A stretch of DNA of 64,000 nt from a bacterium. Its GTDB lineage: Bacteria > Bdellovibrionota > Bacteriovoracia > Bacteriovoracales > Bacteriovoracaceae. The stretch's first letter is position 1. Each line of letters starts with the position of its first letter. Under the pieces are notes generated by a model. That model worked only from the letters and a program-made list of their open reading frames with translations. It was not told the DNA's origin and did not search any database. The translations under genes and the position numbers were made by a program. Positions 1-64,000 of this stretch are shown here, in pieces. Location: positions 62,001 to 126,000 of the forward strand of contig JAUHVL010000001.1 of NCBI GenBank assembly GCA_030425045.1. The letters run 5' to 3'.

Positions 1-3256
<3,256 letters not shown>

Positions 3257-3275
3257 TAGTTAAAAGGAATTTTTT

Positions 3276-5723
3276 GTGAGTGAATCAGAAAACACACCAC
3301 CAGTAGATAATGTAGCACCAATTCTTATTCAGGATGAAATGAAAAGTTGCTACCTTGATTATGCCATGTCTGTAATTGTTGGACGTGCTCTTCCCGATGT
3401 ACGTGATGGAATGAAGCCAGTTCACCGTCGTGTACTCTATGCTATGCATAGCTTAGGGAATTATCACAATAAACCATTTCTTAAATCTGCCCGTGTGGTT
3501 GGTGACGTTATTGGTAAATATCATCCTCACGGTGACAGTGCTGTTTACAATACTATTGTTCGTCTAGCTCAAGATTTCTCTATGAGATATCCAATTGTTG
3601 ATGGGCAAGGAAACTTTGGTTCAATCGATGGTGATAGTGCAGCGGCCATGAGGTATACCGAAATTAGAATGAAAAAACTTTCAGAAGAAATGCTGAAAGA
3701 TTTAGATAAAGAAACTGTTGATTGGCAGCCAAATTATGATGACTCTCTTCAAGAGCCTCAAGTATTACCGACTAAAATTCCTAACCTTTTAATCAATGGT
3801 TCATCGGGGATTGCTGTTGGAATGGCTACAAATATTCCACCTCATAATTTAAATGAAATTTTAAAGGCGTTAGTTGCATTAGTAGATAATCGTGATCTTA
3901 CAGTTTCTGATTTAATGGAATTTGTTCCAGGACCTGATTTCCCTACTGGAGGTGAAATTCAAGGTCTTAGTGGGATTCAGTCTGCTTATCATAAAGGTCG
4001 TGGTGTAATTAAAATTCGTGCCAAAGTAGATGTTGAAGAGTTTGGCCGTGATCGTGAAAGAATTGTTGTAACGGAACTACCCTACCAAGTTAATAAAGCT
4101 AAATTAATTGAAAAGATTGCTGAACTTGTTAATTCAAAGCAATTAATGGGAATTTCAGATATTCGAGATGAATCTTCTCGTGAAGGTATTCGAGTCGCAA
4201 TTGATTTGAAAAAAGGTGAAATAGCGACGGTAATTATTAATCGCCTCTATAAGCAAACTCAATTACAAACTTCATTTGGTGTAATCTTCCTTTCTATTTC
4301 TAATGGTATCCCAAAGGTAATGAATCTTAAGGATCAATTAGTTGCTTTTATTGATCACCGTCGTGAAATTGTTATTCGTAGAACTGTTTACGAACTAAAG
4401 AAAGCAAAAGAAAAAGCGCACTTATTATTAGGATTAAAAACAGCTGTTGAAAATATTGATGCAGTAGTTGAGCTAATTAAAAAAGCTGAAGGGCCTTCAC
4501 AAGCAAAAACACAATTGATGGCCAAATTCACACTCTCTGAAATTCAAGCGCAAGCTATTTTAGATATGAGACTTCAGCGTTTAACTGGTCTTGAAAGAGA
4601 TAAGATTATTGCCGACTACGAAGCTATCTTAAAAGAGATTGCTCGTTTAGAGGGAATTTTAAATAGTGAAGATCAGGTTCGTGGAATTATTAAAGGTGAA
4701 TTTGAAGAAATTTTAGAAAACTACGGTGACGAAAGAAGAACTCAAATTGTTGCAGATCAAGATGAGATTCAAATGGAAGACTTAATTAAGTCTGAGGATG
4801 TCATCGTTACTATTACACACAAAGGTTATTTGAAAAGAATGGCCATAGATACTTATAAAACACAAAAAAGAGGTGGAACTGGCGTAAAAGGTGCTGGTTC
4901 AACAGATGATTTTTTTACTGATATTTTTACAGCTAACACTCATTCTACTCTTTTCTTCTTTACCAATAAGGGATTAGTTTTCTCTAAAAAAGTTTATGAA
5001 ATTCCAGAGGGTACGAGAACTAGCAAGGGAAGAAATATTGCCAATCTTTTACAGGTTCCATCCGGGCAAAAAATCAGAGAAATATTATGTCTTCCAGATG
5101 AAAATTTAGAAGAAAAATTCTTAATATTTGCAACCGAGAGAGGTCTTGTTAAGAAGTCTAGTATGGCTGAATATAAAAGAGTTAAACCAAGTGGGTTAAA
5201 AGCAATTAAAATTGTAGATGGTGATAACTTACTTGGAGTACGAGTTTCTGACGGTAATAAAGACGTCTTGTTATGTGCAACCTCTGGAAAAATTATTAGA
5301 TTTGCAGAAGGTGACTGTAGAGCACAAGGTAGAGTTTCTCAGGGTGTAAAAGGTATTAATATTGAAACATCTGAAAAAATAATTGGTATGGAATTAATTG
5401 ATGATTCTGTAGAAGTTTTAAGTGTTACTCAAAATGGATACGGAAAAAGAACAAATGCTTCTCAATATAGAAAACAAACTCGTGGTGGCAAAGGAATCCT
5501 CGCCATGAAATTGAGTGATAGAAATGGAGAAATTTGTGCAATTAAGCCAGTTAGTGACAAAGATGATCTCATGATTATTACTGATAAAGGTCAAGTGATC
5601 AGAACTAATGTCGCTGGCGTTTCATTAATGGGTCGTACAACTCAAGGTGTAAGAATAATAAAATTAAAAGCTGGTGAAACGGTAGTTGCTGTAGAAAAAG
5701 TTGCACAAGAGGAAGATGAATAA
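3276..5723 (+). CDS. gyrA: DNA gyrase subunit A
   Basis: DNA-cleaving and religating subunit of gyrase. It starts at GTG after an AAGGA ribosome site and is 815 residues long. The catalytic tyrosine is Y127 in [10 protein letters not shown]. The quinolone-determining stretch reads [11 protein letters not shown], with serine at 88 (E. coli S83) and asparagine at 92, where E. coli has D87. The C-terminal half has the expected wrapping beta-propeller, including the GyrA box [10 protein letters not shown] near residue 530. The absence of ParC-type shortening, and gyrB directly upstream, support gyrase rather than topoisomerase IV. A TPR lipoprotein gene overlaps its last bases. Confidence 0.98.
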
Positions 5724-6495
5724 GTATATCTTATTTATTTTTATACTTTTATCTAGTTGTAATTTTACTTCAAGAATACATAAAAAGATTTTAGTAGCTC
5801 AAGATTATATTCAAAAACAAGAATATGAAAAAGCGATAGTTGAATACAAAAGTATTTTAGAAAAAGATCCTAAAAGAAATATTGCAATAAAAATTAATTA
5901 TCAACTTGGTGATTTATATTCTGTTTATCTTTCAAAAAATGAAGAGTCGTTAAAGTATTATAAAAAAGTATTAGAAATATCAGATGATCCCTTCTGGCTT
6001 GTTAAGTCAGAAGAAAGACTTGGTGAAATATATTTTACCTACTTAAAAAAATACGACTACAGTATAAACAATTATAAAAAATTAAGTAATTTTACTCCAA
6101 AATTAGCAAATCAGGATTTTTATCAATTTAGGTATGCACTTTCTTTATATAAAAATAATAATTTAGAATTAGCAGAAGAAGAGTTTTTAAAAATTAGTAA
6201 TATAAATAACCATAAATATAAAACAACCTCTTTGTATTATTTAGGTTTAGTAAATTTTAATAAAAAGAAATGGAATCAATCTCTAAATTATTGGCAGAAT
6301 TTTATTAAAGAAAAGCCAAACCAGGATGAAATGGTTCAGGCTAAATTTTTAATAGCTAATACTTATGAAATACTAGAAGATTTAAAGTCAGCATATAATA
6401 TCTATTATTCAATATTGGGTGATTATCCCAATACGGAAGTAATACAAAATAAATTAAAAAGCATTTATAAAAGAAGAATTTCAAGAAAGCGGTGA
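5716..6495 (+). CDS. TPR-repeat lipoprotein
   Basis: Predicted lipoprotein of 259 residues starting at ATG 5716 (ribosome site AAGAGGA just upstream, inside the end of gyrA). The N-terminus is a short lipoprotein signal ending LLSSC, so the mature cysteine is near residue 16. The rest is helical with at least four tetratricopeptide-like repeats, for example [30 protein letters not shown] and [20 protein letters not shown] lipoproteins usually act as protein-binding scaffolds at the cell envelope. It overlaps the downstream atpZ-like gene by four bases, so it is translationally coupled to the F0 genes. The specific partner is unknown. Confidence 0.7.
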
Positions 6496-6692
6496 AAATT
6501 CCAAAAAAATATATTCAAATCACTGCTTTAGCGATGAGTTTATCGGGTTCAATTTTATTAATGGCCTATGTTGCCTTTCAACTTTCTGATCAGGGTGTTA
6601 TTCGAAAAGAAATAAGTTTTGGCTTTCTCGTATTTTATGTTTTTTATGTACTTTATATGATGGTTAGATATGCAATTTCTAAAAAAGATTGA
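6492..6692 (+). CDS. AtpZ-like small membrane protein
   Basis: A 66-residue protein with a GTG start overlapping the preceding stop. It has two predicted membrane segments (about residues 10-30 and 43-60) joined by a short polar hairpin, the layout of AtpZ/AtpI-type proteins encoded at the head of F0 operons, which help c-ring assembly or ion uptake. It overlaps the next gene by 23 bases, and that gene is followed by atpB and atpE. Assignment rests on size, topology and position rather than on a strong motif. Confidence 0.6.
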   Translation: MKIPKKYIQITALAMSLSGSILLMAYVAFQLSDQGVIRKEISFGFLVFYVFYVLYMMVRYAISKKD

Positions 6693-7038
6693 TCTTAAAG
6701 TCTTTATACCCTATTCATTGGCAACGACGCTTGTTTTCAGCTTTTTTTTAAATGGTACGAATGAGATACTAGTTCTTTTCGTCGTCTACATAGCTACTTT
6801 AATCAACTTAGCGCTTCTTGTTAACCTTTTAATGAAGATGTTTGAGTTAAAGCTGTCAGGTGGTGAAATTAAACCACTGAATATTATAACTATGTTTATT
6901 TTAAAGTTAATAATAATGTTCACGGCATTAACGTGGGGTATACATTTAGTGGGAAATAGGATAATTATCCCTTTATTAAATTATATATTACAGATACTTA
7001 TTTTGACTTTTGCAATGCGTAGAACGATGAGCAAATAA
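6670..7038 (+). CDS. atpI: ATP synthase subunit I-like protein
   Basis: A 122-residue integral membrane protein with about four hydrophobic segments (roughly residues 12-28, 32-55, 70-92 and 95-115). Size, topology and position directly ahead of atpB match AtpI, a helper for c-ring assembly that is not part of the final enzyme. Sequence conservation in this family is poor, so the call depends on context. It starts at ATG inside the preceding gene, which indicates coupled translation. Confidence 0.6.
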   Translation: MQFLKKIDLKVFIPYSLATTLVFSFFLNGTNEILVLFVVYIATLINLALLVNLLMKMFELKLSGGEIKPLNIITMFILKLIIMFTALTWGIHLVGNRIIIPLLNYILQILILTFAMRRTMSK

Positions 7039-7053
7039 AAAAGTGGAATAGAA

Positions 7054-7821
7054 ATGAAAAAATCTTTAGCTTTATTGGTAACACTTTTTTCATCAAGCAC
7101 ATTTGCTGCTGGTGGATTTACTTGGTTAGGTGGAATCGCACATTCCTTTCATGTTCCTGAACACTCATTAACTCTATCTTTAATCGGTATTGTGTTGATT
7201 ATTATTGGATTAATTTACCAATCAACTATAGCAAAATCTAATAGCGTAATTATTCCAGATCAGGGAATTACTTTAAGAAATATAGTCGAGCTCTATGGGG
7301 ATTTTATCTATAACCAATGTAAAGTTATCATTGGCGAAAAAGAAGCTCCTAAGTATTTTTCTTTTATTGCGACAGTTTTTATCGTAATTTTATTATCTAA
7401 CCTAATTGGACTTATTCCTGGCTTTCTACCACCTACTGAATATTTAAGTACGACTCTTGCTCTTGGGGCCTTCGCCTTCATTTATTACAATATTATGGGT
7501 TGTAAAGAACAAGGAACGTGGAATTATCTTAAGCACTTTGCCGGTCCACTTTGGTACTTAGCTGTTCTTATTTTTCCAATTGAAATAATTTCAAATTTTG
7601 TGCGCCCTTTATCGTTAGCTCTTCGTTTAAGAAGTAATATGATGGGTGACCATATCGTTTTAACTCAATTTTCTGAGTTAGCCCCATTGGTCGTTCCAAT
7701 TGTATTTATGATTTTGGGTATTTTAGTTTCTTTTATTCAAGCATACGTTTTTACAGTTTTAACCATGGTTTATATTCAAATGGCCGTTGCTCATCACGAT
7801 CATGAAGAACACGCTCATTAA
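7054..7821 (+). CDS. atpB: ATP synthase F0 subunit a
   Basis: Subunit a forms the ion half-channels next to the c-ring. The 255-residue protein has a signal-like N-terminus ending STFAAGG, then multiple membrane helices. The hallmark helix VRPLSLALRLRSNMMGDHIV contains the essential arginine (E. coli R210 in LGLRLFGNM). The last helices (FIQAYVFTVLTMVYIQMAVA) match the family end, followed by a histidine/acid-rich tail. It is 28 bases before atpE. Subunits b, delta, alpha, gamma, beta and epsilon are not in this window, so the ATP synthase genes are split between loci. Confidence 0.95.
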   Translation: MKKSLALLVTLFSSSTFAAGGFTWLGGIAHSFHVPEHSLTLSLIGIVLIIIGLIYQSTIAKSNSVIIPDQGITLRNIVELYGDFIYNQCKVIIGEKEAPKYFSFIATVFIVILLSNLIGLIPGFLPPTEYLSTTLALGAFAFIYYNIMGCKEQGTWNYLKHFAGPLWYLAVLIFPIEIISNFVRPLSLALRLRSNMMGDHIVLTQFSELAPLVVPIVFMILGILVSFIQAYVFTVLTMVYIQMAVAHHDHEEHAH

Positions 7822-7849
7822 TTAAACCGAACATTCATAGGAGATAGTT

Positions 7850-8146
7850 ATGAATAAAATTTTAATCGCTTTAATCGCTTTTTTAACTGCTGGTGTTGCT
7901 TTTGGTAACGAAGGTTCAACTCTTATTCAAATGAATGAGTACACAAAAGCTCCTCTTTACTTTTTAGCTGTAGCTCTTGCTGCTTTTGGTGGTACAAGAT
8001 CTCAATCAGCTGCTGTATCTGTTGCTCTTGAAGGTATCGGAAGAAACCCAAGTGCTGCTGATAAGTTCCTAGTTCCAATGATTCTTGGTCTAGCTCTTAT
8101 GGAATCACTAGTTATTTTTACTCTTATTACAATTTTCTTAGTTTAA
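7850..8146 (+). CDS. atpE: ATP synthase F0 subunit c, possible sodium type
   Basis: The rotor-ring subunit that carries the coupling ion. The 98-residue protein begins with a signal-peptide-like stretch (about 19 residues, ending GVAFG), then two membrane helices joined by the polar loop GIGRNPSA. The ion-binding glutamate is E85 in ALMESLVIF. Counting from the loop proline, a glutamine (Q52) and a serine after the glutamate (S86) fall at the positions that bind sodium in Ilyobacter-type rings; the following threonine and tyrosine of that set are leucine and phenylalanine here. A good ribosome site (ATAGGAGAT) precedes ATG. Identity is sure; ion choice is inference. Confidence 0.95.
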
Positions 8147-8174
8147 TTTATAAGAAATTTTTAAGATAAAATTA

Positions 8175-8200
8175 GGGAGGTTTTTAACCTCCCTTTTTTT
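8175..8200 (+). terminator. Rho-independent terminator after atpE
   Basis: Perfect 8-bp stem GGGAGGTT / AACCTCCC with a TTT loop, followed by seven T residues. It ends the gyrA-to-atpE transcript and lies at the tail of the convergent uvrA gene, whose stop codon it touches. It could act weakly in the other direction too, because A residues flank the left arm. Confidence 0.9.
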
Positions 8201-10967
8201 ATTTGATTAATTTATTTAGCTCAAAGCCTGTTTTACTTTCTTTGCATTTTAATATGTCACTAGGTGATCCCGAAAAGATAATCTCACCACCATTTGGTCC
8301 AGCTTCAGGACCTAAGTCAATTATGTGATCAGATTTAGAAATCAGGTCTAAGTTATGCTCTATTGCAATTACAGTATTACCTTCATCTACTAAGTTATTA
8401 AGGGAATCTATTAAAAAAACTATTTCATTTGTATGAAGGCCACTTGTCGGCTCGTCTAAAAGATATAAAGTGTGTCCATTTGTTCTTTTCGATAGCTCTC
8501 TGACAATTTTTAATCGTTGAGCTTCGCCTCCAGAAAGTTGTAATGAAGATTGGCCCAGTTTTATATAGGATAAATCAAGCGAGCAAAGTAATTTAAGAGT
8601 ATTTGAGAGTTTATGATGATTAGAGAAAAAATCTAGAGCTTCTGCTGCTGTTAAATTTAATACATCAGCAATATTTAATCCTTTATATAAAATAGATAAA
8701 GTATCTATATTAAATCTTGAGCCATTACATATATGGCAAGTTGTCCATATATCGGCCATAAAATGCATATCAATTTTAATTTTACCTTTGCCTTCACATT
8801 GGTCGCAACGTCCACCTTTCACATTAAAACTGAAGCGTTTAGCAGTATAGCCTCTAATTTTTGATTCATTTGTTGCAGCAAATATATCTCGTATATATTT
8901 ATATAACTCTAAAAAGGTAGCAGGGATTGAATTAGGACTTTTTCCGATTGGTTTAGAATCTATTTTAATAAGAGATTTTATATTTTCTAAGCCAGTAACA
9001 GAATTATAGTCAGTATTCCGTAAAGTAATTTTTTTCTTTATAAAATTAAGACAAGTATCAGCTAGTATATCATTAACTAGAGTGGTTTTCCCACTTCCAC
9101 TAATGCCAGTTATTGTAGTTAAACAATTTAGTGGAAAACTTACGTTAACTTCTTGAAGATTATTTTTCTTTATACCAGTAAAGTTGATTTTCTTATCTAT
9201 AGATCGAACTTCTTTTTTTAAAGTAAGAGAAAAATTATTAAGAAAATTAGAAGTTAGTGTATTTTTATTGGAAATAAATGATTCGAAGTCAGAAGCTGCT
9301 ACTATCTCTCCACCATACTTACCCGACTTTGGTCCTAATTCTATAATATAATCACTATTTTTAATAATATCGAGGTCGTGTTCAACTGTAATCACGCTAT
9401 TACCATTATCCTTAAGTGATTTGATATTGTTTAATAGTCTTGTCGATTCAGAACTATGAATTCCTAAAGAAGGTTCATCTAATATATAGAGAACACCTGA
9501 AAGCTTAGAACCAAGTTGAGTTGCAATGTTTAAGCGTTGTGTTTCTCCTCCTGATAAGGTGGATGACTTCCTATTAAGATGTAAATAATCTAAACCGATA
9601 TTTTTTAAAAGTTTAAGCTTATATAGAATTTGATTATGTATAGTTTGAATAAGTTCTTGTAAGTTACTTTCATAATTACAGTTTGAAAAAAAACTATGTA
9701 GGTCATTTATATTTAAATTACATAATTCATGTATATTTTTATTAAAAAAATAAGTTGATAGAGATAGTGGATTTAGTTTTGCATTATTACAAGAAGTACA
9801 TGGTACCTCTTTTTTTAAGTCATCTTTATCTATATGATTATTTAGCCAATTTAATACACCTGGGAATTTTGTTTTGGAAAGTTCATAAGATTTTCCTTTT
9901 GCTTTAAATGAAAAATCGAAAGTTTCGGATGATCCTAAAAGTATTTGGTTTAGTTCAGCTTTAGTATATTTGTTTAAATTTTTATTTCTGAGACCTAACT
10001 TATCTAAAAAGTTTAAAGTTAAATTATAAATATAAGGATTTGAGCTATTTATTAAGTGAATTGCTCCATCTTCTATTGTTAAAGTATTATCAAAAATAAT
10101 GGTATCATGATGAAAAAGATATTCTGTTCCAACTCCTTTACATGTTGGACAAGCACCCTCTGGTCTATTATAGGAAAAGAATTTTGGTGTGAGCTTTGGA
10201 AAAACATCTCCCGTTTTTGGATTGATATTGTTTTCACAAAATATTCTTTCTTCATTATTAATTCTGACAAATATTTTTCCATTACCAATTTTATAACCGA
10301 GTTCAACAGAATCTAATAACCTCTTGTAGATATCTTTTTTAATCATGACTCGATCAATAATAATTTTTAATTTAGAGATATCGGTATTTTTTGTATCTAT
10401 CTCTGAAAACGTGGTGATTTCGTTTTCATGCATTAACCTGCTAAAACCTAGTTTTTCATATTTTAAAATAATGTTATTGATATCACTGTTTGAAGAAAAA
10501 ACTATAGGACATAATATCTGAATTTTCGTTTTTTCTTCAAAGTTCGAAAGATAATTCACAACCTCTGAGGCTGTGTATGATTTAATAACATCTCCAGTTT
10601 CAGGATCTCTGAATTCACCGAAGTTAGCAAATAAGATTCTTAATAAATCATATATGCCTGAAGTTGTTGCAACGGTTGATCTAGAGTTGGAAGTAAATCG
10701 TTTTGATTTTATTGCAATTGTTGGTGAAAGACCTTCAATTAAATCAACATCTGGAGGTTGATATTGTTCTAAAAACTGTTGTCCATAATTATTTATAGAT
10801 TCAACATACCTTCGTTGACCTTCTTTATATAGTGTATCAAATGCTAAGCTACTTTTACCTGATCCAGAGGGGCCAGTGATTACAACAAATTTATTACGAG
10901 GTATTTCTAAATCTATATTTTTTAGATTATTTTCTCTACAACCTTTAATAACAATCTTATTATCCAT
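8199..10967 (-). CDS. uvrA: Excinuclease ABC subunit A
   Basis: Damage-sensing ATPase of nucleotide excision repair; loads UvrB on DNA. The 922-residue protein has two ABC ATPase halves: Walker A GPSGSGKSS with signature LSGGETQRLN and Walker B YILDEPSLGIH, then GISGSGKTT with LSGGEAQRLK and YLLDEPTSGLH. Zinc modules are visible at ACPTCKGVG/PCTSCNN and GRCDQCEGKGK/CHICNGSRFN. The middle is more divergent than in typical UvrA and lacks the cysteine pair often seen after the first Walker region (FGEFRDPETGD instead). It overlaps pdxA by eight bases, so it is probably the last gene of the surA-pdxA-uvrA transcript. No other uvr gene is nearby. Confidence 0.93.
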   Translation of the reverse strand: MDNKIVIKGCRENNLKNIDLEIPRNKFVVITGPSGSGKSSLAFDTLYKEGQRRYVESINNYGQQFLEQYQPPDVDLIEGLSPTIAIKSKRFTSNSRSTVATTSGIYDLLRILFANFGEFRDPETGDVIKSYTASEVVNYLSNFEEKTKIQILCPIVFSSNSDINNIILKYEKLGFSRLMHENEITTFSEIDTKNTDISKLKIIIDRVMIKKDIYKRLLDSVELGYKIGNGKIFVRINNEERIFCENNINPKTGDVFPKLTPKFFSYNRPEGACPTCKGVGTEYLFHHDTIIFDNTLTIEDGAIHLINSSNPYIYNLTLNFLDKLGLRNKNLNKYTKAELNQILLGSSETFDFSFKAKGKSYELSKTKFPGVLNWLNNHIDKDDLKKEVPCTSCNNAKLNPLSLSTYFFNKNIHELCNLNINDLHSFFSNCNYESNLQELIQTIHNQILYKLKLLKNIGLDYLHLNRKSSTLSGGETQRLNIATQLGSKLSGVLYILDEPSLGIHSSESTRLLNNIKSLKDNGNSVITVEHDLDIIKNSDYIIELGPKSGKYGGEIVAASDFESFISNKNTLTSNFLNNFSLTLKKEVRSIDKKINFTGIKKNNLQEVNVSFPLNCLTTITGISGSGKTTLVNDILADTCLNFIKKKITLRNTDYNSVTGLENIKSLIKIDSKPIGKSPNSIPATFLELYKYIRDIFAATNESKIRGYTAKRFSFNVKGGRCDQCEGKGKIKIDMHFMADIWTTCHICNGSRFNIDTLSILYKGLNIADVLNLTAAEALDFFSNHHKLSNTLKLLCSLDLSYIKLGQSSLQLSGGEAQRLKIVRELSKRTNGHTLYLLDEPTSGLHTNEIVFLIDSLNNLVDEGNTVIAIEHNLDLISKSDHIIDLGPEAGPNGGEIIFSGSPSDILKCKESKTGFELNKLIK

Positions 10968-11868
10968 GAATTTTTAAAGCCTCATTAATAACATAATAAG
11001 TACCTAGAAAGTTTGCACTGTTTTTTTTATACAAATCAAATGCTGTGCCGTGATCTACACTAAATCTTAGAAAAGGTAGATTAAGAGTAATATTAATACC
11101 AAATAATCCAAACGTATTTTTAAAAAAGGTTAATCCTTGATCGTGATAGAAATAAACAAATAATTGATCACGACTTGTAGAGTGCAGATAGTGAATAGTA
11201 TCTGCAGGGATAAAATTGTTATTTAAATGATACTTATGAGCAATATTATCTAAAACTTGTTGGTGTTTTTTTTCTTCATCGCCTAATAAGCCATCTTCAC
11301 CTGCATGAGGATTTAAGCCTGCAAAGTAAACATCTCCATTGAAAGAAAACTTTTTTTGTATAGAATTGTATGATTGTGTAAAACATTGTTCAAACTGCTC
11401 TGGTTTGATTTCGTGAACTTCACTCAAGGGAATATGATCTGATATAAGTAAGCAATAAGTATTTTTATATTTAAACAACATCGATGCACTTGAATTTACA
11501 TTTTCTCTAAAATAATGAGTGTGGCCACTGTATTGCTTTTGGCCATCATTAATCTCATTTTTTGAAGTAGGCATAGTGATGAGAATATCATCATTAGTTA
11601 TGGTTTTAATGGCACTAGAGAGGCTATTCATGCTTTCACTATGAGAATTCTTTTCAATTTCCTTTATGTGAATAACCTTATTAAATATTTCTAATTTATT
11701 ACCTTCCAGTTTGTAACTTATATTCAAATCATCGAGATTGTTTTTAATAGAGTTTAATGAAAAATGGATAAGAATTTTGTTTAATTTGTTTTGATCAAAC
11801 TTCCCTAAAGACTTAAATAAAACTTCAAAAGAGACAGATCTTTCATGACCTTGAGTTATATGAATCAT
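10960..11868 (-). CDS. pdxA: 4-hydroxythreonine-4-phosphate dehydrogenase-like (PdxA family)
   Basis: PdxA oxidises 4-phosphohydroxy-threonine in the deoxyxylulose-5-phosphate-independent arm feeding pyridoxal phosphate. The three metal-binding histidine contexts are present: SGHTHYF, AGLNPHAGEDGLLG and RFSVDHGTAFDL, together with FYHDQGLTFFK. At 302 residues it is a little shorter than usual (about 330), mostly at the N-terminus, where the normal GEPAGIGPE opening is replaced by TQGHERSVSFEV. Position beside a SurA-like gene repeats the conserved surA-pdxA pairing of many proteobacteria. Family membership is firm; whether substrate specificity is unchanged cannot be told because the N-terminal motif differs. 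Confidence 0.85.
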   Translation of the reverse strand: MIHITQGHERSVSFEVLFKSLGKFDQNKLNKILIHFSLNSIKNNLDDLNISYKLEGNKLEIFNKVIHIKEIEKNSHSESMNSLSSAIKTITNDDILITMPTSKNEINDGQKQYSGHTHYFRENVNSSASMLFKYKNTYCLLISDHIPLSEVHEIKPEQFEQCFTQSYNSIQKKFSFNGDVYFAGLNPHAGEDGLLGDEEKKHQQVLDNIAHKYHLNNNFIPADTIHYLHSTSRDQLFVYFYHDQGLTFFKNTFGLFGINITLNLPFLRFSVDHGTAFDLYKKNSANFLGTYYVINEALKIHG

Positions 11869-11869
11869 T

Positions 11870-12781
11870 CTAAAAAAAGTACTTTATGTAGAATTTATTT
11901 TTTTCAGATTCAAACCAAGTTTTGGAGATAGAAACAATTTGTTTACCAATTAAGATATTCTGTATTCTTTGCTTCGATCTTTTAAAATCTTCTGATTCGA
12001 TTAATTTTTTTTCTTTGATGAAAAAAACATTAAAATAGCCATTTATTAGAATAGGATTAGAAAATTCATTTTCATTGACACCACTCAATGCTTTTTTAAT
12101 TTTTGACGTGAGTCCATCCTCACCGATATGACCTAGTGGGTTCGTTTCGAGTTCTTTGAGATAGTCAGGTAGAACGCCATTTTGCTGAAAATTGATTAAA
12201 TCCTTTTTTAGAAGGCTTTTATTTTTAATTTTACTTTTAGGTATAGTGAAATTTACTAAGTTGTAACTAAACGCAATTGTTTGCTTGTTTTTGCTGTTTT
12301 TATAATAATAGTTTTTTATTTCCTGATCAGTTACAGAAACGAGAGGCCTAATTACCCAGCCAATAAATTTTTGATGCTCTATTGCTTCTCTTGTTAATTC
12401 AAAATATTCATCAAAGGTTAAGTTGTTTTGATCTAGAAATTTTATAAGTTCAGTTCTTGTTACACCTAATTTTTGTTCTCGATCAGCAATACTGTCTTCT
12501 ACTTCTTTATCAGTAACAATTAGTCCCATAACTTCTAATTTATTACGTACGATAAATTTTTGAATTTCTTTTTCAAGAATTTCTTTATTAGTCATTTTAG
12601 TACTGTGATAGATTTGTGGAATAATATTTCTTCTTGCGGCAATACTGTTTTTGATTCGTTTAACTTGGGAAAGAGTAATTACCTTCTCATTGAAGACTGC
12701 TTGTATTTTATCTAAAAGTTTGGAATTGGCCTGAAGAGAAATAGTTACAATACATATTGTGAATAATGTTTTTAATTTCAT
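11870..12781 (-). CDS. SurA-like periplasmic chaperone
   Basis: Probable periplasmic chaperone for outer-membrane proteins. I take the ATG at 12781 (signal peptide MKLKTLFTICIVTISLQANS) rather than the TTG four codons upstream. After the signal comes a SurA N-terminal-type segment with the helical run from about residue 20 to 160 (KIQAVFNEKVITLSQV, LEKEIQKFIVRNKLEVMGL). A single weak parvulin-like domain follows, recognisable by GHIGEDGLTSKIKKAL and a GYFNVFFIKEKK end where the family has GYHI. The gene directly precedes pdxA, as surA does elsewhere. With only one degenerate isomerase domain it is likely a chaperone more than an isomerase. Confidence 0.75.
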   Translation of the reverse strand: MKLKTLFTICIVTISLQANSKLLDKIQAVFNEKVITLSQVKRIKNSIAARRNIIPQIYHSTKMTNKEILEKEIQKFIVRNKLEVMGLIVTDKEVEDSIADREQKLGVTRTELIKFLDQNNLTFDEYFELTREAIEHQKFIGWVIRPLVSVTDQEIKNYYYKNSKNKQTIAFSYNLVNFTIPKSKIKNKSLLKKDLINFQQNGVLPDYLKELETNPLGHIGEDGLTSKIKKALSGVNENEFSNPILINGYFNVFFIKEKKLIESEDFKRSKQRIQNILIGKQIVSISKTWFESEKNKFYIKYFF

Positions 12782-12895
12782 AATTTGTTCCAAATAATTA
12801 ATAACAGTCTATAGGACCTTGCGTTGTAATAATATTAACTACTCTAATGAAATTAATGCATTTGCTCTGAATTAACAATAGTGAGGAGATTTGTC

Positions 12896-13708
12896 TTATT
12901 TTAGATATTTTTTATCGATATCTACTTTTGCATTTTTTCTAAGCTCTTGAAAATAATCAGCTAAGACTTTATCTCTTTTACGATCGTAAACAACCTTTTT
13001 ATAAAAAGTTGTGTTTATAGCATCATAATCTTTTACAGCTAGGACTTTGATGATGTGATAACCATATTGTGACCGGACAGGTGTTGTAATATGGCCAACA
13101 GATTTTCCGTTTATGGCCTTAAAATACTCTGGTGCTAATTGTACAGCAGGTTGAAACCCCATATCTCCCCCATTAGGAGCGCTTTTACTTTGTGAGTACC
13201 TGTTAGCTAGCTCAGCAAACATATTAGGTTTTTTCTTAAGAGCATCATAAACTTTAAAAGCTTGTTCTTGTGCTTTCTCTTCTTCTTCTTTATCTGGATT
13301 GGCTCTTACTCTAAAAAGAATCTGTGCTGTTCGGTATTCATTAAACTTACTGTAATAATCTTTAACTTCATCATCAGTAACAACAATTTTCTTAAACCTG
13401 GGTTCAAGGTCTTTTGAAATTTGAGCATGATATAAAATATCTTCCATTTTATATTTCACTTCAGGGTTGTATTGTAATCGGTTAGATTTTGCTCTTTGAA
13501 TTCCAAGGATTCTATTAATTAAATCATTGAGAACTTTCTCTCTTGTTACTGATTGGTTTGAAACAAATAGTAAATTTTGTGTAAAAGTTTTATCGAATAA
13601 ACTCTTTCTAATTTTTACACCGTTTACAGTCGCTACAGTTGGATCATCCTCAGCAGTAGTATTAAAAATAGTAAGTAGTAGAGCAGCAGTTAAAAGTAGT
13701 AATTTCAT
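12896..13708 (-). CDS. Parvulin-type peptidyl-prolyl isomerase
   Basis: Secreted PpiC/PrsA-type isomerase that helps fold exported proteins. The start at 13708 gives a good signal peptide (MKLLLLTAALLLTIFNTTAE) and better ribosome-site spacing than the ATG two codons earlier. A helical N-terminal chaperone part (about residues 20-125) is followed by the parvulin domain: RTAQILFRVRANPD, FAELANRYSQSKSAPNGGDMG and the closing VRSQYGYHIIKVLAVK. It is encoded behind mfd and ahead of the SurA-like gene, all on the same strand, with about 100-base gaps, so it may have its own promoter. Confidence 0.88.
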   Translation of the reverse strand: MKLLLLTAALLLTIFNTTAEDDPTVATVNGVKIRKSLFDKTFTQNLLFVSNQSVTREKVLNDLINRILGIQRAKSNRLQYNPEVKYKMEDILYHAQISKDLEPRFKKIVVTDDEVKDYYSKFNEYRTAQILFRVRANPDKEEEEKAQEQAFKVYDALKKKPNMFAELANRYSQSKSAPNGGDMGFQPAVQLAPEYFKAINGKSVGHITTPVRSQYGYHIIKVLAVKDYDAINTTFYKKVVYDRKRDKVLADYFQELRKNAKVDIDKKYLK

Positions 13709-13800
13709 TCTCATTCCATTAGTTCTTGAAATTGTATATTTGTTTAATTATACCGCGACCGTAATTGTTTTCAAGTAGCAGAAACTACTAGTATTAAGTT

Positions 13801-16800
13801 CTATTCTTGATTAATTTTATTATGTGTTTCTAAACAAAAATCATGAATATCTTGAAGAGTCAGTTGCTTTTTGTGATCGTATAAAACTTTATTATCTGGG
13901 CTAAATTTATAACTTTTTTGTGCTTTTCTTATAAAGATATCAAATATCTTAGTACTTAGATCGGGATTGTCTTTAATAATATCTTGATCAAACTCTATTG
14001 TAACAGTTGAGTTCGTTGCAGAGAGTGTTTTTACTCCACAATTCTCTAAATAATAGCGCGATTTTATAGTTAGGATTAAGTTCTCAAGCTCTTGAGGAAT
14101 TGGACCATAAATATTTTCAAACTCTAAATGGCAATCACTTATTTCTTCTAATGTTTTACAGTTGGATAACTTCTTGTAGTATTTTAACCTTGTTGCTGTG
14201 TCTTCAATATAGGCATTTGGGATATATGTTGAAAAAGGAACAGATACTTCGATATTTTTACTCTTTTGACTCTTAATTCCTTTAATTTCACTGATCGCTT
14301 CATTAAGTAGTTGAGTGTAAAGCTCAAGACCTATGCTTTCAATATGGCCGCTTTGCTCAGCTCCAATAATATTTCCAGCTCCTCTTATTTCTAAGTCAGA
14401 TGAAGCAATATCAAAACCAGATCCTAAATCAGCATAAGAAATGAGCGCTTTTAATCTTTTTTGTGCAATGTCGGTGAGCTTTTTATTTTTTGGTATAACA
14501 AAATAGGCATAAGCTTTTCTATCAGAGCGACCTATACGACCTCTTAGTTGATGTAGTTGAGCTAATCCATATTGGTCTGCATTGTTTACAATCATTGTAT
14601 TAGCATTTGGAACATCTAGTCCTGATTCAATAATGACAGTAGAAATAAGTATTTGATATTCACCAGAAAAAAACTGTTTTACCCTTTTCTCTAATTCACG
14701 CTCAGGGAGTTGGCCGTGGGCAATCATAATTTTTGCTTTAGGAACTAGCTCTCTAATTTCAGCTGAAAGCATTTCAATATCATTTACTCTGTTGTGAACA
14801 ATAAAAACTTGTCCTCCCCTATTTAGCTCATACTCAACTGCTTTTTTTAAAGTTTGTGGGTCTTTGTGTATTAAGTAAGATTTAATTGATTGTCGTTTAG
14901 GAGGAGGCGTTTTAATAAGAGATAAGCTTCGTAGTCCCATATAAGCAATCTGCATAGTTCTAGGTATAGGAGTAGCTGTAAGAGTGAGAATATCAATTGA
15001 AGATTTATATCTTTTCAATTTCTCTTTATGAGCAACACCGAATTTTTGTTCTTCGTCTATAATTAATAAACCTAAATCTTTAAACTTTAATTTATCTGAT
15101 AAAATTTTATGTGTACCAATAATGATATCAATTTCTCCACTTTCAACTTTCTCTAAAATTTCCTTTGATTCTTTGGCTGATCTAAATCTACTTAAATAAT
15201 CTATCTTAACGGGAAAATTTTTATATCTATTTTTAAAACTATGATAATGCTGAAGAGCTAAAATGGTTGTAGGAACAAGCACACCAACTTGTTTATGATC
15301 TTCTACAGCTTTAAAAGCAGCTCTGATTGCAACTTCAGTTTTTCCAAACCCAACATCACCACAAACTAAATGGTCCATTGGTTTAGGTTCCTGCATTTCT
15401 TTGATAACTCGATTGATGGCATTATCCTGGTCAATAGTCTCTTGATAAGGAAAGGCAAGTTCGAAATCTTTATAATATTCATCTGGAGGAGAGAAGGCAA
15501 AGGCGTTAGCAGATTCTCTTTCGGCTTGAAGTTTTAATAAATCAAAAGCAAGTTTTTTAACTGATGCTTTAGCTTTTTCTTTAGCTTTGTTAAAAGCATT
15601 GTTGCGTAAACTTGCAACTTTTACTGATTGTTCACCTCCTGCGTACTTTTGAATTTGATTTAATTTATAAACGGGAAGATAAATTTTATCATTGTCTTTA
15701 AATTCAATCACAAGAAAATCTGATTTAATACTACCGGCATCCATAGATTGCATACCTGTATATTTTCCAATACCGTGTGTACTGTGAACTAAGTAGTCAC
15801 CAATAGCTAAAGTAGAAAGTTGCTCTGCAAATAAATCTTCATGGTTTGTTGCTTTTTGTTTTTCGCTCCTTCTGTAGCTAAAAAAATCTGCTTCGGTTAA
15901 AAAAAGAGCATTATCTTTTTCATTAAAAAAACCTTGAGATAGAGGACAGTTTACAAAAATTATTTTTTCATTATGAACAACAGATTTAAATTTATCTTTT
16001 GAGGCCTTGTTTGTATAAAAGTAGTAGCAAGGTAAATTTTTACTAGTAAAGTGAGTTTCAATGAAATTAGGGAGAAAGTTTAAGAGCTCATTTTTTTGAA
16101 TAAATCCATCAACACTTTTGTTAACGAAGCTATTGACTGAATCTAGATTAAAATAAATTTCATCTTCTATTTTTACATCTAGCTCGAGCTTGTCCTTATT
16201 TGGGCTTGTAAGAATTCTTTTATATTTTAATAATTCACTTAAAGAAAAAAAGAGTTTTTCAGGAGAGGGCATTATGCATTCGCTGTTAATATCTTCTTTA
16301 ACATCAGAGAACTCCTCATGAAGTAAACTTGAATACATCTCGTCTTCTCTAAAAACTTCAAGATGATTGAGCACGTGAAAAACAATATTATTATCAAAGT
16401 AATCAATTACTGAGTCAGTTTCATTAAAAAATAAGGGTGTTAATAAAGTATGGTTTTGTTTAAAGACACCGTCTGAAAGCTCATTGAGTAAATCTTTTCG
16501 AGCAGAAAATTTTTCTTTTTGGTCTGGGCCAAATTGAGGGATATTAGCTCTAAGTTCGTTTACAAATTTTGAGTTGCAAAAAATTTGAGGTGTTGGAATT
16601 AAATCAATCCTATCAAGGTTTTTATCTTTTATTGTCATGAGAGTTGATTCATCGACAGCTTTTATTTCTTCAATCATTTCATCAAAATAATGAATTCTGA
16701 TAGGCCCATCAGTTAATGTAAAAATATCAAAAATCTCTCCTCTTCTTGCGAAATTACCTGGCTCCTCGATAGAGGTGTTTGGTTGGTAGCCAAGATTAAG

Positions 16801-17256
16801 TAGTTTTTCTATCAGTTCTTCAGGAGAAATTATTTCACTTGGTGAAAGTGAAAAAGAATTGTCTATGAAAAAGTTTTTTGGAGGGCACCTAAGCTTTAAG
16901 CTATCGATTGTAGCGATAACAATATTTTTATGTTGATGTTGCAATAAGTTATAAAGTGTTTTGAATCTTAATGAGGCGTTACTGTCTAAGTCTATGGCTC
17001 CTTTATATGGTGAAGTATCAGCACCTGGTAAAAACAAAACATTATAGTCTTTGCACATTTTTTTAAGAACAGCTCTAGCAAATTCGGCATCTTCCAGATC
17101 TTTTGCGATGAAAAAATGGTTAGATATTTCTTTAAAATGCTCTTGAAGATGACTAAATGCTAAGCACCATTGCTCAGTAGTTGAACCTTGAATATAAAGA
17201 TTTTCTTCGTTTGATTTAAGGAAATTTAAAATTTTTGGCGCAAAGCTATTAAACAA
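13801..17256 (-). CDS. mfd: Transcription-repair coupling factor
   Basis: Mfd removes RNA polymerase stalled at lesions and recruits UvrA. At 1151 residues it has the full family length. The N-terminal UvrB-homology module contains FARRGEIFDIF; the RNA-polymerase-interacting domain follows (GDYLVHSTHGIGKYTGM, KIYLPVYKLNQIQKY). The helicase core shows Walker A CGDVGFGKTE, the DEEQ box IIDEEQKFGV, TATPIPRTMQ and the translocation motif HQLRGRIGRSDRKAYAYF. The TRCF C-terminal domain ends the protein. It is divergent from nuoA, with a shared 133-base intergenic region. Confidence 0.97.
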   Translation of the reverse strand: MFNSFAPKILNFLKSNEENLYIQGSTTEQWCLAFSHLQEHFKEISNHFFIAKDLEDAEFARAVLKKMCKDYNVLFLPGADTSPYKGAIDLDSNASLRFKTLYNLLQHQHKNIVIATIDSLKLRCPPKNFFIDNSFSLSPSEIISPEELIEKLLNLGYQPNTSIEEPGNFARRGEIFDIFTLTDGPIRIHYFDEMIEEIKAVDESTLMTIKDKNLDRIDLIPTPQIFCNSKFVNELRANIPQFGPDQKEKFSARKDLLNELSDGVFKQNHTLLTPLFFNETDSVIDYFDNNIVFHVLNHLEVFREDEMYSSLLHEEFSDVKEDINSECIMPSPEKLFFSLSELLKYKRILTSPNKDKLELDVKIEDEIYFNLDSVNSFVNKSVDGFIQKNELLNFLPNFIETHFTSKNLPCYYFYTNKASKDKFKSVVHNEKIIFVNCPLSQGFFNEKDNALFLTEADFFSYRRSEKQKATNHEDLFAEQLSTLAIGDYLVHSTHGIGKYTGMQSMDAGSIKSDFLVIEFKDNDKIYLPVYKLNQIQKYAGGEQSVKVASLRNNAFNKAKEKAKASVKKLAFDLLKLQAERESANAFAFSPPDEYYKDFELAFPYQETIDQDNAINRVIKEMQEPKPMDHLVCGDVGFGKTEVAIRAAFKAVEDHKQVGVLVPTTILALQHYHSFKNRYKNFPVKIDYLSRFRSAKESKEILEKVESGEIDIIIGTHKILSDKLKFKDLGLLIIDEEQKFGVAHKEKLKRYKSSIDILTLTATPIPRTMQIAYMGLRSLSLIKTPPPKRQSIKSYLIHKDPQTLKKAVEYELNRGGQVFIVHNRVNDIEMLSAEIRELVPKAKIMIAHGQLPERELEKRVKQFFSGEYQILISTVIIESGLDVPNANTMIVNNADQYGLAQLHQLRGRIGRSDRKAYAYFVIPKNKKLTDIAQKRLKALISYADLGSGFDIASSDLEIRGAGNIIGAEQSGHIESIGLELYTQLLNEAISEIKGIKSQKSKNIEVSVPFSTYIPNAYIEDTATRLKYYKKLSNCKTLEEISDCHLEFENIYGPIPQELENLILTIKSRYYLENCGVKTLSATNSTVTIEFDQDIIKDNPDLSTKIFDIFIRKAQKSYKFSPDNKVLYDHKKQLTLQDIHDFCLETHNKINQE

Positions 17257-17389
17257 AAGTTATTCTCCATGATCATTTTGAAATTGATGCCATTTTTTTG
17301 GCTAGCGCATTACATAAAACAAAATGTTTCCAACATATTAACAATGGTGTAAATTTTTGTAAGCTATTATTTGAAATGGAGCATTGAAC

Positions 17390-17833
17390 ATGTCGTCAAC
17401 GAATTTAGACGTTTTCATGCCTGTTATTATCCTGATTGCTCTTGCTATCATAATGTTTGTAGGCGCAATCGGTGTAGTGGGCAAACTTTTAAGACCCCAT
17501 AAACCTACTCCCTTGAAAGAAACACCCTATGAGTGTGGTGAGGCGCCAGTTGGTTCTGCTTGGTCAAACTTTAACGTTAGGTTTTATGTTGTTTCATTAA
17601 TCTTCATCATCTTTGATGTTGAAGGTGCATTGATGTTTCCAGTTGCAGCTGTATTTAAAGACTTTGTTGCAATTGGTGCTGGTGGAGTTGTTCTAGGCTC
17701 TCTACTTCTTTTTATTTTAATTCTAGCCTCGGGTTTAGTTTACTGTTGGAAAAAAGGCGATCTTGATTGGGTTAAAAGTTTTCAACTGTCTGAAGATCAG
17801 TTGAAAAAATTAAATGAAGTTGAGGCACGCTAA
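17390..17833 (+). CDS. nuoA: NADH-quinone oxidoreductase subunit A
   Basis: Membrane subunit of complex I at the junction with the quinone site. ATG 17390 is chosen because GGAG lies eight bases upstream; the protein is 147 residues. Three membrane helices surround the conserved loop YECGEAPVGSAWSNFNVRFY, which contains the cysteine that reports active/deactive states in other organisms, and FDVEGALMFP in helix two. In this genome nuoA is followed directly by nuoH, with B, C, D, E, F, G and I absent from the window. The stop overlaps the nuoH start (TAATG). Confidence 0.96.
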   Translation: MSSTNLDVFMPVIILIALAIIMFVGAIGVVGKLLRPHKPTPLKETPYECGEAPVGSAWSNFNVRFYVVSLIFIIFDVEGALMFPVAAVFKDFVAIGAGGVVLGSLLLFILILASGLVYCWKKGDLDWVKSFQLSEDQLKKLNEVEAR

Positions 17834-19029
17834 TGAATAATACTATTGTTTCGTATTTGTCACAGTTTGAAGGTCATCAAAAATTTCTAGCTGTCGCAAG
17901 TGAATTTTTAGGTTTTGATGTAACAGCACTTGTTGGTTTTGTTATATTTTTTACAGCATGTTTTATTTTGGTAAACGTTGCTGCCGCTATCGGTGGACTT
18001 GGTACTTATGCTGAAAGAAAGATCTCTGCAGATATTCAAATGAGACAAGGTCCCAATAGAGTAGGACCCTATGGGCTTCTTCAGTTTCTTGCTGATGGCG
18101 TGAAAATGATTCTAAAAGAAGACGTTGTACCAGCACAGGCTGATAAGTTTCTTTTTAATATAGCTCCTCTGCTCGCCTTGAGCGGTGTCTTTGCAACTTT
18201 AGCAGTTCTTCCTTTATCTAGTGGTTTTATTTTAACTGATCTTAACATTGGAATTTTTTATCTCTTAGGCGTTGGCTCAGTTGTTGGTGTTGCTATTTTC
18301 GTAGGTGGTTACGCTTCAAACTCAAAGTGGAGTTTGTTGGGTGGTATGAGAGGTGCTTCACAGATTATAAGTTATGAAGTGCCGGTTACCATGTCGATTA
18401 TTTCGATTGTTTTATTAAGTGGCGGAATGTCGCTTGTTACTGTGACTGAGTCTCAAGGTGGTCTACCTCATCAGTGGTTCATTCTACATAATCCATTTAC
18501 CTTTATCGGATTTTTTGTAATGTTCATTGGAACTCTTGCTGAAGCAAACAGAGCACCTTTTGATTTACCTGAAGCTGAATCTGAGCTTGTTTCTGGTTAT
18601 CACACTGAATATACAGGTATGAAGTTTGCTTTCTTTGCGCTTGCTGAATACGCTGAGGTTTTTGTTCTTTGTGGAATTGTTTCGGCTCTTTATTTAGGTG
18701 GATATAAAGTACCGATGGATTTAGGTAACGGTGTTTTCTTTGTTGAAAATCTTGGCTTACCTGCAGTAATTGGAAAAAATATAGGACAGTTATTACAACT
18801 TGGTGCATTTTTTACCAAAACATTCCTCCTTTACTATGTTGTTATCTGGATTAGATGGACACTTCCTAGGATGAGAGTTGATGACCTGATGACTCTTTGT
18901 TGGAAATATCTAACACCTATTTCTTTATTTAATTTAATTGGTTGTGCTATATGGGTTTATTTCTTTGAGAATCAATCTATGTGGTCAGTAATCTTTAAGG
19001 CTGGTGCCGCTGGTGCAGGACACCACTAA
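17833..19029 (+). CDS. nuoH: NADH-quinone oxidoreductase subunit H
   Basis: Complex I membrane subunit that forms much of the quinone channel and the first proton path. The 398-residue protein has about eight helices with family landmarks: TYAERKISADIQMRQGPNRV, the acidic quinone-site loop starting at residue 236 (AEANRAPFDLPEAESELVSG), YLGGY at 287-291, and the C-terminal LLYYVVIWIRWTLPRMRVDD. It starts in the nuoA stop codon. The gene is complete and intact and serves as the reference for the divergent copy at 25374. Confidence 0.97.
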   Translation: MNNTIVSYLSQFEGHQKFLAVASEFLGFDVTALVGFVIFFTACFILVNVAAAIGGLGTYAERKISADIQMRQGPNRVGPYGLLQFLADGVKMILKEDVVPAQADKFLFNIAPLLALSGVFATLAVLPLSSGFILTDLNIGIFYLLGVGSVVGVAIFVGGYASNSKWSLLGGMRGASQIISYEVPVTMSIISIVLLSGGMSLVTVTESQGGLPHQWFILHNPFTFIGFFVMFIGTLAEANRAPFDLPEAESELVSGYHTEYTGMKFAFFALAEYAEVFVLCGIVSALYLGGYKVPMDLGNGVFFVENLGLPAVIGKNIGQLLQLGAFFTKTFLLYYVVIWIRWTLPRMRVDDLMTLCWKYLTPISLFNLIGCAIWVYFFENQSMWSVIFKAGAAGAGHH

Positions 19030-19042
19030 AAAGGATTAAAAA

Positions 19043-19570
19043 GTGTTTGAGAATATTCTATTTTTTATTTCTTCGTTTTTAGTTTTAGGAGGAGCAACAA
19101 TGGTAGTTCTTTCTAAAAACTTAATGCATGCATGTATTTTTCTTCTTTTTACTCTATTCGGTGTAGCCGGACTTTATTTAACCTTAGGTGCCGACTTTCT
19201 TGCTGCTGCTCAATTGGTTGTCTATGCAGGTGGTGTGGTCATCCTTATGCTGTTTGGAATTATGCTAACTGGTGGTACGGAAAATAAAGAAAATAGATTT
19301 GGAATAGAGAAAATACCTGGAATGGGTAGTGTAAAAACATATATTGTTGCTGGTGTATCAATTCTCTTTATCGCAACTGTTGTTTTGAAAATTATTGCAA
19401 ACTACATGAGACATTATCAGCAAACTGACTTACCAGAGTATATGACAACTGTAGAAAGAATCGGTCATTCACTACTGACTGATCACATACTGGCTTTTGA
19501 AATTTCTTCAATCCTATTATTAGGAGCATTGATTGGTGCTGCTATGATAGCTAGGCCAAGAAAGAGCTAG
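19043..19570 (+). CDS. nuoJ: NADH-quinone oxidoreductase subunit J
   Basis: Membrane subunit of complex I linking NuoH to the antiporter-like subunits. The GTG start follows AAGGAT; the protein is 175 residues with five predicted helices. Helix three has the flexible glycine patch LVVYAGGVVILMLFGIML, typical of NuoJ, whose pi-bulge changes during turnover in well-studied complexes. Gaps of 13 and 8 bases to its neighbours place it within one nuo operon. Confidence 0.95.
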   Translation: MFENILFFISSFLVLGGATMVVLSKNLMHACIFLLFTLFGVAGLYLTLGADFLAAAQLVVYAGGVVILMLFGIMLTGGTENKENRFGIEKIPGMGSVKTYIVAGVSILFIATVVLKIIANYMRHYQQTDLPEYMTTVERIGHSLLTDHILAFEISSILLLGALIGAAMIARPRKS

Positions 19571-19578
19571 GAGTAAAG

Positions 19579-19884
19579 ATGGTTACATTGGGTTCTTATT
19601 TATTTTTATCATTTGCACTTTTTGTTGCTGGTTTAGCGGTAATCATTGCAAGAAAAAATATTATCGCCATGCTTTTAGGTATTGAGCTAATGCTCAATGC
19701 TGCAGCTTTAAATTTTGTAGCTTATACAAGGTTTGTTAATAGTAATATTGACGGTCATATTATGGCCTTATTTATCATAGTAATTGCTGCGGCTGAAGCA
19801 GCTGTTGGTTTAGCTATTGTTATTAGATTTTTTCAATTGCGTGAGAGTATTCATATTGATGATGCCGCTCAATTACAAAATTAA
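19579..19884 (+). CDS. nuoK: NADH-quinone oxidoreductase subunit K
   Basis: Small MrpC-like complex I subunit of 101 residues with three helices. Both membrane glutamates required for proton transfer are present: E36 in LLGIELMLNAAALNF and E73 in IAAAEAAVGLAIVI. Spacing of eight bases from nuoJ and about twenty to nuoL keeps it in the operon. It is the reference for the copy at 26726, where neither glutamate is seen. Confidence 0.96.
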   Translation: MVTLGSYLFLSFALFVAGLAVIIARKNIIAMLLGIELMLNAAALNFVAYTRFVNSNIDGHIMALFIIVIAAAEAAVGLAIVIRFFQLRESIHIDDAAQLQN

Positions 19885-19904
19885 TACTTAGTTAGGAAAA
19901 AAAT

Positions 19905-22082
19905 ATGGATTATACAATTTCTAGTATTGCACCAATCGTTCTACTTCCTTTCTTTGCCTTTGCAATTAATGCTTTTATTGTAAAGAGATTCACAAAGTTA
20001 GCTGTGTTTATTAGTTGTGCTGCGATTCTTGGTTCTTTTGGATTTGCTTACAATATCTTCTGCGATTTTATGACCGTATATTCAGCGGACTATCATATTC
20101 ACAAAACATTTAATTGGTTCAACTTAAGCCATGGAAACTTAAACTTTAAAGTCGATATGGGTATCTATATCGATAATATGTCAGCTGTGATGTTACTTAT
20201 GGTGACTGGTGCTGCTTCTCTTATTCATATTTTTTCAACTTATTATATGAAAGAGGACGTTAGATACGGTCGTTTTTTCGTTTATCTATCTTTATTTACC
20301 TCGGCAATGCTGGGCCTTGTTCTTTCTGATAACTTACTTTCTGTATTTATTTTTTGGGAACTTATGGGCTTTTGCTCTTATTCTCTTATTGGTTTTTACT
20401 ATGAAAAAGAAGGTGCCGGTAATGCTTCTATAAAAGCATTTATGACAACAAGAGTTGGGGATGTCTTTTTCTTATTTGGTATTCTCGCAATTTGGTCGAT
20501 TGTAGGAAATGTCACCTTTGTAGATATCTATAAAACAATTGCTGCTGGCGGATTTGATGGTGCAATGGCTCTTGGAATTCCTCTCGCTACAGTTGCAGCC
20601 TTTTCTATTTTTATGGGTACTGTTGGTAAGTCCGCTCAGGTTCCATTACAAGTTTGGTTACCAGATGCCATGTGGGGTCCAACACCATGTTCTGCATTAA
20701 TTCACGCTGCAACAATGGTTGCCGCCGGAGTTTACTTGTCTCTAAGATGTTACCCTCTTATGGAAGTTGGTAACTTAACAACTGCTATAGCTTATATTGG
20801 TGGAATAACTGCTTTTGGTGCAGCAACAATTGCTCTTGTTCAGACTGATATCAAAGCGGTGCTTGCTTATTCTACCATTTCACAATTGGGTTATATGGTT
20901 TTAGGTGTAGGTGTTGGATCGTATAACGCTGCTTTTATGCACTTAATTACTCACGCTGTTTTTAAAGCATGTTTATTCCTTTCTGCAGGCTCTGTTATTC
21001 ACTCATTGCATGATCACCATACCCACGGTCACGTTCAAGAAATGCCACGTATGGGTGGATTGAGAAAGAAAATGCCATATACCTTTATAGCAATGCTTTT
21101 ATGTACGTTTGCTATTGCAGGTGTCCCACTATTTTCAGGCTTTGTATCTAAAGACAGAATTCTAGGAGATGCACTTCTTGCAGCTGGGTACAGTAAATCA
21201 TTTATAATCCCTGCAGCTCTTGGATTTGGTGGAGCTCTATTAACAGCTTTTTATATGTTTAGAATGATGTTTTTAACTTTCTTTGGAGAACCAAGAGATA
21301 AAGAGCTTTATGATCATACCAAAGAAGAGAAAATTTCTTGGAATAGAAACGTACCTCTTTTAATTTTAGCAGTTTTTACTCTCGGTGTTTTCTATTCAGG
21401 ATCTTTAACGGGTCAAAAAATAGTTAAAGTTTTTCCAAAAGATAGCATTGAGTGGTTTAAAACTCTTATTGTTGAACCCAAAGTGGAAAAATTTCAGAAC
21501 TACCAAAGTGAGCCATTTGCTTGGACTGATACTAGAAATAAAACACGATTTGAAAGAACAAAATATGATCCAACTTATGGACTTCCACAAGAAGAGTATG
21601 ACCACGTTCATCACGTGCATTTAATTGGCGCAGGTATGTCTGTTTTGATTGTGATCCTTGGAGTCGGTATGGCTGCTATGATGTACCTACTTAGACTCTG
21701 GAATCCAGGCTGGTGGGTTAATACTTTTGCTAGATTTTATAGAGCACTTCAAAATAAATACTACTTTGATGATATGTATGTAAAAGGCCTTATTAAAAAG
21801 GGTCTTCTGCCTTTAAACAATCTACTTGCAGCTATAGATATGGGTATTTATGACAGATATGCTATTGATGGCTGGCAATATGTAGTTAGAAAGATTTATT
21901 TAGTATCAAAGTGGTTTGATAACATTATGGTTGATACTGTTGCCGTTGACGGAACTGGAGCAAGTGTAAGACTGATGAACATAGTCTTAAGAACGCTACA
22001 GTCTGGTAGAGTGCAGTTTTATTTTATTATTATTATATTTTTACTAACATTTTCGAGTTATATATTTAATCAAAACTTTTAG
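19905..22082 (+). CDS. nuoL: NADH-quinone oxidoreductase subunit L
   Basis: Distal antiporter-like proton pump of complex I, 725 residues, longer than E. coli NuoL (about 613). Channel residues are present: E152 in FWELMGFCSYSLIGF, lysine in GTVGKSAQVPLQVWLPDA, the HLITHAVFKACLFL helix, and K416 in PLFSGFVSKDRIL. The extra length lies in a hydrophilic insert after about residue 500 (tyrosine- and acid-rich, including KYDPTYGLPQEEYDHVHHVH), followed by the long lateral helix and the last membrane helix. It lies in the operon between nuoK and nuoM. Confidence 0.96.
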   Translation: MDYTISSIAPIVLLPFFAFAINAFIVKRFTKLAVFISCAAILGSFGFAYNIFCDFMTVYSADYHIHKTFNWFNLSHGNLNFKVDMGIYIDNMSAVMLLMVTGAASLIHIFSTYYMKEDVRYGRFFVYLSLFTSAMLGLVLSDNLLSVFIFWELMGFCSYSLIGFYYEKEGAGNASIKAFMTTRVGDVFFLFGILAIWSIVGNVTFVDIYKTIAAGGFDGAMALGIPLATVAAFSIFMGTVGKSAQVPLQVWLPDAMWGPTPCSALIHAATMVAAGVYLSLRCYPLMEVGNLTTAIAYIGGITAFGAATIALVQTDIKAVLAYSTISQLGYMVLGVGVGSYNAAFMHLITHAVFKACLFLSAGSVIHSLHDHHTHGHVQEMPRMGGLRKKMPYTFIAMLLCTFAIAGVPLFSGFVSKDRILGDALLAAGYSKSFIIPAALGFGGALLTAFYMFRMMFLTFFGEPRDKELYDHTKEEKISWNRNVPLLILAVFTLGVFYSGSLTGQKIVKVFPKDSIEWFKTLIVEPKVEKFQNYQSEPFAWTDTRNKTRFERTKYDPTYGLPQEEYDHVHHVHLIGAGMSVLIVILGVGMAAMMYLLRLWNPGWWVNTFARFYRALQNKYYFDDMYVKGLIKKGLLPLNNLLAAIDMGIYDRYAIDGWQYVVRKIYLVSKWFDNIMVDTVAVDGTGASVRLMNIVLRTLQSGRVQFYFIIIIFLLTFSSYIFNQNF

Positions 22083-22099
22083 TTAAAAAGGAGCGCCAA

Positions 22100-23632
22100 G
22101 TGCAGGCCCATTCAAACTTATTAAACTGGATTTTATGGATGCCCATGATTGGAGCAATCGTAACACTTTTAATTCCTTCAAAAATGGAAAAAGGTATTCG
22201 TTGGTGGAGTTTAGTTAATACTTTAACAACGTTCATCTTAACATTAGTGTTGTATAGCAAATTTGATACTACTGTTCCGGGAATGCAAGAAGCTTTTAAT
22301 GTTAAGATTCCTTGGATTGCTCAGTTTCATATTAATTATTCACTAGGGATTGACGGTATATCATTACCAATGATCTTGCTCACGGGCTTACTTTTCTTCC
22401 TTTGTATTATGAGTTCTTGGACTATTACAAAACAAATTAAAGCCTACTTTTCATTATTTTTATTTCTTCAATGTTCAGTATTTGGAGTTTTCTTAGCGTT
22501 AGACTTCTTTTTATTCTACGTCTTTTGGGAAGTAATGCTTATTCCGATGTTTTTCCTAATCGGAATATGGGGTGGAGAAAATAAAGAATATGCCGCAGTA
22601 AAATTTTTCCTCTACACATTCTTTGGATCAATTTTAATGTTAATTGGTATGGTTGCTCTTTACTATGCTTCAGGCCAGGGAGCAGATTCATTTGATATCT
22701 TAGCTCTATCTGGGGGACACTTTAGAAATCTAAATCTAGAGCTCTTTGGAACAAACTTTGCGTTTAACAAATTATTATTTATTTTCTTATTCATTGGTTT
22801 TGCGATTAAAGTACCCGTGTTTCCTTTTCATACTTGGTTACCACACGCACACGTTCAGGCACCTACAGCAATTTCGGTAATTCTTGCAGGTGTTTTATTA
22901 AAAATGGGTACATATGGATTTTTGAGAATCGCTTATCCAATTTTTCCAGAAGCCTCTAAGTACTTCTCTTACTCTATAGCAGTCTTAGGTATTATCAACG
23001 TTATCTACGGTGCTTTCTGTGCAATGGCTCAAAACGACGTTAAAAAGCTTGTTGCATATTCTTCTGTATCACACATGGGCTTTGTCATGCTTGGCTTAGC
23101 GGCGATGACAGTTCAGGGTATGAATGGAGCTGTACTTCAGATGTTTAACCACGGAACTTCAACAGCTATGATGTTCCTACTTATAGGTATTCTTTACGAA
23201 AGATCTCACCACAGATGGATCGTTAAGCCAGATGGTACAAAAGGTTTTGGTGGTCTTTATACTCAATTACCAAAGTTTAGTATAATTTTCATTATAGCTA
23301 TGTTTGCTTCAATGGGCTTACCTGGTTTATCAGGCTTTATTTCAGAAGCATTAATTTTCCTAGGTATTTACGAAAGATTTACTTCAATCACAGCGCTAGG
23401 GTTAATTGGTCTTCTCATCGGTGCAGCTTATTTACTATGGATGTACAAAAGAATGTTTTTTGGTGATGTCATCGATGAATGTAAAACTTATACAGACGTA
23501 AATGCTAGAGAAATTGCTTATATGACTCCTCTTTGTATTGCCGTTATTGTTTTTGGTATTTATCCATCACCAATATTAAATATGATGAGAGCTTCAGTGG
23601 GTAAACTGGTTTCGTTACTTGCTACTTTTTAA
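22100..23632 (+). CDS. nuoM: NADH-quinone oxidoreductase subunit M
   Basis: Second antiporter-like proton pump, 510 residues, GTG start after AAGGAG. Key residues are visible: E144 in FYVFWEVMLIPMFF, lysine in FAIKVPVFPFHTWLPHAHVQAP, FNHGTSTAMMFL (the NuoM form of the central helix) and the glutamate in GLPGLSGFISEALIF. About 14 membrane helices are expected. It is intact and sits between nuoL and nuoN. Confidence 0.96.
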   Translation: MQAHSNLLNWILWMPMIGAIVTLLIPSKMEKGIRWWSLVNTLTTFILTLVLYSKFDTTVPGMQEAFNVKIPWIAQFHINYSLGIDGISLPMILLTGLLFFLCIMSSWTITKQIKAYFSLFLFLQCSVFGVFLALDFFLFYVFWEVMLIPMFFLIGIWGGENKEYAAVKFFLYTFFGSILMLIGMVALYYASGQGADSFDILALSGGHFRNLNLELFGTNFAFNKLLFIFLFIGFAIKVPVFPFHTWLPHAHVQAPTAISVILAGVLLKMGTYGFLRIAYPIFPEASKYFSYSIAVLGIINVIYGAFCAMAQNDVKKLVAYSSVSHMGFVMLGLAAMTVQGMNGAVLQMFNHGTSTAMMFLLIGILYERSHHRWIVKPDGTKGFGGLYTQLPKFSIIFIIAMFASMGLPGLSGFISEALIFLGIYERFTSITALGLIGLLIGAAYLLWMYKRMFFGDVIDECKTYTDVNAREIAYMTPLCIAVIVFGIYPSPILNMMRASVGKLVSLLATF

Positions 23633-23644
23633 CAAGGTTTGATT

Positions 23645-25123
23645 ATGCCTTTTAATTATTTAGAGAATCTTACACACTATATTCCCGAGTTGATCATTTG
23701 CTTTACAATGATCGCATGTATTTTATTTGAATCAGCATACGAAAAGAATGATTCTGATAGAGGGATACTTTATTTAATAGCAATATTAGGACTTGGGTCT
23801 GCTGGAGTTTTTGCATATCAAAAAATATTTGCAGAAAATACTTTCATTTTAGGAAGTGCACTTGCTATAGACTCATTTTCATCTACAGCAAAAGTATTAA
23901 TGATAATTGGTACTATCGGTGCTCTCTACTTAAGTAAAATCTCAAAAGATATTTATCAAGATTTAAAAGGTGAATTTGTTATCATGTCTACGGGGGTTCT
24001 CGTTGGAGGATGTCTTCTGGCCTCTGCTAATAATATGCTTATCCTTTATATAGGAATTGAAACACTTTCGATTCTTTCTTACGTCATGGCATCATTTAAA
24101 AAGACTGACGATAGATCTAGTGAAGCAGGATTGAAGTATGTTTTATATGGTGGAGTCTCGGCAGCGGTTATGCTTTTTGGAATGAGTCACATTTATGGTG
24201 TATTAGGAACAATAAACTTTCAAGAAATGGCTACTGCCCTTTCTGGTATCGCTCAATCTTATCCAAATAATCAACTAACTATTTTAATTCCATCTTTTAT
24301 TTTATTTATTGCTGGTATTGGGTACAAAATTTCAAGTGTACCTTTTCATATGTGGACTCCCGATGTGTATGAAGGCTCACCAATGCCTGTTACGACATTT
24401 TTTTCTATAGTTCCAAAAATTGCAGGAATTACAATCCTATTGAGAGTTTCTTCACTGTTCTTTTCTGAAAGTAACCTTCTCTCAGTTAGCTGGTTTGGAA
24501 TAATCAGTTCAATGTCTATTCTTACTATTACTGTTGGTAATATTGCTGCCATTGGCCAGCGATCAGTTAAAAGAATGTTAGCTTACTCCTCTATATCTCA
24601 TGCGGGAATGATGATGCTTGGTATAGTTGTTCTGAATACAGTTGGTATGAGATCAATCCTATTCTATGCTGTTACTTATATTTTTATGACTCTTGTTGCT
24701 TTCTACATTTTATCAATTGTAAATGATGAATACGATAATGATCACTTTGAAAGATTTTCAGGCTTAATTTACAAAAAACCACTGATGGCTATTTTGATGG
24801 CCGTAACAATGTTCTCACTTGCTGGAATTCCACCACTAAGCGGTTTTGTTGCAAAATTTCATATATTAAATGCTGTTGTTAAAGAAGGATACTATACCCT
24901 CGCTATTTTAGCAGGCTTGAACTCGGTGATATCTTTATACTACTATTTAAAAATTGTTAGATTAATGGTTTTTAAACCTTATGAAGGCTCTGAAAACTTA
25001 GTAGGCTTTGGTGTCTTAAATCAAACTATTGTAACAGTGCTGTTTATACCAATCGTTATGCTTGGTATTTTCTGGGCAGGGACAATGGCCAAACTAAATC
25101 TTGCAAATATTTTAATGAACTAA
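23645..25123 (+). CDS. nuoN: NADH-quinone oxidoreductase subunit N
   Basis: Third antiporter-like proton pump. I start it at ATG 23645 (AAGG seven bases upstream) rather than the TTG two codons earlier, giving 492 residues. Landmarks are YIGIETLSILSYVMASF (helix 5 glutamate), YKISSVPFHMWTPDVYEGSP, LAYSSISHAGMMMLG and K404 in LAGIPPLSGFVAKFHIL. It is the last normal gene of the membrane-arm set. Only 24 bases, containing AAGGAAAGGG, separate it from the first gene of the divergent second set, so both sets are probably on one transcript. Confidence 0.96.
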   Translation: MPFNYLENLTHYIPELIICFTMIACILFESAYEKNDSDRGILYLIAILGLGSAGVFAYQKIFAENTFILGSALAIDSFSSTAKVLMIIGTIGALYLSKISKDIYQDLKGEFVIMSTGVLVGGCLLASANNMLILYIGIETLSILSYVMASFKKTDDRSSEAGLKYVLYGGVSAAVMLFGMSHIYGVLGTINFQEMATALSGIAQSYPNNQLTILIPSFILFIAGIGYKISSVPFHMWTPDVYEGSPMPVTTFFSIVPKIAGITILLRVSSLFFSESNLLSVSWFGIISSMSILTITVGNIAAIGQRSVKRMLAYSSISHAGMMMLGIVVLNTVGMRSILFYAVTYIFMTLVAFYILSIVNDEYDNDHFERFSGLIYKKPLMAILMAVTMFSLAGIPPLSGFVAKFHILNAVVKEGYYTLAILAGLNSVISLYYYLKIVRLMVFKPYEGSENLVGFGVLNQTIVTVLFIPIVMLGIFWAGTMAKLNLANILMN

Positions 25124-25147
25124 GTAAGAGCATCAAGGAAAGGGAAA

Positions 25148-25381
25148 ATGGAAAATCCCTCCTCTCAAAAAAATAATAAGAGTCAATTAACAATAAAGAA
25201 TACTTTATTGTTAATTAAGTTAGGTTCTATTTTTTTTATATCTTATATAATACTAATTACTATTGATGGTGAGAGAATATCTTTTAAACTGAGTGATATA
25301 TGGGCGCCAATTCTTCTGTATATAATTATGTTGTTTGCATGCATATACCAGTTAAGTAGAGAGTCTAATCATAATGGTTAA
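25148..25381 (+). CDS. Small membrane protein, putative divergent NuoA-like (A')
   Basis: A 77-residue protein with a strong ribosome site (AAGGAAAGGG). A polar N-terminus (residues 1-18) is followed by two membrane helices (about 20-38 and 47-66) and a charged tail. No specific motif is recognised. I suggest it matches the second and third helices of NuoA because it opens a seven-gene run in which every later gene can be matched in order to H, J, K, L, M and N, and because the layout helix-DGERISFKLSD-helix resembles the end of NuoA (FDVEGALMFP...). The NuoA loop ECGEAP is absent. It overlaps the next gene by eight bases. The weakest member of the set. Confidence 0.45.
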   Translation: MENPSSQKNNKSQLTIKNTLLLIKLGSIFFISYIILITIDGERISFKLSDIWAPILLYIIMLFACIYQLSRESNHNG

Positions 25382-26339
25382 TGAACTCTTTAAAGTCATT
25401 CTGCTATCATTTTTAACATTTGGTTTTGTGCTGTTTTTACCGGCAATAAACAAAATAGTTTACAGAAATCGTTATAGTAGAAATCTTAATTCAGATCAAA
25501 AATTTTACGGTAAAAATATTCTAAAAATAATTGCACTTTCTACTGTTCTTTCAGAAAAACGATTTGATGTAAAATTTATAATAACAACTATAATCTTAAT
25601 ACTAGGAATAGGTATATTTCCCTATACATCTGATATTTGGGTTGATGGAAGTTTTTATCGAACAAGTTTTTATTCAGTAAAATATGATTTTATATATATA
25701 ATTTGCCTAATTTTAACTGTTAATTTTATAGACTTATTTTCAGCTATAAATAGTGAAAATGTTAAATCTAGTGAAATAATAATTACTAAAACTTATTTTA
25801 GTATAATATTTATAATAAACTGCATTGCCCTGCTTCTTTTTTTTCGATCTACAGATCTAGTAAATATAATTCAAACTCAAGAGGGTGGAACGTCAGAGCT
25901 ACTTGGAAATTTGCCTTTTATAAAGAATCCATTATCTTTCATATCTCAATTTTTTTGCTTTTTGGTTTTTTTTAAGACTCAAAACCCAGAATTAGCTAAA
26001 AAAAGAAGACATGAAGATTCTAAATTAATTTTTATAGAAAACTTAAAAATGTTTTTTGTATCCTTGTTTTTAGTATACTTTTATTTAGGCGGTTACTCGA
26101 TTGTACTATTTCCTGAAAAAGTACTCGATAATGTACCAATTATTTATAATTTATTTCAACTAGTCTTTGTTTTCTTAAAATTGGCCATCATATTTATATT
26201 TATTAACTATTTTAAAGATAAGGTTTCCATTGGCTACTCTAAAAACTTTAGTAATTTTTTCTTTAAACTAATTTTTCTTATTTCATTAATGGGCCTAATG
26301 GTTGAAATATTAAGAGAGGCTTCATATGGAATTATTTAG
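25374..26339 (+). CDS. Divergent NuoH-like membrane protein (H')
   Basis: A 321-residue polytopic protein, about eight helices, shorter than NuoH (398). By-eye alignment to the NuoH encoded upstream is good in several places: NPLSFISQFFCFLVFF against NPFTFIGFFVMFIGTL, the identical YLGGY (residues 237-241), VFVFLKLAIIFIFINYF against the NuoH segment ending in the conserved IRWTLPR, and the N-terminal helix followed by a basic, asparagine-rich stretch. The acidic quinone-site loop of NuoH is replaced by a lysine/arginine-rich stretch (KTQNPELAKKRRHEDSK). I infer a NuoH homologue that has lost quinone chemistry. Coupled by overlaps on both sides (8 and 14 bases). Confidence 0.7.
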   Translation: MVNELFKVILLSFLTFGFVLFLPAINKIVYRNRYSRNLNSDQKFYGKNILKIIALSTVLSEKRFDVKFIITTIILILGIGIFPYTSDIWVDGSFYRTSFYSVKYDFIYIICLILTVNFIDLFSAINSENVKSSEIIITKTYFSIIFIINCIALLLFFRSTDLVNIIQTQEGGTSELLGNLPFIKNPLSFISQFFCFLVFFKTQNPELAKKRRHEDSKLIFIENLKMFFVSLFLVYFYLGGYSIVLFPEKVLDNVPIIYNLFQLVFVFLKLAIIFIFINYFKDKVSIGYSKNFSNFFFKLIFLISLMGLMVEILREASYGII

Positions 26340-26733
26340 TATTTTCATTATGAGTGTTGCATTAATAAGCAATATAACGTCACTTATATTTAAATCATAT
26401 ATTAAAATAATTCTTCCTTTATATGCTGTTTTGGTAGGAATTACTTTGTATACTCATAACGAATACTTATCTCTCTTATTTGTAGCTGTAGCTATACTTA
26501 TAAGCTTATTTATTCTTGCTAATTTTAAAAATAATGAAGAATTAATAATTAATTTTCGAAAAGTAATTATATTTTTAATGATATTTTGTTGTGTTTTTGT
26601 AGTTGTATATACATTTCATGATAAAGATTTGAAAAGCATATCTGCCACTATGGAAAATAAACATGATTATTTATTTTTGTTTTTACTAGTTGTTATTTCC
26701 CCTGTTCTAGAGATGGTTAGAAGGTATGATTGA
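26326..26733 (+). CDS. Divergent NuoJ-like membrane protein (J')
   Basis: A 135-residue protein with four to five helices. Residues 12-70 follow the NuoJ pattern: a helix, a short basic loop (KSYIK, where NuoJ has SKNLMHA), a helix ending VGITLYTHNEYLSLLFVA against AGLYLTLGADFLAAAQLV, then a third helix LFVAVAILISLFILANFKNN. The glycine pair of the NuoJ third helix (YAGGV) is absent. The C-terminal hydrophilic part is short. It overlaps the genes on both sides (14 and 8 bases). The call rests on topology, gene order and partial similarity. Confidence 0.58.
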   Translation: MELFSIFIMSVALISNITSLIFKSYIKIILPLYAVLVGITLYTHNEYLSLLFVAVAILISLFILANFKNNEELIINFRKVIIFLMIFCCVFVVVYTFHDKDLKSISATMENKHDYLFLFLLVVISPVLEMVRRYD

Positions 26734-26947
26734 AGTTATTTTAAAGACGTTTTTGATATCAATACCCTTGTACTTTTTTATAACAAGTAGGGGTAAAAAT
26801 GTTATCTCTTATTTTTTGCTTATACAGTCACTTTTTCTCATATGCTTTCTCGGAAGTGGGCAGCATCTGTCATCTCAGATGCTTATGAGTGCTATGTTTT
26901 TAATTATCTCCCCTCTTTTTCTTTTAAATAAAAGAGGCACTAGATGA
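26726..26947 (+). CDS. Divergent NuoK-like membrane protein (K')
   Basis: A 73-residue protein with three helices, the NuoK topology. RGKNVISYFLLIQSLFLICF aligns without gaps to RKNIIAMLLGIELMLNAAAL of NuoK, so the essential glutamate E36 corresponds to Q34. The third helix (MLMSAMFLIISPLFLL) has no acidic residue, so the second glutamate (E73) is lost as well. The C-terminus is trimmed to NKRGTR. Overlaps its neighbours by eight and four bases. Gene order and this gap-free match make the assignment fairly good despite the short length. Confidence 0.63.
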   Translation: MIEVILKTFLISIPLYFFITSRGKNVISYFLLIQSLFLICFLGSGQHLSSQMLMSAMFLIISPLFLLNKRGTR

Positions 26948-28356
26948 GTGTTGTGATAATTTTTTTGTATACATTATTTTTCTTTCTTTTTGAAAAAAGT
27001 GAAAAAATAAAGAGATCTATAACCTATGGATGTGCTTCAGCGCTGTTGGTTACTCTTTATCTTTTTTTGGTTAACGACTATGGCTTTTTTGTTAATTTAT
27101 TGAAGAATATAGACTTGAGTATAAGTGAGACCAGAGTTCTTATTTTTGGATTTATGGTAACTATATACTGCTTTTTTTCAGATCGATTATTGTCTTTTTT
27201 AGACATCTATAAAAAAGTTTTTATTGTAGTTATTTTTCTGGCGAGCTGTGTTGAAGGTTTAGGTAACATTTATTTGTTTTATCCTTGTTTGTTATACTTC
27301 TTAATAAATAAAAAAGTGTCTTTTAGTGTTTACCTGATCTCATTAGTTTCTTGGCTTACTTTTCTTGTAGTAAAAAATGAGTCTTTAGCAAATGTTATCT
27401 TTATTCTACAGGTTATAAGTTTTAATTACTTTTTTATGTTGTTGTATGAGAGTAAAAACTTCTTCGTTTTATCTTATCCTTCTTTGTTATTGCATTTTAA
27501 GTCTATAAATTTAGATGCTCATTATAGTTGGGGTTTGATTATACTAATATGCTCATTGTTGTTTTACTTTTGGTGTGTCAAATTTTTTGAAAATAAAAAG
27601 TCAAATTTAGTTATACTTCTAATACCACTCTTTGTTTATGTGGGAAGTCAGTTTTGGTCAGCCCAGAATCAGATAGAATCAATTATGTTATTTTTATACT
27701 TACTTTGCTCGCTTTTGAAAGTTTTAGAAAATAAAGAGAAGAAGCACGCGATGTACTTTGGTGTGCCCTTTTTATTACTTTATTTGTTTCTCCCCTTCTC
27801 CCCCTTGTTTAAGTTTGGAAGTGCTTTTAATGAGATGGGGTTATCTTTTATTTTTTATCTAATATTAATAATGGTGAATTTTGTGATTGGATCATTAAGT
27901 GTTAAATATATTAAAACTCTAATTCTTGATAAGAAAAAAATCTATTTGAGTATAAAAAATAAATATGGAGTTAGGCTTACTGCTTTATTTATTATTGGCA
28001 TCATGTGTACATTATATTTGAAAGACTATGATAGTGGGTCAATAGTATTAAGAGAAAATGAGCCAGTCGTTTATATTTTAGCAATAATGAGTCTTGCTCT
28101 GGGTATTATGTTTAAGTATATCGCAGATGATTCAAATACTATTAAAGACATTTTTGGAAGAATGTATTATAAAGCAAAGAGCTCTTTCTCGTTTAGTTTT
28201 AATAAGAAAATACCTATGTTTCGCTTTGGTGACGGAATAAATCTGAATGAAATATCATATTTATTTAAGAATCACTCAATTCAACATCGCCTGGAGTTGA
28301 TTATAGTTTACATGTTTATAGTCTTGGTAATTGTATATTTGATGGTTTTTAAATGA
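26944..28356 (+). CDS. Divergent NuoL-like membrane protein (L')
   Basis: A 470-residue polytopic protein against 725 for NuoL. Matching landmarks by eye: NVIFILQVISF near residue 150 against SVFIFWELMGF, placing Q156 where NuoL has E152; SPLFKFGSAFNEMG against VPLFSGFVSKDRIL, placing F295 where NuoL has K416; and a C-terminal amphipathic stretch plus last helix (QHRLELIIVYMFIVL against GRVQFYFIIIIFLL). The region of the NuoL histidine/lysine helix (HAVFKACLFL) appears deleted. I infer an antiporter-fold protein unable to conduct protons by the usual path. It starts inside the K' stop codon (ATGA). Confidence 0.6.
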   Translation: MSVVIIFLYTLFFFLFEKSEKIKRSITYGCASALLVTLYLFLVNDYGFFVNLLKNIDLSISETRVLIFGFMVTIYCFFSDRLLSFLDIYKKVFIVVIFLASCVEGLGNIYLFYPCLLYFLINKKVSFSVYLISLVSWLTFLVVKNESLANVIFILQVISFNYFFMLLYESKNFFVLSYPSLLLHFKSINLDAHYSWGLIILICSLLFYFWCVKFFENKKSNLVILLIPLFVYVGSQFWSAQNQIESIMLFLYLLCSLLKVLENKEKKHAMYFGVPFLLLYLFLPFSPLFKFGSAFNEMGLSFIFYLILIMVNFVIGSLSVKYIKTLILDKKKIYLSIKNKYGVRLTALFIIGIMCTLYLKDYDSGSIVLRENEPVVYILAIMSLALGIMFKYIADDSNTIKDIFGRMYYKAKSSFSFSFNKKIPMFRFGDGINLNEISYLFKNHSIQHRLELIIVYMFIVLVIVYLMVFK

Positions 28357-29381
28357 TTGAATACTTGGCCTTTTTACCGATTGTTTTTATTATTTTATCT
28401 CTTCACATTAGAGGGCTTTTTGTTATCGGTAGTTCATTATTTATTATGATTCAAGCTTATTCATTATTTATATCAGGAGATATGAGTCAGTACTATTTAT
28501 ATAAAGAAGAAATACTAAACGTAGTAATAATTATTGCATTAAATATATTGGGTTTTATTAAAAAAAATAAGTTAGATAATCAGGTGCGCATTATAAGTGC
28601 GTTGGTGGTTTTGTTAACTATATCAAAAGGGATATTTACTGTAGTTTTTACGATAGAAATTTTTAGATTAATGACTAGGCCCAAGGTGTCAAATAGTGAA
28701 ACCGCAAAAGAATTAACTGCTTTCGCCGTTAGGTGCTTCTTTATATTCGTGTTGTTTTTAAATGTAAATATAGATTTGTTCCTGCATGAAAATCTAAGCT
28801 ATAGCGATTTACTTCTTACAGAAAACCTTGTCGCCTTGTCATTTATTTATTTAATTGAAAATATAATGAACTTTATAAAAAGCCTTAATGGTCACGATGA
28901 AACACTAAAAAAGGTAATTTTGTATATTGTTTTTCAAGTTTTAGTAATTAGCTATATGTCTTCTCTCGACACTCACTCTGAGCATTTATTAGCATATATT
29001 CAAGAATACATATTTGAACTATCTCTTTTTATCATATTAGCTTCATATTTATTTAGAAGAAGTCTTATTAATTACTCGCTACTCTATGTCGGTACGATCT
29101 TTACAAGTATTCACATTTTCCAAAACTCATTTTACTTTTTCTTTGTAGGCTTACCCGTTCTTATACTTATTTTAATTGAGCAATATAAAATTGAGATTGG
29201 TGAACGCTACATTAATTATGAGAAAGACTTATTGCCTTTTTCGTTTTCTTTCTTAGTATTTATTATTCCTTTTATTCTTGGTGGAGAATTTACAAGATCT
29301 ATTTGTGCAGTGACAATTTGTACTTTGCTCGTGCTAAATTTTACTAATAAATTCAAAAAAAGAAGTATGCTCCATGGTTGA
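28353..29381 (+). CDS. Divergent NuoM-like membrane protein (M')
   Basis: A 342-residue membrane protein against 510 for NuoM. Similarity is weak, but VVFTIEIFRLMTRP (E102) lines up with YVFWEVMLIPMFFL, where NuoM has E144, and LLPFSFSFLVFIIPFILGGEF (E312) resembles the NuoM run QLPKFSIIFIIAMF followed by LPGLSGFISEAL, where the second channel glutamate lies. The last one or two NuoM helices are missing. Position between L' and N' is the strongest argument. Overlaps both neighbours by four and eight bases. Could also be read as an unrelated membrane protein, hence moderate confidence. Confidence 0.5.
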   Translation: MIEYLAFLPIVFIILSLHIRGLFVIGSSLFIMIQAYSLFISGDMSQYYLYKEEILNVVIIIALNILGFIKKNKLDNQVRIISALVVLLTISKGIFTVVFTIEIFRLMTRPKVSNSETAKELTAFAVRCFFIFVLFLNVNIDLFLHENLSYSDLLLTENLVALSFIYLIENIMNFIKSLNGHDETLKKVILYIVFQVLVISYMSSLDTHSEHLLAYIQEYIFELSLFIILASYLFRRSLINYSLLYVGTIFTSIHIFQNSFYFFFVGLPVLILILIEQYKIEIGERYINYEKDLLPFSFSFLVFIIPFILGGEFTRSICAVTICTLLVLNFTNKFKKRSMLHG

Positions 29382-30546
29382 TATTATAAAACTACTTATT
29401 GTGCTTAATGTTGCATTTTTCATTTTAAGTATGTATTTTAACTTTAAGTCTATAAAAATAATATTCCCACTAGTACCTCTGAGTGTTCCTTTCTTTGAAT
29501 ATCTTTATACGGGGAATGTTAATATGGAGAATTTAATTCTCTACTTAATATATATTCTGATATGTGTAGTAAATTTTAGAGAAATATTAAGAAGCTCCAT
29601 TCGCTTAAACGATATAGTTATTTTAAACAATATTGTATTAGTCTATACATTGATAAAATTTAACAACGAAATATATTACAAAAATATCGCCTTATTCTCT
29701 ATTTTATTAATGACTCTATCTTTAATAAGAGGTGATAAAAGAAATGCATGGGCTATTTTGACCTTGCTTTTAATATTTGTATTATCTTTTTGGATACAGA
29801 CATTTGAATTTGTGGGAGAAAGTTCATACCTCTTTTACTATTTCTTACTTTTTATAAATATTTTCATTACGTTAATAATAATTCCAGAGTTTATTTTAGT
29901 CGAAGAACAAAAAAACAAGGGGAGCTTACTATTATTTGGGTATCTAATATTAATTCTATTAAACATAGAAGTCATTTTTCCAGTGGTAGAAAATTTACTA
30001 AGTAGATCAGCTTTTCAGGAAAATGTTGTGGGGAAAATTAAGTCTGTTTTATCAGTTGGGATTTCAGCCTTATGGCTATTCAAATATTTTCTGGAGAAGA
30101 AATTAGATAATAAATTATTTTGTGTATTTATTTCTCAATTGTCTCTCTGTTTTTATTTAGGTATACAAGATCAGTATAATAATTCTGTTTATATAAGTAA
30201 TTTATGCTTTTCTATAATTGTATTTTATATCTTAGTAAAAAAATCAATTACTGATAATAAAATCACAGACCCTTTCCTATTTACAATATCATTTGCTGGT
30301 CTTGTGGCATGTCCAATGAGCGCTACTTTTATATATAAATTAAAATATTTAAGCTATATGATCAATTTCTATGACTGGACATTTATCTTTGCATTTGTTG
30401 CAGTATCTATAGCATTATTTGGGACATCAACATACTTTATTACAGAGTTAAAAAAATCTTACGAAAATCGACGTTTAACTTTTAAAAATCAAGAATTGAC
30501 ATTATTTGCTATACTTATATTTTTACTGCCAGGATATATACTATAG
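29374..30546 (+). CDS. Divergent NuoN-like membrane protein (N')
   Basis: A 390-residue membrane protein against 492 for NuoN. Its C-terminal part matches NuoN well: DPFLFTISFAGLVACPMSA against KPLMAILMAVTMFSLAGIPP, then TFIYKLKYLSYM against GFVAKFHILNAV, with lysine K322 at the position of the channel lysine K404, and a final helix ending YFITELKKSY against YYYLKIVRLMVF. In the segment corresponding to the helix-5 glutamate of NuoN, no acidic residue is seen. It is followed after three bases by the GYF/TPR gene, so translation is closely linked. One of the better-supported members of the set. Confidence 0.66.
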   Translation: MVDIIKLLIVLNVAFFILSMYFNFKSIKIIFPLVPLSVPFFEYLYTGNVNMENLILYLIYILICVVNFREILRSSIRLNDIVILNNIVLVYTLIKFNNEIYYKNIALFSILLMTLSLIRGDKRNAWAILTLLLIFVLSFWIQTFEFVGESSYLFYYFLLFINIFITLIIIPEFILVEEQKNKGSLLLFGYLILILLNIEVIFPVVENLLSRSAFQENVVGKIKSVLSVGISALWLFKYFLEKKLDNKLFCVFISQLSLCFYLGIQDQYNNSVYISNLCFSIIVFYILVKKSITDNKITDPFLFTISFAGLVACPMSATFIYKLKYLSYMINFYDWTFIFAFVAVSIALFGTSTYFITELKKSYENRRLTFKNQELTLFAILIFLLPGYIL

Positions 30547-30549
30547 TAG

Positions 30550-33500
30550 ATGACATCTTATAGATTCAAACTTTTAGATGGCCGAACTATTGGGCCTTTC
30601 AAGATTGATGAAATCAATCAATTAATTAATGAAAATATCATTACCGGAAATGAATATGTTCAAGTGTTCCCTGGTGGGGAATGGATAGAGGTAGCAGAAA
30701 ATAAGGATATAAATAATCTCATTGTTGATTCTATCTTTGGTAATAAGAATAAAAATGATGAGACAATTACAAACATTGAAAATGACTTAGTTGAGTATCA
30801 AACAGCTATAAAATCTAAAAGTGACAAAGATCTTAAGCTTATCGTTGACGAAGAAATGGAGAAAAGTTTAGAAGCTGAAAGTGAGTCACAATATAGAGAG
30901 TTTAAGTTTTCTAAGAATGAAGATGTAGAGGTCGATTACGATGAATTAGAATCTGCATATCAAAAAAGTGAAGAAGAAAATAAAAAAGAAGAAGAGAGAA
31001 ATATTGATGCTACTCGAGTAGTAAAACTTAAAAACACACCTGCAATAGACAAAACTCGAGTAATAAATCCTGCGTCGATAAAAGATGACTTGTTTGATGA
31101 TGTTGAGGAGAAAAGTGAAGATCTTACAAGTTCTATTATCGAAGAGGAACCACCACCTCCGGTTGTTTCTTCAAGTGAAAAAACAGAGTTTCTTGAACTT
31201 GATGAGCTTAAAAAAGAATTAGGCAAAGAACTTCAAGAGGCAAAAGGCTATGAAGAAACAAAAATTTTTATTCCTGAAAAGAAAGAAGAGAAAACACTCG
31301 TAACAGAGACGAATCCCAAAAAGATCAAACCTGTTGTTGCTTTAGCTTTTATTGTTCTTCTCTATTTTTTAATTTTTGATGAAGAAGAAGTAGAAAAACA
31401 AAAAATATCAAAAGTACCCATTTCTAGTCCTGTAACAAAAGAAGTACCAAATCCAGGTTTGGCTCAAAAATTTTATACTGAAGGCGTTAAGCTTTATCGT
31501 TTAAATACATATCAATCTAAGGTTTTATCAGCGGAAAAGTTTAGACTCTCATTAGAAAATCAATTTAATGAAAATCCTTCACTTCCTTTTTTAATTAGAA
31601 CCTATGCAGAATTAATCGATAATGCTGTTAGTAGAAAAAAGGCAAATCTAGTAATTTATAGATTAATTAGAATTACCAGAGCGAAAGTACTTAAAGATGT
31701 TAACGTAGCTTATGGAACAGCTTTGTTTTATAGAAAATTGGGGAAGAATCAAGCTGCACTTAGAACGATAGAAAACTTTCTAAGGGTGGGAAAACCTAGT
31801 GTTGATTTGCTTTGTATATATGGAGAACTCTTGTTGGATCTTGGTGATTTTGTAAAAGCTAAGACTGTCCTAGATAACTTAATTAAGCTTAAAACAAAAC
31901 CGCCAAAAGCTTACCTCTTTTTAACTCGATACTATGTATATGACCAAAGACTAGAGTTAGCGAGAGATACCATTTTAGAGGGCGGAAAAAACTATCCAAG
32001 TAATAATAGTTTGATGATTAGTTTCGCTGAATTAGAACTAAAATTACAAAACTATAAATCTTTTGAAAAAATTCTTAGAACTTTGACGTTAACTCATTCT
32101 GGTGGTGAGCCAGTTGTGTATGCAAAGTATCTAGAGTTAATGGGAATCTTAAGCTCATTAAAGGGTGATAGTAAAAAAGCAGCAGTGTTTTTTAAATCCT
32201 CTTTAAGCGTTGTGAACTCACCTGCGCTAAGGTCTCGACTTGGAATGCTTGATGTCGAAGGTGATAAGCTTTCTCAGGCGTTAATACTTGAAAGTAAGGC
32301 TTTTAACTTTTTACAAATATCACGAAAGCATGTTGCAAAAAAAGAGTGGGAAGAGGCTTTTAAATTTGCGCTAGAAGCTGTTGACCTCAACCCAGGTTTT
32401 CTTCCAGTAGAACTCAATTTAGCTGATCTTCAAGTAAAGAGAGGCTATCTAGAAGCGGCTATTTTAAAACTAGAGTCGCTTAAAAAAGCTTATCCTAAAA
32501 GTAATCATGTCATTCATCGGCTCATTCGTGCTTACTTGGTTGCAAGAAAATTTGAAAAAGCAAAATATGAAATAAATTATATTTCGACATCAGATTTTAA
32601 AAAGGATGATGCTTATTTTAGTTTGCTTGGTTTTTATTACACAAAAATTGAAGGATATACACTAGCAATAAAGTTCTATAATAAATCAATAAGGATGAAC
32701 CCTTTAAATGATGATGTTTATTTTGAAATGGCTAAAATATTTATGAGCAGTCGTAAGTATAAAGAAGCAAAAAAAGCATTAACTGAAGCCATCTCTCTTG
32801 ATCCCAATAATCTAGATTATAGATCACTGCATAGTAAAATTTTGTTTGAGCTTGAAGGATCAGAAACAGCAGTTGGTTATCTTCAAGATTTAATTACTGA
32901 AAATAAAGATGACCCCTTGCTGTATGGAAATATTGCTATTTATTACTACAAAAGCGGCCAAGTAAAACAATTTGAGCATTATAAAGGATTGTTAGAAAAA
33001 TTACCTAAGAGGGACAGTAACTTCTTTAAATTTATGATTGAGTCTTCAGAGCTTGAGGGCAAAAACAAAAACGTTATCGATTTTTGTAAAGAGCTTTTAA
33101 AAATAAATCCTGGAGATATTGATACTAGAATGAAACTGGCAAATTTTTTAAGTTTAGAAGAAAGATATTTTGAAGCACTTGAGATTTATAATAGTATTTT
33201 AGAAAGAATGCCGGGTTATCCTTTAACGAATTATTACATTGGTAAAATTTACTTATTACAAAACAAAAATAAAGAGGCTTTAGAAGCTGGTAAGCTTGAA
33301 GTTAAGTCAAATCCTACTATCTATAATGGCCACTTTATTGTTGGAGAAGCCAATAGAAAACTAGAGGAATATTCTTTAGCTGTAAAAAACTTAGAAAAGG
33401 CAATTTCTCTGGCTCCAAGAAGCGTTGAGTCATTAATGTCCCTTGGTTGGATAAAGTTTCAGCAAAACTTTCTTGAGATTGCACGTGAGCTTTATATCAG

Positions 33501-33675
33501 GGCAAAGAATGTAGAGCCAAATAACCCTGATATAAGGCGTGAGCTTGGAAACGTATATGTAGGTATAGGTCAAAGTACTTTGGCTAAAGAAGAGTACGAA
33601 ATTTATTTAAAGTTAGCTCCTCAGGCTAAAGATAGAGCAAAAATTTCTAATAAAATTAAGAATTTGTCACGGTAG
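30550..33675 (+). CDS. GYF-domain, single-pass membrane TPR protein
   Basis: A 1041-residue protein. Residues 3-55 form a GYF_2-type domain (RFKLLDGRTIGPFKIDEINQ, GGEWIEV), a peptide-binding fold. Residues 60-255 are acidic and low-complexity, with four short threonine motifs (DATRVV at about 153, DKTRVI at 167, EKTEFL at 210, EETKIF at 235) resembling phospho-threonine docking sites. A membrane helix follows (about 260-275, VVALAFIVLLYFLIF), and from about 290 to the end there are more than a dozen TPR repeats, for example YTLAIKFYNKSIRMNPLNDD. With an N-in topology, the TPR array would be in the periplasm. Coupled to the divergent nuo-like set, so it is probably its assembly or binding partner (inference). 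Confidence 0.75.
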   Translation: MTSYRFKLLDGRTIGPFKIDEINQLINENIITGNEYVQVFPGGEWIEVAENKDINNLIVDSIFGNKNKNDETITNIENDLVEYQTAIKSKSDKDLKLIVDEEMEKSLEAESESQYREFKFSKNEDVEVDYDELESAYQKSEEENKKEEERNIDATRVVKLKNTPAIDKTRVINPASIKDDLFDDVEEKSEDLTSSIIEEEPPPPVVSSSEKTEFLELDELKKELGKELQEAKGYEETKIFIPEKKEEKTLVTETNPKKIKPVVALAFIVLLYFLIFDEEEVEKQKISKVPISSPVTKEVPNPGLAQKFYTEGVKLYRLNTYQSKVLSAEKFRLSLENQFNENPSLPFLIRTYAELIDNAVSRKKANLVIYRLIRITRAKVLKDVNVAYGTALFYRKLGKNQAALRTIENFLRVGKPSVDLLCIYGELLLDLGDFVKAKTVLDNLIKLKTKPPKAYLFLTRYYVYDQRLELARDTILEGGKNYPSNNSLMISFAELELKLQNYKSFEKILRTLTLTHSGGEPVVYAKYLELMGILSSLKGDSKKAAVFFKSSLSVVNSPALRSRLGMLDVEGDKLSQALILESKAFNFLQISRKHVAKKEWEEAFKFALEAVDLNPGFLPVELNLADLQVKRGYLEAAILKLESLKKAYPKSNHVIHRLIRAYLVARKFEKAKYEINYISTSDFKKDDAYFSLLGFYYTKIEGYTLAIKFYNKSIRMNPLNDDVYFEMAKIFMSSRKYKEAKKALTEAISLDPNNLDYRSLHSKILFELEGSETAVGYLQDLITENKDDPLLYGNIAIYYYKSGQVKQFEHYKGLLEKLPKRDSNFFKFMIESSELEGKNKNVIDFCKELLKINPGDIDTRMKLANFLSLEERYFEALEIYNSILERMPGYPLTNYYIGKIYLLQNKNKEALEAGKLEVKSNPTIYNGHFIVGEANRKLEEYSLAVKNLEKAISLAPRSVESLMSLGWIKFQQNFLEIARELYIRAKNVEPNNPDIRRELGNVYVGIGQSTLAKEEYEIYLKLAPQAKDRAKISNKIKNLSR

Positions 33676-33690
33676 ATCATAGACAAATCG

Positions 33691-33720
33691 TTGCCAATGA
33701 GAGTAAACATCATTTAATAT
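33691..33720 (+). promoter_or_regulatory. Probable promoter for the tRNA-Ser pair
   Basis: TTGCCA, an 18-base spacer and TAATAT (or TTAATA with 17 bases) end about ten bases before the first tRNA. The motif resembles a housekeeping sigma-70 promoter. No competing promoter-like pair is obvious in the 55 bases after the TPR gene. Confidence 0.5.
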
Positions 33721-33730
33721 CTAGTGCTAC

Positions 33731-33818
33731 GGAGGATTGGCTGAGTGGTCGAAAGCGGCGGTTTTGAAAACCGTTGACCTTCACGGGTCCGCAGGTTCAA
33801 ATCCTGTGTCCTCCGCCA
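33731..33818 (+). tRNA. tRNA-Ser (anticodon TGA)
   Basis: 88-nt serine tRNA. Acceptor arm GGAGGAT pairs with GTCCTCC; the anticodon loop TTTGAAA gives TGA; a long variable arm (GACCTTCACGGGTC) marks a class II tRNA; the T arm is GCAGGTTCAAATCCTGT; CCA is encoded at the 3' end. A second serine tRNA follows six bases later. Confidence 0.97.
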
Positions 33819-33824
33819 TCTTTT

Positions 33825-33916
33825 GGAGATGTGGCCGAGTGGTCGAAGGCAGCGCCTTGCTAAGGCGTCGTACCGTTTTGGCGGTACCGAGAGTTCGAAT
33901 CTCTCCATCTCCGCCA
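33825..33916 (+). tRNA. tRNA-Ser (anticodon GCT)
   Basis: 92-nt serine tRNA with encoded CCA. Acceptor GGAGATG pairs with CATCTCC; the anticodon loop TTGCTAA gives GCT; the long variable arm GTACCGTTTTGGCGGTAC is a near-perfect hairpin; the T arm is GAGAGTTCGAATCTCTC. Probably cotranscribed with the upstream tRNA-Ser. Confidence 0.97.
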
Positions 33917-34035
33917 TTTCAATAAAAAATAAATTAATCAATTATTAAATCTTGAAAAGCTTTTGAGTGTGGTCAATTTTGCCAACTATCTGAATAAGTA
34001 AAAATTAATAATAATTAAAGTAGATAGGAGTTACT

Positions 34036-34809
34036 TTGGGATTACCAGAAAAAAATGAAATACTTGAAAGTGGAGGATATGCTAAAAAGCAAATTTTCTC
34101 CGATTGTAGTGTTTTAAGATGGAGTCACAGTCAGCGATTTAAAAAAGCAATAAAGCTTGTAAAAAAATTGAAAGTTAAAAATATTGTTGATTATGGTTGT
34201 GGGGACGCTACTTTTTTATTGATGGCCTCTGAGTATACAAAAAGAAACGTTGGCCTTGAAGTAGATAAAAATCAACTTAAGCTTTTAAAAGATAGATTTA
34301 AAAATCAAATAAATTTTGAATTTCACCATATTGAAGAAAGTTATAATAATAAGGCTGATTTGGTGACTTGTTTTGAAGTGCTAGAGCATTGTACTGAAGA
34401 AAATGTACAAGTTGTTTTAAAAAGAATTAGAAGTTTGTGTAGTGAAAATGGTTATGCAGTTATTTCAGTACCAAAAGAAACAGGTCTTACACTTCTTGGT
34501 AAACAAATTGTAAGAAGATTACTTGCTTGGAGAAAATACGGATCGTATGAGTATAGTGAGTGGTATTCATTGAAAAACTTTTTGAAAATGTTATTTGCAA
34601 CAGAAAACACACAGGTAAAAAGAAACTATTATGATGTTCATTATGATGGTGTCGCCTACACTACTTGTGGTCATTATGCTTTCAATTGGAAAAAATTAAA
34701 GAAAAATATTGAACAACACTTTGAAATTGAATCTATCGAATTTACTCCGAATATTATCCCGATGGGCTTAATATCTTCTCAGGTTTGGTTTATCTGTAAA
34801 ACTAAATAG
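34036..34809 (+). CDS. Class I SAM-dependent methyltransferase
   Basis: A 257-residue soluble methyltransferase with a TTG start five bases after AGGAG. The S-adenosylmethionine site is IVDYGCGDATFLLMA (motif I, about residues 50-64), followed by VGLEVDKNQL and the acidic LVTCFEVLEHC (motif IV). The C-terminal part, with many tyrosine and tryptophan residues (YGSYEYSEWYSLKNFLK), probably forms the substrate lid. It resembles enzymes that methylate sugars or lipids, which would fit the glycan genes downstream, but the substrate cannot be read from the sequence. Confidence 0.8.
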   Translation: MGLPEKNEILESGGYAKKQIFSDCSVLRWSHSQRFKKAIKLVKKLKVKNIVDYGCGDATFLLMASEYTKRNVGLEVDKNQLKLLKDRFKNQINFEFHHIEESYNNKADLVTCFEVLEHCTEENVQVVLKRIRSLCSENGYAVISVPKETGLTLLGKQIVRRLLAWRKYGSYEYSEWYSLKNFLKMLFATENTQVKRNYYDVHYDGVAYTTCGHYAFNWKKLKKNIEQHFEIESIEFTPNIIPMGLISSQVWFICKTK

Positions 34810-34864
34810 TTCCTGATAAAAATACTTAAACTTAAGAAGCTAGTTGAGATACCGATTAGTATCT

Positions 34865-35425
34865 ATGTTTAAAGTAATATTAGTTATATACCTACTTCTG
34901 AATCCTGCCACAAAAGCAGATGAATCTTTAGATGAAAGTGTTAGAAACTTTGCTTGTTCTATGAATACCTTATCTATGGGTGTAACTGAAAGTGCATCTG
35001 GTGGAGCTTTGGATTGCTCAGATGTGAGGCCATTTTCAGGTGGAAATGCAAACTTTCAACAAGCTCCAGGTTTTGGACGCTGGTTAAAACTACAATTTTG
35101 CTCTTTGATTGGTGGATGTGTACGTAGAATGTCTTTGACCAATCAAGATAATAATTTTCTTGGAGAAGAATGTTCTGACTTTGAATCATTACCAATAAAC
35201 ATATCGGATGCAACTCATGGTGATAGAGAGTCTTGTTTGTGGAGTATCTATTATGATATTTGGTACAGCAACAGTGAGTCTGAAAGAATCACTTCTCTAA
35301 TGAATTGTGAAAGAATTATATGTGATGAACAAGTCATGAATGAATTGAAAGCTTATTTAAGTGAAAATAATATCAATAGTATTAGTAACCCCGAAGAATA
35401 TTTTGGTTGTGTTATCTCTATCTAA
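34865..35425 (+). CDS. Secreted cysteine-rich protein of unknown function
   Basis: The ATG at 34865 gives a clean signal peptide (MFKVILVIYLLLNPATKA, cleavage probably before DES); a TTG seven codons upstream is also open. The mature protein of about 170 residues has nine cysteines (contexts NFACSM, LDCSDV, FCSLIGGC, EECSDF, ESCLWS, NCERIIC, FGCV), suggesting several disulfides in a periplasmic or secreted protein. No family is recognised. It ends convergent with, and overlapping by eight bases, the SGNH-type gene on the other strand. Confidence 0.6.
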   Translation: MFKVILVIYLLLNPATKADESLDESVRNFACSMNTLSMGVTESASGGALDCSDVRPFSGGNANFQQAPGFGRWLKLQFCSLIGGCVRRMSLTNQDNNFLGEECSDFESLPINISDATHGDRESCLWSIYYDIWYSNSESERITSLMNCERIICDEQVMNELKAYLSENNINSISNPEEYFGCVISI

Positions 35426-36527
35426 AAAAAGAGATAATATGATTAGAAAGATTTTTAGCAAATTCATCTGAGCCGTATTCATTTAAATGGTGCTGATCAT
35501 AAAACCAGCTTGTCTTAGGATTGAGCATATCTTTTGAAATTACCTTAATTTTCTTTGAGTTAACTTTGTTTGTAAGTTTATGTTCAAGATCTATTAATAA
35601 AGAATATTGTTTAGCTGAGAATCGTTTTTCATTATTATCTGAGTCGATAATAGTGTCATGCCACCATAACTTTAAGTCATTCTTGGTTGGATTTAAATTA
35701 GCCACATGAGCTCTGTTTATAATAACAACTTTTGGTTTAATATTATTTAAAAAGGGTATAACTTCGTTTAATCCTTTTTGGTATAAAGCTTTATACTTTT
35801 GTAAGTACTCATTATTCATTTCAAATATAGGTAAACTTTTTCTATGTTCGGCAGAAGTTTTTATTCCTCTTACGTGATTTGGGTCGGCAATAGCATTTCT
35901 AAAAAGTTTTAGATTAAATCTTTTCTGAAAGTAAGAAGCGATTTCCCACTTTCGATTACGTAACTGTTGAACTACTGTATTATTTTTTAAAGAGAAATCG
36001 GAATTTTTATAATCTGGAATATAGTATTCGGTAAAACCCTCTTTAGCCCTATAGTTTTTATTATAAGACCCAAACGGATAAATAATAATTAAGTCAAAAT
36101 TTAGATATTTATAGGCATCGTATACATCTTTAATTCTTTGGGCTGACATAAACCCACTTTTGGCAGAATTATAGACTTTAACATCAATATTATGTGACCG
36201 TAAATAACTCTGTAACTTGTAAGGCCAGGTTTCTGTATCGTCTAAAAGCATACCCTCTGAAAGAGAGTTGCCAATAACAAGTATTCGATATTTCTCTGTT
36301 GATAACTCATCACCTTTTAAACCAATAGAGTTTATTATTGATTTATTAGCTCCTGATACATTCTGAAGGAGGTCAAGATGATCCCACTGTATTTTCATGT
36401 TTCGGATGTGGGCAAATCGACCTTCTCTGATAGTACTATCTATATTTGTAAGAACAAATGCTATAATTGGTAAAAATATAAAAGTAATTACTATTTTCAT
36501 ATTAAAATTGGAAATAAATAAATTCAC
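35418..36527 (-). CDS. SGNH-hydrolase-type protein, O-acetylation partner
   Basis: A 369-residue protein with an N-terminal membrane anchor (about residues 10-28) and an SGNH/GDSL-type domain. The catalytic serine context is ILVIGNSLSEGM, the glycine/asparagine blocks are less clear, and the Asp-His end is YDQHHLNEYGSDEF. Such proteins pair with MBOAT O-acyltransferases (AlgI/AlgJ- or DltB/DltD-like systems) to move acyl groups onto exported glycans; here it overlaps the MBOAT gene by 26 bases. The GTG start at 36527 has AGGA too close, and an ATG at 36500 after the MBOAT stop is an alternative. Confidence 0.75.
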   Translation of the reverse strand: MNLFISNFNMKIVITFIFLPIIAFVLTNIDSTIREGRFAHIRNMKIQWDHLDLLQNVSGANKSIINSIGLKGDELSTEKYRILVIGNSLSEGMLLDDTETWPYKLQSYLRSHNIDVKVYNSAKSGFMSAQRIKDVYDAYKYLNFDLIIIYPFGSYNKNYRAKEGFTEYYIPDYKNSDFSLKNNTVVQQLRNRKWEIASYFQKRFNLKLFRNAIADPNHVRGIKTSAEHRKSLPIFEMNNEYLQKYKALYQKGLNEVIPFLNNIKPKVVIINRAHVANLNPTKNDLKLWWHDTIIDSDNNEKRFSAKQYSLLIDLEHKLTNKVNSKKIKVISKDMLNPKTSWFYDQHHLNEYGSDEFAKNLSNHIISFFR

Positions 36528-37896
36528 TTCCTGAATATTTTCCTAAGAGTATAATACTTGAGATCATGGTAAAGAAAACAAGTAGTTTTTTATATAAGCT
36601 AAGAGTAAGAATATAATTCATATTATTAAATTGATATTTTTTGTATTGAATAAAAATTAAAAACGAGTTTAGAAAAATAAGTTGTAAAATGTGATTGATA
36701 TCAATTGAGCTTATTTGAAAATTTAATAAGGCATATGTAAAGTTTTCGATTTGTTCAAAAGAGTTTGCACGAAAAAGAAGCCATCCATAACAAGTAAAAA
36801 TAAACATTAAAAGAATATTAAATATTTTTGGTAATTGGACTTTCAAGTTTTGTGAAAAGAGACGATGAACTACTAACAAGAGACCTTGATAAGTTCCCCA
36901 TAAAACAAAATTCCAGGCAGCACCATGCCAAAGACCACCGAGTAACATTGTTAAGAAAAGATTCCTATACGTTATAAATGTTCCATGCCTATTTCCCCCT
37001 AGGCTAATATAGAGATAATCTCTTAACCATGAGGATAGACTTATATGCCATCGCCTCCAAAATTCACTAGGATTCTGAGAAAAATAAGGCATTTTAAAGT
37101 TAATCATTAAATCGTAACCAAGAAGTTTTGAAACACCCCTAGCAATATCGGAATAACCTGAAAAATCGCCATATATTTGAAAGGTAAAGGCAAGAATCGC
37201 AGTGATAGCATTTCCTGCCGTTAAGTTATCAATTGAATTATTAAAATAATAATCTGTAATAGGTGCACATCTATCAGCTATATAAACTTTTTTGTAATAT
37301 CCCATTAAAATAAGATAGAGACCTTCTTTTATAAGTTCTTTGTTGATTTTTGGTTTATTAACTATTTGGGGAATGAGGTGAACAGCTCGCTCAATAGGCC
37401 CTGCAACAAGTTGAGGAAAAAATGAAACAAAAAGGGCAAAATCAAGTAGGTTATTAACAGGTTTTAATTGTCCACGATAGATGTCGATAGTGTAACTCAT
37501 AGTTTGAAATGTATAAAATGAAATCCCTACAGGAAGAACCACGTTTAATAGAGTTATATCAGGACTTACCCCAAAGAATGAAATGAGGTCAGAAAAGCTT
37601 TGAATAAAAAAATTAAAATATTTAAATACTGCTAGAAGAGAAAGATTAAAAAAGATACTGAAATAAAGAGCTTTCTTTTTTGTTGAATTTAGTTTTGCAT
37701 TATAAATTTTTTTTCCACAATAAAAATCTACAATTGTAGAAGCACCTAGAAGTGTTAAAAATTTCCAGTTCCAAGAACCATAAAAGAAGTAACTTCCTAA
37801 GAGTAATAGAGAATTTTTGTATTTATCACCAACTGAAAGATAAACACCATAAAGTAGCAGGAAAAAAAGTAAAAAATCGAGTGAGTTAAATAACAT
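36502..37896 (-). CDS. MBOAT-family membrane O-acyltransferase
   Basis: A 464-residue polytopic enzyme of the AlgI/DltB type that transfers acyl groups across the inner membrane to extracytoplasmic glycans. Landmarks are FFPQLVAGPIERAVHLIPQI, FSGYSDIARGVSKLLGY, the NPSEFWRRWHISLSSWLRDY box and the catalytic histidine in GGLWHGAAWNFVLWG (near residue 310). It is coupled with the SGNH-type gene downstream and divergent from two glycosyltransferases, so surface polysaccharide modification is the likely role. Confidence 0.92.
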   Translation of the reverse strand: MLFNSLDFLLFFLLLYGVYLSVGDKYKNSLLLLGSYFFYGSWNWKFLTLLGASTIVDFYCGKKIYNAKLNSTKKKALYFSIFFNLSLLAVFKYFNFFIQSFSDLISFFGVSPDITLLNVVLPVGISFYTFQTMSYTIDIYRGQLKPVNNLLDFALFVSFFPQLVAGPIERAVHLIPQIVNKPKINKELIKEGLYLILMGYYKKVYIADRCAPITDYYFNNSIDNLTAGNAITAILAFTFQIYGDFSGYSDIARGVSKLLGYDLMINFKMPYFSQNPSEFWRRWHISLSSWLRDYLYISLGGNRHGTFITYRNLFLTMLLGGLWHGAAWNFVLWGTYQGLLLVVHRLFSQNLKVQLPKIFNILLMFIFTCYGWLLFRANSFEQIENFTYALLNFQISSIDINHILQLIFLNSFLIFIQYKKYQFNNMNYILTLSLYKKLLVFFTMISSIILLGKYSGSEFIYFQF

Positions 37897-37906
37897 AGTA
37901 TAGTTA

Positions 37907-37949
37907 ATATTCTATGATAATTCATAGAATATGCTATCACTATATAGTG
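37907..37949. repeat. Two adjacent palindromes between divergent glycan genes
   Basis: In the 113-base gap between the MBOAT gene and the first glycosyltransferase lies an 11-bp perfect inverted repeat (ATATTCTATGA / TCATAGAATAT, 4-base loop) at 37907-37932, followed at 37938-37949 by the 12-base palindrome CACTATATAGTG. Their position between divergent promoters suggests operator sites; cruciform or terminator roles are less likely because no T run follows. Confidence 0.55.
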
Positions 37950-37975
37950 TACTTATATAGTAAGTTTAATTCATA

Positions 37976-38003
37976 TTGTATTCAGTAATGGTAGGGATAT
38001 AAT
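37976..38003 (+). promoter_or_regulatory. Possible promoter of the glycosyltransferase pair
   Basis: TTGTAT, 16 bases, TATAAT. The -10 box ends only six bases before the ATG at 38010, so transcription would begin at or near the start codon. This would give a leaderless message, in line with the lack of a well-spaced ribosome site before this gene. Confidence 0.4.
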
Positions 38004-38009
38004 ACTAAA

Positions 38010-39179
38010 ATGAAATACAATGTTTTATATGTTTCTCCAAATGGTTTTGTCGGTGGTGCTGAAGCTTTTGTTTTAGAGATAACCAAATCCCACCTAAAAA
38101 ATGGAAACTTAAATATTATAAATTTATTTTTTAATGATGGAGATGCGCTAGAGATATCTAAAAATAATGGTATCGAAACAGTTTTGATTCAAAACAAGTT
38201 TAAGTTGTCTCATCTTCATAAATTATTTAAAGCTATATGCGAAATACGAAAAATTCTTAAAGATAAAAAAATAGATATTATTCACTCTACAATGCCTTAC
38301 GCTCATATTGTAATGTCATTAGCCTCATTTGGCCTTGGTATTAAAAAAGTATGGTTCCAGCATGGCCCTGTTGGAGGTACGCTCGATAAAATTGGAAAAT
38401 GGTTAAAAGTTAACTGTGTAATGTATAATTCAGAGTTTTTAAAAGAAGAGCATGATAAGTTGCTTGGATTTAGTCCTACAGAAAAAGATGTTATTATTCC
38501 ACTTGGTATAGATAAAAAAGATGTTGTAAACCCAGAGGTTGAAGACCTCATTTCTAAAAATGAAAAAAAATTAATTATAGGTGTCGCGGGCAGAATAAAT
38601 AGATTTAAGGGTTATCATATCTTTATCGAGGCAGTTTCAGAGCTCTCATCTTCTTTGGAGGAAGAGGTTTTTAAAAATTGTGTGTTTCCCATAATTGGCG
38701 GAGCCAATTCAGAAGAAGATAAAAAGTATCTGGTAGAGTTAAAACAACTTGTAGAAGATAAAGCCCTTCAAGAAAGTATACTATTTTTGGGACATAAGAG
38801 TAATATCAACGATTATCTGAATGTAATGGATGTTTTTCTTCATTGTTCACCTGAGAGAGAAGCTATTTCTATTGTTGCAGCGGAGGCTATGTTGCAAAAC
38901 ACATTAGTTATTGGAAGCGGTATAGACGATATTGTGATTCATGACAAAACTGGTATTGAGTGTAATACAAACCGTGAAAATGCACACCTTTATCTTAAAG
39001 AAAAAATTCTTGAAGTGATACGAAACATAGAAAAAGATGACCAGTTTTACAATAAGATTAAGAAAAATGCTTATGACTTTGTAAGACAAAATTATTCAAA
39101 AGAAGCGATGACAAACCTGGTTGAAAAAACATATATGGAGCTGTTGGATGAAAATCCTAACAATAGTCTATACTCTTAA
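38010..39179 (+). CDS. GT4-family glycosyltransferase
   Basis: A 389-residue GT-B fold glycosyltransferase. The N-terminal domain opens with YVSPNGFVGGAEAFVLEI (the glycine-rich acceptor-side loop), and the C-terminal nucleotide-sugar domain begins near residue 190 with IGVAGRINRFKGYHIFIEA. The retaining GT4 EX7E motif is EREAISIVAAEAML. It probably adds a sugar in lipopolysaccharide or exopolysaccharide synthesis. Overlaps the next glycosyltransferase by 32 bases; acceptor and donor are unknown. Confidence 0.88.
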   Translation: MKYNVLYVSPNGFVGGAEAFVLEITKSHLKNGNLNIINLFFNDGDALEISKNNGIETVLIQNKFKLSHLHKLFKAICEIRKILKDKKIDIIHSTMPYAHIVMSLASFGLGIKKVWFQHGPVGGTLDKIGKWLKVNCVMYNSEFLKEEHDKLLGFSPTEKDVIIPLGIDKKDVVNPEVEDLISKNEKKLIIGVAGRINRFKGYHIFIEAVSELSSSLEEEVFKNCVFPIIGGANSEEDKKYLVELKQLVEDKALQESILFLGHKSNINDYLNVMDVFLHCSPEREAISIVAAEAMLQNTLVIGSGIDDIVIHDKTGIECNTNRENAHLYLKEKILEVIRNIEKDDQFYNKIKKNAYDFVRQNYSKEAMTNLVEKTYMELLDENPNNSLYS

Positions 39180-40428
39180 TCGAGGTGGAACTGAAAGGGC
39201 AGCTCAGAATTTTTCGATAGCTTTTAAAAAGTATGGTCTAGAGGTTGCCGTCCTTCCTCTCTACGAAAAAGGTGTTCGTGAAAAAGCACTTCTTGAATAT
39301 GATATTAAAGTCTTAGATCCTTATAAGGGAGAAAAGTTTAATCTGAGTGAATTAATTTCATTTGCCCCAGATATAGTACATATTCATCGTGCAGGTATTA
39401 AAGATGATGTTATAAATGAATTGTTAATATTAATTCGTAATAATTGTACTGGTGTTAAAGTTGCTGAAACAAATGTTTTTTCACAGGTAGACTTTTCTGA
39501 GGGCGAACAACAAATAGATCTTCATATGCATCTGTCAAAATGGTGCTTTTGGAAATGGAAAACGGATAGAAAGCTATTTCAAAACACGAGTACATCCATA
39601 GTATTACCCTACCTCGTAATTCCAGATAAATTTAAAAAAATAAATGATCTTAATGTTATTAACGAATTCAAAAAGAGTAATAATATACCTCTAAATAAAT
39701 TTATTCTTGGAAGAGTTGCACAAAAGTCTGAAGCAAAATGGTCCCTTCTTGATATCAAGTCTTTTTTAAATATTTCTGATAAGTATAGTGATACTCACTT
39801 GGTGTTGCTTGGTGTTTCACCAAAAGCAATGGTGTTTATTGATGGCCTTAGTAACGAGCAAAGAGAGAAAATTACATTATTAGATTATATTGATGGAGAT
39901 GAAAATCTCAATATTTTATATAACTCATTTGATTTGTTTATTCATGCTGCAAAAATTGGTGAATCCTTTGGAATGGTATTTGCTGAAAGTATGTTAGCTG
40001 AAACTCCAGTCGTTACATTAGCAACACCTATGAATGATAATAGTCAACATGAAGTTATCCCCGGTGGAGCTGGTATTGTTGCTAAAAGTGTAGATGTAAT
40101 GATCGAGGCAATAAATTCTTTCTATTCTGATCGAGAAAAGTTAGCCAAGTATGGTAAAAATGCAAGAGATCATATTTTAGAAAGCTATACGCCAAATGTT
40201 CTCACTTCAAGAGTAATAAAAGCATTCGAACTTTTAGTCGAGTTTAAGGGTGATAAACTTGAAAAAGAGCTTCGAAAAAATAATTTCATTACTGATGCAA
40301 ATAAAAATGAAATTACAAGACTATATAATACAGCTCAAGGGAAAACTTCTTTTAAAGAAAAACTATTCTTTCTATCGCCATGGTTATTTGTTAGGTTTCG
40401 TGAGCTTTATCGTGGTCTAAGGTCTTAA
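39148..40428 (+). CDS. GT4-family glycosyltransferase
   Basis: The start at ATG 39148 (GGAG upstream) yields 426 residues beginning MKILTIVYTLNRGGTERAAQ, the classic GT4 opening; upstream codons to 39121 are unlikely to be used. The C-terminal domain has ILGRVAQKSEAKWSLL, and the EX7E site is GESFGMVFAESML, followed by ETPVVTLATP. It overlaps the preceding glycosyltransferase, so the two are likely translated together and act in one glycan pathway. A short basic tail (about 60 residues) follows the catalytic domain. Confidence 0.88.
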   Translation: MKILTIVYTLNRGGTERAAQNFSIAFKKYGLEVAVLPLYEKGVREKALLEYDIKVLDPYKGEKFNLSELISFAPDIVHIHRAGIKDDVINELLILIRNNCTGVKVAETNVFSQVDFSEGEQQIDLHMHLSKWCFWKWKTDRKLFQNTSTSIVLPYLVIPDKFKKINDLNVINEFKKSNNIPLNKFILGRVAQKSEAKWSLLDIKSFLNISDKYSDTHLVLLGVSPKAMVFIDGLSNEQREKITLLDYIDGDENLNILYNSFDLFIHAAKIGESFGMVFAESMLAETPVVTLATPMNDNSQHEVIPGGAGIVAKSVDVMIEAINSFYSDREKLAKYGKNARDHILESYTPNVLTSRVIKAFELLVEFKGDKLEKELRKNNFITDANKNEITRLYNTAQGKTSFKEKLFFLSPWLFVRFRELYRGLRS

Positions 40429-40982
40429 GCTCTTTTTTTATTAACAAGAACACCACTCTGTGAGGTTTTGGCCAAATCGTCAGAATTGTTTTTTTGTAAG
40501 TCGATATCTACTGCAGCATTTTTTTGATATAGATCCATAATTTCAACAGTTTTTAGTTTCGAGAAAGAGTGATCCATTTTTTCTTTTTCTTCAAGAATGA
40601 AGGTGGACATTTGTTTTTTGAGCCCTTTTCTTTTTCTTTTTTGTAGACGTTTACGACCCAGTGGGTTCTTTTCCATTTCTTTACAGCGATCGATAAAATG
40701 ATTCAATATTTCTTTTATTTCATCAGTAATTGTAGGTATAAATTCTTCTTCTTTAGTTTTTAATTCGAGATTTTCTTTGTCATTAATTTTTAAAATTTTT
40801 GCTTTATGAGTAACTTTATTTTGCTCATCTTCAAGTTTTTGCTGATGAGTCTTGTAGTTTCTATAGTCATTCCCTTCAAGTTCAAATTGAATTAGGTTAT
40901 TTAATTCAACACGTTCAGCTCCACAAGATGATGTGGTTAGTTCGCTAATCTCTTCAGGCGTTAGTAGCCTGAATAGATTCAT
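40425..40982 (-). CDS. Hypothetical charged protein
   Basis: A soluble protein of 185 residues when started at ATG 40982 (AGAGG upstream). It is rich in lysine and glutamate, predicted mostly helical, with a strongly basic stretch near residues 110-125 (GRKRLQKRKRKGLKKQ). The N-terminus MNLFRLLTPEEISELTTSS is hydrophobic-acidic. No family is recognised. Its end overlaps the convergent glycosyltransferase by four bases. The basic region could bind nucleic acid, but nothing else supports that. Confidence 0.55.
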   Translation of the reverse strand: MNLFRLLTPEEISELTTSSCGAERVELNNLIQFELEGNDYRNYKTHQQKLEDEQNKVTHKAKILKINDKENLELKTKEEEFIPTITDEIKEILNHFIDRCKEMEKNPLGRKRLQKRKRKGLKKQMSTFILEEKEKMDHSFSKLKTVEIMDLYQKNAAVDIDLQKNNSDDLAKTSQSGVLVNKKRA

Positions 40983-41137
40983 AATGACTTGACCTCTGAA
41001 ATTCGCCAAAACGATGTCCTAGAATAGTTTTCATAATATTTATCGGTTTAAAGAGCTAAATACTTGAGTAAAATATTAAGACATTAATGATTACAGGTAT
41101 ATAGATACTCTATTATATTGATTCAAAAAAAAAGAAA

Positions 41138-41166
41138 TGGACAAAATGAAGCTAAATTCTTATAAA
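41138..41166 (+). promoter_or_regulatory. Promoter of tRNA-Asn
   Basis: TGGACA, 17-base spacer and TATAAA, ending 20 bases before the tRNA. A good sigma-70-like pair with normal spacing for a stable-RNA gene. Confidence 0.55.
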
Positions 41167-41186
41167 TACTAGCTCTAATCAATTTT

Positions 41187-41261
41187 TGGGGTGTGGCGCA
41201 GCGGTAGCGCAGTGGACTGTTAATCCATTGGTCGCCGGTTCGAATCCGGCCACCCCAGCCA
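41187..41261 (+). tRNA. tRNA-Asn (anticodon GTT)
   Basis: 75-nt tRNA with encoded CCA. Acceptor TGGGGTG pairs with CACCCCA; D arm GCGCAGCGGTAGCGC; anticodon loop CTGTTAA (GTT) on stem TGGA/TCCA; T arm GCCGGTTCGAATCCGGC. The last 14 bases plus the following AT-rich stretch recur 185 bases downstream. Confidence 0.97.
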
Positions 41262-41432
41262 TTTTTAAATCAAAAAATTTATATAAAAAGATACTAAGTT
41301 AGTGCAAATATTTTGCCGGATGAGAACCCGCGATGCTGGTTTGCTGGCCAAAAAAAATGTGACCAACGTCACGTTTTTACTTCTTGGAAACCAACTGATA
41401 AGGAAAGCTTCAAAGAACCGAGTTTTGGCCAG

Positions 41433-41455
41433 GGCTACCCCAGCCACTTTCAAAT
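41433..41455 (+). repeat. Duplicated 3' end of tRNA-Asn
   Basis: These 23 bases repeat 41248-41270 (tRNA 3' end plus flank) with three mismatches, in direct orientation. The 162 bases between the copies have no convincing gene; they include a small hairpin GTGAC-CAAC-GTCAC followed by GTTTTT near 41350. Such a repeat at a tRNA 3' end is the pattern left by site-specific integration, or by partial tRNA duplication. Confidence 0.6.
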
Positions 41456-41466
41456 TGTAAAATTTT

Positions 41467-41898
41467 TTATTTCATCCAATCCGAAGGAATTAGTTTGGTG
41501 TTAATTGGCGACACTTTATTAGTATCGTAATTAAAAAATACTAATGTTGTTTGTATGAGCGCAATATCATTTTTATTTTTGTTATTTATTAGTCGATAAA
41601 ATAAACGCATTGATGTTGGTGTAATTTCATCTAAGTAAAGTTCGGCTTCAATCTGGTCCTTCCAAAAAGCTTGAGATTTATAAACGCATGTGGAGTCACT
41701 CATTATGACTGCTGATCCAAAAAAAGAGAGTTCGGATTGCTCTATAGAGTCGAAAAATTGCTGTCGTACTTCATGTGCATAGAGAAGAATACGATCGTTT
41801 CCAACATGGTTTCCGTAGTTTAAATCCCCTATTTGAACGACGAGCTTGGTTTTGAAAATAGGGTTCTTTGGTGGAATTTTGAGTCGAACTCTTTCCAT
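41467..41898 (-). CDS. Hotdog-fold acyl-CoA thioesterase
   Basis: A 143-residue protein of the 4HBT/YbgC-like type. The segment TKLVVQIGDLNYGNHVGNDRILLYAHEVR resembles the hotdog opening (the family has DxDxxGHVNN, here with asparagine and glycine changes), followed by alternating strands such as IEAELYLDEITPTSMRLFYRLI. It hydrolyses acyl-CoA thioesters if active; the substrate is unknown. It is the last gene in line after astD, two bases downstream, so it shares that transcript. Confidence 0.72.
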   Translation of the reverse strand: MERVRLKIPPKNPIFKTKLVVQIGDLNYGNHVGNDRILLYAHEVRQQFFDSIEQSELSFFGSAVIMSDSTCVYKSQAFWKDQIEAELYLDEITPTSMRLFYRLINNKNKNDIALIQTTLVFFNYDTNKVSPINTKLIPSDWMK

Positions 41899-41900
41899 TT

Positions 41901-43418
41901 TTAAAGATTAATCCCTCTTACACTTTCAAAGCCGTTAGAGTCATCCGATGTTTTTTCGATACTTGCTGATGTGTAAACGCATGAGTCTATCATGGCCACA
42001 GCTGCAGGCCTGTAGTTGCCAGAGTTTTTGACGCCTCCAAAAGGTAAAACGGCACTGGCTCCACAGGTACTACTATTATGATTAATTATTCCAGCATCGA
42101 TATCACGAACACATAACTCGAATAAATTTTTATCTTTAGTAAAAATACTGGCAGCAAGGCCATACTCTGTGGCATTCGCAATATTGATTGCTTCTTCAAT
42201 ATCATCATAGGGAATAAATGTTGTTGTTGGTCCAAAAATCTCACTTGCTAGAAAGTGGCTATCGCTATCGAACTTTGAAGCAACGTGAACAGAAGGGCTT
42301 ACGTAATGACCATTGAACTTCTTGTGAATTTGTTTTCCTCTCATAATTTCTTCAATACCTTCTCTTTTAGCCATTCCAACATATAAAAGAAATGTGTCCA
42401 TTGATCTTTTATCGACAAGAGGGCCCATAAAGGGTTCGACCTCAAAGTCGATAGGGTGATCAACGATGATTTTTTTAGAGACTTGATGAAACTTATGAAC
42501 GAACTCATCAAGGATACTTCTGTGAATAGGAATAAGAGAGGTAGATGTGCACCTTTGACCAGATGTAATAAATGAAGCTTTAATTAGTTCTTCAAGAGCG
42601 TAGTCGAGATTTGCATCATGATGAAGGATTGATGTATTTTTGCCACCAAGTTCTAGGGCGACCATTTTATTGAGGTCTGTTGAAGTATTTTCGAGAATTT
42701 TCATCCCAACTTCTTTTGAGCCAGTAAAGAAAATACACTTAACATCTTTGTCTGAAACAATTCTTCTGGCAACTTCTCCGTCACCTTGAATTAAATTCAC
42801 AACTCCTTCTGGGAAGCCAGCATTGGCCAAGCAGTCAAACATAATTTGAGCGCTATAACACGTCTTTTCTGACGGTTTGAAAATGATACTGTTTCCAGAA
42901 ATTAACGAACTTAAAATTTGAGTATTGGCGAGGTGACAAGGAAAGTTGAAGGGGCCAATAATGAGACTAGGGCCAATAGGTTTATAAGTAACTTTTCCAT
43001 TGGTGTTGGCGGCAATTTCACTTAAGTTTTTTGTTTGTATTCTTGGTAAAGAGTGCTTAATCGTAACATCAACTTTGCCTATGACAGCGTTTGCCTCCGT
43101 TAAAGATTCCCAGAGTGGCTTTCCTGTTTCTAGAGCTATGGCTCTAGCCATCTGATCTTTAACCTTTGTGAGGTTTTCTTTATATTTTTCTAAAATATTT
43201 AGCCTATCTTCAAGTGAGCTAAGACGCCATGTTTTAAATCCTGCCACAGATGATTCAATTACCTTATCAACATCTTTATATTCAATGGGACATTCCCACA
43301 GCGTTTCGTCTGTATTTGCAGGACACTTTCGATCCATCATTCGTTCGACGCTTTGAATTCCACTTGTTTTTGGGTAGTTGTAATTACCAGAGTAGTAATT
43401 TCCTTTTAATTCAAACAT
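41901..43418 (-). CDS. astD: N-succinylglutamate 5-semialdehyde dehydrogenase
   Basis: NAD-dependent aldehyde dehydrogenase, fourth step of arginine degradation by the succinyltransferase (AST) pathway. The catalytic cysteine is in SGQRCTSTSLIPIH and the general base glutamate in VALELGGKNTSI; GPFNFPCHLANTQILSSLISGN matches the AstD-type cofactor and substrate region. The 505-residue length is slightly above normal. Pairing with astA makes the AST assignment stronger than a generic aldehyde dehydrogenase. The final block SSTCGASAVLPFGGVKNSGNY also matches the AstD end. Confidence 0.88.
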   Translation of the reverse strand: MFELKGNYYSGNYNYPKTSGIQSVERMMDRKCPANTDETLWECPIEYKDVDKVIESSVAGFKTWRLSSLEDRLNILEKYKENLTKVKDQMARAIALETGKPLWESLTEANAVIGKVDVTIKHSLPRIQTKNLSEIAANTNGKVTYKPIGPSLIIGPFNFPCHLANTQILSSLISGNSIIFKPSEKTCYSAQIMFDCLANAGFPEGVVNLIQGDGEVARRIVSDKDVKCIFFTGSKEVGMKILENTSTDLNKMVALELGGKNTSILHHDANLDYALEELIKASFITSGQRCTSTSLIPIHRSILDEFVHKFHQVSKKIIVDHPIDFEVEPFMGPLVDKRSMDTFLLYVGMAKREGIEEIMRGKQIHKKFNGHYVSPSVHVASKFDSDSHFLASEIFGPTTTFIPYDDIEEAINIANATEYGLAASIFTKDKNLFELCVRDIDAGIINHNSSTCGASAVLPFGGVKNSGNYRPAAVAMIDSCVYTSASIEKTSDDSNGFESVRGINL

Positions 43419-43432
43419 AAAATGTTCCTTCT

Positions 43433-44455
43433 TTAAAAAAATATTCCATTAATAACTTCATTTTTATTTAAGGAATGCTCCGTTATAAAATCATTTAATA
43501 ATAAAACTTTATCACCATCGAAGTCGGCTTTTGTTTTAACTGTAAAAAAATTGTGATTAGATTTTGGTAAAGATAATAATATTGTTACAGCATTTTCGGA
43601 TAAATTATCTGTCGTAGATAAAGTTAATGAAAACTTATTTTTTATTAAGCTAACTTGAGATGTTTGAGCTCTATAATGTGGTCCACCGTCAAATGGATCG
43701 ACTTCATTCATATACTTAAAGCCGATAGTCTCAAGCATTTTTTTTACAGGCTGTGTGTCTTCACCTACTTTGCCGATAGCGTTTCTTGCTTCAGCAGGTA
43801 GTAAAGTCCCATAAATAGTATCTTGTGGGTAAAGAGATACAATGAACTCTTTATTTTTTCTCGAAAGCATGTCTGCTTCATTATAATCCATATTGAGAAA
43901 CTTTCTGCCGATGGCTTCCCATAAAGGACTCTTGCCCTCAGAATCAAAAGGAGGCATGAGTTCACAGTGAATAACGTCTGTGAATAAATGCTGATTAAAA
44001 GCAATAAATAAAAATCTTGAGTAGGAAAGAAATTTACCGAGTTTATTTTCATTTCCTCTATAATCCGGATGAAGAACCAAGCCACCTATTTCAGTCCAAC
44101 CATTATTTTCCATACCAAACTTTAATGTTCCATGAACAAAGCCAGTATTTAGAGATTGGCTATATTTATGCTCTTGACCAACTTTTAAATAAAAATGGGG
44201 CTCAGTTTCTGATCCATGTTTTCCATGAATCATTGAAACACCAATAACTTGATTTAAATCAGTATCAATTAAAACAAAAAGAAAATAGTTTTCTTCAAGT
44301 TTTTTTGATGGATTTTTAAATGATTCAATACTTTTATTGATTATTTTTTCTAGTCGATCTTTCTCAGAAGGAAGGTTTATAAAAACCATAAGCTTAGAAA
44401 GCTCTAAAATATCGCTTAAATCTTTTTTTTCTACATTTCTAATGACAAAGCTCAT
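43433..44455 (-). CDS. astA: Arginine N-succinyltransferase
   Basis: First enzyme of the AST pathway, transferring succinyl from succinyl-CoA to arginine. The 340-residue protein has the AstA opening (FVIRNVEKKDLSDILELSKL; INLPSEKDRLEKII), the GNAT-like substrate region GVSMIHGKHGSETEPHFYLK and FGMENNGWTEIGGLVLHPDY near the middle, and EVDPFDGGPHYRA late in the chain. It is 14 bases before astD and follows a shortened aminotransferase-like gene. astB and astE are not in the window. Confidence 0.85.
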   Translation of the reverse strand: MSFVIRNVEKKDLSDILELSKLMVFINLPSEKDRLEKIINKSIESFKNPSKKLEENYFLFVLIDTDLNQVIGVSMIHGKHGSETEPHFYLKVGQEHKYSQSLNTGFVHGTLKFGMENNGWTEIGGLVLHPDYRGNENKLGKFLSYSRFLFIAFNQHLFTDVIHCELMPPFDSEGKSPLWEAIGRKFLNMDYNEADMLSRKNKEFIVSLYPQDTIYGTLLPAEARNAIGKVGEDTQPVKKMLETIGFKYMNEVDPFDGGPHYRAQTSQVSLIKNKFSLTLSTTDNLSENAVTILLSLPKSNHNFFTVKTKADFDGDKVLLLNDFITEHSLNKNEVINGIFF

Positions 44456-45298
44456 TTAAGAATCCCTCTTAATACATTTTATTACGATTTCATGTACTTT
44501 AGCTATATGCATTTCATGTATTGAAAGAGGAAAAGACAGTACAGCGCTATTATCAACAGAGTCGCATAAAATACCTTGCTCCTCTAGTGCAGAGATAGCT
44601 TCTGGTGAAGAGTTTTCGATTAATACAAATAAGTTGTGTATTTTAAAAATGGAGTCGTTGAAGTACTTCTTTAAGAGAGTGTTTACCTGATTAAAACGTC
44701 CATCTTTTAGATAGAATGGTCCCTTTGTAAAATAATTTAAAACTAAACGAGAAAAGGTGATATCTTCTTGAGTAATTTTATCTTGCCCACTTCTCTGTGG
44801 CTGATCTTGATATATTTCAAATGATAGAGGTAGAAAATTATGAACAAAGATACTAGAAAAATGTTCTTTTAACCCAACAATCTGTTTTTTGCTGTCGTTT
44901 GATATCCCAAAAATCCCAGTCGTGTTTAGAGCTTCCTGCTTTGAGAAATGTTTAGTGTCAGACCAGGGAAAGAAAGTCTCTTTATTGAGATCGATTCGAT
45001 TGTGGAGCTTAATACTGAAGTTTTGTTTTTCAAAGAAGAATGTTTTTATCTGGTTTTCGATACATTTTTGTGAAACTTCATCTTTTAAAAACTTAGATTT
45101 TAACTCTAAGGGGTGATTATAACCAATAAGAGAATACCTCTTCTTGAATACAGTTAAATCGAAAAAGGCCTTACCCTTTTGATCAATTTGTATTGCGCCC
45201 TTCTCTCTTCCCTTCATTTTTACATTATCAATGAACTCAACTTTTGATGCTTCAAAAAATTGCTGAGAAAATTTAATAAAGTCGATGTTTTCTTGCAT
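44456..45298 (-). CDS. Shortened class III aminotransferase-like protein
   Basis: A 280-residue protein, first in the astA-astD transcript. Two ends resemble fold-type I aminotransferases of the AstC / lysine 6-aminotransferase group: GKAFFDLTVFKKRYSLIGYN followed by HP in the N-terminal part, and ALEEQGILCDSVDNSAVLSF followed by PLSIHEMHI at the C-terminus. The central portion of about 120 residues, with the pyridoxal-phosphate lysine and its aspartate, is missing or unrecognisable. Position matches the aminotransferase step of the pathway (AstC), but the protein looks non-catalytic. One residue-wide gap to astA indicates coupling. A by-eye assignment. Confidence 0.5.
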   Translation of the reverse strand: MQENIDFIKFSQQFFEASKVEFIDNVKMKGREKGAIQIDQKGKAFFDLTVFKKRYSLIGYNHPLELKSKFLKDEVSQKCIENQIKTFFFEKQNFSIKLHNRIDLNKETFFPWSDTKHFSKQEALNTTGIFGISNDSKKQIVGLKEHFSSIFVHNFLPLSFEIYQDQPQRSGQDKITQEDITFSRLVLNYFTKGPFYLKDGRFNQVNTLLKKYFNDSIFKIHNLFVLIENSSPEAISALEEQGILCDSVDNSAVLSFPLSIHEMHIAKVHEIVIKCIKRDS

Positions 45299-45351
45299 TG
45301 CGTATCACCTCTTGCCTTGCCTTTAACACAAGCTAGCAAGATAATAGTTAT

Positions 45352-46023
45352 ATGGCGAAATATACCACAGATGAACTTTTAAAGTTAGCTGAAAGCCATT
45401 ATCTGAAAAATGAGTACGATGATGCACTTAAGCTATTTATTGAGAATAAAGATTTAATCGATTCTCCATCTCTATGGCATTTTAATGTTGGAACATTATA
45501 TTTAAAAAAAGATAGCTATGGCTTAGCTCGGTATCATTTAGAAAAAGCTAAGAATAGTCTCGATCTTGGGAGATTGGCAGAGAGAAATATTGATAGCATT
45601 CTTTCTAATGATTTTGTCATAGATGTTTCTAAATCAACTAAGATCAATGAAAAGTTTGTTTCTTTTGGTGTTACTTCAAGTATTTGGGAATATTCATTAA
45701 TTTTTCTTCTTTTAATTATTATTAATCTTCTTATGTATAGATTTAAAAAGATTACAAAGTCACTTTTTCTAGTTGGGCTTATCATCTGTACTTTGCCTTT
45801 TGCTGGTTTTTATTTTTTTAAAACAAATTACAAGTCTGCCGTGGTGATAAATGATGTTGCACTCAGAGAGGGCCCGTCAGAGATTTACGAAGAAAATATG
45901 ATTGTTCCAGCTGGAAGTAAAATTATTTATAGTATGACAAAGAATGGTTGGTTTTTGGTCGACTTTCCTGAGGATGTGAGAGGTTGGTTGGATGGAAAAA
46001 GTATAAGAGCTATTGGAAATTAA
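45352..46023 (+). CDS. TPR and SH3-like domain membrane protein
   Basis: A 223-residue protein in three parts: an N-terminal TPR pair (about residues 1-85, ESHYLKNEYDDALKLFIEN), two adjacent membrane helices (about 110-130 and 138-158), and a C-terminal bacterial SH3-like domain (VVINDVALREGPSEIYEENM, NGWFLVDFPEDVRGWLDGKS). This arrangement resembles BatE-type proteins of aerotolerance operons, but no other bat gene is adjacent. The SH3-like domain would face the periplasm and may bind peptidoglycan. First gene of the + strand group running to 49246. Confidence 0.7.
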   Translation: MAKYTTDELLKLAESHYLKNEYDDALKLFIENKDLIDSPSLWHFNVGTLYLKKDSYGLARYHLEKAKNSLDLGRLAERNIDSILSNDFVIDVSKSTKINEKFVSFGVTSSIWEYSLIFLLLIIINLLMYRFKKITKSLFLVGLIICTLPFAGFYFFKTNYKSAVVINDVALREGPSEIYEENMIVPAGSKIIYSMTKNGWFLVDFPEDVRGWLDGKSIRAIGN

Positions 46024-46024
46024 A

Positions 46025-46648
46025 ATGGAAAGTTACGAAAAAGAAATGTCGAAAGCTTTAAAAGATGGGGGCGATGTCCCACATAAGATAAATATTTCTA
46101 TCTTAAAATACTTTTGGCAGGCCAACCCAATAACAGGTCAAAAAAGCAGTTCCATACCTAGGTTTTTAAGAAACTCAAAAGTATTAAAAAACTTTTCTGA
46201 CTATGAATTAAAAATTCTGGTAAATTTCATGCACCAAAGAAAATTTGATGCTGGTGAAGTAATTTTTAATCAGGGTGATCTTGGTATTGGATTTTATTTT
46301 GTATTCTCTGGGTATGTTACAGTTTTTGCAGATAGATACGACTCGGAAAGTGACTCTGAAAAAGAAAAGCAAATTGCAGGACTAGAAAAGGGTGATTATT
46401 TTGGAGAACTTTCTTTATTACAAGATAGAAATATAAGAAACGGAAAAGCCGTGGCCAAAGAAAGAACTCAGTTACTTGGCTTATTTAAACCAGACTTAGA
46501 AGATTTGATTAATTTGCACCCTATTGTTGCAGCGAAACTCTTGCAGTCAATCTCTCTAATTGTTACTGACCGTTTAATGATGTTAACTACAGAGTTAAAG
46601 CGAGTTAAATATAAACTAGATAAAGTAAGTGGAAAAAAGAGTGATTAA
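46025..46648 (+). CDS. Cyclic-nucleotide-binding-fold protein
   Basis: The ATG at 46025 gives 207 residues. The central 130 residues form a cAMP-receptor-type beta roll: LVNFMHQRKFDAGEVIFNQG, GIGFYFVFSGYVTVFADRY and the phosphate-cassette region GDYFGELSLLQDRNIRNGK. The glycine-glutamate pair of the cassette is present, but the usual RTATVVA after it reads NGKAVA, so ligand binding is doubtful. No DNA-binding helix-turn-helix follows. Likely a regulatory module. It overlaps the downstream permease by 20 bases. Confidence 0.8.
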   Translation: MESYEKEMSKALKDGGDVPHKINISILKYFWQANPITGQKSSSIPRFLRNSKVLKNFSDYELKILVNFMHQRKFDAGEVIFNQGDLGIGFYFVFSGYVTVFADRYDSESDSEKEKQIAGLEKGDYFGELSLLQDRNIRNGKAVAKERTQLLGLFKPDLEDLINLHPIVAAKLLQSISLIVTDRLMMLTTELKRVKYKLDKVSGKKSD

Positions 46649-47678
46649 ATCTAAAGCTCAAGAGAAATTTCGTTTAGCATTCTTTTTTATTTTTATTCTT
46701 TGTTTGATAACAGCAATGGTTGGGTTACCAAGAATATCCATTCCCTTGATGGTAAGTTATGTAGCCTACTTAATCGTTTTCCCTGCAGTTCCCACCCTTA
46801 AAAAGTTGGGATTGAGTCACGACATATCAGTCGTTCTGGTATTTCTCTCGTTATTGTTTTTGGTTATTTATCCTGTCGTGAGAATTGTTCCCGTTCTCGT
46901 AAATGAAGCAGAGAATGTTCAGTACTACCTCCCTAAAGTTGAAACCTATGTAACGGATAATTACAAGAAAGTTCAAGAATATGTTTATGAGAAGACAAAG
47001 TATGAGCTACCAGATGGAATCCTAACGAATGCTATTTCTTACGTTAAATCCGGAACTACAAAAGTATTACTTGGAGTGCCTACTTATTTGGCTTCAATTT
47101 TAGAATGGCTTCTTTTGGTGCCTTTGTTTTTATTTTTCTTTTTAAGAGATGGGTCTTCCTTTAAGAATATAGTTCTCAACTTAACCCCAAATTCTATTTT
47201 CGAGCGAACTTACTATTTATCACATCAGTTAAACAAAAAAATTGGTGACTTTATTTTTGCTAAATTTGTTGAAGCCAGCATTGTTGGAATTATTATCACG
47301 GCTGGGCTAATCATCATGGATATCCGCTTCTCTCTATTACTGGGAATAACAGCGGGAGTAACAAATATAATTCCTTATGTTGGTCCACTACTTGGAGCCA
47401 TCCCTGCTTTACTTGTAGTCTTGGCGGAATACGGTTGGGGTACAACATTAGGTGCAATGATGTTGCTGTATATAATTGCTAATGCGATAGATATCTTCTT
47501 GGTTTTTCCAATACTAGTTTCAAAAATTGTAGATCTTCATCCGGTTCTCGTTGTGATTAGTGTGATTCTAGGATCTCAATATTTTGGGATCGTCGGAATG
47601 ATTGTTTCAATTCCATTGGCAGCCGCATTAAAGTTAATAATTATAGAAATTTATGAAGAGACCTACCAGGCGCGTTAG
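46629..47678 (+). CDS. AI-2E family transporter
   Basis: A 349-residue membrane protein with seven or eight helices, GTG start inside the preceding gene. Landmarks of the AI-2E/PerM family are LLVPLFLFFFLRDGSSFKN, LGITAGVTNIIPYVGPLLGA and a final IVSIPLAAALKLI. Characterised family members export autoinducers or exchange sodium and protons; the substrate here is open. Coupled with the cyclic-nucleotide-binding-fold gene, which may regulate it. Confidence 0.85.
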   Translation: MEKRVIKSKAQEKFRLAFFFIFILCLITAMVGLPRISIPLMVSYVAYLIVFPAVPTLKKLGLSHDISVVLVFLSLLFLVIYPVVRIVPVLVNEAENVQYYLPKVETYVTDNYKKVQEYVYEKTKYELPDGILTNAISYVKSGTTKVLLGVPTYLASILEWLLLVPLFLFFFLRDGSSFKNIVLNLTPNSIFERTYYLSHQLNKKIGDFIFAKFVEASIVGIIITAGLIIMDIRFSLLLGITAGVTNIIPYVGPLLGAIPALLVVLAEYGWGTTLGAMMLLYIIANAIDIFLVFPILVSKIVDLHPVLVVISVILGSQYFGIVGMIVSIPLAAALKLIIIEIYEETYQAR

Positions 47679-47716
47679 CTTTTGACCGCCACCTTCCATA
47701 ATGCTAAATTTAAGTG

Positions 47717-48493
47717 ATGAAACGTGAATTAAATAATTATTTTCTACTTATATTTTTATCAATCTTTTTCTTTGGGTGTAGTACTGATCGACCAACGGGA
47801 AAAACAGAAGCAGAAGTTTTATTTCAAGAGGCTAAAGAATTACGAGAAGATGGTCGCTATTTAATGGCTTTAGAAAAACTTAATCTTATTCGTTCTCAGT
47901 ATCCCTATAGTTATTATTCTACCCATGCCGAGTTAATGAGCGCTGATGTATATTTTGAACAGGAAAACTACGCTGAAGCGGCAGCTGCATATATTGTTTT
48001 TAAAGACTTTCACCCAAAATATAAGAATATCCCCTATGTAATATGGAAAATTGCGGAATCATTTTATAATCAACTCCCCAGTACTTTTGATAGGGATTTA
48101 AGTGCGGGAAATGAAGCAATTAAATACTATCAACAAATTATTAGAGATTACCCAACGTCAAACTTTGTAAGTGCTGCCAAAGAAAAAATTATTAAGTGTA
48201 AGGAACTCGTGAGAAATAAAGAGAAGTATATTGCTGACTTCTATTTTAAAACGGAAGATTATTTATCTGCACGTTTTCACTACATTACAATTACAGAAAA
48301 GTTTTTAGATAAATCAGTTCTAGGCCATGCCATGGTAAGGATCCTTGAAGCCTCTGCAGAGCTGAAGGAAAAAGATAGTTGTACACATTACTACCATCAC
48401 TATCAGAGGGTAGTTCCTAAAAATTATAAGAAATCTTTTGAAAATGCTTACGACGACTGCAAAGAAATTGTTATAAACGATTACCAAGGATAG
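47717..48493 (+). CDS. bamD: BamD-like outer-membrane assembly lipoprotein
   Basis: BamD is the essential lipoprotein partner of BamA in outer-membrane protein insertion. ATG 47717 gives a 258-residue precursor with lipobox LSIFFFGCSTD. Five TPR-type repeats follow, and the family signature ADVYFEQENYAEAAAAYIVF, with PYVIWKIAESFYNQ and a later DQ-type linker replaced by RDLSAGNEAIKYYQQIIRDY, is clear. Length and lipid attachment match BamD of other proteobacteria. Three bases from the next TPR gene. Confidence 0.9.
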   Translation: MKRELNNYFLLIFLSIFFFGCSTDRPTGKTEAEVLFQEAKELREDGRYLMALEKLNLIRSQYPYSYYSTHAELMSADVYFEQENYAEAAAAYIVFKDFHPKYKNIPYVIWKIAESFYNQLPSTFDRDLSAGNEAIKYYQQIIRDYPTSNFVSAAKEKIIKCKELVRNKEKYIADFYFKTEDYLSARFHYITITEKFLDKSVLGHAMVRILEASAELKEKDSCTHYYHHYQRVVPKNYKKSFENAYDDCKEIVINDYQG

Positions 48494-48496
48494 GAC

Positions 48497-49246
48497 TTGA
48501 AAGATCTAAAAATAAATGAACTCTATGCTAAGGCAAAAGAACTTTTTGAAAAAAATAGATTGAAAGACTCTTTATCAATTCTTAATGATGTCATTGAATC
48601 TGGAACTGACGATAAAGACTGTCTGTCTGAAGCCTATTTCATAATGGGTAATATCTTTCACATGAAAGGTGAAATTGGTAAAGCAATAAAAGCATTTAAT
48701 AAAGTATTAGAGCTGAAATCTACTCATACTGATGCAGCCATTAGTCTCTCCGTTCTTTATAACGATATTGGAAGATATGAAGAGGCACAAAAGATTTTTA
48801 AAGTAGCTGATGAAAGAGTTAAAAGGTCATCTGCCAAAAAAGATGAAGTAGGTGATGAGCACGTTAATCAGAAATTTTCTGGAAAGCATTTTGAACTCGG
48901 CGAAATGTATTTTACTTACGGAAGATATGATGAAGCTTTATTTGAATACAACAAGGCTTCTTCGTTAGATCCTTCGAATTTAGAAATAAGAATAAAGCTA
49001 GCAAAGGTCTACGCTAAGAAAAACTTTGCATCTAAGGCATTTGACGAGCTTAGAGCGCTTAAAAATGAACACCCAGCTTATCTTCCCGCTAGAATTGCTC
49101 TTGGTATTCTCTATTACGGGAATGGTAAAGTCGTAGAAGCTCAAAATGAATGGGAAAAAGTTCTTTCTAAAGATCCTGCTAATCAAGAAGCAGGTATGTA
49201 CTTAAAGTTATCTCAGACTGCTACAGAAACTTCAGTTCATATGTAA
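48497..49246 (+). CDS. Soluble TPR-repeat protein
   Basis: A 249-residue protein with a TTG start after AGGA. It has no signal peptide, and TPR units fill it, for example AYFIMGNIFHMKGEIGKAIK, LGEMYFTYGRYDEALFEYNK and ARIALGILYYGNGKVVEAQN. Such repeats bind other proteins. It follows bamD by three bases and ends the + strand group. Partner and pathway are unknown; it is convergent with the flagellar operon. Confidence 0.75.
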   Translation: MKDLKINELYAKAKELFEKNRLKDSLSILNDVIESGTDDKDCLSEAYFIMGNIFHMKGEIGKAIKAFNKVLELKSTHTDAAISLSVLYNDIGRYEEAQKIFKVADERVKRSSAKKDEVGDEHVNQKFSGKHFELGEMYFTYGRYDEALFEYNKASSLDPSNLEIRIKLAKVYAKKNFASKAFDELRALKNEHPAYLPARIALGILYYGNGKVVEAQNEWEKVLSKDPANQEAGMYLKLSQTATETSVHM

Positions 49247-49270
49247 TTCAAGATTTTGCTTAATAGCTAA

Positions 49271-49301
49271 AGATAAAAAATAGGGCTTTTAATAAGCCCT
49301 A
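49271..49301 (-). terminator. Rho-independent terminator after fliW
   Basis: Read on the minus strand, an 8-bp stem TAGGGCTT / AAGCCCTA with a 5-base loop is followed by TTTTTTATC. The hairpin overlaps the fliW stop codon. On the plus strand no T run follows the stem, so it serves the flagellar operon. Confidence 0.85.
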
Positions 49302-49868
49302 AGCTTCTTGTGTTGGGTTTTTGATTGTAGGAGTAGGAGAAGTCGCTTCATCAACAGTTTCTTGAGCTGGGGCACCACTTGGGCTTGGAGAAACGTTTGT
49401 TCTATTACTGTCATCAGATGTGTAATTTACAATATAAGTTTTGAGGTCTTTGTACATTTTACACTGAACTTCTAACTTAGAGTCTTGTAAAACAATTTGC
49501 CTAGCAACTTTTGTTTTGTTGTTAATTACTAGAGGTGCCTTAAGGTTGGCAGACATTTCAGTAATATCTTTTGGTATTGTTAAAATTGTATAGATGCTTG
49601 CTTGATTAACAGATTCTAAATCAAGACTGTTTAACTCTGCAGGCAATAGCTTAACGGCATAGTCAGGTTTAAAAATCTTAGGCTCAATAATAGGAAAAGC
49701 CGTCGCGGGATCATCAACAGATTGCAACCAAAGAATTAAAGTCTGATCGCCCGGGTCAAGTACAAAGAATTTTTTGAGTTTATCAAAACCCAATAACCCT
49801 TCTTTTAGAGTAATAATATCATTTTTACTTACGTCGAATTCGCCGAATCGTGTTGTGTTGACTTTCAC
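49299..49868 (-). CDS. fliW: Flagellar assembly factor FliW
   Basis: FliW binds flagellin and, when free, inhibits CsrA, thus timing flagellin translation. I start it at GTG 49868, six bases after GGAGG; upstream codons lack a ribosome site. The protein is 189 residues. Family landmarks are KVNTTRFGEFDVSKNDII, LKEGLLGFDKLKKFFVLD and LILWLQSVDDPATAFPI. A proline/serine/threonine-rich tail of about 35 residues is additional. It follows csrA, the usual partner. Confidence 0.92.
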   Translation of the reverse strand: MKVNTTRFGEFDVSKNDIITLKEGLLGFDKLKKFFVLDPGDQTLILWLQSVDDPATAFPIIEPKIFKPDYAVKLLPAELNSLDLESVNQASIYTILTIPKDITEMSANLKAPLVINNKTKVARQIVLQDSKLEVQCKMYKDLKTYIVNYTSDDSNRTNVSPSPSGAPAQETVDEATSPTPTIKNPTQEA

Positions 49869-49947
49869 GAATGCCTCCAAATAAACGGCCATAAACATGA
49901 CCTAGAATGATTCTAGCAGTCGATAAAGTAAAAGAGCAAGCGGGAAT

Positions 49948-50178
49948 TTATTTCTTTTTAAGCTCTGCGGCAAAATCTGACAATCCCTCTAGGTCTGACT
50001 GTGATGCTGCGGTGTTCTGTTCTTGAATTGCTTTGTAGACTTCTTCTCTGTGTATTTTGGTCTCTTTTGGAGCTTTAATACCCAAGCGAACTTGTTTACC
50101 TTTGATTTGAACCACAACAATCTTTATGTGGTCGTCAATTGCAATGCTTTCTCCTAGCTTCCTTGTTAACACAAGCAT
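49948..50178 (-). CDS. csrA: Carbon storage/flagellin translation regulator
   Basis: RNA-binding protein that blocks translation of target messages such as flagellin. The ATG at 50178 begins the conserved MLVLTRKLGESIAIDDHIKI; nine in-frame codons upstream are not conserved. The KH-like core VRLGIKAPKETKIHREEVYK contains the arginine used in RNA binding. The 76-residue protein has a longer tail than E. coli CsrA (61). Between flgL and fliW, as in many FliW-containing bacteria. Confidence 0.96.
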   Translation of the reverse strand: MLVLTRKLGESIAIDDHIKIVVVQIKGKQVRLGIKAPKETKIHREEVYKAIQEQNTAASQSDLEGLSDFAAELKKK

Positions 50179-50280
50179 ATATACATCCCCGTGGTCCGAA
50201 ACCATCCTGATTTGGTAGTAAGGCAGGGTATAGACCCTATCTGGAAAAAAAGCAAGGAAAAAAGCTAAATAAAATAAAAT

Positions 50281-51309
50281 TTATCTCAAAAATTTTAAGA
50301 GTGATTGCTGAAGCATCCCCTGAGTGGCTTTGTAAGAAGATGTTAGAATGTCTTGCTGACGAACAATGTCACTAAATAGTTTTGTGATATCTGCATCTTC
50401 AAGACTACTCTTTCTTTCGGCTATATCAATATTCTCTTTTTCCATAGTATTTTGTGAAGTCATAATACTGTTAGAAATGGATCCGATTCTAGTTCGTAGA
50501 GTTACAAGTCTATTTTGGATGACATCAAAATTATCAAGTGTGCTTTGAATTAACTTGGAATCATCGTTTTGAAGTGCACTGGCAAGGACTTCAAGTTGAG
50601 AAAAGATACTAATCTGATTACTAAATCCATCATCCTGGTTAAGTGTGTTGGGATTAGTGCTATTTTCATTGGATGCAGGATCTCTATTTTGTATTAACTG
50701 AGGTGTTTTTTCTGATTTAACTGAAAGGGGATCTTGACCAGACTCTAGTTCAATTTCGTTTTTAGCGCCAAAAAATATTTCTCTTCCCGTTAGATTAATA
50801 GGTACGAAAAAATCTTTTGAAACTTCAACGTGAATATGGCCATCATCACCAAAGTAGTTCCCTTTTGTATCAAATGGAGGGGTAAGTGATTTGAAGCCAG
50901 AAAAAAGATGTTTCTGTCCAATTCGTTTATTTCCTAAAGCGAGAGCTTGTTCTCTTAGATGAATAATTTCATTGGCAATATTACTTCTTGCCTCAGGGCT
51001 ATAAAAATCTGATGACTGAGCGATAGCAATTTCTTTAGCTTTCCCTACAATTTCTGTGAGAGATTCAACGACTTGTTCAGTTGTACTAAGAAAAGTCTTT
51101 GCGTACTCAGAGTTTTTAGTAAATTGCTCATTATCAACTAGGCGAGATTTAAGAGTTAGGTTTTCAACATTTCCTACAGGGTTGTCACTTGGCTTAACCA
51201 TAGACTTTAAGCTGGCGCCCTTATACTGAAGATCTTCCATTCTTCTCTTATTTCTATTAAGAGAGTAATCAATAATTCTTCTGCTACTATTTTCTGAAAC
51301 CCTACTCAT
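50281..51309 (-). CDS. flgL: Flagellar hook-filament junction protein FlgL
   Basis: Second junction protein (HAP3) between hook and filament. The 342-residue chain has the flagellin-type N-terminal coiled coil (MSRVSENSSRRIIDYSLNRN) and C-terminal coiled coil (IAERKSSLEDADITKLFSDI) with a variable middle. Encoded two codons after flgK, in standard order. It leads directly to csrA. Confidence 0.93.
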   Translation of the reverse strand: MSRVSENSSRRIIDYSLNRNKRRMEDLQYKGASLKSMVKPSDNPVGNVENLTLKSRLVDNEQFTKNSEYAKTFLSTTEQVVESLTEIVGKAKEIAIAQSSDFYSPEARSNIANEIIHLREQALALGNKRIGQKHLFSGFKSLTPPFDTKGNYFGDDGHIHVEVSKDFFVPINLTGREIFFGAKNEIELESGQDPLSVKSEKTPQLIQNRDPASNENSTNPNTLNQDDGFSNQISIFSQLEVLASALQNDDSKLIQSTLDNFDVIQNRLVTLRTRIGSISNSIMTSQNTMEKENIDIAERKSSLEDADITKLFSDIVRQQDILTSSYKATQGMLQQSLLKFLR

Positions 51310-51312
51310 CTA

Positions 51313-52776
51313 TTAGGCCTTAATTCTCAAAACAGCATCAAACATATCATTCGCCGTCTGCATAACTCTTGCAGATGCTTCAAATGCTTGTTGAAATTTT
51401 ACAAGGTTTGCAGCTTCTTCATCTATTGAAACGCCACTAATTCTCTCTCGTAGTGTTTCACTTTGCATAAGCATTGCTTCTGCTTGTTTTTTATCAAATT
51501 CAGCTTTACCAACTTCAACACCAACTTTACCGACTGACTTTAAATAAAACTCTTCAATAGTCGAAGCACCATCTTCCATTACTCTTTCATGTTGAAGTTT
51601 TGCAATGGCCAGAGCAATTCTATTATCAGCAGGTTTCCCAGCTTCTAGTGCAGTAGCAATATTGTTGGGATCTTTTTTGACTTCATCACTGAGTTCTAAA
51701 AGTTCAGCAGCATTATTTTCGTTAACGGGAACTTTAAAAAGATTGATTCCCGTTCGTTGACCGATTACTTGACCAGTTTGTGCATTAATTTGTGTATTAT
51801 CGACAGCTTTGTTGCTGGTATACCCTCTACGATGAATTGCGTTTACAAAGTTTGCCATATTGAAAGCAAGAGTGTTGATCTTGCTTTTGAGTCCTTCAAT
51901 ATCGATATTTCTTGCTCTTAAAAAAGAAGCGACTCGACCACTTTTAAAGGAACTCGTAATATCTTTAGCAGGCCTTGATGTAAAAAAGATTTCATAAGAA
52001 CCATCTTTTTTACTGCTATTTTCAGTCTTCGAAGTCGCTCTTGCTCCAAGTTCTTGGTAGTGACCGCCTGAAATTAAAGTTCCGATACCTTCAGCTGATA
52101 CAACATAACTTCCATCATTTTCTGTATAGGTTGTGATCTTAAAAGATTTAGAAAGTTCTTTTACTGCAAGATCTCTTTGATCTCTAAAGTCACCTGTCTC
52201 ATCTTGAATAGCTTCAAGGCTTGCGATCTTTTTATTTAGATAAGTGATATTAGACATGAGAGAATTAATATTATTAACTTCTTCGGCAATATTTAAGTCA
52301 ATGTCATGAGAGAGAGTATCAAGAGTTTGGTGAACTCTTTGGAAGTCTTTAACCACAAGGGTTGCATTATCTCTAACGACAGAGCGAATAACATCATTTT
52401 CTGGTTGATTAGCGAGCTCTCTAAAAGAGTTAAAAAACTTATTTACAACGAAAGTTAAACCATCAGCTTCTAGTTCATTAAAGACGTTTTCTACCAGTGA
52501 AAGTTGATCGTGTAGATTTTCATAATAATTTTTTTCGGTATTATGGGCGAGTATTCGTTTTTCGAGAAATTCATCATGCACTCTTTTAACACCAGTGACA
52601 CGAACACCAGTACCTTGCATAACTCCGCCCTTGAGGACGGGGACGTTAGTGTGCTGAGTAACTCTTTGTCTTGAGTAACCTTCAGTGTTTACATTGGATA
52701 TATTGTGTCCTGTCGTCTGAAGAGACTTTTTGGCGGCTGCTAAACCGGAGGCTCCAATGTTTAAAAGGTTGCTCAC
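51313..52776 (-). CDS. flgK: Flagellar hook-associated protein FlgK
   Basis: First hook-filament junction protein (HAP1), 487 residues. The N-terminus ASGLAAAKKSLQTTGHNISN and NTEGYSRQRV are the FlgK/rod-type opening, and the C-terminal helix EEAANLVKFQQAFEASARVM is diagnostic. The chain is somewhat shorter than in E. coli (547), trimmed in the surface-exposed middle. It follows flgN, its export chaperone. Confidence 0.95.
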   Translation of the reverse strand: MSNLLNIGASGLAAAKKSLQTTGHNISNVNTEGYSRQRVTQHTNVPVLKGGVMQGTGVRVTGVKRVHDEFLEKRILAHNTEKNYYENLHDQLSLVENVFNELEADGLTFVVNKFFNSFRELANQPENDVIRSVVRDNATLVVKDFQRVHQTLDTLSHDIDLNIAEEVNNINSLMSNITYLNKKIASLEAIQDETGDFRDQRDLAVKELSKSFKITTYTENDGSYVVSAEGIGTLISGGHYQELGARATSKTENSSKKDGSYEIFFTSRPAKDITSSFKSGRVASFLRARNIDIEGLKSKINTLAFNMANFVNAIHRRGYTSNKAVDNTQINAQTGQVIGQRTGINLFKVPVNENNAAELLELSDEVKKDPNNIATALEAGKPADNRIALAIAKLQHERVMEDGASTIEEFYLKSVGKVGVEVGKAEFDKKQAEAMLMQSETLRERISGVSIDEEAANLVKFQQAFEASARVMQTANDMFDAVLRIKA

Positions 52777-52785
52777 TAATCTCTC

Positions 52786-53280
52786 CTAGGGACTAAGTTG
52801 CTTTGTGGACCCTTTAGAGTTGTAGGTTGAATAATTTTTTCTCCCCATCGCTTCTTCTCTAATGGTCTTGAGTGAGAGCAGGGTTTTATTTATAAAAATT
52901 TGATTTTTCTTATTTTGTTCCTGAATTTTTTCAATCGTATCAATGAGATAACTATTAAACTTCTCTAAATGTGGAGTTTGCATTTTGTTTTCAATAACTT
53001 TCATTAGATTTATAAGTTCGCTTACGTTATTGATTTTTTTATCAGTAAAAACATTATTTAATTCATTAATAATTTCAGTGCGAATCTTATCAAGCAGAGC
53101 TATTGACTCAATAACAAGTGATTTATTTTCTACAACTTCTTCAATGGCATCGACATTGCTTTCTAAAAGAAAAGAATATTCTCTAAGTGTTAACTCATAG
53201 AGTGTAGAGTGTTCTTCGCATAGTCGCTTCCAGAGATCACATACACGCCAGTAGTAAGTCATTAATTCATCATGATTCAT
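52786..53280 (-). CDS. flgN: FlgN-like flagellar export chaperone
   Basis: FlgN carries FlgK and FlgL to the flagellar export gate. The 164-residue protein is almost entirely helical, with long coiled-coil segments (LCEEHSTLYELTLREYSFLL, IQEQNKKNQIFINKTLLSLK), the expected form. FlgN sequences are poorly conserved; the call depends largely on size and on position between flgM and flgK. Confidence 0.75.
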   Translation of the reverse strand: MNHDELMTYYWRVCDLWKRLCEEHSTLYELTLREYSFLLESNVDAIEEVVENKSLVIESIALLDKIRTEIINELNNVFTDKKINNVSELINLMKVIENKMQTPHLEKFNSYLIDTIEKIQEQNKKNQIFINKTLLSLKTIREEAMGRKNYSTYNSKGSTKQLSP

Positions 53281-53283
53281 ATA

Positions 53284-53616
53284 TTAAAACTCACTTTGTA
53301 ATAACTTGTCTGCTACAGCTTCATAATCAACTTTATAGGTGCCATTTTGAATCTGTGCTTTGAGTGCTTCAATCTTACTAGAATTATCAGGAGCTTTTGC
53401 CATATCAACAGCTTTTTTAATTCTAGAGAAATCTCTGACAGCGTCGGGGATTTTAACTTTAGAATCTTTTTGAGTTGTTGAATCAAGTTCCGACTTTCTT
53501 TTGAAGTCATTCCTTTGCAAAATATTCTGTTGAATATTTTTAAGTCCACTGTTTTGTGAGGTCTTACTGTTAGGGAAAAAACTTGTTCTGTTTCTAGTTG
53601 GGTCAATATTACTCAT
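53284..53616 (-). CDS. flgM: Anti-sigma-28 factor FlgM
   Basis: FlgM holds sigma-28 inactive until hook completion, when it is exported. The 110-residue protein has a disordered polar N-terminus and the FlgM C-terminal pattern: VKIPDAVRDFSRIKKAVDMA, KIEALKAQIQNGTYKVDYEA and VADKLL. Overlaps the flgJ-like gene by eight bases and precedes flgN. A sigma-28 gene is not in the window. Confidence 0.88.
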   Translation of the reverse strand: MSNIDPTRNRTSFFPNSKTSQNSGLKNIQQNILQRNDFKRKSELDSTTQKDSKVKIPDAVRDFSRIKKAVDMAKAPDNSSKIEALKAQIQNGTYKVDYEAVADKLLQSEF

Positions 53617-53944
53617 TGCCCTCTCCTTTTTGCTGGTAGTTTTTTATAGCAAGTTCAGGTTGATGATATTTCTTCATAAAATCATTTATAATCATGTCTT
53701 GTATTCCAATCCCGTTGCGAACTTTTGACATGAGATCAGCTCTTTCAGAGCGTAGTAAGCTTTTATAATACGACTTTGCCGCATTAGATTGTTCTGTAGC
53801 AACGCCAGCTGAATCCATCTTGTCGATCATATAATCTAAAAATTGCCTTTCCATATTTTTGGCAAAGGTTTTCACGTAATCAGGAACTTTTTTTTGATCT
53901 ATTTTCTGGTGGGGATTTTTAATTGTGACTTTTAAATCATTCAC
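53609..53944 (-). CDS. flgJ: FlgJ-like rod-capping protein without muramidase domain
   Basis: Rod-cap/scaffold protein needed for rod assembly. The 111-residue protein contains only the N-terminal FlgJ domain: AKNMERQFLDYMIDKMDSAG, SNAAKSYYKSLLRSERADLM and GIGIQDMIIND. The peptidoglycan hydrolase domain found in gamma-proteobacterial FlgJ is absent, as in many other lineages, so a separate enzyme must open the wall. Position between flgI and flgM fits. Confidence 0.82.
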   Translation of the reverse strand: MNDLKVTIKNPHQKIDQKKVPDYVKTFAKNMERQFLDYMIDKMDSAGVATEQSNAAKSYYKSLLRSERADLMSKVRNGIGIQDMIINDFMKKYHQPELAIKNYQQKGEGNE

Positions 53945-54042
53945 AATGCAATTCCTTTGCTTTTACGTTGTCAAATCCTATGACAGCCTTATTTTATAGT
54001 ACCACGTGGACCTTTGCTTTGCTAGCACTGCAAAATAGGCCA

Positions 54043-55056
54043 CTATAATAGTTCAATTTCTCCTATTAAGGATCCATTTCTTTTTAGTGCATGAAGAATT
54101 GATATTAAATCTTCTGGTGTTGCACCGAAAGCATTCAAGCTTTTTACTAAGTCATTTAGTGAAGTTTTTTTATCTACGAAATATAACCGATTAGGTTTGT
54201 CATTATCGCCACCTCCACCGGCATCACCTTTTATTTCAATGGTGAGGTCTCCATGGCTAATGGCTACTGCCTTTAATGTGATATCACCACCCATGACCAG
54301 GGTACCTGTTCTTTCGTTAATAACGATTTTAGATTTTTTATCAGTGATAACTTTAAAGTTTTCAATTAGTGCTATCAATTGAACAACTTTGCGTTTGTAG
54401 TTTGTTGGTATAATTAAGTCTATGGTCGTTGCATCTCTACTCGCAGCAAACTTTCCTCCTAGCTCTTGATTAATAATTTTTTCAATTCTGGCAGCTGTCG
54501 TGAAATCTGGGTTGTGAAGACTTAGTCTTAGTGATTCTTTTTCATGAAACTTTAGTGGAACCTCTCTTTCAATAGTTGCTCCAGAGGGAATGAGGCCTGT
54601 TGTTGGAAACTCGGCTCCTTTCTTTAGGCCACCAATAGAGAGGGCACCATTAGAAACAGCATAAATTTTTCCATCACCACCTTTTAGTGGGGTAATGAGA
54701 AGTGTACCACCTGCTAGTGAGCTAGCATTACCAATTGAGGAGACCGTAACATCTATTTTTTGACCAATTCTACCAAAGGGAGGCAGTTTTGCTGTAACAA
54801 TGACAGAAGCAACATTTTTAGAGGACACCTCTTTTTTGGGATTTAAGCCCAGTTTTTGAAACATTTTAATAAGTGAATTATTAACAATTTCTCCTCCACC
54901 ATCACCAGTTCCATTTAAACCGATGACAAGACCATAACCAATAAGTGGGTTTTCTCTAACACCTTTGACAGATACGAGGTCCTTAATTCGAGAAGCTTTG
55001 TTCGCAAATGTGTTAGTCGATGCGAGAAGAAGAAATATTAAAATTAAGTTTTGCAT
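54043..55056 (-). CDS. flgI: Flagellar P-ring protein FlgI
   Basis: Forms the periplasmic P ring around the rod. The 337-residue precursor has a signal peptide (MQNLILIFLLLASTNTFA) and family landmarks: KDLVSVKGVRENPLIGYGLV, IGLNGTGDGGG, KNVASVIVTAKLPPFGRIGQ, SLAGGTLLITPLKGGDGKIY and the late LNAFGATPEDLISILHALKR. Just downstream of flgH, as usual. Confidence 0.97.
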   Translation of the reverse strand: MQNLILIFLLLASTNTFANKASRIKDLVSVKGVRENPLIGYGLVIGLNGTGDGGGEIVNNSLIKMFQKLGLNPKKEVSSKNVASVIVTAKLPPFGRIGQKIDVTVSSIGNASSLAGGTLLITPLKGGDGKIYAVSNGALSIGGLKKGAEFPTTGLIPSGATIEREVPLKFHEKESLRLSLHNPDFTTAARIEKIINQELGGKFAASRDATTIDLIIPTNYKRKVVQLIALIENFKVITDKKSKIVINERTGTLVMGGDITLKAVAISHGDLTIEIKGDAGGGGDNDKPNRLYFVDKKTSLNDLVKSLNAFGATPEDLISILHALKRNGSLIGEIELL

Positions 55057-55060
55057 AACT

Positions 55061-55777
55061 CTACCTCAGAATAGTAATATTCTTTTCAATAATATTGTCG
55101 GAAATAACAGAGTCATCCATTTCAACATCTCTTCTCGAAACAAGTGCTTGAATTTCAATCTGCCTTTTTCTTTTCTTATATATAAGCTCTTTTCGTCCTC
55201 TTAAAAGTAAATGATCTTTTCTGACTTCTTCGAGAACGACACTTGATATTTTATCGTGAACTTTTCCAACTTCATCTACTGCTTCACTTTCTTGAGCTGG
55301 GTCTGCTGCTTTTTCATCTTTCTTTTTATTTTTTGATGGCCGGTTAGGAAATGCATGTTTTAGTTCTCGAGTAATTTCATTTTTTAGAGCACTCGCAACT
55401 TTGATAATGATAATGTCACCATTTTTCTTTTGTTCATCAGTAGTAAATAGAAAGTTGTTATACCGCCCTTGGCCGCTCCAAAGACTTCCGTCAGAGCCAT
55501 TGTCATTTAAATCACTAGCTTTGTACCTTTTTACAACTTTTTTATAACGTCTTTTAACGAGAGGTAGATGCTTAGAAGATGTACGACTTGAAATTCTTCT
55601 TGCTTTCCTTCCTTTTTGGCTTTTTCTCATAAGAGATAGGTTGTCACGATGTTTGTTTCTTTCAATTCGTGACTGTTTGCGATCATCTCTATCGAAGCCT
55701 TTGTGCATTCTTGCGATATAGTTTGAGCAAGAGCTTAAAAACAGGCAAAAAAGAGTTAGGCAGATAATCTTTTTCAT
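55061..55777 (-). CDS. flgH: Flagellar L-ring lipoprotein FlgH
   Basis: Outer-membrane ring through which the rod passes. The 238-residue precursor has lipobox LFLSSCSN. The L-ring core is shifted toward the C-terminus: GSLWSGQGRYNNFLFTTDEQ, NGDIIIIKV, RGRKELIYKKRKRQIEIQAL and RRDVEMDDSVISDNIIE. Residues 30-90 are very rich in arginine and lysine (for example KGRKARRISSRT, KRRYKKVVKRYK), and a second charged stretch lies near 145-160, both unlike E. coli FlgH. Overlaps flgA by four bases. Confidence 0.92.
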   Translation of the reverse strand: MKKIICLTLFCLFLSSCSNYIARMHKGFDRDDRKQSRIERNKHRDNLSLMRKSQKGRKARRISSRTSSKHLPLVKRRYKKVVKRYKASDLNDNGSDGSLWSGQGRYNNFLFTTDEQKKNGDIIIIKVASALKNEITRELKHAFPNRPSKNKKKDEKAADPAQESEAVDEVGKVHDKISSVVLEEVRKDHLLLRGRKELIYKKRKRQIEIQALVSRRDVEMDDSVISDNIIEKNITILR

Positions 55778-56652
55778 AATTCGACCTCTATTTTGTTAAA
55801 GTCTACAATTTTTCCTTGAACTATTCGTCCAGTCTTTAAATTGCGAACACGGATAATATCGTTGAGCTTTCCTGAGGAAATAGCAGCTGCTTTTGAAGAA
55901 AGTCTTAAACTTTTGTGTTTAAGGTCTAGGTTTACAATGGCACCAGCTTTTACTAGCTTCATTGGAATTATTTGATTTCTTTGTATTGCAGTACCACGAT
56001 TTATGGATCGCGAAAGTTTAGAATAAACTAACTCGTCTTTAGATGATGCGAATTTCTGAGGATGTTCAGTAAAGTAAATCTCTTTTTTAAAATCACGCAG
56101 AAGGTTAATAGTGTGAAGAGCAGGTAAATCTCTTTTGGAAATAAAAGCTGTTACTGAGCTTAAAACTTTTCCTCTTAGCCATAATGCATGTCTATTGCCA
56201 TCGAATCGATTAATAATAATTTGTAAGTTTTTTATTCCCGTGGTTTCACAGTGATGACAGAGGGTTTTTATAACGTCTTCATTATCATAGCCGAATGTAT
56301 ATTGGTTTTTACTTTCAGTTTTTGTAAACCATTTATAGTTTTTCTTGAAATCAAGATTGCTTCTTAATAAATCATCTAGATTGCGAACAGTAATTCTTTG
56401 AGGAAAAATTATTTTAAAGCTATTTTTGAAAACTTTTTGCAGATAATTTGAATCAAGTGCACCTTCTGCTTCTGAAAGGTATTCGATGATGCTTTTATTG
56501 ATTTTGTCTGAACAAGTAGTACTTTTAAAAACATGATCTACTTTAAGGTTACTCTTTTTTAAGAAAACAAGGTTTTGAAAAGTTTCAATCTCACAAGAGA
56601 AGGTATTGCTTAAGCAAAGAAAAAAGAATGTAGCTAAAATTAACTGCTTCAC
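55774..56652 (-). CDS. flgA: Flagellar P-ring assembly chaperone FlgA
   Basis: Periplasmic chaperone for FlgI assembly. A signal peptide (MKQLILATFFFLCLSNTFS) precedes a divergent N-terminal half. The C-terminal SAF-type region is clear: NQIIPMKLVKAGAIVNLDLK, KHKSLRLSSKAAAISSGKLN and IRVRNLKTGRIVQGKIVD. At 292 residues it is longer than E. coli FlgA (219). Between flgG and flgH with tight spacing. Confidence 0.85.
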   Translation of the reverse strand: MKQLILATFFFLCLSNTFSCEIETFQNLVFLKKSNLKVDHVFKSTTCSDKINKSIIEYLSEAEGALDSNYLQKVFKNSFKIIFPQRITVRNLDDLLRSNLDFKKNYKWFTKTESKNQYTFGYDNEDVIKTLCHHCETTGIKNLQIIINRFDGNRHALWLRGKVLSSVTAFISKRDLPALHTINLLRDFKKEIYFTEHPQKFASSKDELVYSKLSRSINRGTAIQRNQIIPMKLVKAGAIVNLDLKHKSLRLSSKAAAISSGKLNDIIRVRNLKTGRIVQGKIVDFNKIEVEL

Positions 56653-56654
56653 GC

Positions 56655-57491
56655 TTACCTTATTGTGTTTACCGTTTGCAACATTTGATCCGAAATTTGC
56701 ATAACCTTTGAATTCATTTCATAGGCCCGTTGAGCCTTGATAAGATTTTGCATTTCATTCATGACACTAACGTTAGAAGTTTCGAGAGTTCCTTGGGCAA
56801 TGAGACCAGAACCATTGTCACCTGGTGTTTGTTGTACTGGTTCACCACTAGACATTGTTGGTTGATAAAGGTTTTGTCCCGTTGCTTTTAATCCTACGGG
56901 ATTTATAAAAGTAAAAATTGGAATTTGACCAATATTTTGAGGTTCAACTTGGTTAGGATAAATAACTTCAACTGTACCATTTTGTCCTATGTTGAAGTTT
57001 GATATTCCTGGTGGAATTGTTATTGTTGGAACAACTGTATAACCTTGCTTCGTTACTAGAGTACCTTGTGCGTTTGGTGAGAATGAACCGTCTCTGGTGA
57101 ATCTTATTTCACCGTTAGGCATCACGACTCCAAAAAAACCATCACCGTTAATCATCATATCAAAGGGTCTATTTGTAATTTGTGGACTCCCTGGAGAAAA
57201 CTCTCGCCTGATCCCAGAAACTTTTGATCCACTACCAATCTGTACTCCTGTACTATAGCGAGAATTGTGAGATGACTTTGCTCCCGCTTCGGTAACTGTT
57301 TCATACATTAAGCTTTCAAATTCAGCTCTTTGTTTTTTGTAGCCAATCGTATTAACGTTAGCGATATTATTTGAAATAGCATTAACATTCATTTCTTGTG
57401 CGGCCATCCCTGTCGCAGCAGTATTAAGAGCGCGTGACATAGCTAGTGAAGAAACAGGTAAAATAAAAATTAAACTTAGTAATACTTTCAA
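56655..57491 (-). CDS. flgG: Flagellar distal rod protein FlgG
   Basis: Distal rod subunit. The core begins MSRALNTAATGMAAQEMNVN, with SNNIANVNTIGYKKQRAEFE and the C-terminal helix NEMQNLIKAQRAYEMNSKVM, all standard for FlgG. A TTG start with AGGGG five bases upstream adds 17 residues (MKVLLSLIFILPVSSLA) that look like a Sec signal peptide. The internal ATG at 57440 has no ribosome site. Rod proteins normally go through the flagellar export gate without such a signal, so the N-terminus is unusual. Confidence 0.93.
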   Translation of the reverse strand: MKVLLSLIFILPVSSLAMSRALNTAATGMAAQEMNVNAISNNIANVNTIGYKKQRAEFESLMYETVTEAGAKSSHNSRYSTGVQIGSGSKVSGIRREFSPGSPQITNRPFDMMINGDGFFGVVMPNGEIRFTRDGSFSPNAQGTLVTKQGYTVVPTITIPPGISNFNIGQNGTVEVIYPNQVEPQNIGQIPIFTFINPVGLKATGQNLYQPTMSSGEPVQQTPGDNGSGLIAQGTLETSNVSVMNEMQNLIKAQRAYEMNSKVMQISDQMLQTVNTIR

Positions 57492-57500
57492 TTGAGTCCC

Positions 57501-58349
57501 CTAAAATTTTGTAATCTCATTAATCGCTTTCTCTGACATGCTGTCATAAGCTTTTATCGCCCTTTGTATACTTTCAAACTGTCGATATGATTTAATTAGT
57601 TCAGACATTTCTTGAACGGAGTTAACATTAGACTGTTCTTCAAAACCTTGATGAACTCTGGAGATAGGTTTTGTTTTAATTATATTTCGAGCATCATCGT
57701 TAACAAACGTATTCATTCCTTGCTTTTTAAGTAAGCCAGAGTCTTTAAACTCGACGACACTTATTTGAGCAACTTTGTTTCCATCAACGAAAACCTCTCC
57801 GTCTAAATTTACGCTTGGAATACCTTTTCCAATATTGATATATCTTTGCTCTGCAGATGGAACTTGTGAAACAACGTCAATAAACTCTGAGCCTTCACCA
57901 ACTTCAGGTAGCTCAACTCTTGATAATAGTCTGTGCCCTTGATTTGTAACAACATTACCTTCATTGTCTAGTGAAAGTGATCCTCTTCTTGTGTATCGTA
58001 TTCCTTGAGGAGTTAATATTTCAAAGTAACCTTTTCCATGAATGGCCAAGTCTAGTGGGTTGTTTGTCGGAACAAGCTGACCTTGTGAGTGATCACTATA
58101 AGAAGCATCGACTTTAACCATTCCATGTTCAGCACCATAGGTTTTATAAAAGTCTTTAGGTTGCCATTCTTTATTGGGAAGATTTATTTCTCCACCTTGC
58201 TTATGGACATTCAAATATTCCTTAAAGACAAGCTGGTCTTTTTTAAATCCAGGTGTATTGATGTTGGCAATATTGTTAGCAATCGTATCGATTTTTCTTT
58301 GCTGTGCAATTGCGCCGGAAAGTGGTACCCATAATTCTTTCAGAAACAC
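57501..58349 (-). CDS. flgF: Flagellar rod protein FlgF
   Basis: Proximal rod protein, first gene of the flagellar operon. The FlgF/FlgG core is present: IDTIANNIANINTPGFKKDQ, NNPLDLAIHGKGYFEILTPQ, RYTRRGSLSLDNEGNVV and the C-terminal MSELIKSYRQFESIQRAIKA. Start is uncertain: the GTG at 58349 directly abuts GGAGG, while a CTG two codons on (58343) has the normal six-base spacing. The upstream region is shared divergently with xseB. Confidence 0.9.
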   Translation of the reverse strand: MFLKELWVPLSGAIAQQRKIDTIANNIANINTPGFKKDQLVFKEYLNVHKQGGEINLPNKEWQPKDFYKTYGAEHGMVKVDASYSDHSQGQLVPTNNPLDLAIHGKGYFEILTPQGIRYTRRGSLSLDNEGNVVTNQGHRLLSRVELPEVGEGSEFIDVVSQVPSAEQRYINIGKGIPSVNLDGEVFVDGNKVAQISVVEFKDSGLLKKQGMNTFVNDDARNIIKTKPISRVHQGFEEQSNVNSVQEMSELIKSYRQFESIQRAIKAYDSMSEKAINEITKF

Positions 58350-58486
58350 CCTCCATGGTGTTAGGTGACTTACTTAATTACTTTATCAACATGTGCCAAA
58401 TTCTCTACATGGGCAAAATAGTCCAACTAAACTAAGCTATAGAAATTATGATGAAATCAGAGAGTAAGTGTGGTAAAAATGACGCG

Positions 58487-58509
58487 TATTGAGAAAACTT
58501 TTCTCAATA
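58487..58509. repeat. Perfect 23-base palindrome in the flgF/xseB gap
   Basis: TATTGAGAAAA and TTTTCTCAATA, an exact 11-bp inverted repeat around a single C. It lies 30 bases before the xseB start and about 140 bases upstream of flgF on the other strand. No T run follows, and the almost absent loop argues against a terminator hairpin; a homodimer operator is more likely. Confidence 0.65.
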
Positions 58510-58539
58510 AGACATAATACCCGATCAAGAGAGTTTGGT

Positions 58540-58755
58540 ATGGCCGAGAAGAAAAGTGAAAAAAGTTTTGAAAAATCATTAACCGAGTTAGAAAAGCTGG
58601 TTGATAAGCTAGAGACTGGTAAATCTGGATTAGAGGAAAGCCTTGAATTGTTTGAAAAAGGTGTCATTCTATACAAAGAATGCAAATCAAAATTGGATAA
58701 AGTTGAAAAGAAAATATCAAAACTATCTCAAGATCTTAAAGAAGAGCAGTTATAA
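58540..58755 (+). CDS. xseB: Exodeoxyribonuclease VII small subunit
   Basis: Small subunit of exonuclease VII, which degrades single-stranded DNA with XseA. Starting at ATG 58540 it has 71 residues and shows the family pattern SFEKSLTELEKLVDKLETGK, LEESLELFEKGVILYKEC and a final coiled coil. xseA is not in the window. The downstream lipoprotein gene overlaps its last part in another frame. Confidence 0.9.
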   Translation: MAEKKSEKSFEKSLTELEKLVDKLETGKSGLEESLELFEKGVILYKECKSKLDKVEKKISKLSQDLKEEQL

Positions 58756-59686
58756 GTTTTCAGGATTCTTATTTGTCGCATTGTTGTTGGTTGCTTGTTC
58801 TAGTGACTCAAAAAAGCTAGATACTAAAAAAATTCCACTCTCTGTAGATATAACTTCATCTAGAGATTCAAAAACTGAAAGTTTAATCATTGAAAAAGAT
58901 AGTGCGGGTAAAACAGTCGGCCCCGTTCCCACTACCCCCTATAATAACCAGCTGTCTGGTGTTACTAAGTCAGGAGTTCATACTCTTTTGCTCGGGCCTG
59001 GAATATACCGGACATTTGCCTATTTACCTCTATTAAAAAAAATTAAATCAGAGAATGTGCCGATTCATGTTATCGGGGGTTATGGCTTGGCTTCCGTGAT
59101 CGCTACATATTACGCTTTTGGCTTTGAGCCAGATTTGATCGAATGGAAATTGTTTACCAATCTTATCAAGAAATCAAAGCCCTACCCTTTTGATAAAAAC
59201 TGGATTGAAACAGTTTTTAAATTGATCGAAAAAGACTTTCAAAATAAAAAAATCGAAGACTCAAAAATAAGCCTATTCATACCAGCTTATAAAGACAAAA
59301 AAATATCTTTTGCTACACGCGGTCAGCTTGTTCCCCTTTTAAAGAATAATCTTCTTATTAATAATGCAGCAGGATTAAACAAACTTATGAGTAAGAACCC
59401 CTGTGAAAATAAGGGGGTTTCAAGAATAATACGCTCCAGTAGGATTATCTGCATGAATGTTTTGGATTACAACTTGAAGTGGCTTAGCGCGAAAGATTAT
59501 ATTCTCGGCATTTATAATAAAGCGAGCTCCTTAATGGAAAATGATTCGTCTGAGAGTAAAATAAATATAAATCTTAAAAACTTAGAATTGGATAATTTGT
59601 CAAAACAACCAGAGATTCTTTCGAGATCTAAAGAACAATCTGATGAAATAATTCAAAAAATATTCAATTATTTAAACTATAATTAA
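58703..59686 (+). CDS. Patatin-like lipoprotein, catalytic serine absent
   Basis: A TTG at 58703 (GGA about ten bases upstream) gives 327 residues; the frame stays open to 58643. The N-terminus is basic, then GFLFVALLLVACSS, a lipobox. The domain from about residue 85 resembles patatin phospholipases: TLLLGPGIYRTFAYLPLLKK matches the oxyanion GGGxRG region and HVIGGYGLASVIATYYAFGF the GxSxG nucleophile elbow, where the serine is tyrosine (Y127). The later catalytic aspartate motif is not found. Likely a non-enzymatic lipoprotein. Four bases before the PBP gene, so possibly an activator or anchor for it (inference). Confidence 0.6.
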   Translation: MKRKYQNYLKILKKSSYKFSGFLFVALLLVACSSDSKKLDTKKIPLSVDITSSRDSKTESLIIEKDSAGKTVGPVPTTPYNNQLSGVTKSGVHTLLLGPGIYRTFAYLPLLKKIKSENVPIHVIGGYGLASVIATYYAFGFEPDLIEWKLFTNLIKKSKPYPFDKNWIETVFKLIEKDFQNKKIEDSKISLFIPAYKDKKISFATRGQLVPLLKNNLLINNAAGLNKLMSKNPCENKGVSRIIRSSRIICMNVLDYNLKWLSAKDYILGIYNKASSLMENDSSESKININLKNLELDNLSKQPEILSRSKEQSDEIIQKIFNYLNYN

Positions 59687-59690
59687 AAAG

Positions 59691-62426
59691 ATGAAAAAAC
59701 TATTTTTAAAAACTGCCCTATTTGGAATTATCTCTATTGTATGCTGTGGAATTATTGGAACAGTAACTTTAATTTACTTTTCATTTACTTTACCAAAGAT
59801 ATCTAAGCTTAGTGATTATAAACCACCACTACCCTCGAAAATTCTTTCAGAGGATGGAACTGTTCTAGCAGAAATCTTTCTTCAGAAAAGAGAAATTGTT
59901 CCAATGGATAAAGTACCACAAAGAATAGTAGATTCTTTCTTATCCGCGGAAGATTCAAACTTCTTTACTCATGCAGGAGTCGATTACTTAAGTGTTTTTA
60001 GAGCATTCATTGCAAACTTACGTGCAGGTAGAGTTGTCCAAGGTGGTAGTACAATTACTCAGCAGGTAGCTAAGTCATTACTTCTTACGAGAGAAAGATC
60101 TCTCACAAGAAAAATAAAAGATTTTTTACTCGCTCAAAAAATAGAAGAAAAATTTTCTAAAGAAGAAATTTTGTATCTTTATCTTAACCAAGTGTATCTT
60201 GGTGGTGGATATTATGGTGTTAAAAGTGCTTTTCAAGGTTATTTTGATAAAAGTTTAGAGGAAGCGACAATTGCTGAAGCAGCAATGATAGCAGGTCTTT
60301 TAGTCGCCCCAGGTAGATACTCCCCTTATATAAATCCAAAAAGAGCAAAGGTTAGACAGGAGTATGTTTTAAAAAGACTTTTGGCTAATGAAAAAATTTC
60401 AAAAGAAGAATATGAAGAAGCGCTTAAGGAAAAAATAAAATTTAAAATCAGAGTCCCAGGTAGCTTCAAGGCAGGATATTTTACTGATTGGATTAGGCAG
60501 AGAGTTGTATCTCAAATTGGTGAAGAAGAGTTTAAAGTTGGTGGCTATACTGTTGAAACAACTTTGGATTGGGAGTTGCAAAAGGCTGGTGAAAAAGCTG
60601 TTTTAGATGGTGTAAAAGAAATTGATAAGAGACAAGGGTTTAAAGGGCCACTTGCAAATTTAAATGAAGAGCAAAGGCTACAGTTTGAGAAAGAACAAAG
60701 AGAAAAACTATATTTAAAGAATTCTAATTTTTTTACTATCGATGATGATTTTAAAAGGAAATATGAACTTATTGTTGATGAAAACTTTAGAGAGAATATA
60801 GATCAATACAATATTGATTTTAAAGAAGTTCTGAAGTCAAAAAGTCTTCATGCAGGTTACTTGCCGGACGATAAATTTATAGAGCAGTTAAACGTTGGAG
60901 AAAGCTATGAAGCTTATGTTTTATCAACAGATAACAGAGAAAGACTTATTTATGTCAGTATTGGTGGGGTTGTAGGAATTATTCCATATGATGGTTTTAA
61001 ATGGGCCCATGAGAGAAATATTTCAGAAAATAGAAACTTTTATTCTTTTGTGACAAAGCCTTCGTCAATTTTAAAACCAGGGGATAAGGTTCTGGTTAAA
61101 TTAGACAGAAAGTCGGTTAGCCTTTTTAGAACAATATATAATAAAAAAGATTCAAGGTTGCTTAAGCTTACTGGAGAGAAGAAGAAACTCTTAAGAAAGC
61201 AAAGGTATTTATTATGTTCACTTGATCAGGAGGCTGATGTTCAAGGAGCACTAGTCTCTCTAGATGTTTTTACTGGAAAGGTAAGAGCATTTATTGGAGG
61301 ATCTGATTTTTCTAAGTCTCAATTTAATAGAGCCGTTCAGTCGCTGAGGCAGCCGGGGAGTGCTTTTAAGCCATTGTTATTTGCGAGCTCACTAGAAAAT
61401 GGTTTTAATCCTTCGAGTATTATTATCGATTCACCAGAAACATTGGGTGGCGTTGATGAGACGTTAAACTGGAAGCCAAGAAATTATGACGGAAGGTTTA
61501 AGGGCCCTATTACTTTAAGAAATAGTCTTGAGCAGAGTCGTAACGTACCAACGATTAAGATTGCGAGTGAGGTTGGGGTTGAGAATATTATTAGCTTTCT
61601 TGATAGGATTGGATTCAATGCAAAGGTAGATCAAGACCTAAGTCTTGCACTTGGTTCATTTGGTGTTACTTTATTAGATCTCGTTTCTACATATTCAATA
61701 TTTCCTAATGGTGGTCGAAAAATTGCTCCTCAAACGATAGTTTCTGTTACTGATAGAGAAGGGAACCTTGTTCAGATTAAGGATATAGAAGTAGAAGAAG
61801 AAAAAGCAGAGGAAGTTGCGGAAGAAAAAACTGAAGAGATTCAGGAAAAAACGGAAGAGGTAATTGCTGAGACCGTTGAAAAGGTAAAGCAGAATCCATT
61901 TCATGTCACCTTGGATGAGACGACAGTATATGATCCAAGGTTGGCTTATATCATGAGTAATCTTTTAAGGGGAGTGGTCCTTCATGGAACGGGTGCATCT
62001 GCTAAATCGGTTAGTCATTTTCTCGGTGGTAAAACAGGGACAACTAATAATTATGTCGATGCATGGTTTATAGGTTTTAGTAGTAATACGGCCACTGGTG
62101 TTTGGACAGGGTTTGATGAAAATGAAACTCTGGGTTGGGGTGAAACTGGAGCTAAGTCAGCACTTCCCATTTGGAAAGAGTTTATGAAAAAGAACTTACG
62201 TAAATATGGAGAGTTCGACTTCCGAATGCCTTTGGGAATTGTGAATGCGCTTATAAATAAAGATACAGGAAAACTTATTGTTGATAATTCTGCTGGTGGT
62301 TTTATGGAATCATTCGTTGAGGGCTTTGGTCCACTTGCAAACAGTGCTAATCAAAATGAACCAGATGAGAATATTAATAATATGGAACTCAACCTTCTTG
62401 AAGAAGATGATTATTACGGCCAGTAA
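59691..62426 (+). CDS. Class A penicillin-binding protein (PBP1A-type)
   Basis: Bifunctional peptidoglycan synthase of 911 residues. A short cytoplasmic tail and membrane helix (about 10-32) precede the GT51 transglycosylase with SAEDSNFFTHAGVDYLSVFR and GGSTITQQVAKSLLL. The transpeptidase has SxxK (PGSAFKPLLF), SxN (EQSRNVPT) and KTG (GGKTGTTNNY). An extra OB-like segment lies between the domains (about 350-480). A glutamate-rich linker (VEEEKAEEVAEEKTEEIQEK) sits before the KTG region. Follows the patatin-like lipoprotein gene. Confidence 0.94.
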   Translation: MKKLFLKTALFGIISIVCCGIIGTVTLIYFSFTLPKISKLSDYKPPLPSKILSEDGTVLAEIFLQKREIVPMDKVPQRIVDSFLSAEDSNFFTHAGVDYLSVFRAFIANLRAGRVVQGGSTITQQVAKSLLLTRERSLTRKIKDFLLAQKIEEKFSKEEILYLYLNQVYLGGGYYGVKSAFQGYFDKSLEEATIAEAAMIAGLLVAPGRYSPYINPKRAKVRQEYVLKRLLANEKISKEEYEEALKEKIKFKIRVPGSFKAGYFTDWIRQRVVSQIGEEEFKVGGYTVETTLDWELQKAGEKAVLDGVKEIDKRQGFKGPLANLNEEQRLQFEKEQREKLYLKNSNFFTIDDDFKRKYELIVDENFRENIDQYNIDFKEVLKSKSLHAGYLPDDKFIEQLNVGESYEAYVLSTDNRERLIYVSIGGVVGIIPYDGFKWAHERNISENRNFYSFVTKPSSILKPGDKVLVKLDRKSVSLFRTIYNKKDSRLLKLTGEKKKLLRKQRYLLCSLDQEADVQGALVSLDVFTGKVRAFIGGSDFSKSQFNRAVQSLRQPGSAFKPLLFASSLENGFNPSSIIIDSPETLGGVDETLNWKPRNYDGRFKGPITLRNSLEQSRNVPTIKIASEVGVENIISFLDRIGFNAKVDQDLSLALGSFGVTLLDLVSTYSIFPNGGRKIAPQTIVSVTDREGNLVQIKDIEVEEEKAEEVAEEKTEEIQEKTEEVIAETVEKVKQNPFHVTLDETTVYDPRLAYIMSNLLRGVVLHGTGASAKSVSHFLGGKTGTTNNYVDAWFIGFSSNTATGVWTGFDENETLGWGETGAKSALPIWKEFMKKNLRKYGEFDFRMPLGIVNALINKDTGKLIVDNSAGGFMESFVEGFGPLANSANQNEPDENINNMELNLLEEDDYYGQ

Positions 62427-62554
62427 GTAGCTGCATTTATTAGAAAGATAATCTATACCTTTTTTGTTCAGAAAAAGATGCCACCCGCATTATTACTTAA
62501 AATTTATTTCACTTAGATTAAAAAACTGCCGATAAATCTCTATAGGAAACGACT

Positions 62555-63493
62555 ATGTTTGAGAGATTTAAAAAAGAAGTCAGTGAAAATAAATGGATAT
62601 TACTTTTAGTAATGTTTATCCATGCTGTTACGTTGACTCTATATTTCGATAATAAGCCAAAGTTAATCGCTAATAATAAAACTGAGAAGAAGAAGGTTAT
62701 AAAGATAAGGCTGAATCCTAATCAAAAGCCTAAAATACGAAAGCAAATTGTTACCACTGAAGATTCTAAGCAAAACTTAAAAGATAATAAAAAGAAAAAA
62801 TTCCTTAGCAAGAAAGATCAAACTGTTGATAGGCAAACTGTTGCAAAGTCTATTGGTTCATTTAAAAAAGCTGGTAAGGGAAGTAAAGATGGCCGGAATA
62901 AGCCAGTTACTAAACAGCACAGCAAGGTTGTAAAAAAGAAACAAGTAAAGAAGGCCAGAAAAGTAGTTAAAAAGCGTTCTAAAAATAAAAAGATACTACT
63001 TTCTGACCTTATGATGGATAGCAAAATATTTAAAGAGCAAGCCTTGCAGAAAAAGGTATCCGCTAAGGGTATGAAAAATGGTGATAGCAAAAAGACCGGA
63101 GCATCTCAAAATAATGATTATATTGAAGACATCCCACTTGGCGATTTTACACGCCTTAATACTGCAGAGTTTAAGTATTACGGCTTTTATTTCAGAATAA
63201 AGCAAAAGCTAGAGCAGTACTGGGGTAATACTCTTAAAAAGAAAGCTGAGGCTCTCTGGAGAGGTGGAAGAAGAATGCCTGCCAACGTTGAGAGAATAAC
63301 ATCACTTAAAATAAAGCTCGATAGTAAGGGTAATATCGTTAATATTTTTATAAAAGGAACCAGCGGTATTAGCGAGCTAGATGATGCTGCTATAGAAAGT
63401 TTTAATAAAGCGGGACCTTTTCCCAATCCACCATCAGGAATGCTTCAAAATGGCTTCGCTTATATAGAGTGGGGATTTGTTGTAAAAAGTTAG
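62555..63493 (+). CDS. TonB-like protein with lysine-rich linker
   Basis: A 312-residue protein: one N-terminal membrane helix (about 14-30, WILLLVMFIHAVTLTLYF), a long lysine/arginine-rich stretch (about 40-160) and a C-terminal TonB-like domain (ADIESFNKAGPFPNPP-type end: DDAAIESFNKAGPFPNPPSG). TonB usually has a proline-rich periplasmic spacer; here lysine replaces it. The protein probably spans from inner membrane toward peptidoglycan or outer membrane. ATG 62555 follows ATAGGAAA. exbB/exbD are not adjacent. Confidence 0.75.
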   Translation: MFERFKKEVSENKWILLLVMFIHAVTLTLYFDNKPKLIANNKTEKKKVIKIRLNPNQKPKIRKQIVTTEDSKQNLKDNKKKKFLSKKDQTVDRQTVAKSIGSFKKAGKGSKDGRNKPVTKQHSKVVKKKQVKKARKVVKKRSKNKKILLSDLMMDSKIFKEQALQKKVSAKGMKNGDSKKTGASQNNDYIEDIPLGDFTRLNTAEFKYYGFYFRIKQKLEQYWGNTLKKKAEALWRGGRRMPANVERITSLKIKLDSKGNIVNIFIKGTSGISELDDAAIESFNKAGPFPNPPSGMLQNGFAYIEWGFVVKS

Positions 63494-63783
63494 TGAGTGT
63501 TCTTAAGTAGGTCTTTAAGTTTGCTGAGGCCTTCCATCATTACATAATCAGTCCAAACAGAATCGAGCTCTCTCAAAGTTTCAACGAGCATTACAGCAGC
63601 TTGGTCTTTAGAAATTTTTTGTGACTCAGCTAAGTGATTTACGGCAACAGATAGAGCTTCAACAGCAGGGCTCTGACAAGTTGAAGAAAGTCTTTCTTCG
63701 TATGAACTATTAATTCTTTTTTCTTTTGTTTTAACAATAGCGGTATTAATTAATTGAACAAATTCTTGGCTTTCAGCAATCAT
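63490..63783 (-). CDS. Small helical protein of unknown function
   Basis: A 97-residue soluble, helix-rich protein; ATG 63783 with AGGAA upstream. Contains a Ser/Cys stretch (SYEERLSSTCQSPAVEALSV) and acidic C-terminal helices (MLVETLRELDSVWTDYVMME). No family is recognised. Its last bases overlap the TonB-like gene on the other strand. Probably real because of codon pattern and ribosome site, but no function can be proposed. Confidence 0.55.
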   Translation of the reverse strand: MIAESQEFVQLINTAIVKTKEKRINSSYEERLSSTCQSPAVEALSVAVNHLAESQKISKDQAAVMLVETLRELDSVWTDYVMMEGLSKLKDLLKNTH

Positions 63784-63969
63784 TGTCGTTCGTTCCTACG
63801 TCAGAAGTATCATTGAAATTTGATAGCGTGAGTATTAAGCCTTTTTAGTAATTCGTAAAGTAAAAATTATTTTTTAAGTAAAAAAAATTGAGCAAGAGTG
63901 GCGTCAAGAAAAAAGCTCAATGGATAATTAGTAGTTTCTAAAATTAATTAAACTTTTTTTTAAATTTTC

Positions 63970-64000
63970 TTGACACCAATTTTTTATAAAAAAGTTATTG
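63970..64000 (+). promoter_or_regulatory. Possible promoter start at the window edge
   Basis: In the 217-base region after the small gene there is no recognisable gene. TTGACA at 63970-63975 could be a -35 box; the matching -10 region would be at or beyond the window end (GTTATT at 63994 is a weak fit). Confidence 0.25.

Follow-up and report, generated by a model that had tools for sequence, protein, structure and literature searches.

The window analysed here is a stretch of 64,000 nucleotides from a Bacteriovoracaceae genome. It contains an ordinary complex I membrane arm, referred to below as the type 2 arm, followed by a block of seven open reading frames designated A' to N' and by a gene encoding a TPR protein. 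The nuoA' gene starts 25 bases past the stop codon of nuoN and is preceded by AAGGAAAGGG. Within the block the adjoining reading frames share 4 to 14 bases, and the TPR gene begins 3 bases after nuoN'. The type 2 arm and the block probably form one transcription unit. The features are as follows.

17387..25123, plus strand: type 2 membrane arm nuoA-H-J-K-L-M-N, from its open reading frames and relatives in 100 family genomes
25148..25381, plus strand: nuoA', 77 aa, 2 predicted transmembrane segments (TM); place in the conserved gene order, the window copy having no direct sequence match
25374..26339, plus strand: nuoH', 321 aa, 7 predicted TM; iterative HMM, hhalign and alignment
26326..26733, plus strand: nuoJ', 135 aa, 4 TM; position, and the copy of genus g15 is NuoJ by Pfam
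26726..26947, plus strand: nuoK', 73 aa, 3 TM; position and intermediate genera
26944..28356, plus strand: nuoL', 470 aa, up to 14 predicted TM; position, and the g15 copy is NuoL by Pfam (E 5e-79)
28353..29381, plus strand: nuoM', 342 aa, 8 TM; position, and the g15 copy is NuoM by Pfam (E 1.4e-72)
29374..30546, plus strand: nuoN', 390 aa, 9 or more TM; position, alignment and predicted model
30550..33675, plus strand: TPR protein, 1041 aa, with a weak N-terminal GYF_2-like domain (E 0.007, below cut-off), a hydrophobic segment near residues 267-283 and TPR repeats (Pfam)

The first-pass annotation of this DNA, made from the letters and the reading frames, gave the correct coordinates, strand and lengths for all seven genes, as is evident from the list of open reading frames. 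It overlooked the TPR gene of the unit, the peripheral arm encoded on another contig and the recognisable complex I that occupies the same block in sister genera.

None of the seven window proteins scored over the model cut-off in Pfam and NCBIfam, and PADLOC returned no match for them. Their identity became apparent from related genomes, a comparison that the first-pass annotation had suggested. About 34 of the 48 Bacteriovoracaceae genera have loci carrying all or most of the seven genes, typically between nuoN and the TPR gene. The TPR gene was found in 114 of 129 family genomes, and its place next to nuoN is conserved whether or not the block is present. In the 87 family genomes where nuoN and the TPR gene share one contig and strand, the TPR gene is always the downstream one (87/87). 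The two genes are separated by 4.9-8 kb in 50 of these 87 genomes, and wherever the gap was mapped it is filled by seven membrane genes whose order is constant, an arrangement beyond chance. In the genera g15, g29 and g32 the block, where sequenced, is an ordinary complex I that retains the catalytic motifs; the g15 genes are recognised as such by Pfam with E values of 1e-26 to 1e-108. A graded series leads from g15 to the window, along which the proteins shrink and the motifs vanish. A NuoH-like match in the family f2 (L103, L104) adjoins a 406-aa gene, the rest of the block is missing there, and it was set aside.

The individual subunits differ in how far they can be followed to the window. 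H' and the NuoH of g15 are joined in both directions by iterative HMM (E 8.8e-68), and the comparison of the reduced with the near-intact H' set by hhalign gives 97.7% (E 1.5e-12). In the profile-profile comparison of the reduced set, which had been named as a check, clear significance was reached for H' and not for the other proteins, and the iterative HMMs of A', J', K', L', M' and N' stop short of the window sequences. The gene at the nuoA' position in g15 is NuoA by Pfam (E 8e-29). Canonical NuoA has about 119-149 aa and 3 TM, compared with the 77 aa and 2 predicted TM of the window nuoA'. The K' and M' proteins of intermediate genera match NuoK and NuoM in hhalign (92.9% and 79.7%, respectively). 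nuoL' is among the fastest-changing genes of the block. H' also changes fast, and this explains why a scan of the genome contigs with H' gave no match. The AlphaFold model of L' (pTM 0.31) is uninformative. The model of N' (pTM 0.56) has complex I antiporter subunits as its top PDB matches (Z 19.9), a fold that may be biased towards NuoN by the recognisable NuoN rows in its alignment. Gene order, together with the intact orthologues found at this locus, accounts for the full set A, H, J, K, L, M and N of membrane subunits: in the window H' is identified by HMM and N' by fold, while A', J', K', L' and M', which are not individually detectable in sequence, are putative Nuo proteins by position. 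Among the matches that had been made by eye, those of H' (LGGY; NPLSF/NPFTF) stand in the alignment, and both the alignment and the predicted model back the C-terminal segment of N' with its lysine. The match proposed for K' found no confirmation from sequence.

The gene order, the Pfam identity of the g15 genes and the HMM link of H' bear out the initial reading of the block as the far-diverged membrane arm of an additional complex I, arranged A-H-J-K-L-M-N. Its adjacency to the type 2 arm and the identical gene order could suggest a tandem duplicate of that arm which later diverged, and this origin had been assumed initially. The phylogenies contradict it. In the NuoH and NuoL trees the near-intact copies of the block cluster with a different complex I from the phylum, apart from the upstream arm, with a support of 1.000. 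Their mean identity to this other complex I is 46% for NuoH and 39% for NuoL, compared with 36% and 33% to the upstream arm. Furthermore, the block has its own peripheral arm with a CD fusion encoded elsewhere. A tandem duplication is thus extremely improbable, and the seven genes almost certainly descend from the membrane arm of a second complex I.

The first-pass annotation envisaged a membrane complex. This holds for the membrane arm; however, a diverged peripheral arm belongs to it as well. A separate contig of the window genome encodes lipoprotein X, NuoB', NuoCD' and NuoI' in the order X-B'-CD'-I'. CD' is recognised by Pfam (E 1e-53 and 2e-22), and lipoprotein X belongs to no Pfam family and has no significant solved relative. 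In g16 all that is left of the peripheral arm is X and a CD of 402 aa. X and the TPR protein are present without the block in g25, g7 and g31, and B'-CD'-I' is retained without it in g25 and g47, which shows that the parts are not an obligate set. The block and B'-CD'-I' are jointly missing in g7, g31 and the genome G018. A membrane protein encoded after I' in g25, g5 and g19 was considered as a relocated subunit and rejected, as it reads by eye as a fatty acid desaturase.

Most catalytic features of complex I are lost from the window copy. The NADH module NuoE, NuoF and NuoG is absent from the peripheral cluster of the window genome; it is intact only in g15 and g32 (and in g29, on a partial contig) and degenerate in g6 and g28. 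The HPxTHG motif of NuoD, which carries the quinone-site histidine, is replaced in the window CD' by GPCSQNIKKPLQ, and among the CDs linked to X or to the block it is intact only in g15, g29 and g32. A match to this motif in g20 belongs to a CD without X. In H' the LGGY and NP segments are retained, and loop 1 (GPN), the TM5 glutamate (SYE) and the acidic E-channel motif of loop 3 are gone according to the alignment and the motif scan. The scan found none of the antiporter Glu/Lys motifs of NuoL, NuoM and NuoN in the window, where the alignment of L' and M' is unreliable and displaced single residues are possible; these motifs are present in the g15 and g32 copies. N' appears in the alignment to retain the TM12-type lysine within a TM12-like segment, SFAGLVACPMSATFIYK.

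The iron-sulfur ligands are a separate case. The N2 and NuoI cysteines are all present in the window genome, so some electron transfer is possible there; these cysteines are also present in g3, g8, g9, g23, g39, g44 and g45. This would agree with persisting energy conversion by a complex resembling the 11-subunit forms without NuoEFG, such as cyanobacterial NDH-1 or archaeal Fpo, which would take electrons from a soluble donor and move ions through a slimmed membrane arm. Such activity is nevertheless unlikely, given the missing quinone-site histidine, NuoH loops and TM5 glutamate and the antiporter motifs that the scan did not find. In addition, L' and M' are only 20-50% identical between congeners, and the N2 cysteines are absent in at least eight genera (g34, g22, g19, g43, g25, g5, g28 and g35), most of which still carry the block.

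The losses could alternatively reflect plain decay, in which selection on a redundant complex I is relaxed and the genes are disappearing in every lineage. The stepwise loss of motifs, the shrinking lengths and the complete loss of the block in g7, g31 and g33 point in this direction. However, neutral drift over the observed divergence, 0.25-0.7 substitutions per site, would be expected to introduce about 7-19 in-frame stops per gene of 321-470 aa, and the block frames are open in 54 loci. dN is lower than dS wherever both are computable. These results uphold the earlier argument that intact frames speak against simple decay. The C-terminal segments of CD' and the cysteines of X are conserved, and the block is retained where canonical complex I is gone. 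Decay is therefore considered an improbable explanation.

The retention of the block without canonical complex I is seen in at least five genera. The genomes G042, G009, G017, G036 and G022 (genera g43, g10, g18, g37 and g23; 95-99% complete) contain the block and lack the type 2 arm; canonical NuoN is absent and the sole NuoD relative is the degenerate CD'. The shared operon-like cluster, with the block directly behind nuoN, would fit a part in assisting or assembling the ordinary complex I. Since the block survives without the ordinary arm, this role is largely refuted and has very little probability left.

We propose that the block and the peripheral genes encode a multi-subunit pseudoenzyme retained for a non-respiratory, probably structural, role at the cell envelope, and we assign this reading a probability of about 0.6. 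It rests on a gene set that persists without the NADH module, the quinone-site histidine, the E-channel and the NuoH loops, and apparently without antiporter motifs. The complete, apparently catalytic form persists in a few sister genera, the window lineage and most others having become pseudoenzymes. In the putative joint complex, H', A', J' and K' may continue to hold CD', together with B' and I' in lineages that have them, at the cytoplasmic face. L', M' and N' would form a membrane platform, conserved mainly in hydrophobicity and bulk. The TPR protein, with a presumed cytoplasmic N-terminus, one TM and periplasmic repeats, and lipoprotein X may link the complex to the periplasm. The task would be structural, positioning or regulatory, instead of energy conversion. 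It is an even bet that, across the family, a whole respiratory complex was exapted as a non-redox machine of the envelope, that the sequence of catalytic losses varied among genera, and that the machine persists where complex I respiration has been given up.

No respiratory enzyme is larger than complex I, and to our knowledge no catalytically dead yet retained form of it has been known; no description of such a second degenerate complex I was found in the open-access literature. That the genes stay intact across dozens of genera, despite the loss of nearly all respiratory parts, suggests that the predatory Bacteriovoracaceae have put a respiratory enzyme to another use. As the family spans every stage from intact to gutted, it offers a natural experiment on which subunits and residues are dispensable while the gene set persists, and the series may reveal what else complex I can do. 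Annotation pipelines may wrongly score such genomes as complex I-positive. Predatory bacteria are among the carriers, which makes a role in the envelope or the life cycle testable.

The block has the same membrane-arm genes in the same order as complex I (NDH-1, NuoA-N), with homologues of NuoB, the NuoCD fusion and NuoI, and g15, g29 and g32 hold intact versions at the same locus. It differs from complex I in the missing NADH module, quinone-site histidine and E-channel motifs, in the apparent lack of antiporter motifs, in the loss of the N2 cluster in several genera, in the far shorter length of most subunits and in the linked TPR protein and lipoprotein. Like cyanobacterial NDH-1 and archaeal Fpo, it has B, CD and I without the NADH module. 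Those energy-converting complexes retain the quinone site, N2 and the pumping subunits, whereas in the block these features are lost or being lost. With Mrp and other non-redox relatives, the most degenerate lineages share antiporter-type subunits without redox chemistry. Mrp has functional Lys/Glu residues, no relatives of NuoB, CD or I, and the genes MrpA-G in a different order; the A-H-J-K-L-M-N order of the block, with NuoH' and a NuoCD' partner, matches neither that set nor its order.

The ORF check of the window confirmed the seven open reading frames, with the coordinates and lengths given by the first-pass annotation. The first gene of this block begins 25 bases past nuoN and has a good ribosome-binding sequence in front of it, and the gene for the TPR protein (1041 aa) lies 3 bases beyond the last one. 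None of the seven proteins matched a curated family in curated-family searches. The features considered are as follows (primes denote reduced counterparts of complex I subunits):

25148-30546, the block, nuoA', H', J', K', L', M' and N'
30550-33675 (+), TPR protein
33714-33941, directly past the TPR gene, short opposed ORFs that resemble the translation of tRNA genes and probably mark a tRNA cluster
G000:C48:34155-38312 (L083:6156-10313), lipoprotein X, upstream of NuoB'

Because a search of 97 related genomes with H' gave only one distant relative, the flanking genes nuoN and TPR were used as anchors to locate the block. The TPR gene is present in 114 of the 129 family genomes and nuoN in 100. 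They share contig and strand in 87 genomes, with nuoN first in all of them. The gap between them is 4.9-8 kb in 50 genomes, 2.5-3 kb in two (genus g5) and below 1 kb in 35; the TPR gene is a constant neighbour of nuoN in the family, also in these last, block-less genomes. The mapped gaps are filled by seven membrane genes, ordered A, H, J, K, L, M, N. Whole or mostly whole, the block occurs in about 34 of 48 genera, some copies being on contigs without nuoN. The relatives bearing names are Halobacteriovorax marinus, Halobacteriovoraceae, Bacteriovoracaceae and one Bacteriovorax stolpii MAG, which places the window in this family of Bdellovibrionota. The gene content of g26 (L057, L058) is unlike that of other genera: its block has no recognisable N' and is flanked by an unusual 480-aa membrane gene.

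The guide to the identity of the proteins is genus g15, where the seven genes at the same locus are of near-canonical size and encode NuoA, H, J, K, L, M and N according to Pfam (E 1e-26 to 1e-108). A graded series connects this block to that of the window. Window H' and g15 NuoH are joined by iterative HMM searches in both directions (E 8.8e-68), and profile comparison relates H' to NuoH (97.7%, E 1.5e-12). The AlphaFold model of N' is modest (pLDDT 64.7, pTM 0.56) and may lean towards the NuoN fold, as its input alignment included recognisable NuoN rows. When it was compared with 350,542 chains by Foldseek, each of the eight best matches was an antiporter subunit of complex I (best E 0.24); structural comparison gave Z up to 19.9, the matches listed being antiporter-type subunits from complex I, NDH, MBS or Mrp. 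The model of L' was uninformative. Window A', J', K', L' and M' are assigned as Nuo counterparts by position.

The block had been interpreted as a tandem duplication of the ordinary upstream arm. For the near-intact block NuoH and NuoL contradict this: g15 NuoH shares about 45-55% identity with a different type of complex I that is common in the phylum, versus about 40% with the upstream type, and in the NuoH and NuoL trees the block groups with that other type, away from the upstream one, with support of 1.000. In the NuoCD tree, where long branches with weak placement are numerous, the X-linked proteins of g15, g29, g32 and g21 are separate from those of the intact complex I that g30, g26 and g25 (L095, L096, L097) encode in one operon. 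This is a third complex I, with a NuoCD fusion in g26 and g30.

NuoD searches of the window's genome found two relatives: contig C57 carries an ordinary one, and C48 a NuoCD fusion of 540 aa. The latter belongs to a cluster of overlapping frames encoding X (533 aa), NuoB', NuoCD' and NuoI'; NuoE, F and G of the NADH module were not found beside these genes. The equivalent cluster in g15 and g32 is X-B-CD-E-F-G-I, every member being recognisable. In the window's genome HPxTHG of NuoD is replaced, and the GPN loop, SYE and acidic loop 3 of NuoH' are all gone. Antiporter motifs were not found in L', M' and N', except for a TM12-type segment of N'. The N2 and NuoI cysteines are all kept. The losses vary between genera. 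The N2 cysteines are lost in g34, g22, g19, g43, g25, g5, g28 and g35, and the peripheral arm of g16 is reduced to X and a 402-aa CD. NuoF and NuoG relatives are retained in g6 and g28 (L159, L160) with the FMN motif gone, g28 also lacking the N3 cysteines; their frames are open and adjoin degenerate NuoB and NuoCD. Only g15, g29 (on partial contigs) and g32 look catalytically intact.

Plain decay of the block is argued against by the open mapped frames, by dN < dS wherever dS was computable (synonymous sites were often saturated) and by retention without canonical NuoN. Simulated neutral drift at 0.25-0.7 substitutions per site produced 7-19 in-frame stops in each of H', L', M' and N'. Among g15 congeners the identity of the block genes is 72-93%, in most cases higher than that of the nuoN tail; in g44, g3, g34 and g24 it drops to 20-60% for L', M' and N', versus 76-86% for nuoN. 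In block-bearing genomes of g43, g10, g18, g37 and g23 (95-99% complete), canonical NuoN was not found, and the sole NuoD relative is the degenerate CD'; NuoH was not found at 1e-15 in g43, g10 and g18. The persistence of the block in these genomes, where canonical NuoN was not found, means that it does not act as an accessory to the ordinary enzyme. The block and B'-CD'-I' have both been lost in g7, g31 and genome G018, which supports their forming one complex; g25 and g47 are the exception, keeping B'-CD'-I' with no block at the nuoN-TPR locus.

We propose that this complex is a pseudoenzyme: once an NADH:quinone oxidoreductase, it has kept its gene set and not its chemistry, and probably still assembles. 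Forms of the complex that lack NuoEFG are already known, and so are Mrp antiporters. No description of a degenerate retained complex I was found in the open-access papers searched, and we know of no case in which complex I is retained after losing its catalytic residues.

The likely partners of the remnant are the TPR protein and X. The N-terminus of the TPR protein is weakly GYF_2-like (E 0.007, below the cut-off) and is accompanied by one hydrophobic segment; the topology suggests that the repeats are periplasmic. X is cysteine-rich, with one lipobox cysteine and eight more, all invariant, and has no known relative. It is nearly confined to the family: sampling found it in 31 of 34 family genomes, one genome of a neighbouring family and none of the other sampled families, and a profile search in 109 of 129 family genomes. 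An X relative in a neighbouring family (f2) is at G081:C72:1196-1855 (E 2e-16). X persists alone in g7, g31 and G018. Because X and the TPR protein each remain in some block-less genomes, they may constitute an older envelope system to which the remnant of complex I became attached.

Follow-up and report, generated by a model that had tools for sequence, protein, structure and literature searches.

The stretch of DNA analysed here, called the window, has a length of 64,000 nucleotides and contains seven membrane ORFs, A'-H'-J'-K'-L'-M'-N' (25148-30546), which overlap or lie close to each other directly 3' of the canonical nuoA-N genes. These primed genes almost certainly go back to a second complex I, present in full in an ancestor of the family, and K' and L' would be remains of its membrane arm. 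The overall account that we consider probable is that of a non-pumping assembly derived from this decayed second complex I. The identification of a second membrane arm is based on synteny and on intermediate forms in related genomes, and not on a residue map of L'.

Gene layout and origin of the second membrane arm

The genome holding the window (G000, 3.97 Mb) was compared with genomes of a family whose contigs are named Bacteriovoracaceae, Halobacteriovoraceae and Halobacteriovorax, among others. The canonical nuoA-H-J-K-L-M-N genes (17384..25123, + strand, located as ORFs) form the reference set; NuoL matches Pfam Proton_antipo_M with 1.6e-77, and there are three strong PF00361 matches. They are followed on the same strand by A' (25148..25381, 77 aa), H' (25374..26339, 321 aa), J' (26326..26733, 135 aa), K' (26726..26947, 73 aa), L' (26944..28356, 470 aa), M' (28353..29381, 342 aa) and N' (29374..30546, 390 aa), which we regard as decayed NuoA, NuoH, NuoJ, NuoK, NuoL, NuoM and NuoN, respectively. 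The positions of K' and L', the two ORFs considered in an earlier note on this DNA, agree with the ORF list. The run of genes ends with a TPR protein of 1041 aa (30550..33675, + strand, Pfam TPR). This protein adjoins nuoN with or without A'-N', so that it seems to belong with the canonical nuo genes.

All seven primed proteins of the window are without a believable match in Pfam or NCBIfam. With sets of decayed sequences only (19 in the column test), from which eleven less decayed or atypical genomes were left out, hhalign gives no sequence signal from L', M' or N' to NuoL, NuoM or NuoN (L' against NuoL, E 0.67). This lack of family and profile matches would suit the reading of L', M' and N' as unrelated hydrophobic membrane proteins brought together by chance, which is extremely improbable and is largely refuted by the intermediates. 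The same slots in the same order are occupied by recognisable NuoA, H, J, K, L, M and N in genome G020 and by recognisable NuoK, L, M and N in G104, and the predicted structure of the window H' is that of a subunit H.

The gene order A-H-J-K-L-M-N of the complex I membrane arm is found in the primed ORFs of the window. Among 40 loci downstream of nuoN (20 + 20) in the same family, all seven primed ORFs are located between nuoN and the TPR gene in 23, part of them in seven and none in ten. The partial loci are three contig ends (G026, G028, G075), two cases where K' was not picked by the ORF picker (G061, G021), one with no M' found (G063) and one reduced locus (G004). G063 was scored as partial because its M' slot holds a 70-aa non-membrane ORF, while the script had counted all seven. 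In the reduced locus (L119), A'H'J'K' are followed by a single 214-aa ORF replacing L'M'N', which is a snapshot of arm loss.

In G020, each of the seven primed proteins matches the Pfam family of its own Nuo subunit, including the A' orthologue with Oxidored_q4 (7.9e-19). The Pfam matches in G104 are 1e-81 for L', 1e-71 for M', 1e-39 for N' and 1e-26 for K'. In the window, A' is assigned by its slot in the conserved order and by the G020 orthologue, with a best but weak hhalign match to NuoA; J' is assigned by synteny, together with a weak hhalign signal (0.0012 against less decayed J'), and M' and N' by synteny and intermediates. The decayed-only set of H' is still recognisable by hhalign (8.9e-15 against less decayed H'). 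The AlphaFold model of the window H', built from 15 alignment rows of which three were less decayed sequences, has a pLDDT of 73 and a pTM of 0.72. Among the Foldseek matches listed for this model (50 PDB rows), all are complex I or NDH, with TMq values of 0.60-0.78. The predicted structure of H' has the fold of subunit H, and in the window lineage the GPNRVGP loop is missing from the protein. Apart from the copy in the window itself, a direct search with L' in 59 genomes returned three weak matches (E 0.0026-0.026), which are not trusted.

Channel residues of K' and L' and the decay series

Part of the literature source PMC5938582 presents NuoH, NuoN, NuoM, NuoL and NuoK as important for pumping, and a study of an acidic residue pair in NuoK is named in its references. 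The complete list of charged residues (D/E/K/R/H) in the window K' is E3, K7, R22, K24, H47, K69, R70 and R73. His47 is the sole charged residue from position 25 to 68, and helices 2 and 3 contain no acidic or basic residue. The earlier statement that K' lacks the residues of proton transfer is borne out. At the NuoK E73 site, for which the absence of an acid had also been claimed, an acidic partner occurs in 0 of 9 alignments. The proposed replacement of NuoK E36 by Q34 appears in seven of nine alignments, but another alignment, read by eye, gives a serine and Q34 is not conserved in relatives. The membrane glutamates of NuoK, E36 and E72, are both absent in the window K'; they are kept in 3/26 and 2/26 K' sequences, respectively. 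Among 19 decayed K' sequences, no column reaches at least 70% identity and none at least 60% of the same charge. K' has lost the channel residues.

The residue map of L' from the earlier note was rejected. It had placed Q156 opposite NuoL E152 and F295 opposite NuoL K416, and neither pairing occurs in any of nine alignments or in the profile comparison. The partners of E152 are L198 (three alignments), a gap (three), K90 (two) and E104 (one, where the acid is kept), and K416 stands opposite a gap in all nine. The profile-profile alignment puts E152 on I94 and K416 on F291, which is adjoined by the lysine K290. For the other channel positions of NuoL (E144, K229, K399 and others), the alignments of the window L' disagree. 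Of 30 L' sequences, four keep NuoL E144, and a lysine at the K416 site is still present in L' of G007, G074, G060 and G061; this one site may therefore be an exception to the loss. The L' chain has 470 residues as compared with 725 for NuoL of the same genome, and its AlphaFold model (15 sequences) is too poor for structural use, with a pLDDT of 43.6 and a pTM of 0.24. A place in L' for the NuoL helix HAVFKACLFL, which to the earlier note seemed deleted, did not emerge from these comparisons. The idea that glutamate had twice become glutamine within a preserved structure is not supported, since the match in L' is irreproducible, L' diverges too fast, and the glutamines are absent from the relatives in which the same replacements were looked for. 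With an L' identity of 24-36% between congeners (NuoN 80-91%), there are no grounds for assuming that its fine structure is preserved. The loss of channel residues in L' is inferred from the decay series and from the absence of any conserved charged column, except one basic, in 19 decayed sequences.

The decay series was tabulated with E. coli NuoL, NuoM, NuoN and NuoK as the reference. The second complex I is complete in the two genomes of genus g15 that were read (G104 and G014), as lipoprotein-B'-CD'-E'-F'-G'-I' together with A'-N'. This pair keeps the tabulated positions in 9/9 cases for NuoL, 6/6 for NuoM, 2/2 for NuoK and 3/4 for NuoN. G020 is half decayed: its L' keeps E144, H334, H338, K342 and D400 and has lost D178, K229, H254 and K399, and in its K' only the first glutamate is kept. 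In the K', L' and M' orthologues outside g15 and G020, the tabulated residues are mostly or all gone in most genomes. The carriers of the decayed set include a genome of Halobacteriovorax marinus (L151). A FastTree tree of NuoN and the TPR protein nests the intact g15 pair among decayed lineages, with weak backbone support. A NuoB tree, into which badly cut sequences with long branches were mixed, was set aside. It is likely from these sequences that the decay ran in parallel lineages, although the events are not firmly counted.

The conclusion of the earlier note that this half of the arm is not a proton channel gains from the loss of residues relative to g15 and from the absence of a conserved acidic column, but its residue-by-residue case for L' does not hold. 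It had been reached without sight of the graded decay across the family or of the B', CD' and I' genes on another contig. Very probably there is no canonical proton channel in K' and L'. Since the decayed L', M' and N' give no sequence signal and the model of L' is poor, a channel evolved anew, or a fold different from that of the antiporters, is conceivable in them. Ion movement through L', M' and N' by lineage-specific charges at new places is very unlikely. The hydropathy-defined helices of the decayed proteins do hold some K, R, E, D or H residues, and K290 of L' lies near the old K416 site. Nevertheless, in the sets of 19 decayed sequences for K', L', M' and N' no acidic column and almost no basic one is conserved, and close congeners have in common 2/8 and 6/16 of such L' residues, which is about the background identity.

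Divergence, selection and the peripheral Fe-S part

Since dS is saturated in many comparisons, only dN and a stop simulation were used. In the five close pairs with both values, the dN of L' and M' is 0.57-0.96 (L' 0.68-0.94) versus 0.06-0.14 for NuoN. Such very fast divergence, far above that of NuoN, as well as the partial loss in G004 and the complete loss in 10 of 40 loci, could indicate that the primed genes are functionless pseudogenes on the way to being lost. This is improbable. Random substitution at the observed dN (500 runs each) produces a mean of 18-28 stops per gene, with a minimum of 7, and none is seen; the frames are open, with nearly equal lengths in the pairs (447/447 and 505/507 residues), and the cysteines of B' and I' are retained in the window genome.

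The decayed pair G002/G108 has identities of 60% for B', 58% for CD', 53% for I', 38% for H', 27% for L', 21% for M' and 31% for N', with 80% for the canonical NuoN. The values of A' (51%) and K' (55%) are both above that of H' and are exceptions to this outward fall from the Fe-S part. In G007/G074, the seven membrane proteins are at 20-29% identity and CD' is at 58%. No outward fall is seen in the intact pair G104/G014, with identities of 86% for L', 88% for M', 93% for N' and 85% for NuoN. The sequence of the anchor would matter less with increasing distance from the Fe-S part, and in the fading arm selection might act only on a membrane protein being present.

Another contig of the window genome carries, in the order lipoprotein-B'-CD'-I', a lipoprotein gene, further copies of nuoB and nuoI, and a fused nuoCD. 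The roles of residues, the cluster names N2, N3 and N6, and the ligand sets of NuoB and NuoI are those generally given for complex I. The B' protein keeps four of four N2 cysteines and lacks C102 of NuoB, which is outside these four, and I' keeps all eight cluster cysteines. In CD', Ser and Lys replace both quinone-site histidines and the tyrosine is kept. The genes E'F'G' for the NADH module are missing from this second set. A search for NuoF found no PF01512 match anywhere in G000 and was positive in 9 of 14 control genomes; the canonical complex I of G000 also appears to be without an NADH module.

That the second complex has an operon of its own for B', CD' and I' bears on another interpretation, in which the primed arm is an inactive structural partner of the canonical complex I, encoded in the same operon and serving as an extra or dimer arm. 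The location of A'-N' directly 3' of nuoN in 30 of 40 loci, some of them partial, fits such a partner, and the overlapping ORFs of the window suggest a single transcript. But the second complex owns its Fe-S subunits, and ten of the 40 loci are without A'-N' and yet keep nuoM, nuoN and the TPR gene. We regard a structural partner as unlikely.

Across the family, of 31 rows for I', 25 have 8/8 cysteines and 30 have four that are able to hold one cluster. For B', 4/4 N2 cysteines are present in 16 of 31 rows and not all four in 15, which means that a continuous electron wire is not universally kept. Some rows of this table were chosen by gene position rather than similarity; what stands as B' for G024 is a lipoprotein fragment, and I' of G016 is short. 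In two loci (L134 and L136, of G087 and G033), a B' that has lost every one of its four N2 cysteines occurs with an I' having all eight. Decayed F'/G' proteins survive in G005, G065 and G117. They have lost the FMN motif, but the N3 cysteines remain, and of the 16 cysteine positions of E. coli NuoG all except one are retained.

The operon persists in reduced form in the arm-less genomes G120, G068 and G024. The I' of G068 and G024 has cysteines for one cluster and I' was not found in G120, while B' of G120 and G068 has no N2 cysteines and B' was not found in G024. The operon also persists, with an I' having all eight cysteines, in G064, G106 and G017, where NuoN was not found. The lipoprotein-B'-CD'-I' set can outlast the whole membrane arm. 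The lipoprotein was rejected as a marker of A'-N', as it is also present in genomes without these genes.

Proposed role and comparison with known systems

The non-pumping assembly could have arisen in the following way. The second complex I of a family ancestor, at that stage still complete, would first have lost the NADH module together with the chemistry of protons and quinone, and the Fe-S ligands and open membrane frames would have been kept. The remaining complex would not be expected to pump protons or reduce quinone by the complex I mechanism. The subunits B', CD' and I' would sit on H', and the remaining six membrane subunits would serve as the anchor. In this, the most economical account, the retained Fe-S function would be one that needs no more than B', CD' and I' with an anchor. 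Judged from the sequences, a membrane-anchored Fe-S assembly may be the present function, at somewhat less than even probability. Candidates for the surviving Fe-S function are a redox relay, a redox sensor or a supply of electrons to a partner. There is about an even chance that a paralogous complex I has been undergoing conversion in parallel lineages, with pumping lost, the arm turned into hydrophobic filler, and finally lipoprotein-B'-CD'-I' left, with one cluster in some genomes, while the Fe-S role survives.

The relatives would then dissect complex I in natural steps, from the intact and the half-decayed set to sets that lack the channel residues, the NADH module and the membrane arm. 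Such a series separates the needs of the Fe-S part from the needs of pumping, and the assembly would be a multi-subunit counterpart of pseudoenzymes. In the literature searched, judged by titles and the beginnings of abstracts, no description of such a decayed second complex I was recognised.

The primed set has in common with the complex I (NDH-1) arm NuoAHJKLMN the gene order, the number of subunits, a descent traced via intermediates and the fold of H'. It differs in the absence of the K' channel residues, the NADH module and the CD' quinone histidines, and in an L' that cannot be aligned. The cyanobacterial NDH-1 type complex I has 11 subunits, is driven by ferredoxin, pumps, and keeps the channel and quinone residues. 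Like the primed set, this ferredoxin-driven complex has B, CD, I and an arm of seven subunits but not E, F and G; the primed complex of the window genome, however, is without those kept channel and quinone residues. The Ehr complexes are relatives of complex I akin to energy-converting hydrogenases and are described as being without the original catalytic site. This lack is shared by the primed set; the difference is that Ehr is an old separate family, whereas the primed set represents a decay within one family, with intact sister genes in g15.

The Mrp antiporter also has antiporter-like subunits. In contrast to it, A'-N' has the slots of H', J' and A', with B'CD'I' in the same genome, and the Mrp-like cluster is separate. 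In that multi-gene cluster (L065, G000:C76), two antiporter-like proteins are accompanied by several small membrane proteins; there are good PF00361 matches, and the cluster resembles an Mrp antiporter.

Two further observations concern the surroundings of these genes. In six genomes (loci L163, L164, L169, L171, L172 and L176), most of which have no arm or a reduced one, a desaturase-like gene closely follows I' or CD' in the same orientation. Its presumed identity as a fatty-acid desaturase is read from histidine motifs. It is possibly an electron partner, or its place is due to chance, and it is given as a lead only. A further NuoN with about 30% identity is found in several genera, in G120:C5, G127:C2, G063:C4, G034:C28 and G004:C4, with a NuoB-like gene on the same contig (in G034, on another contig); these sets would represent a third type of complex I.
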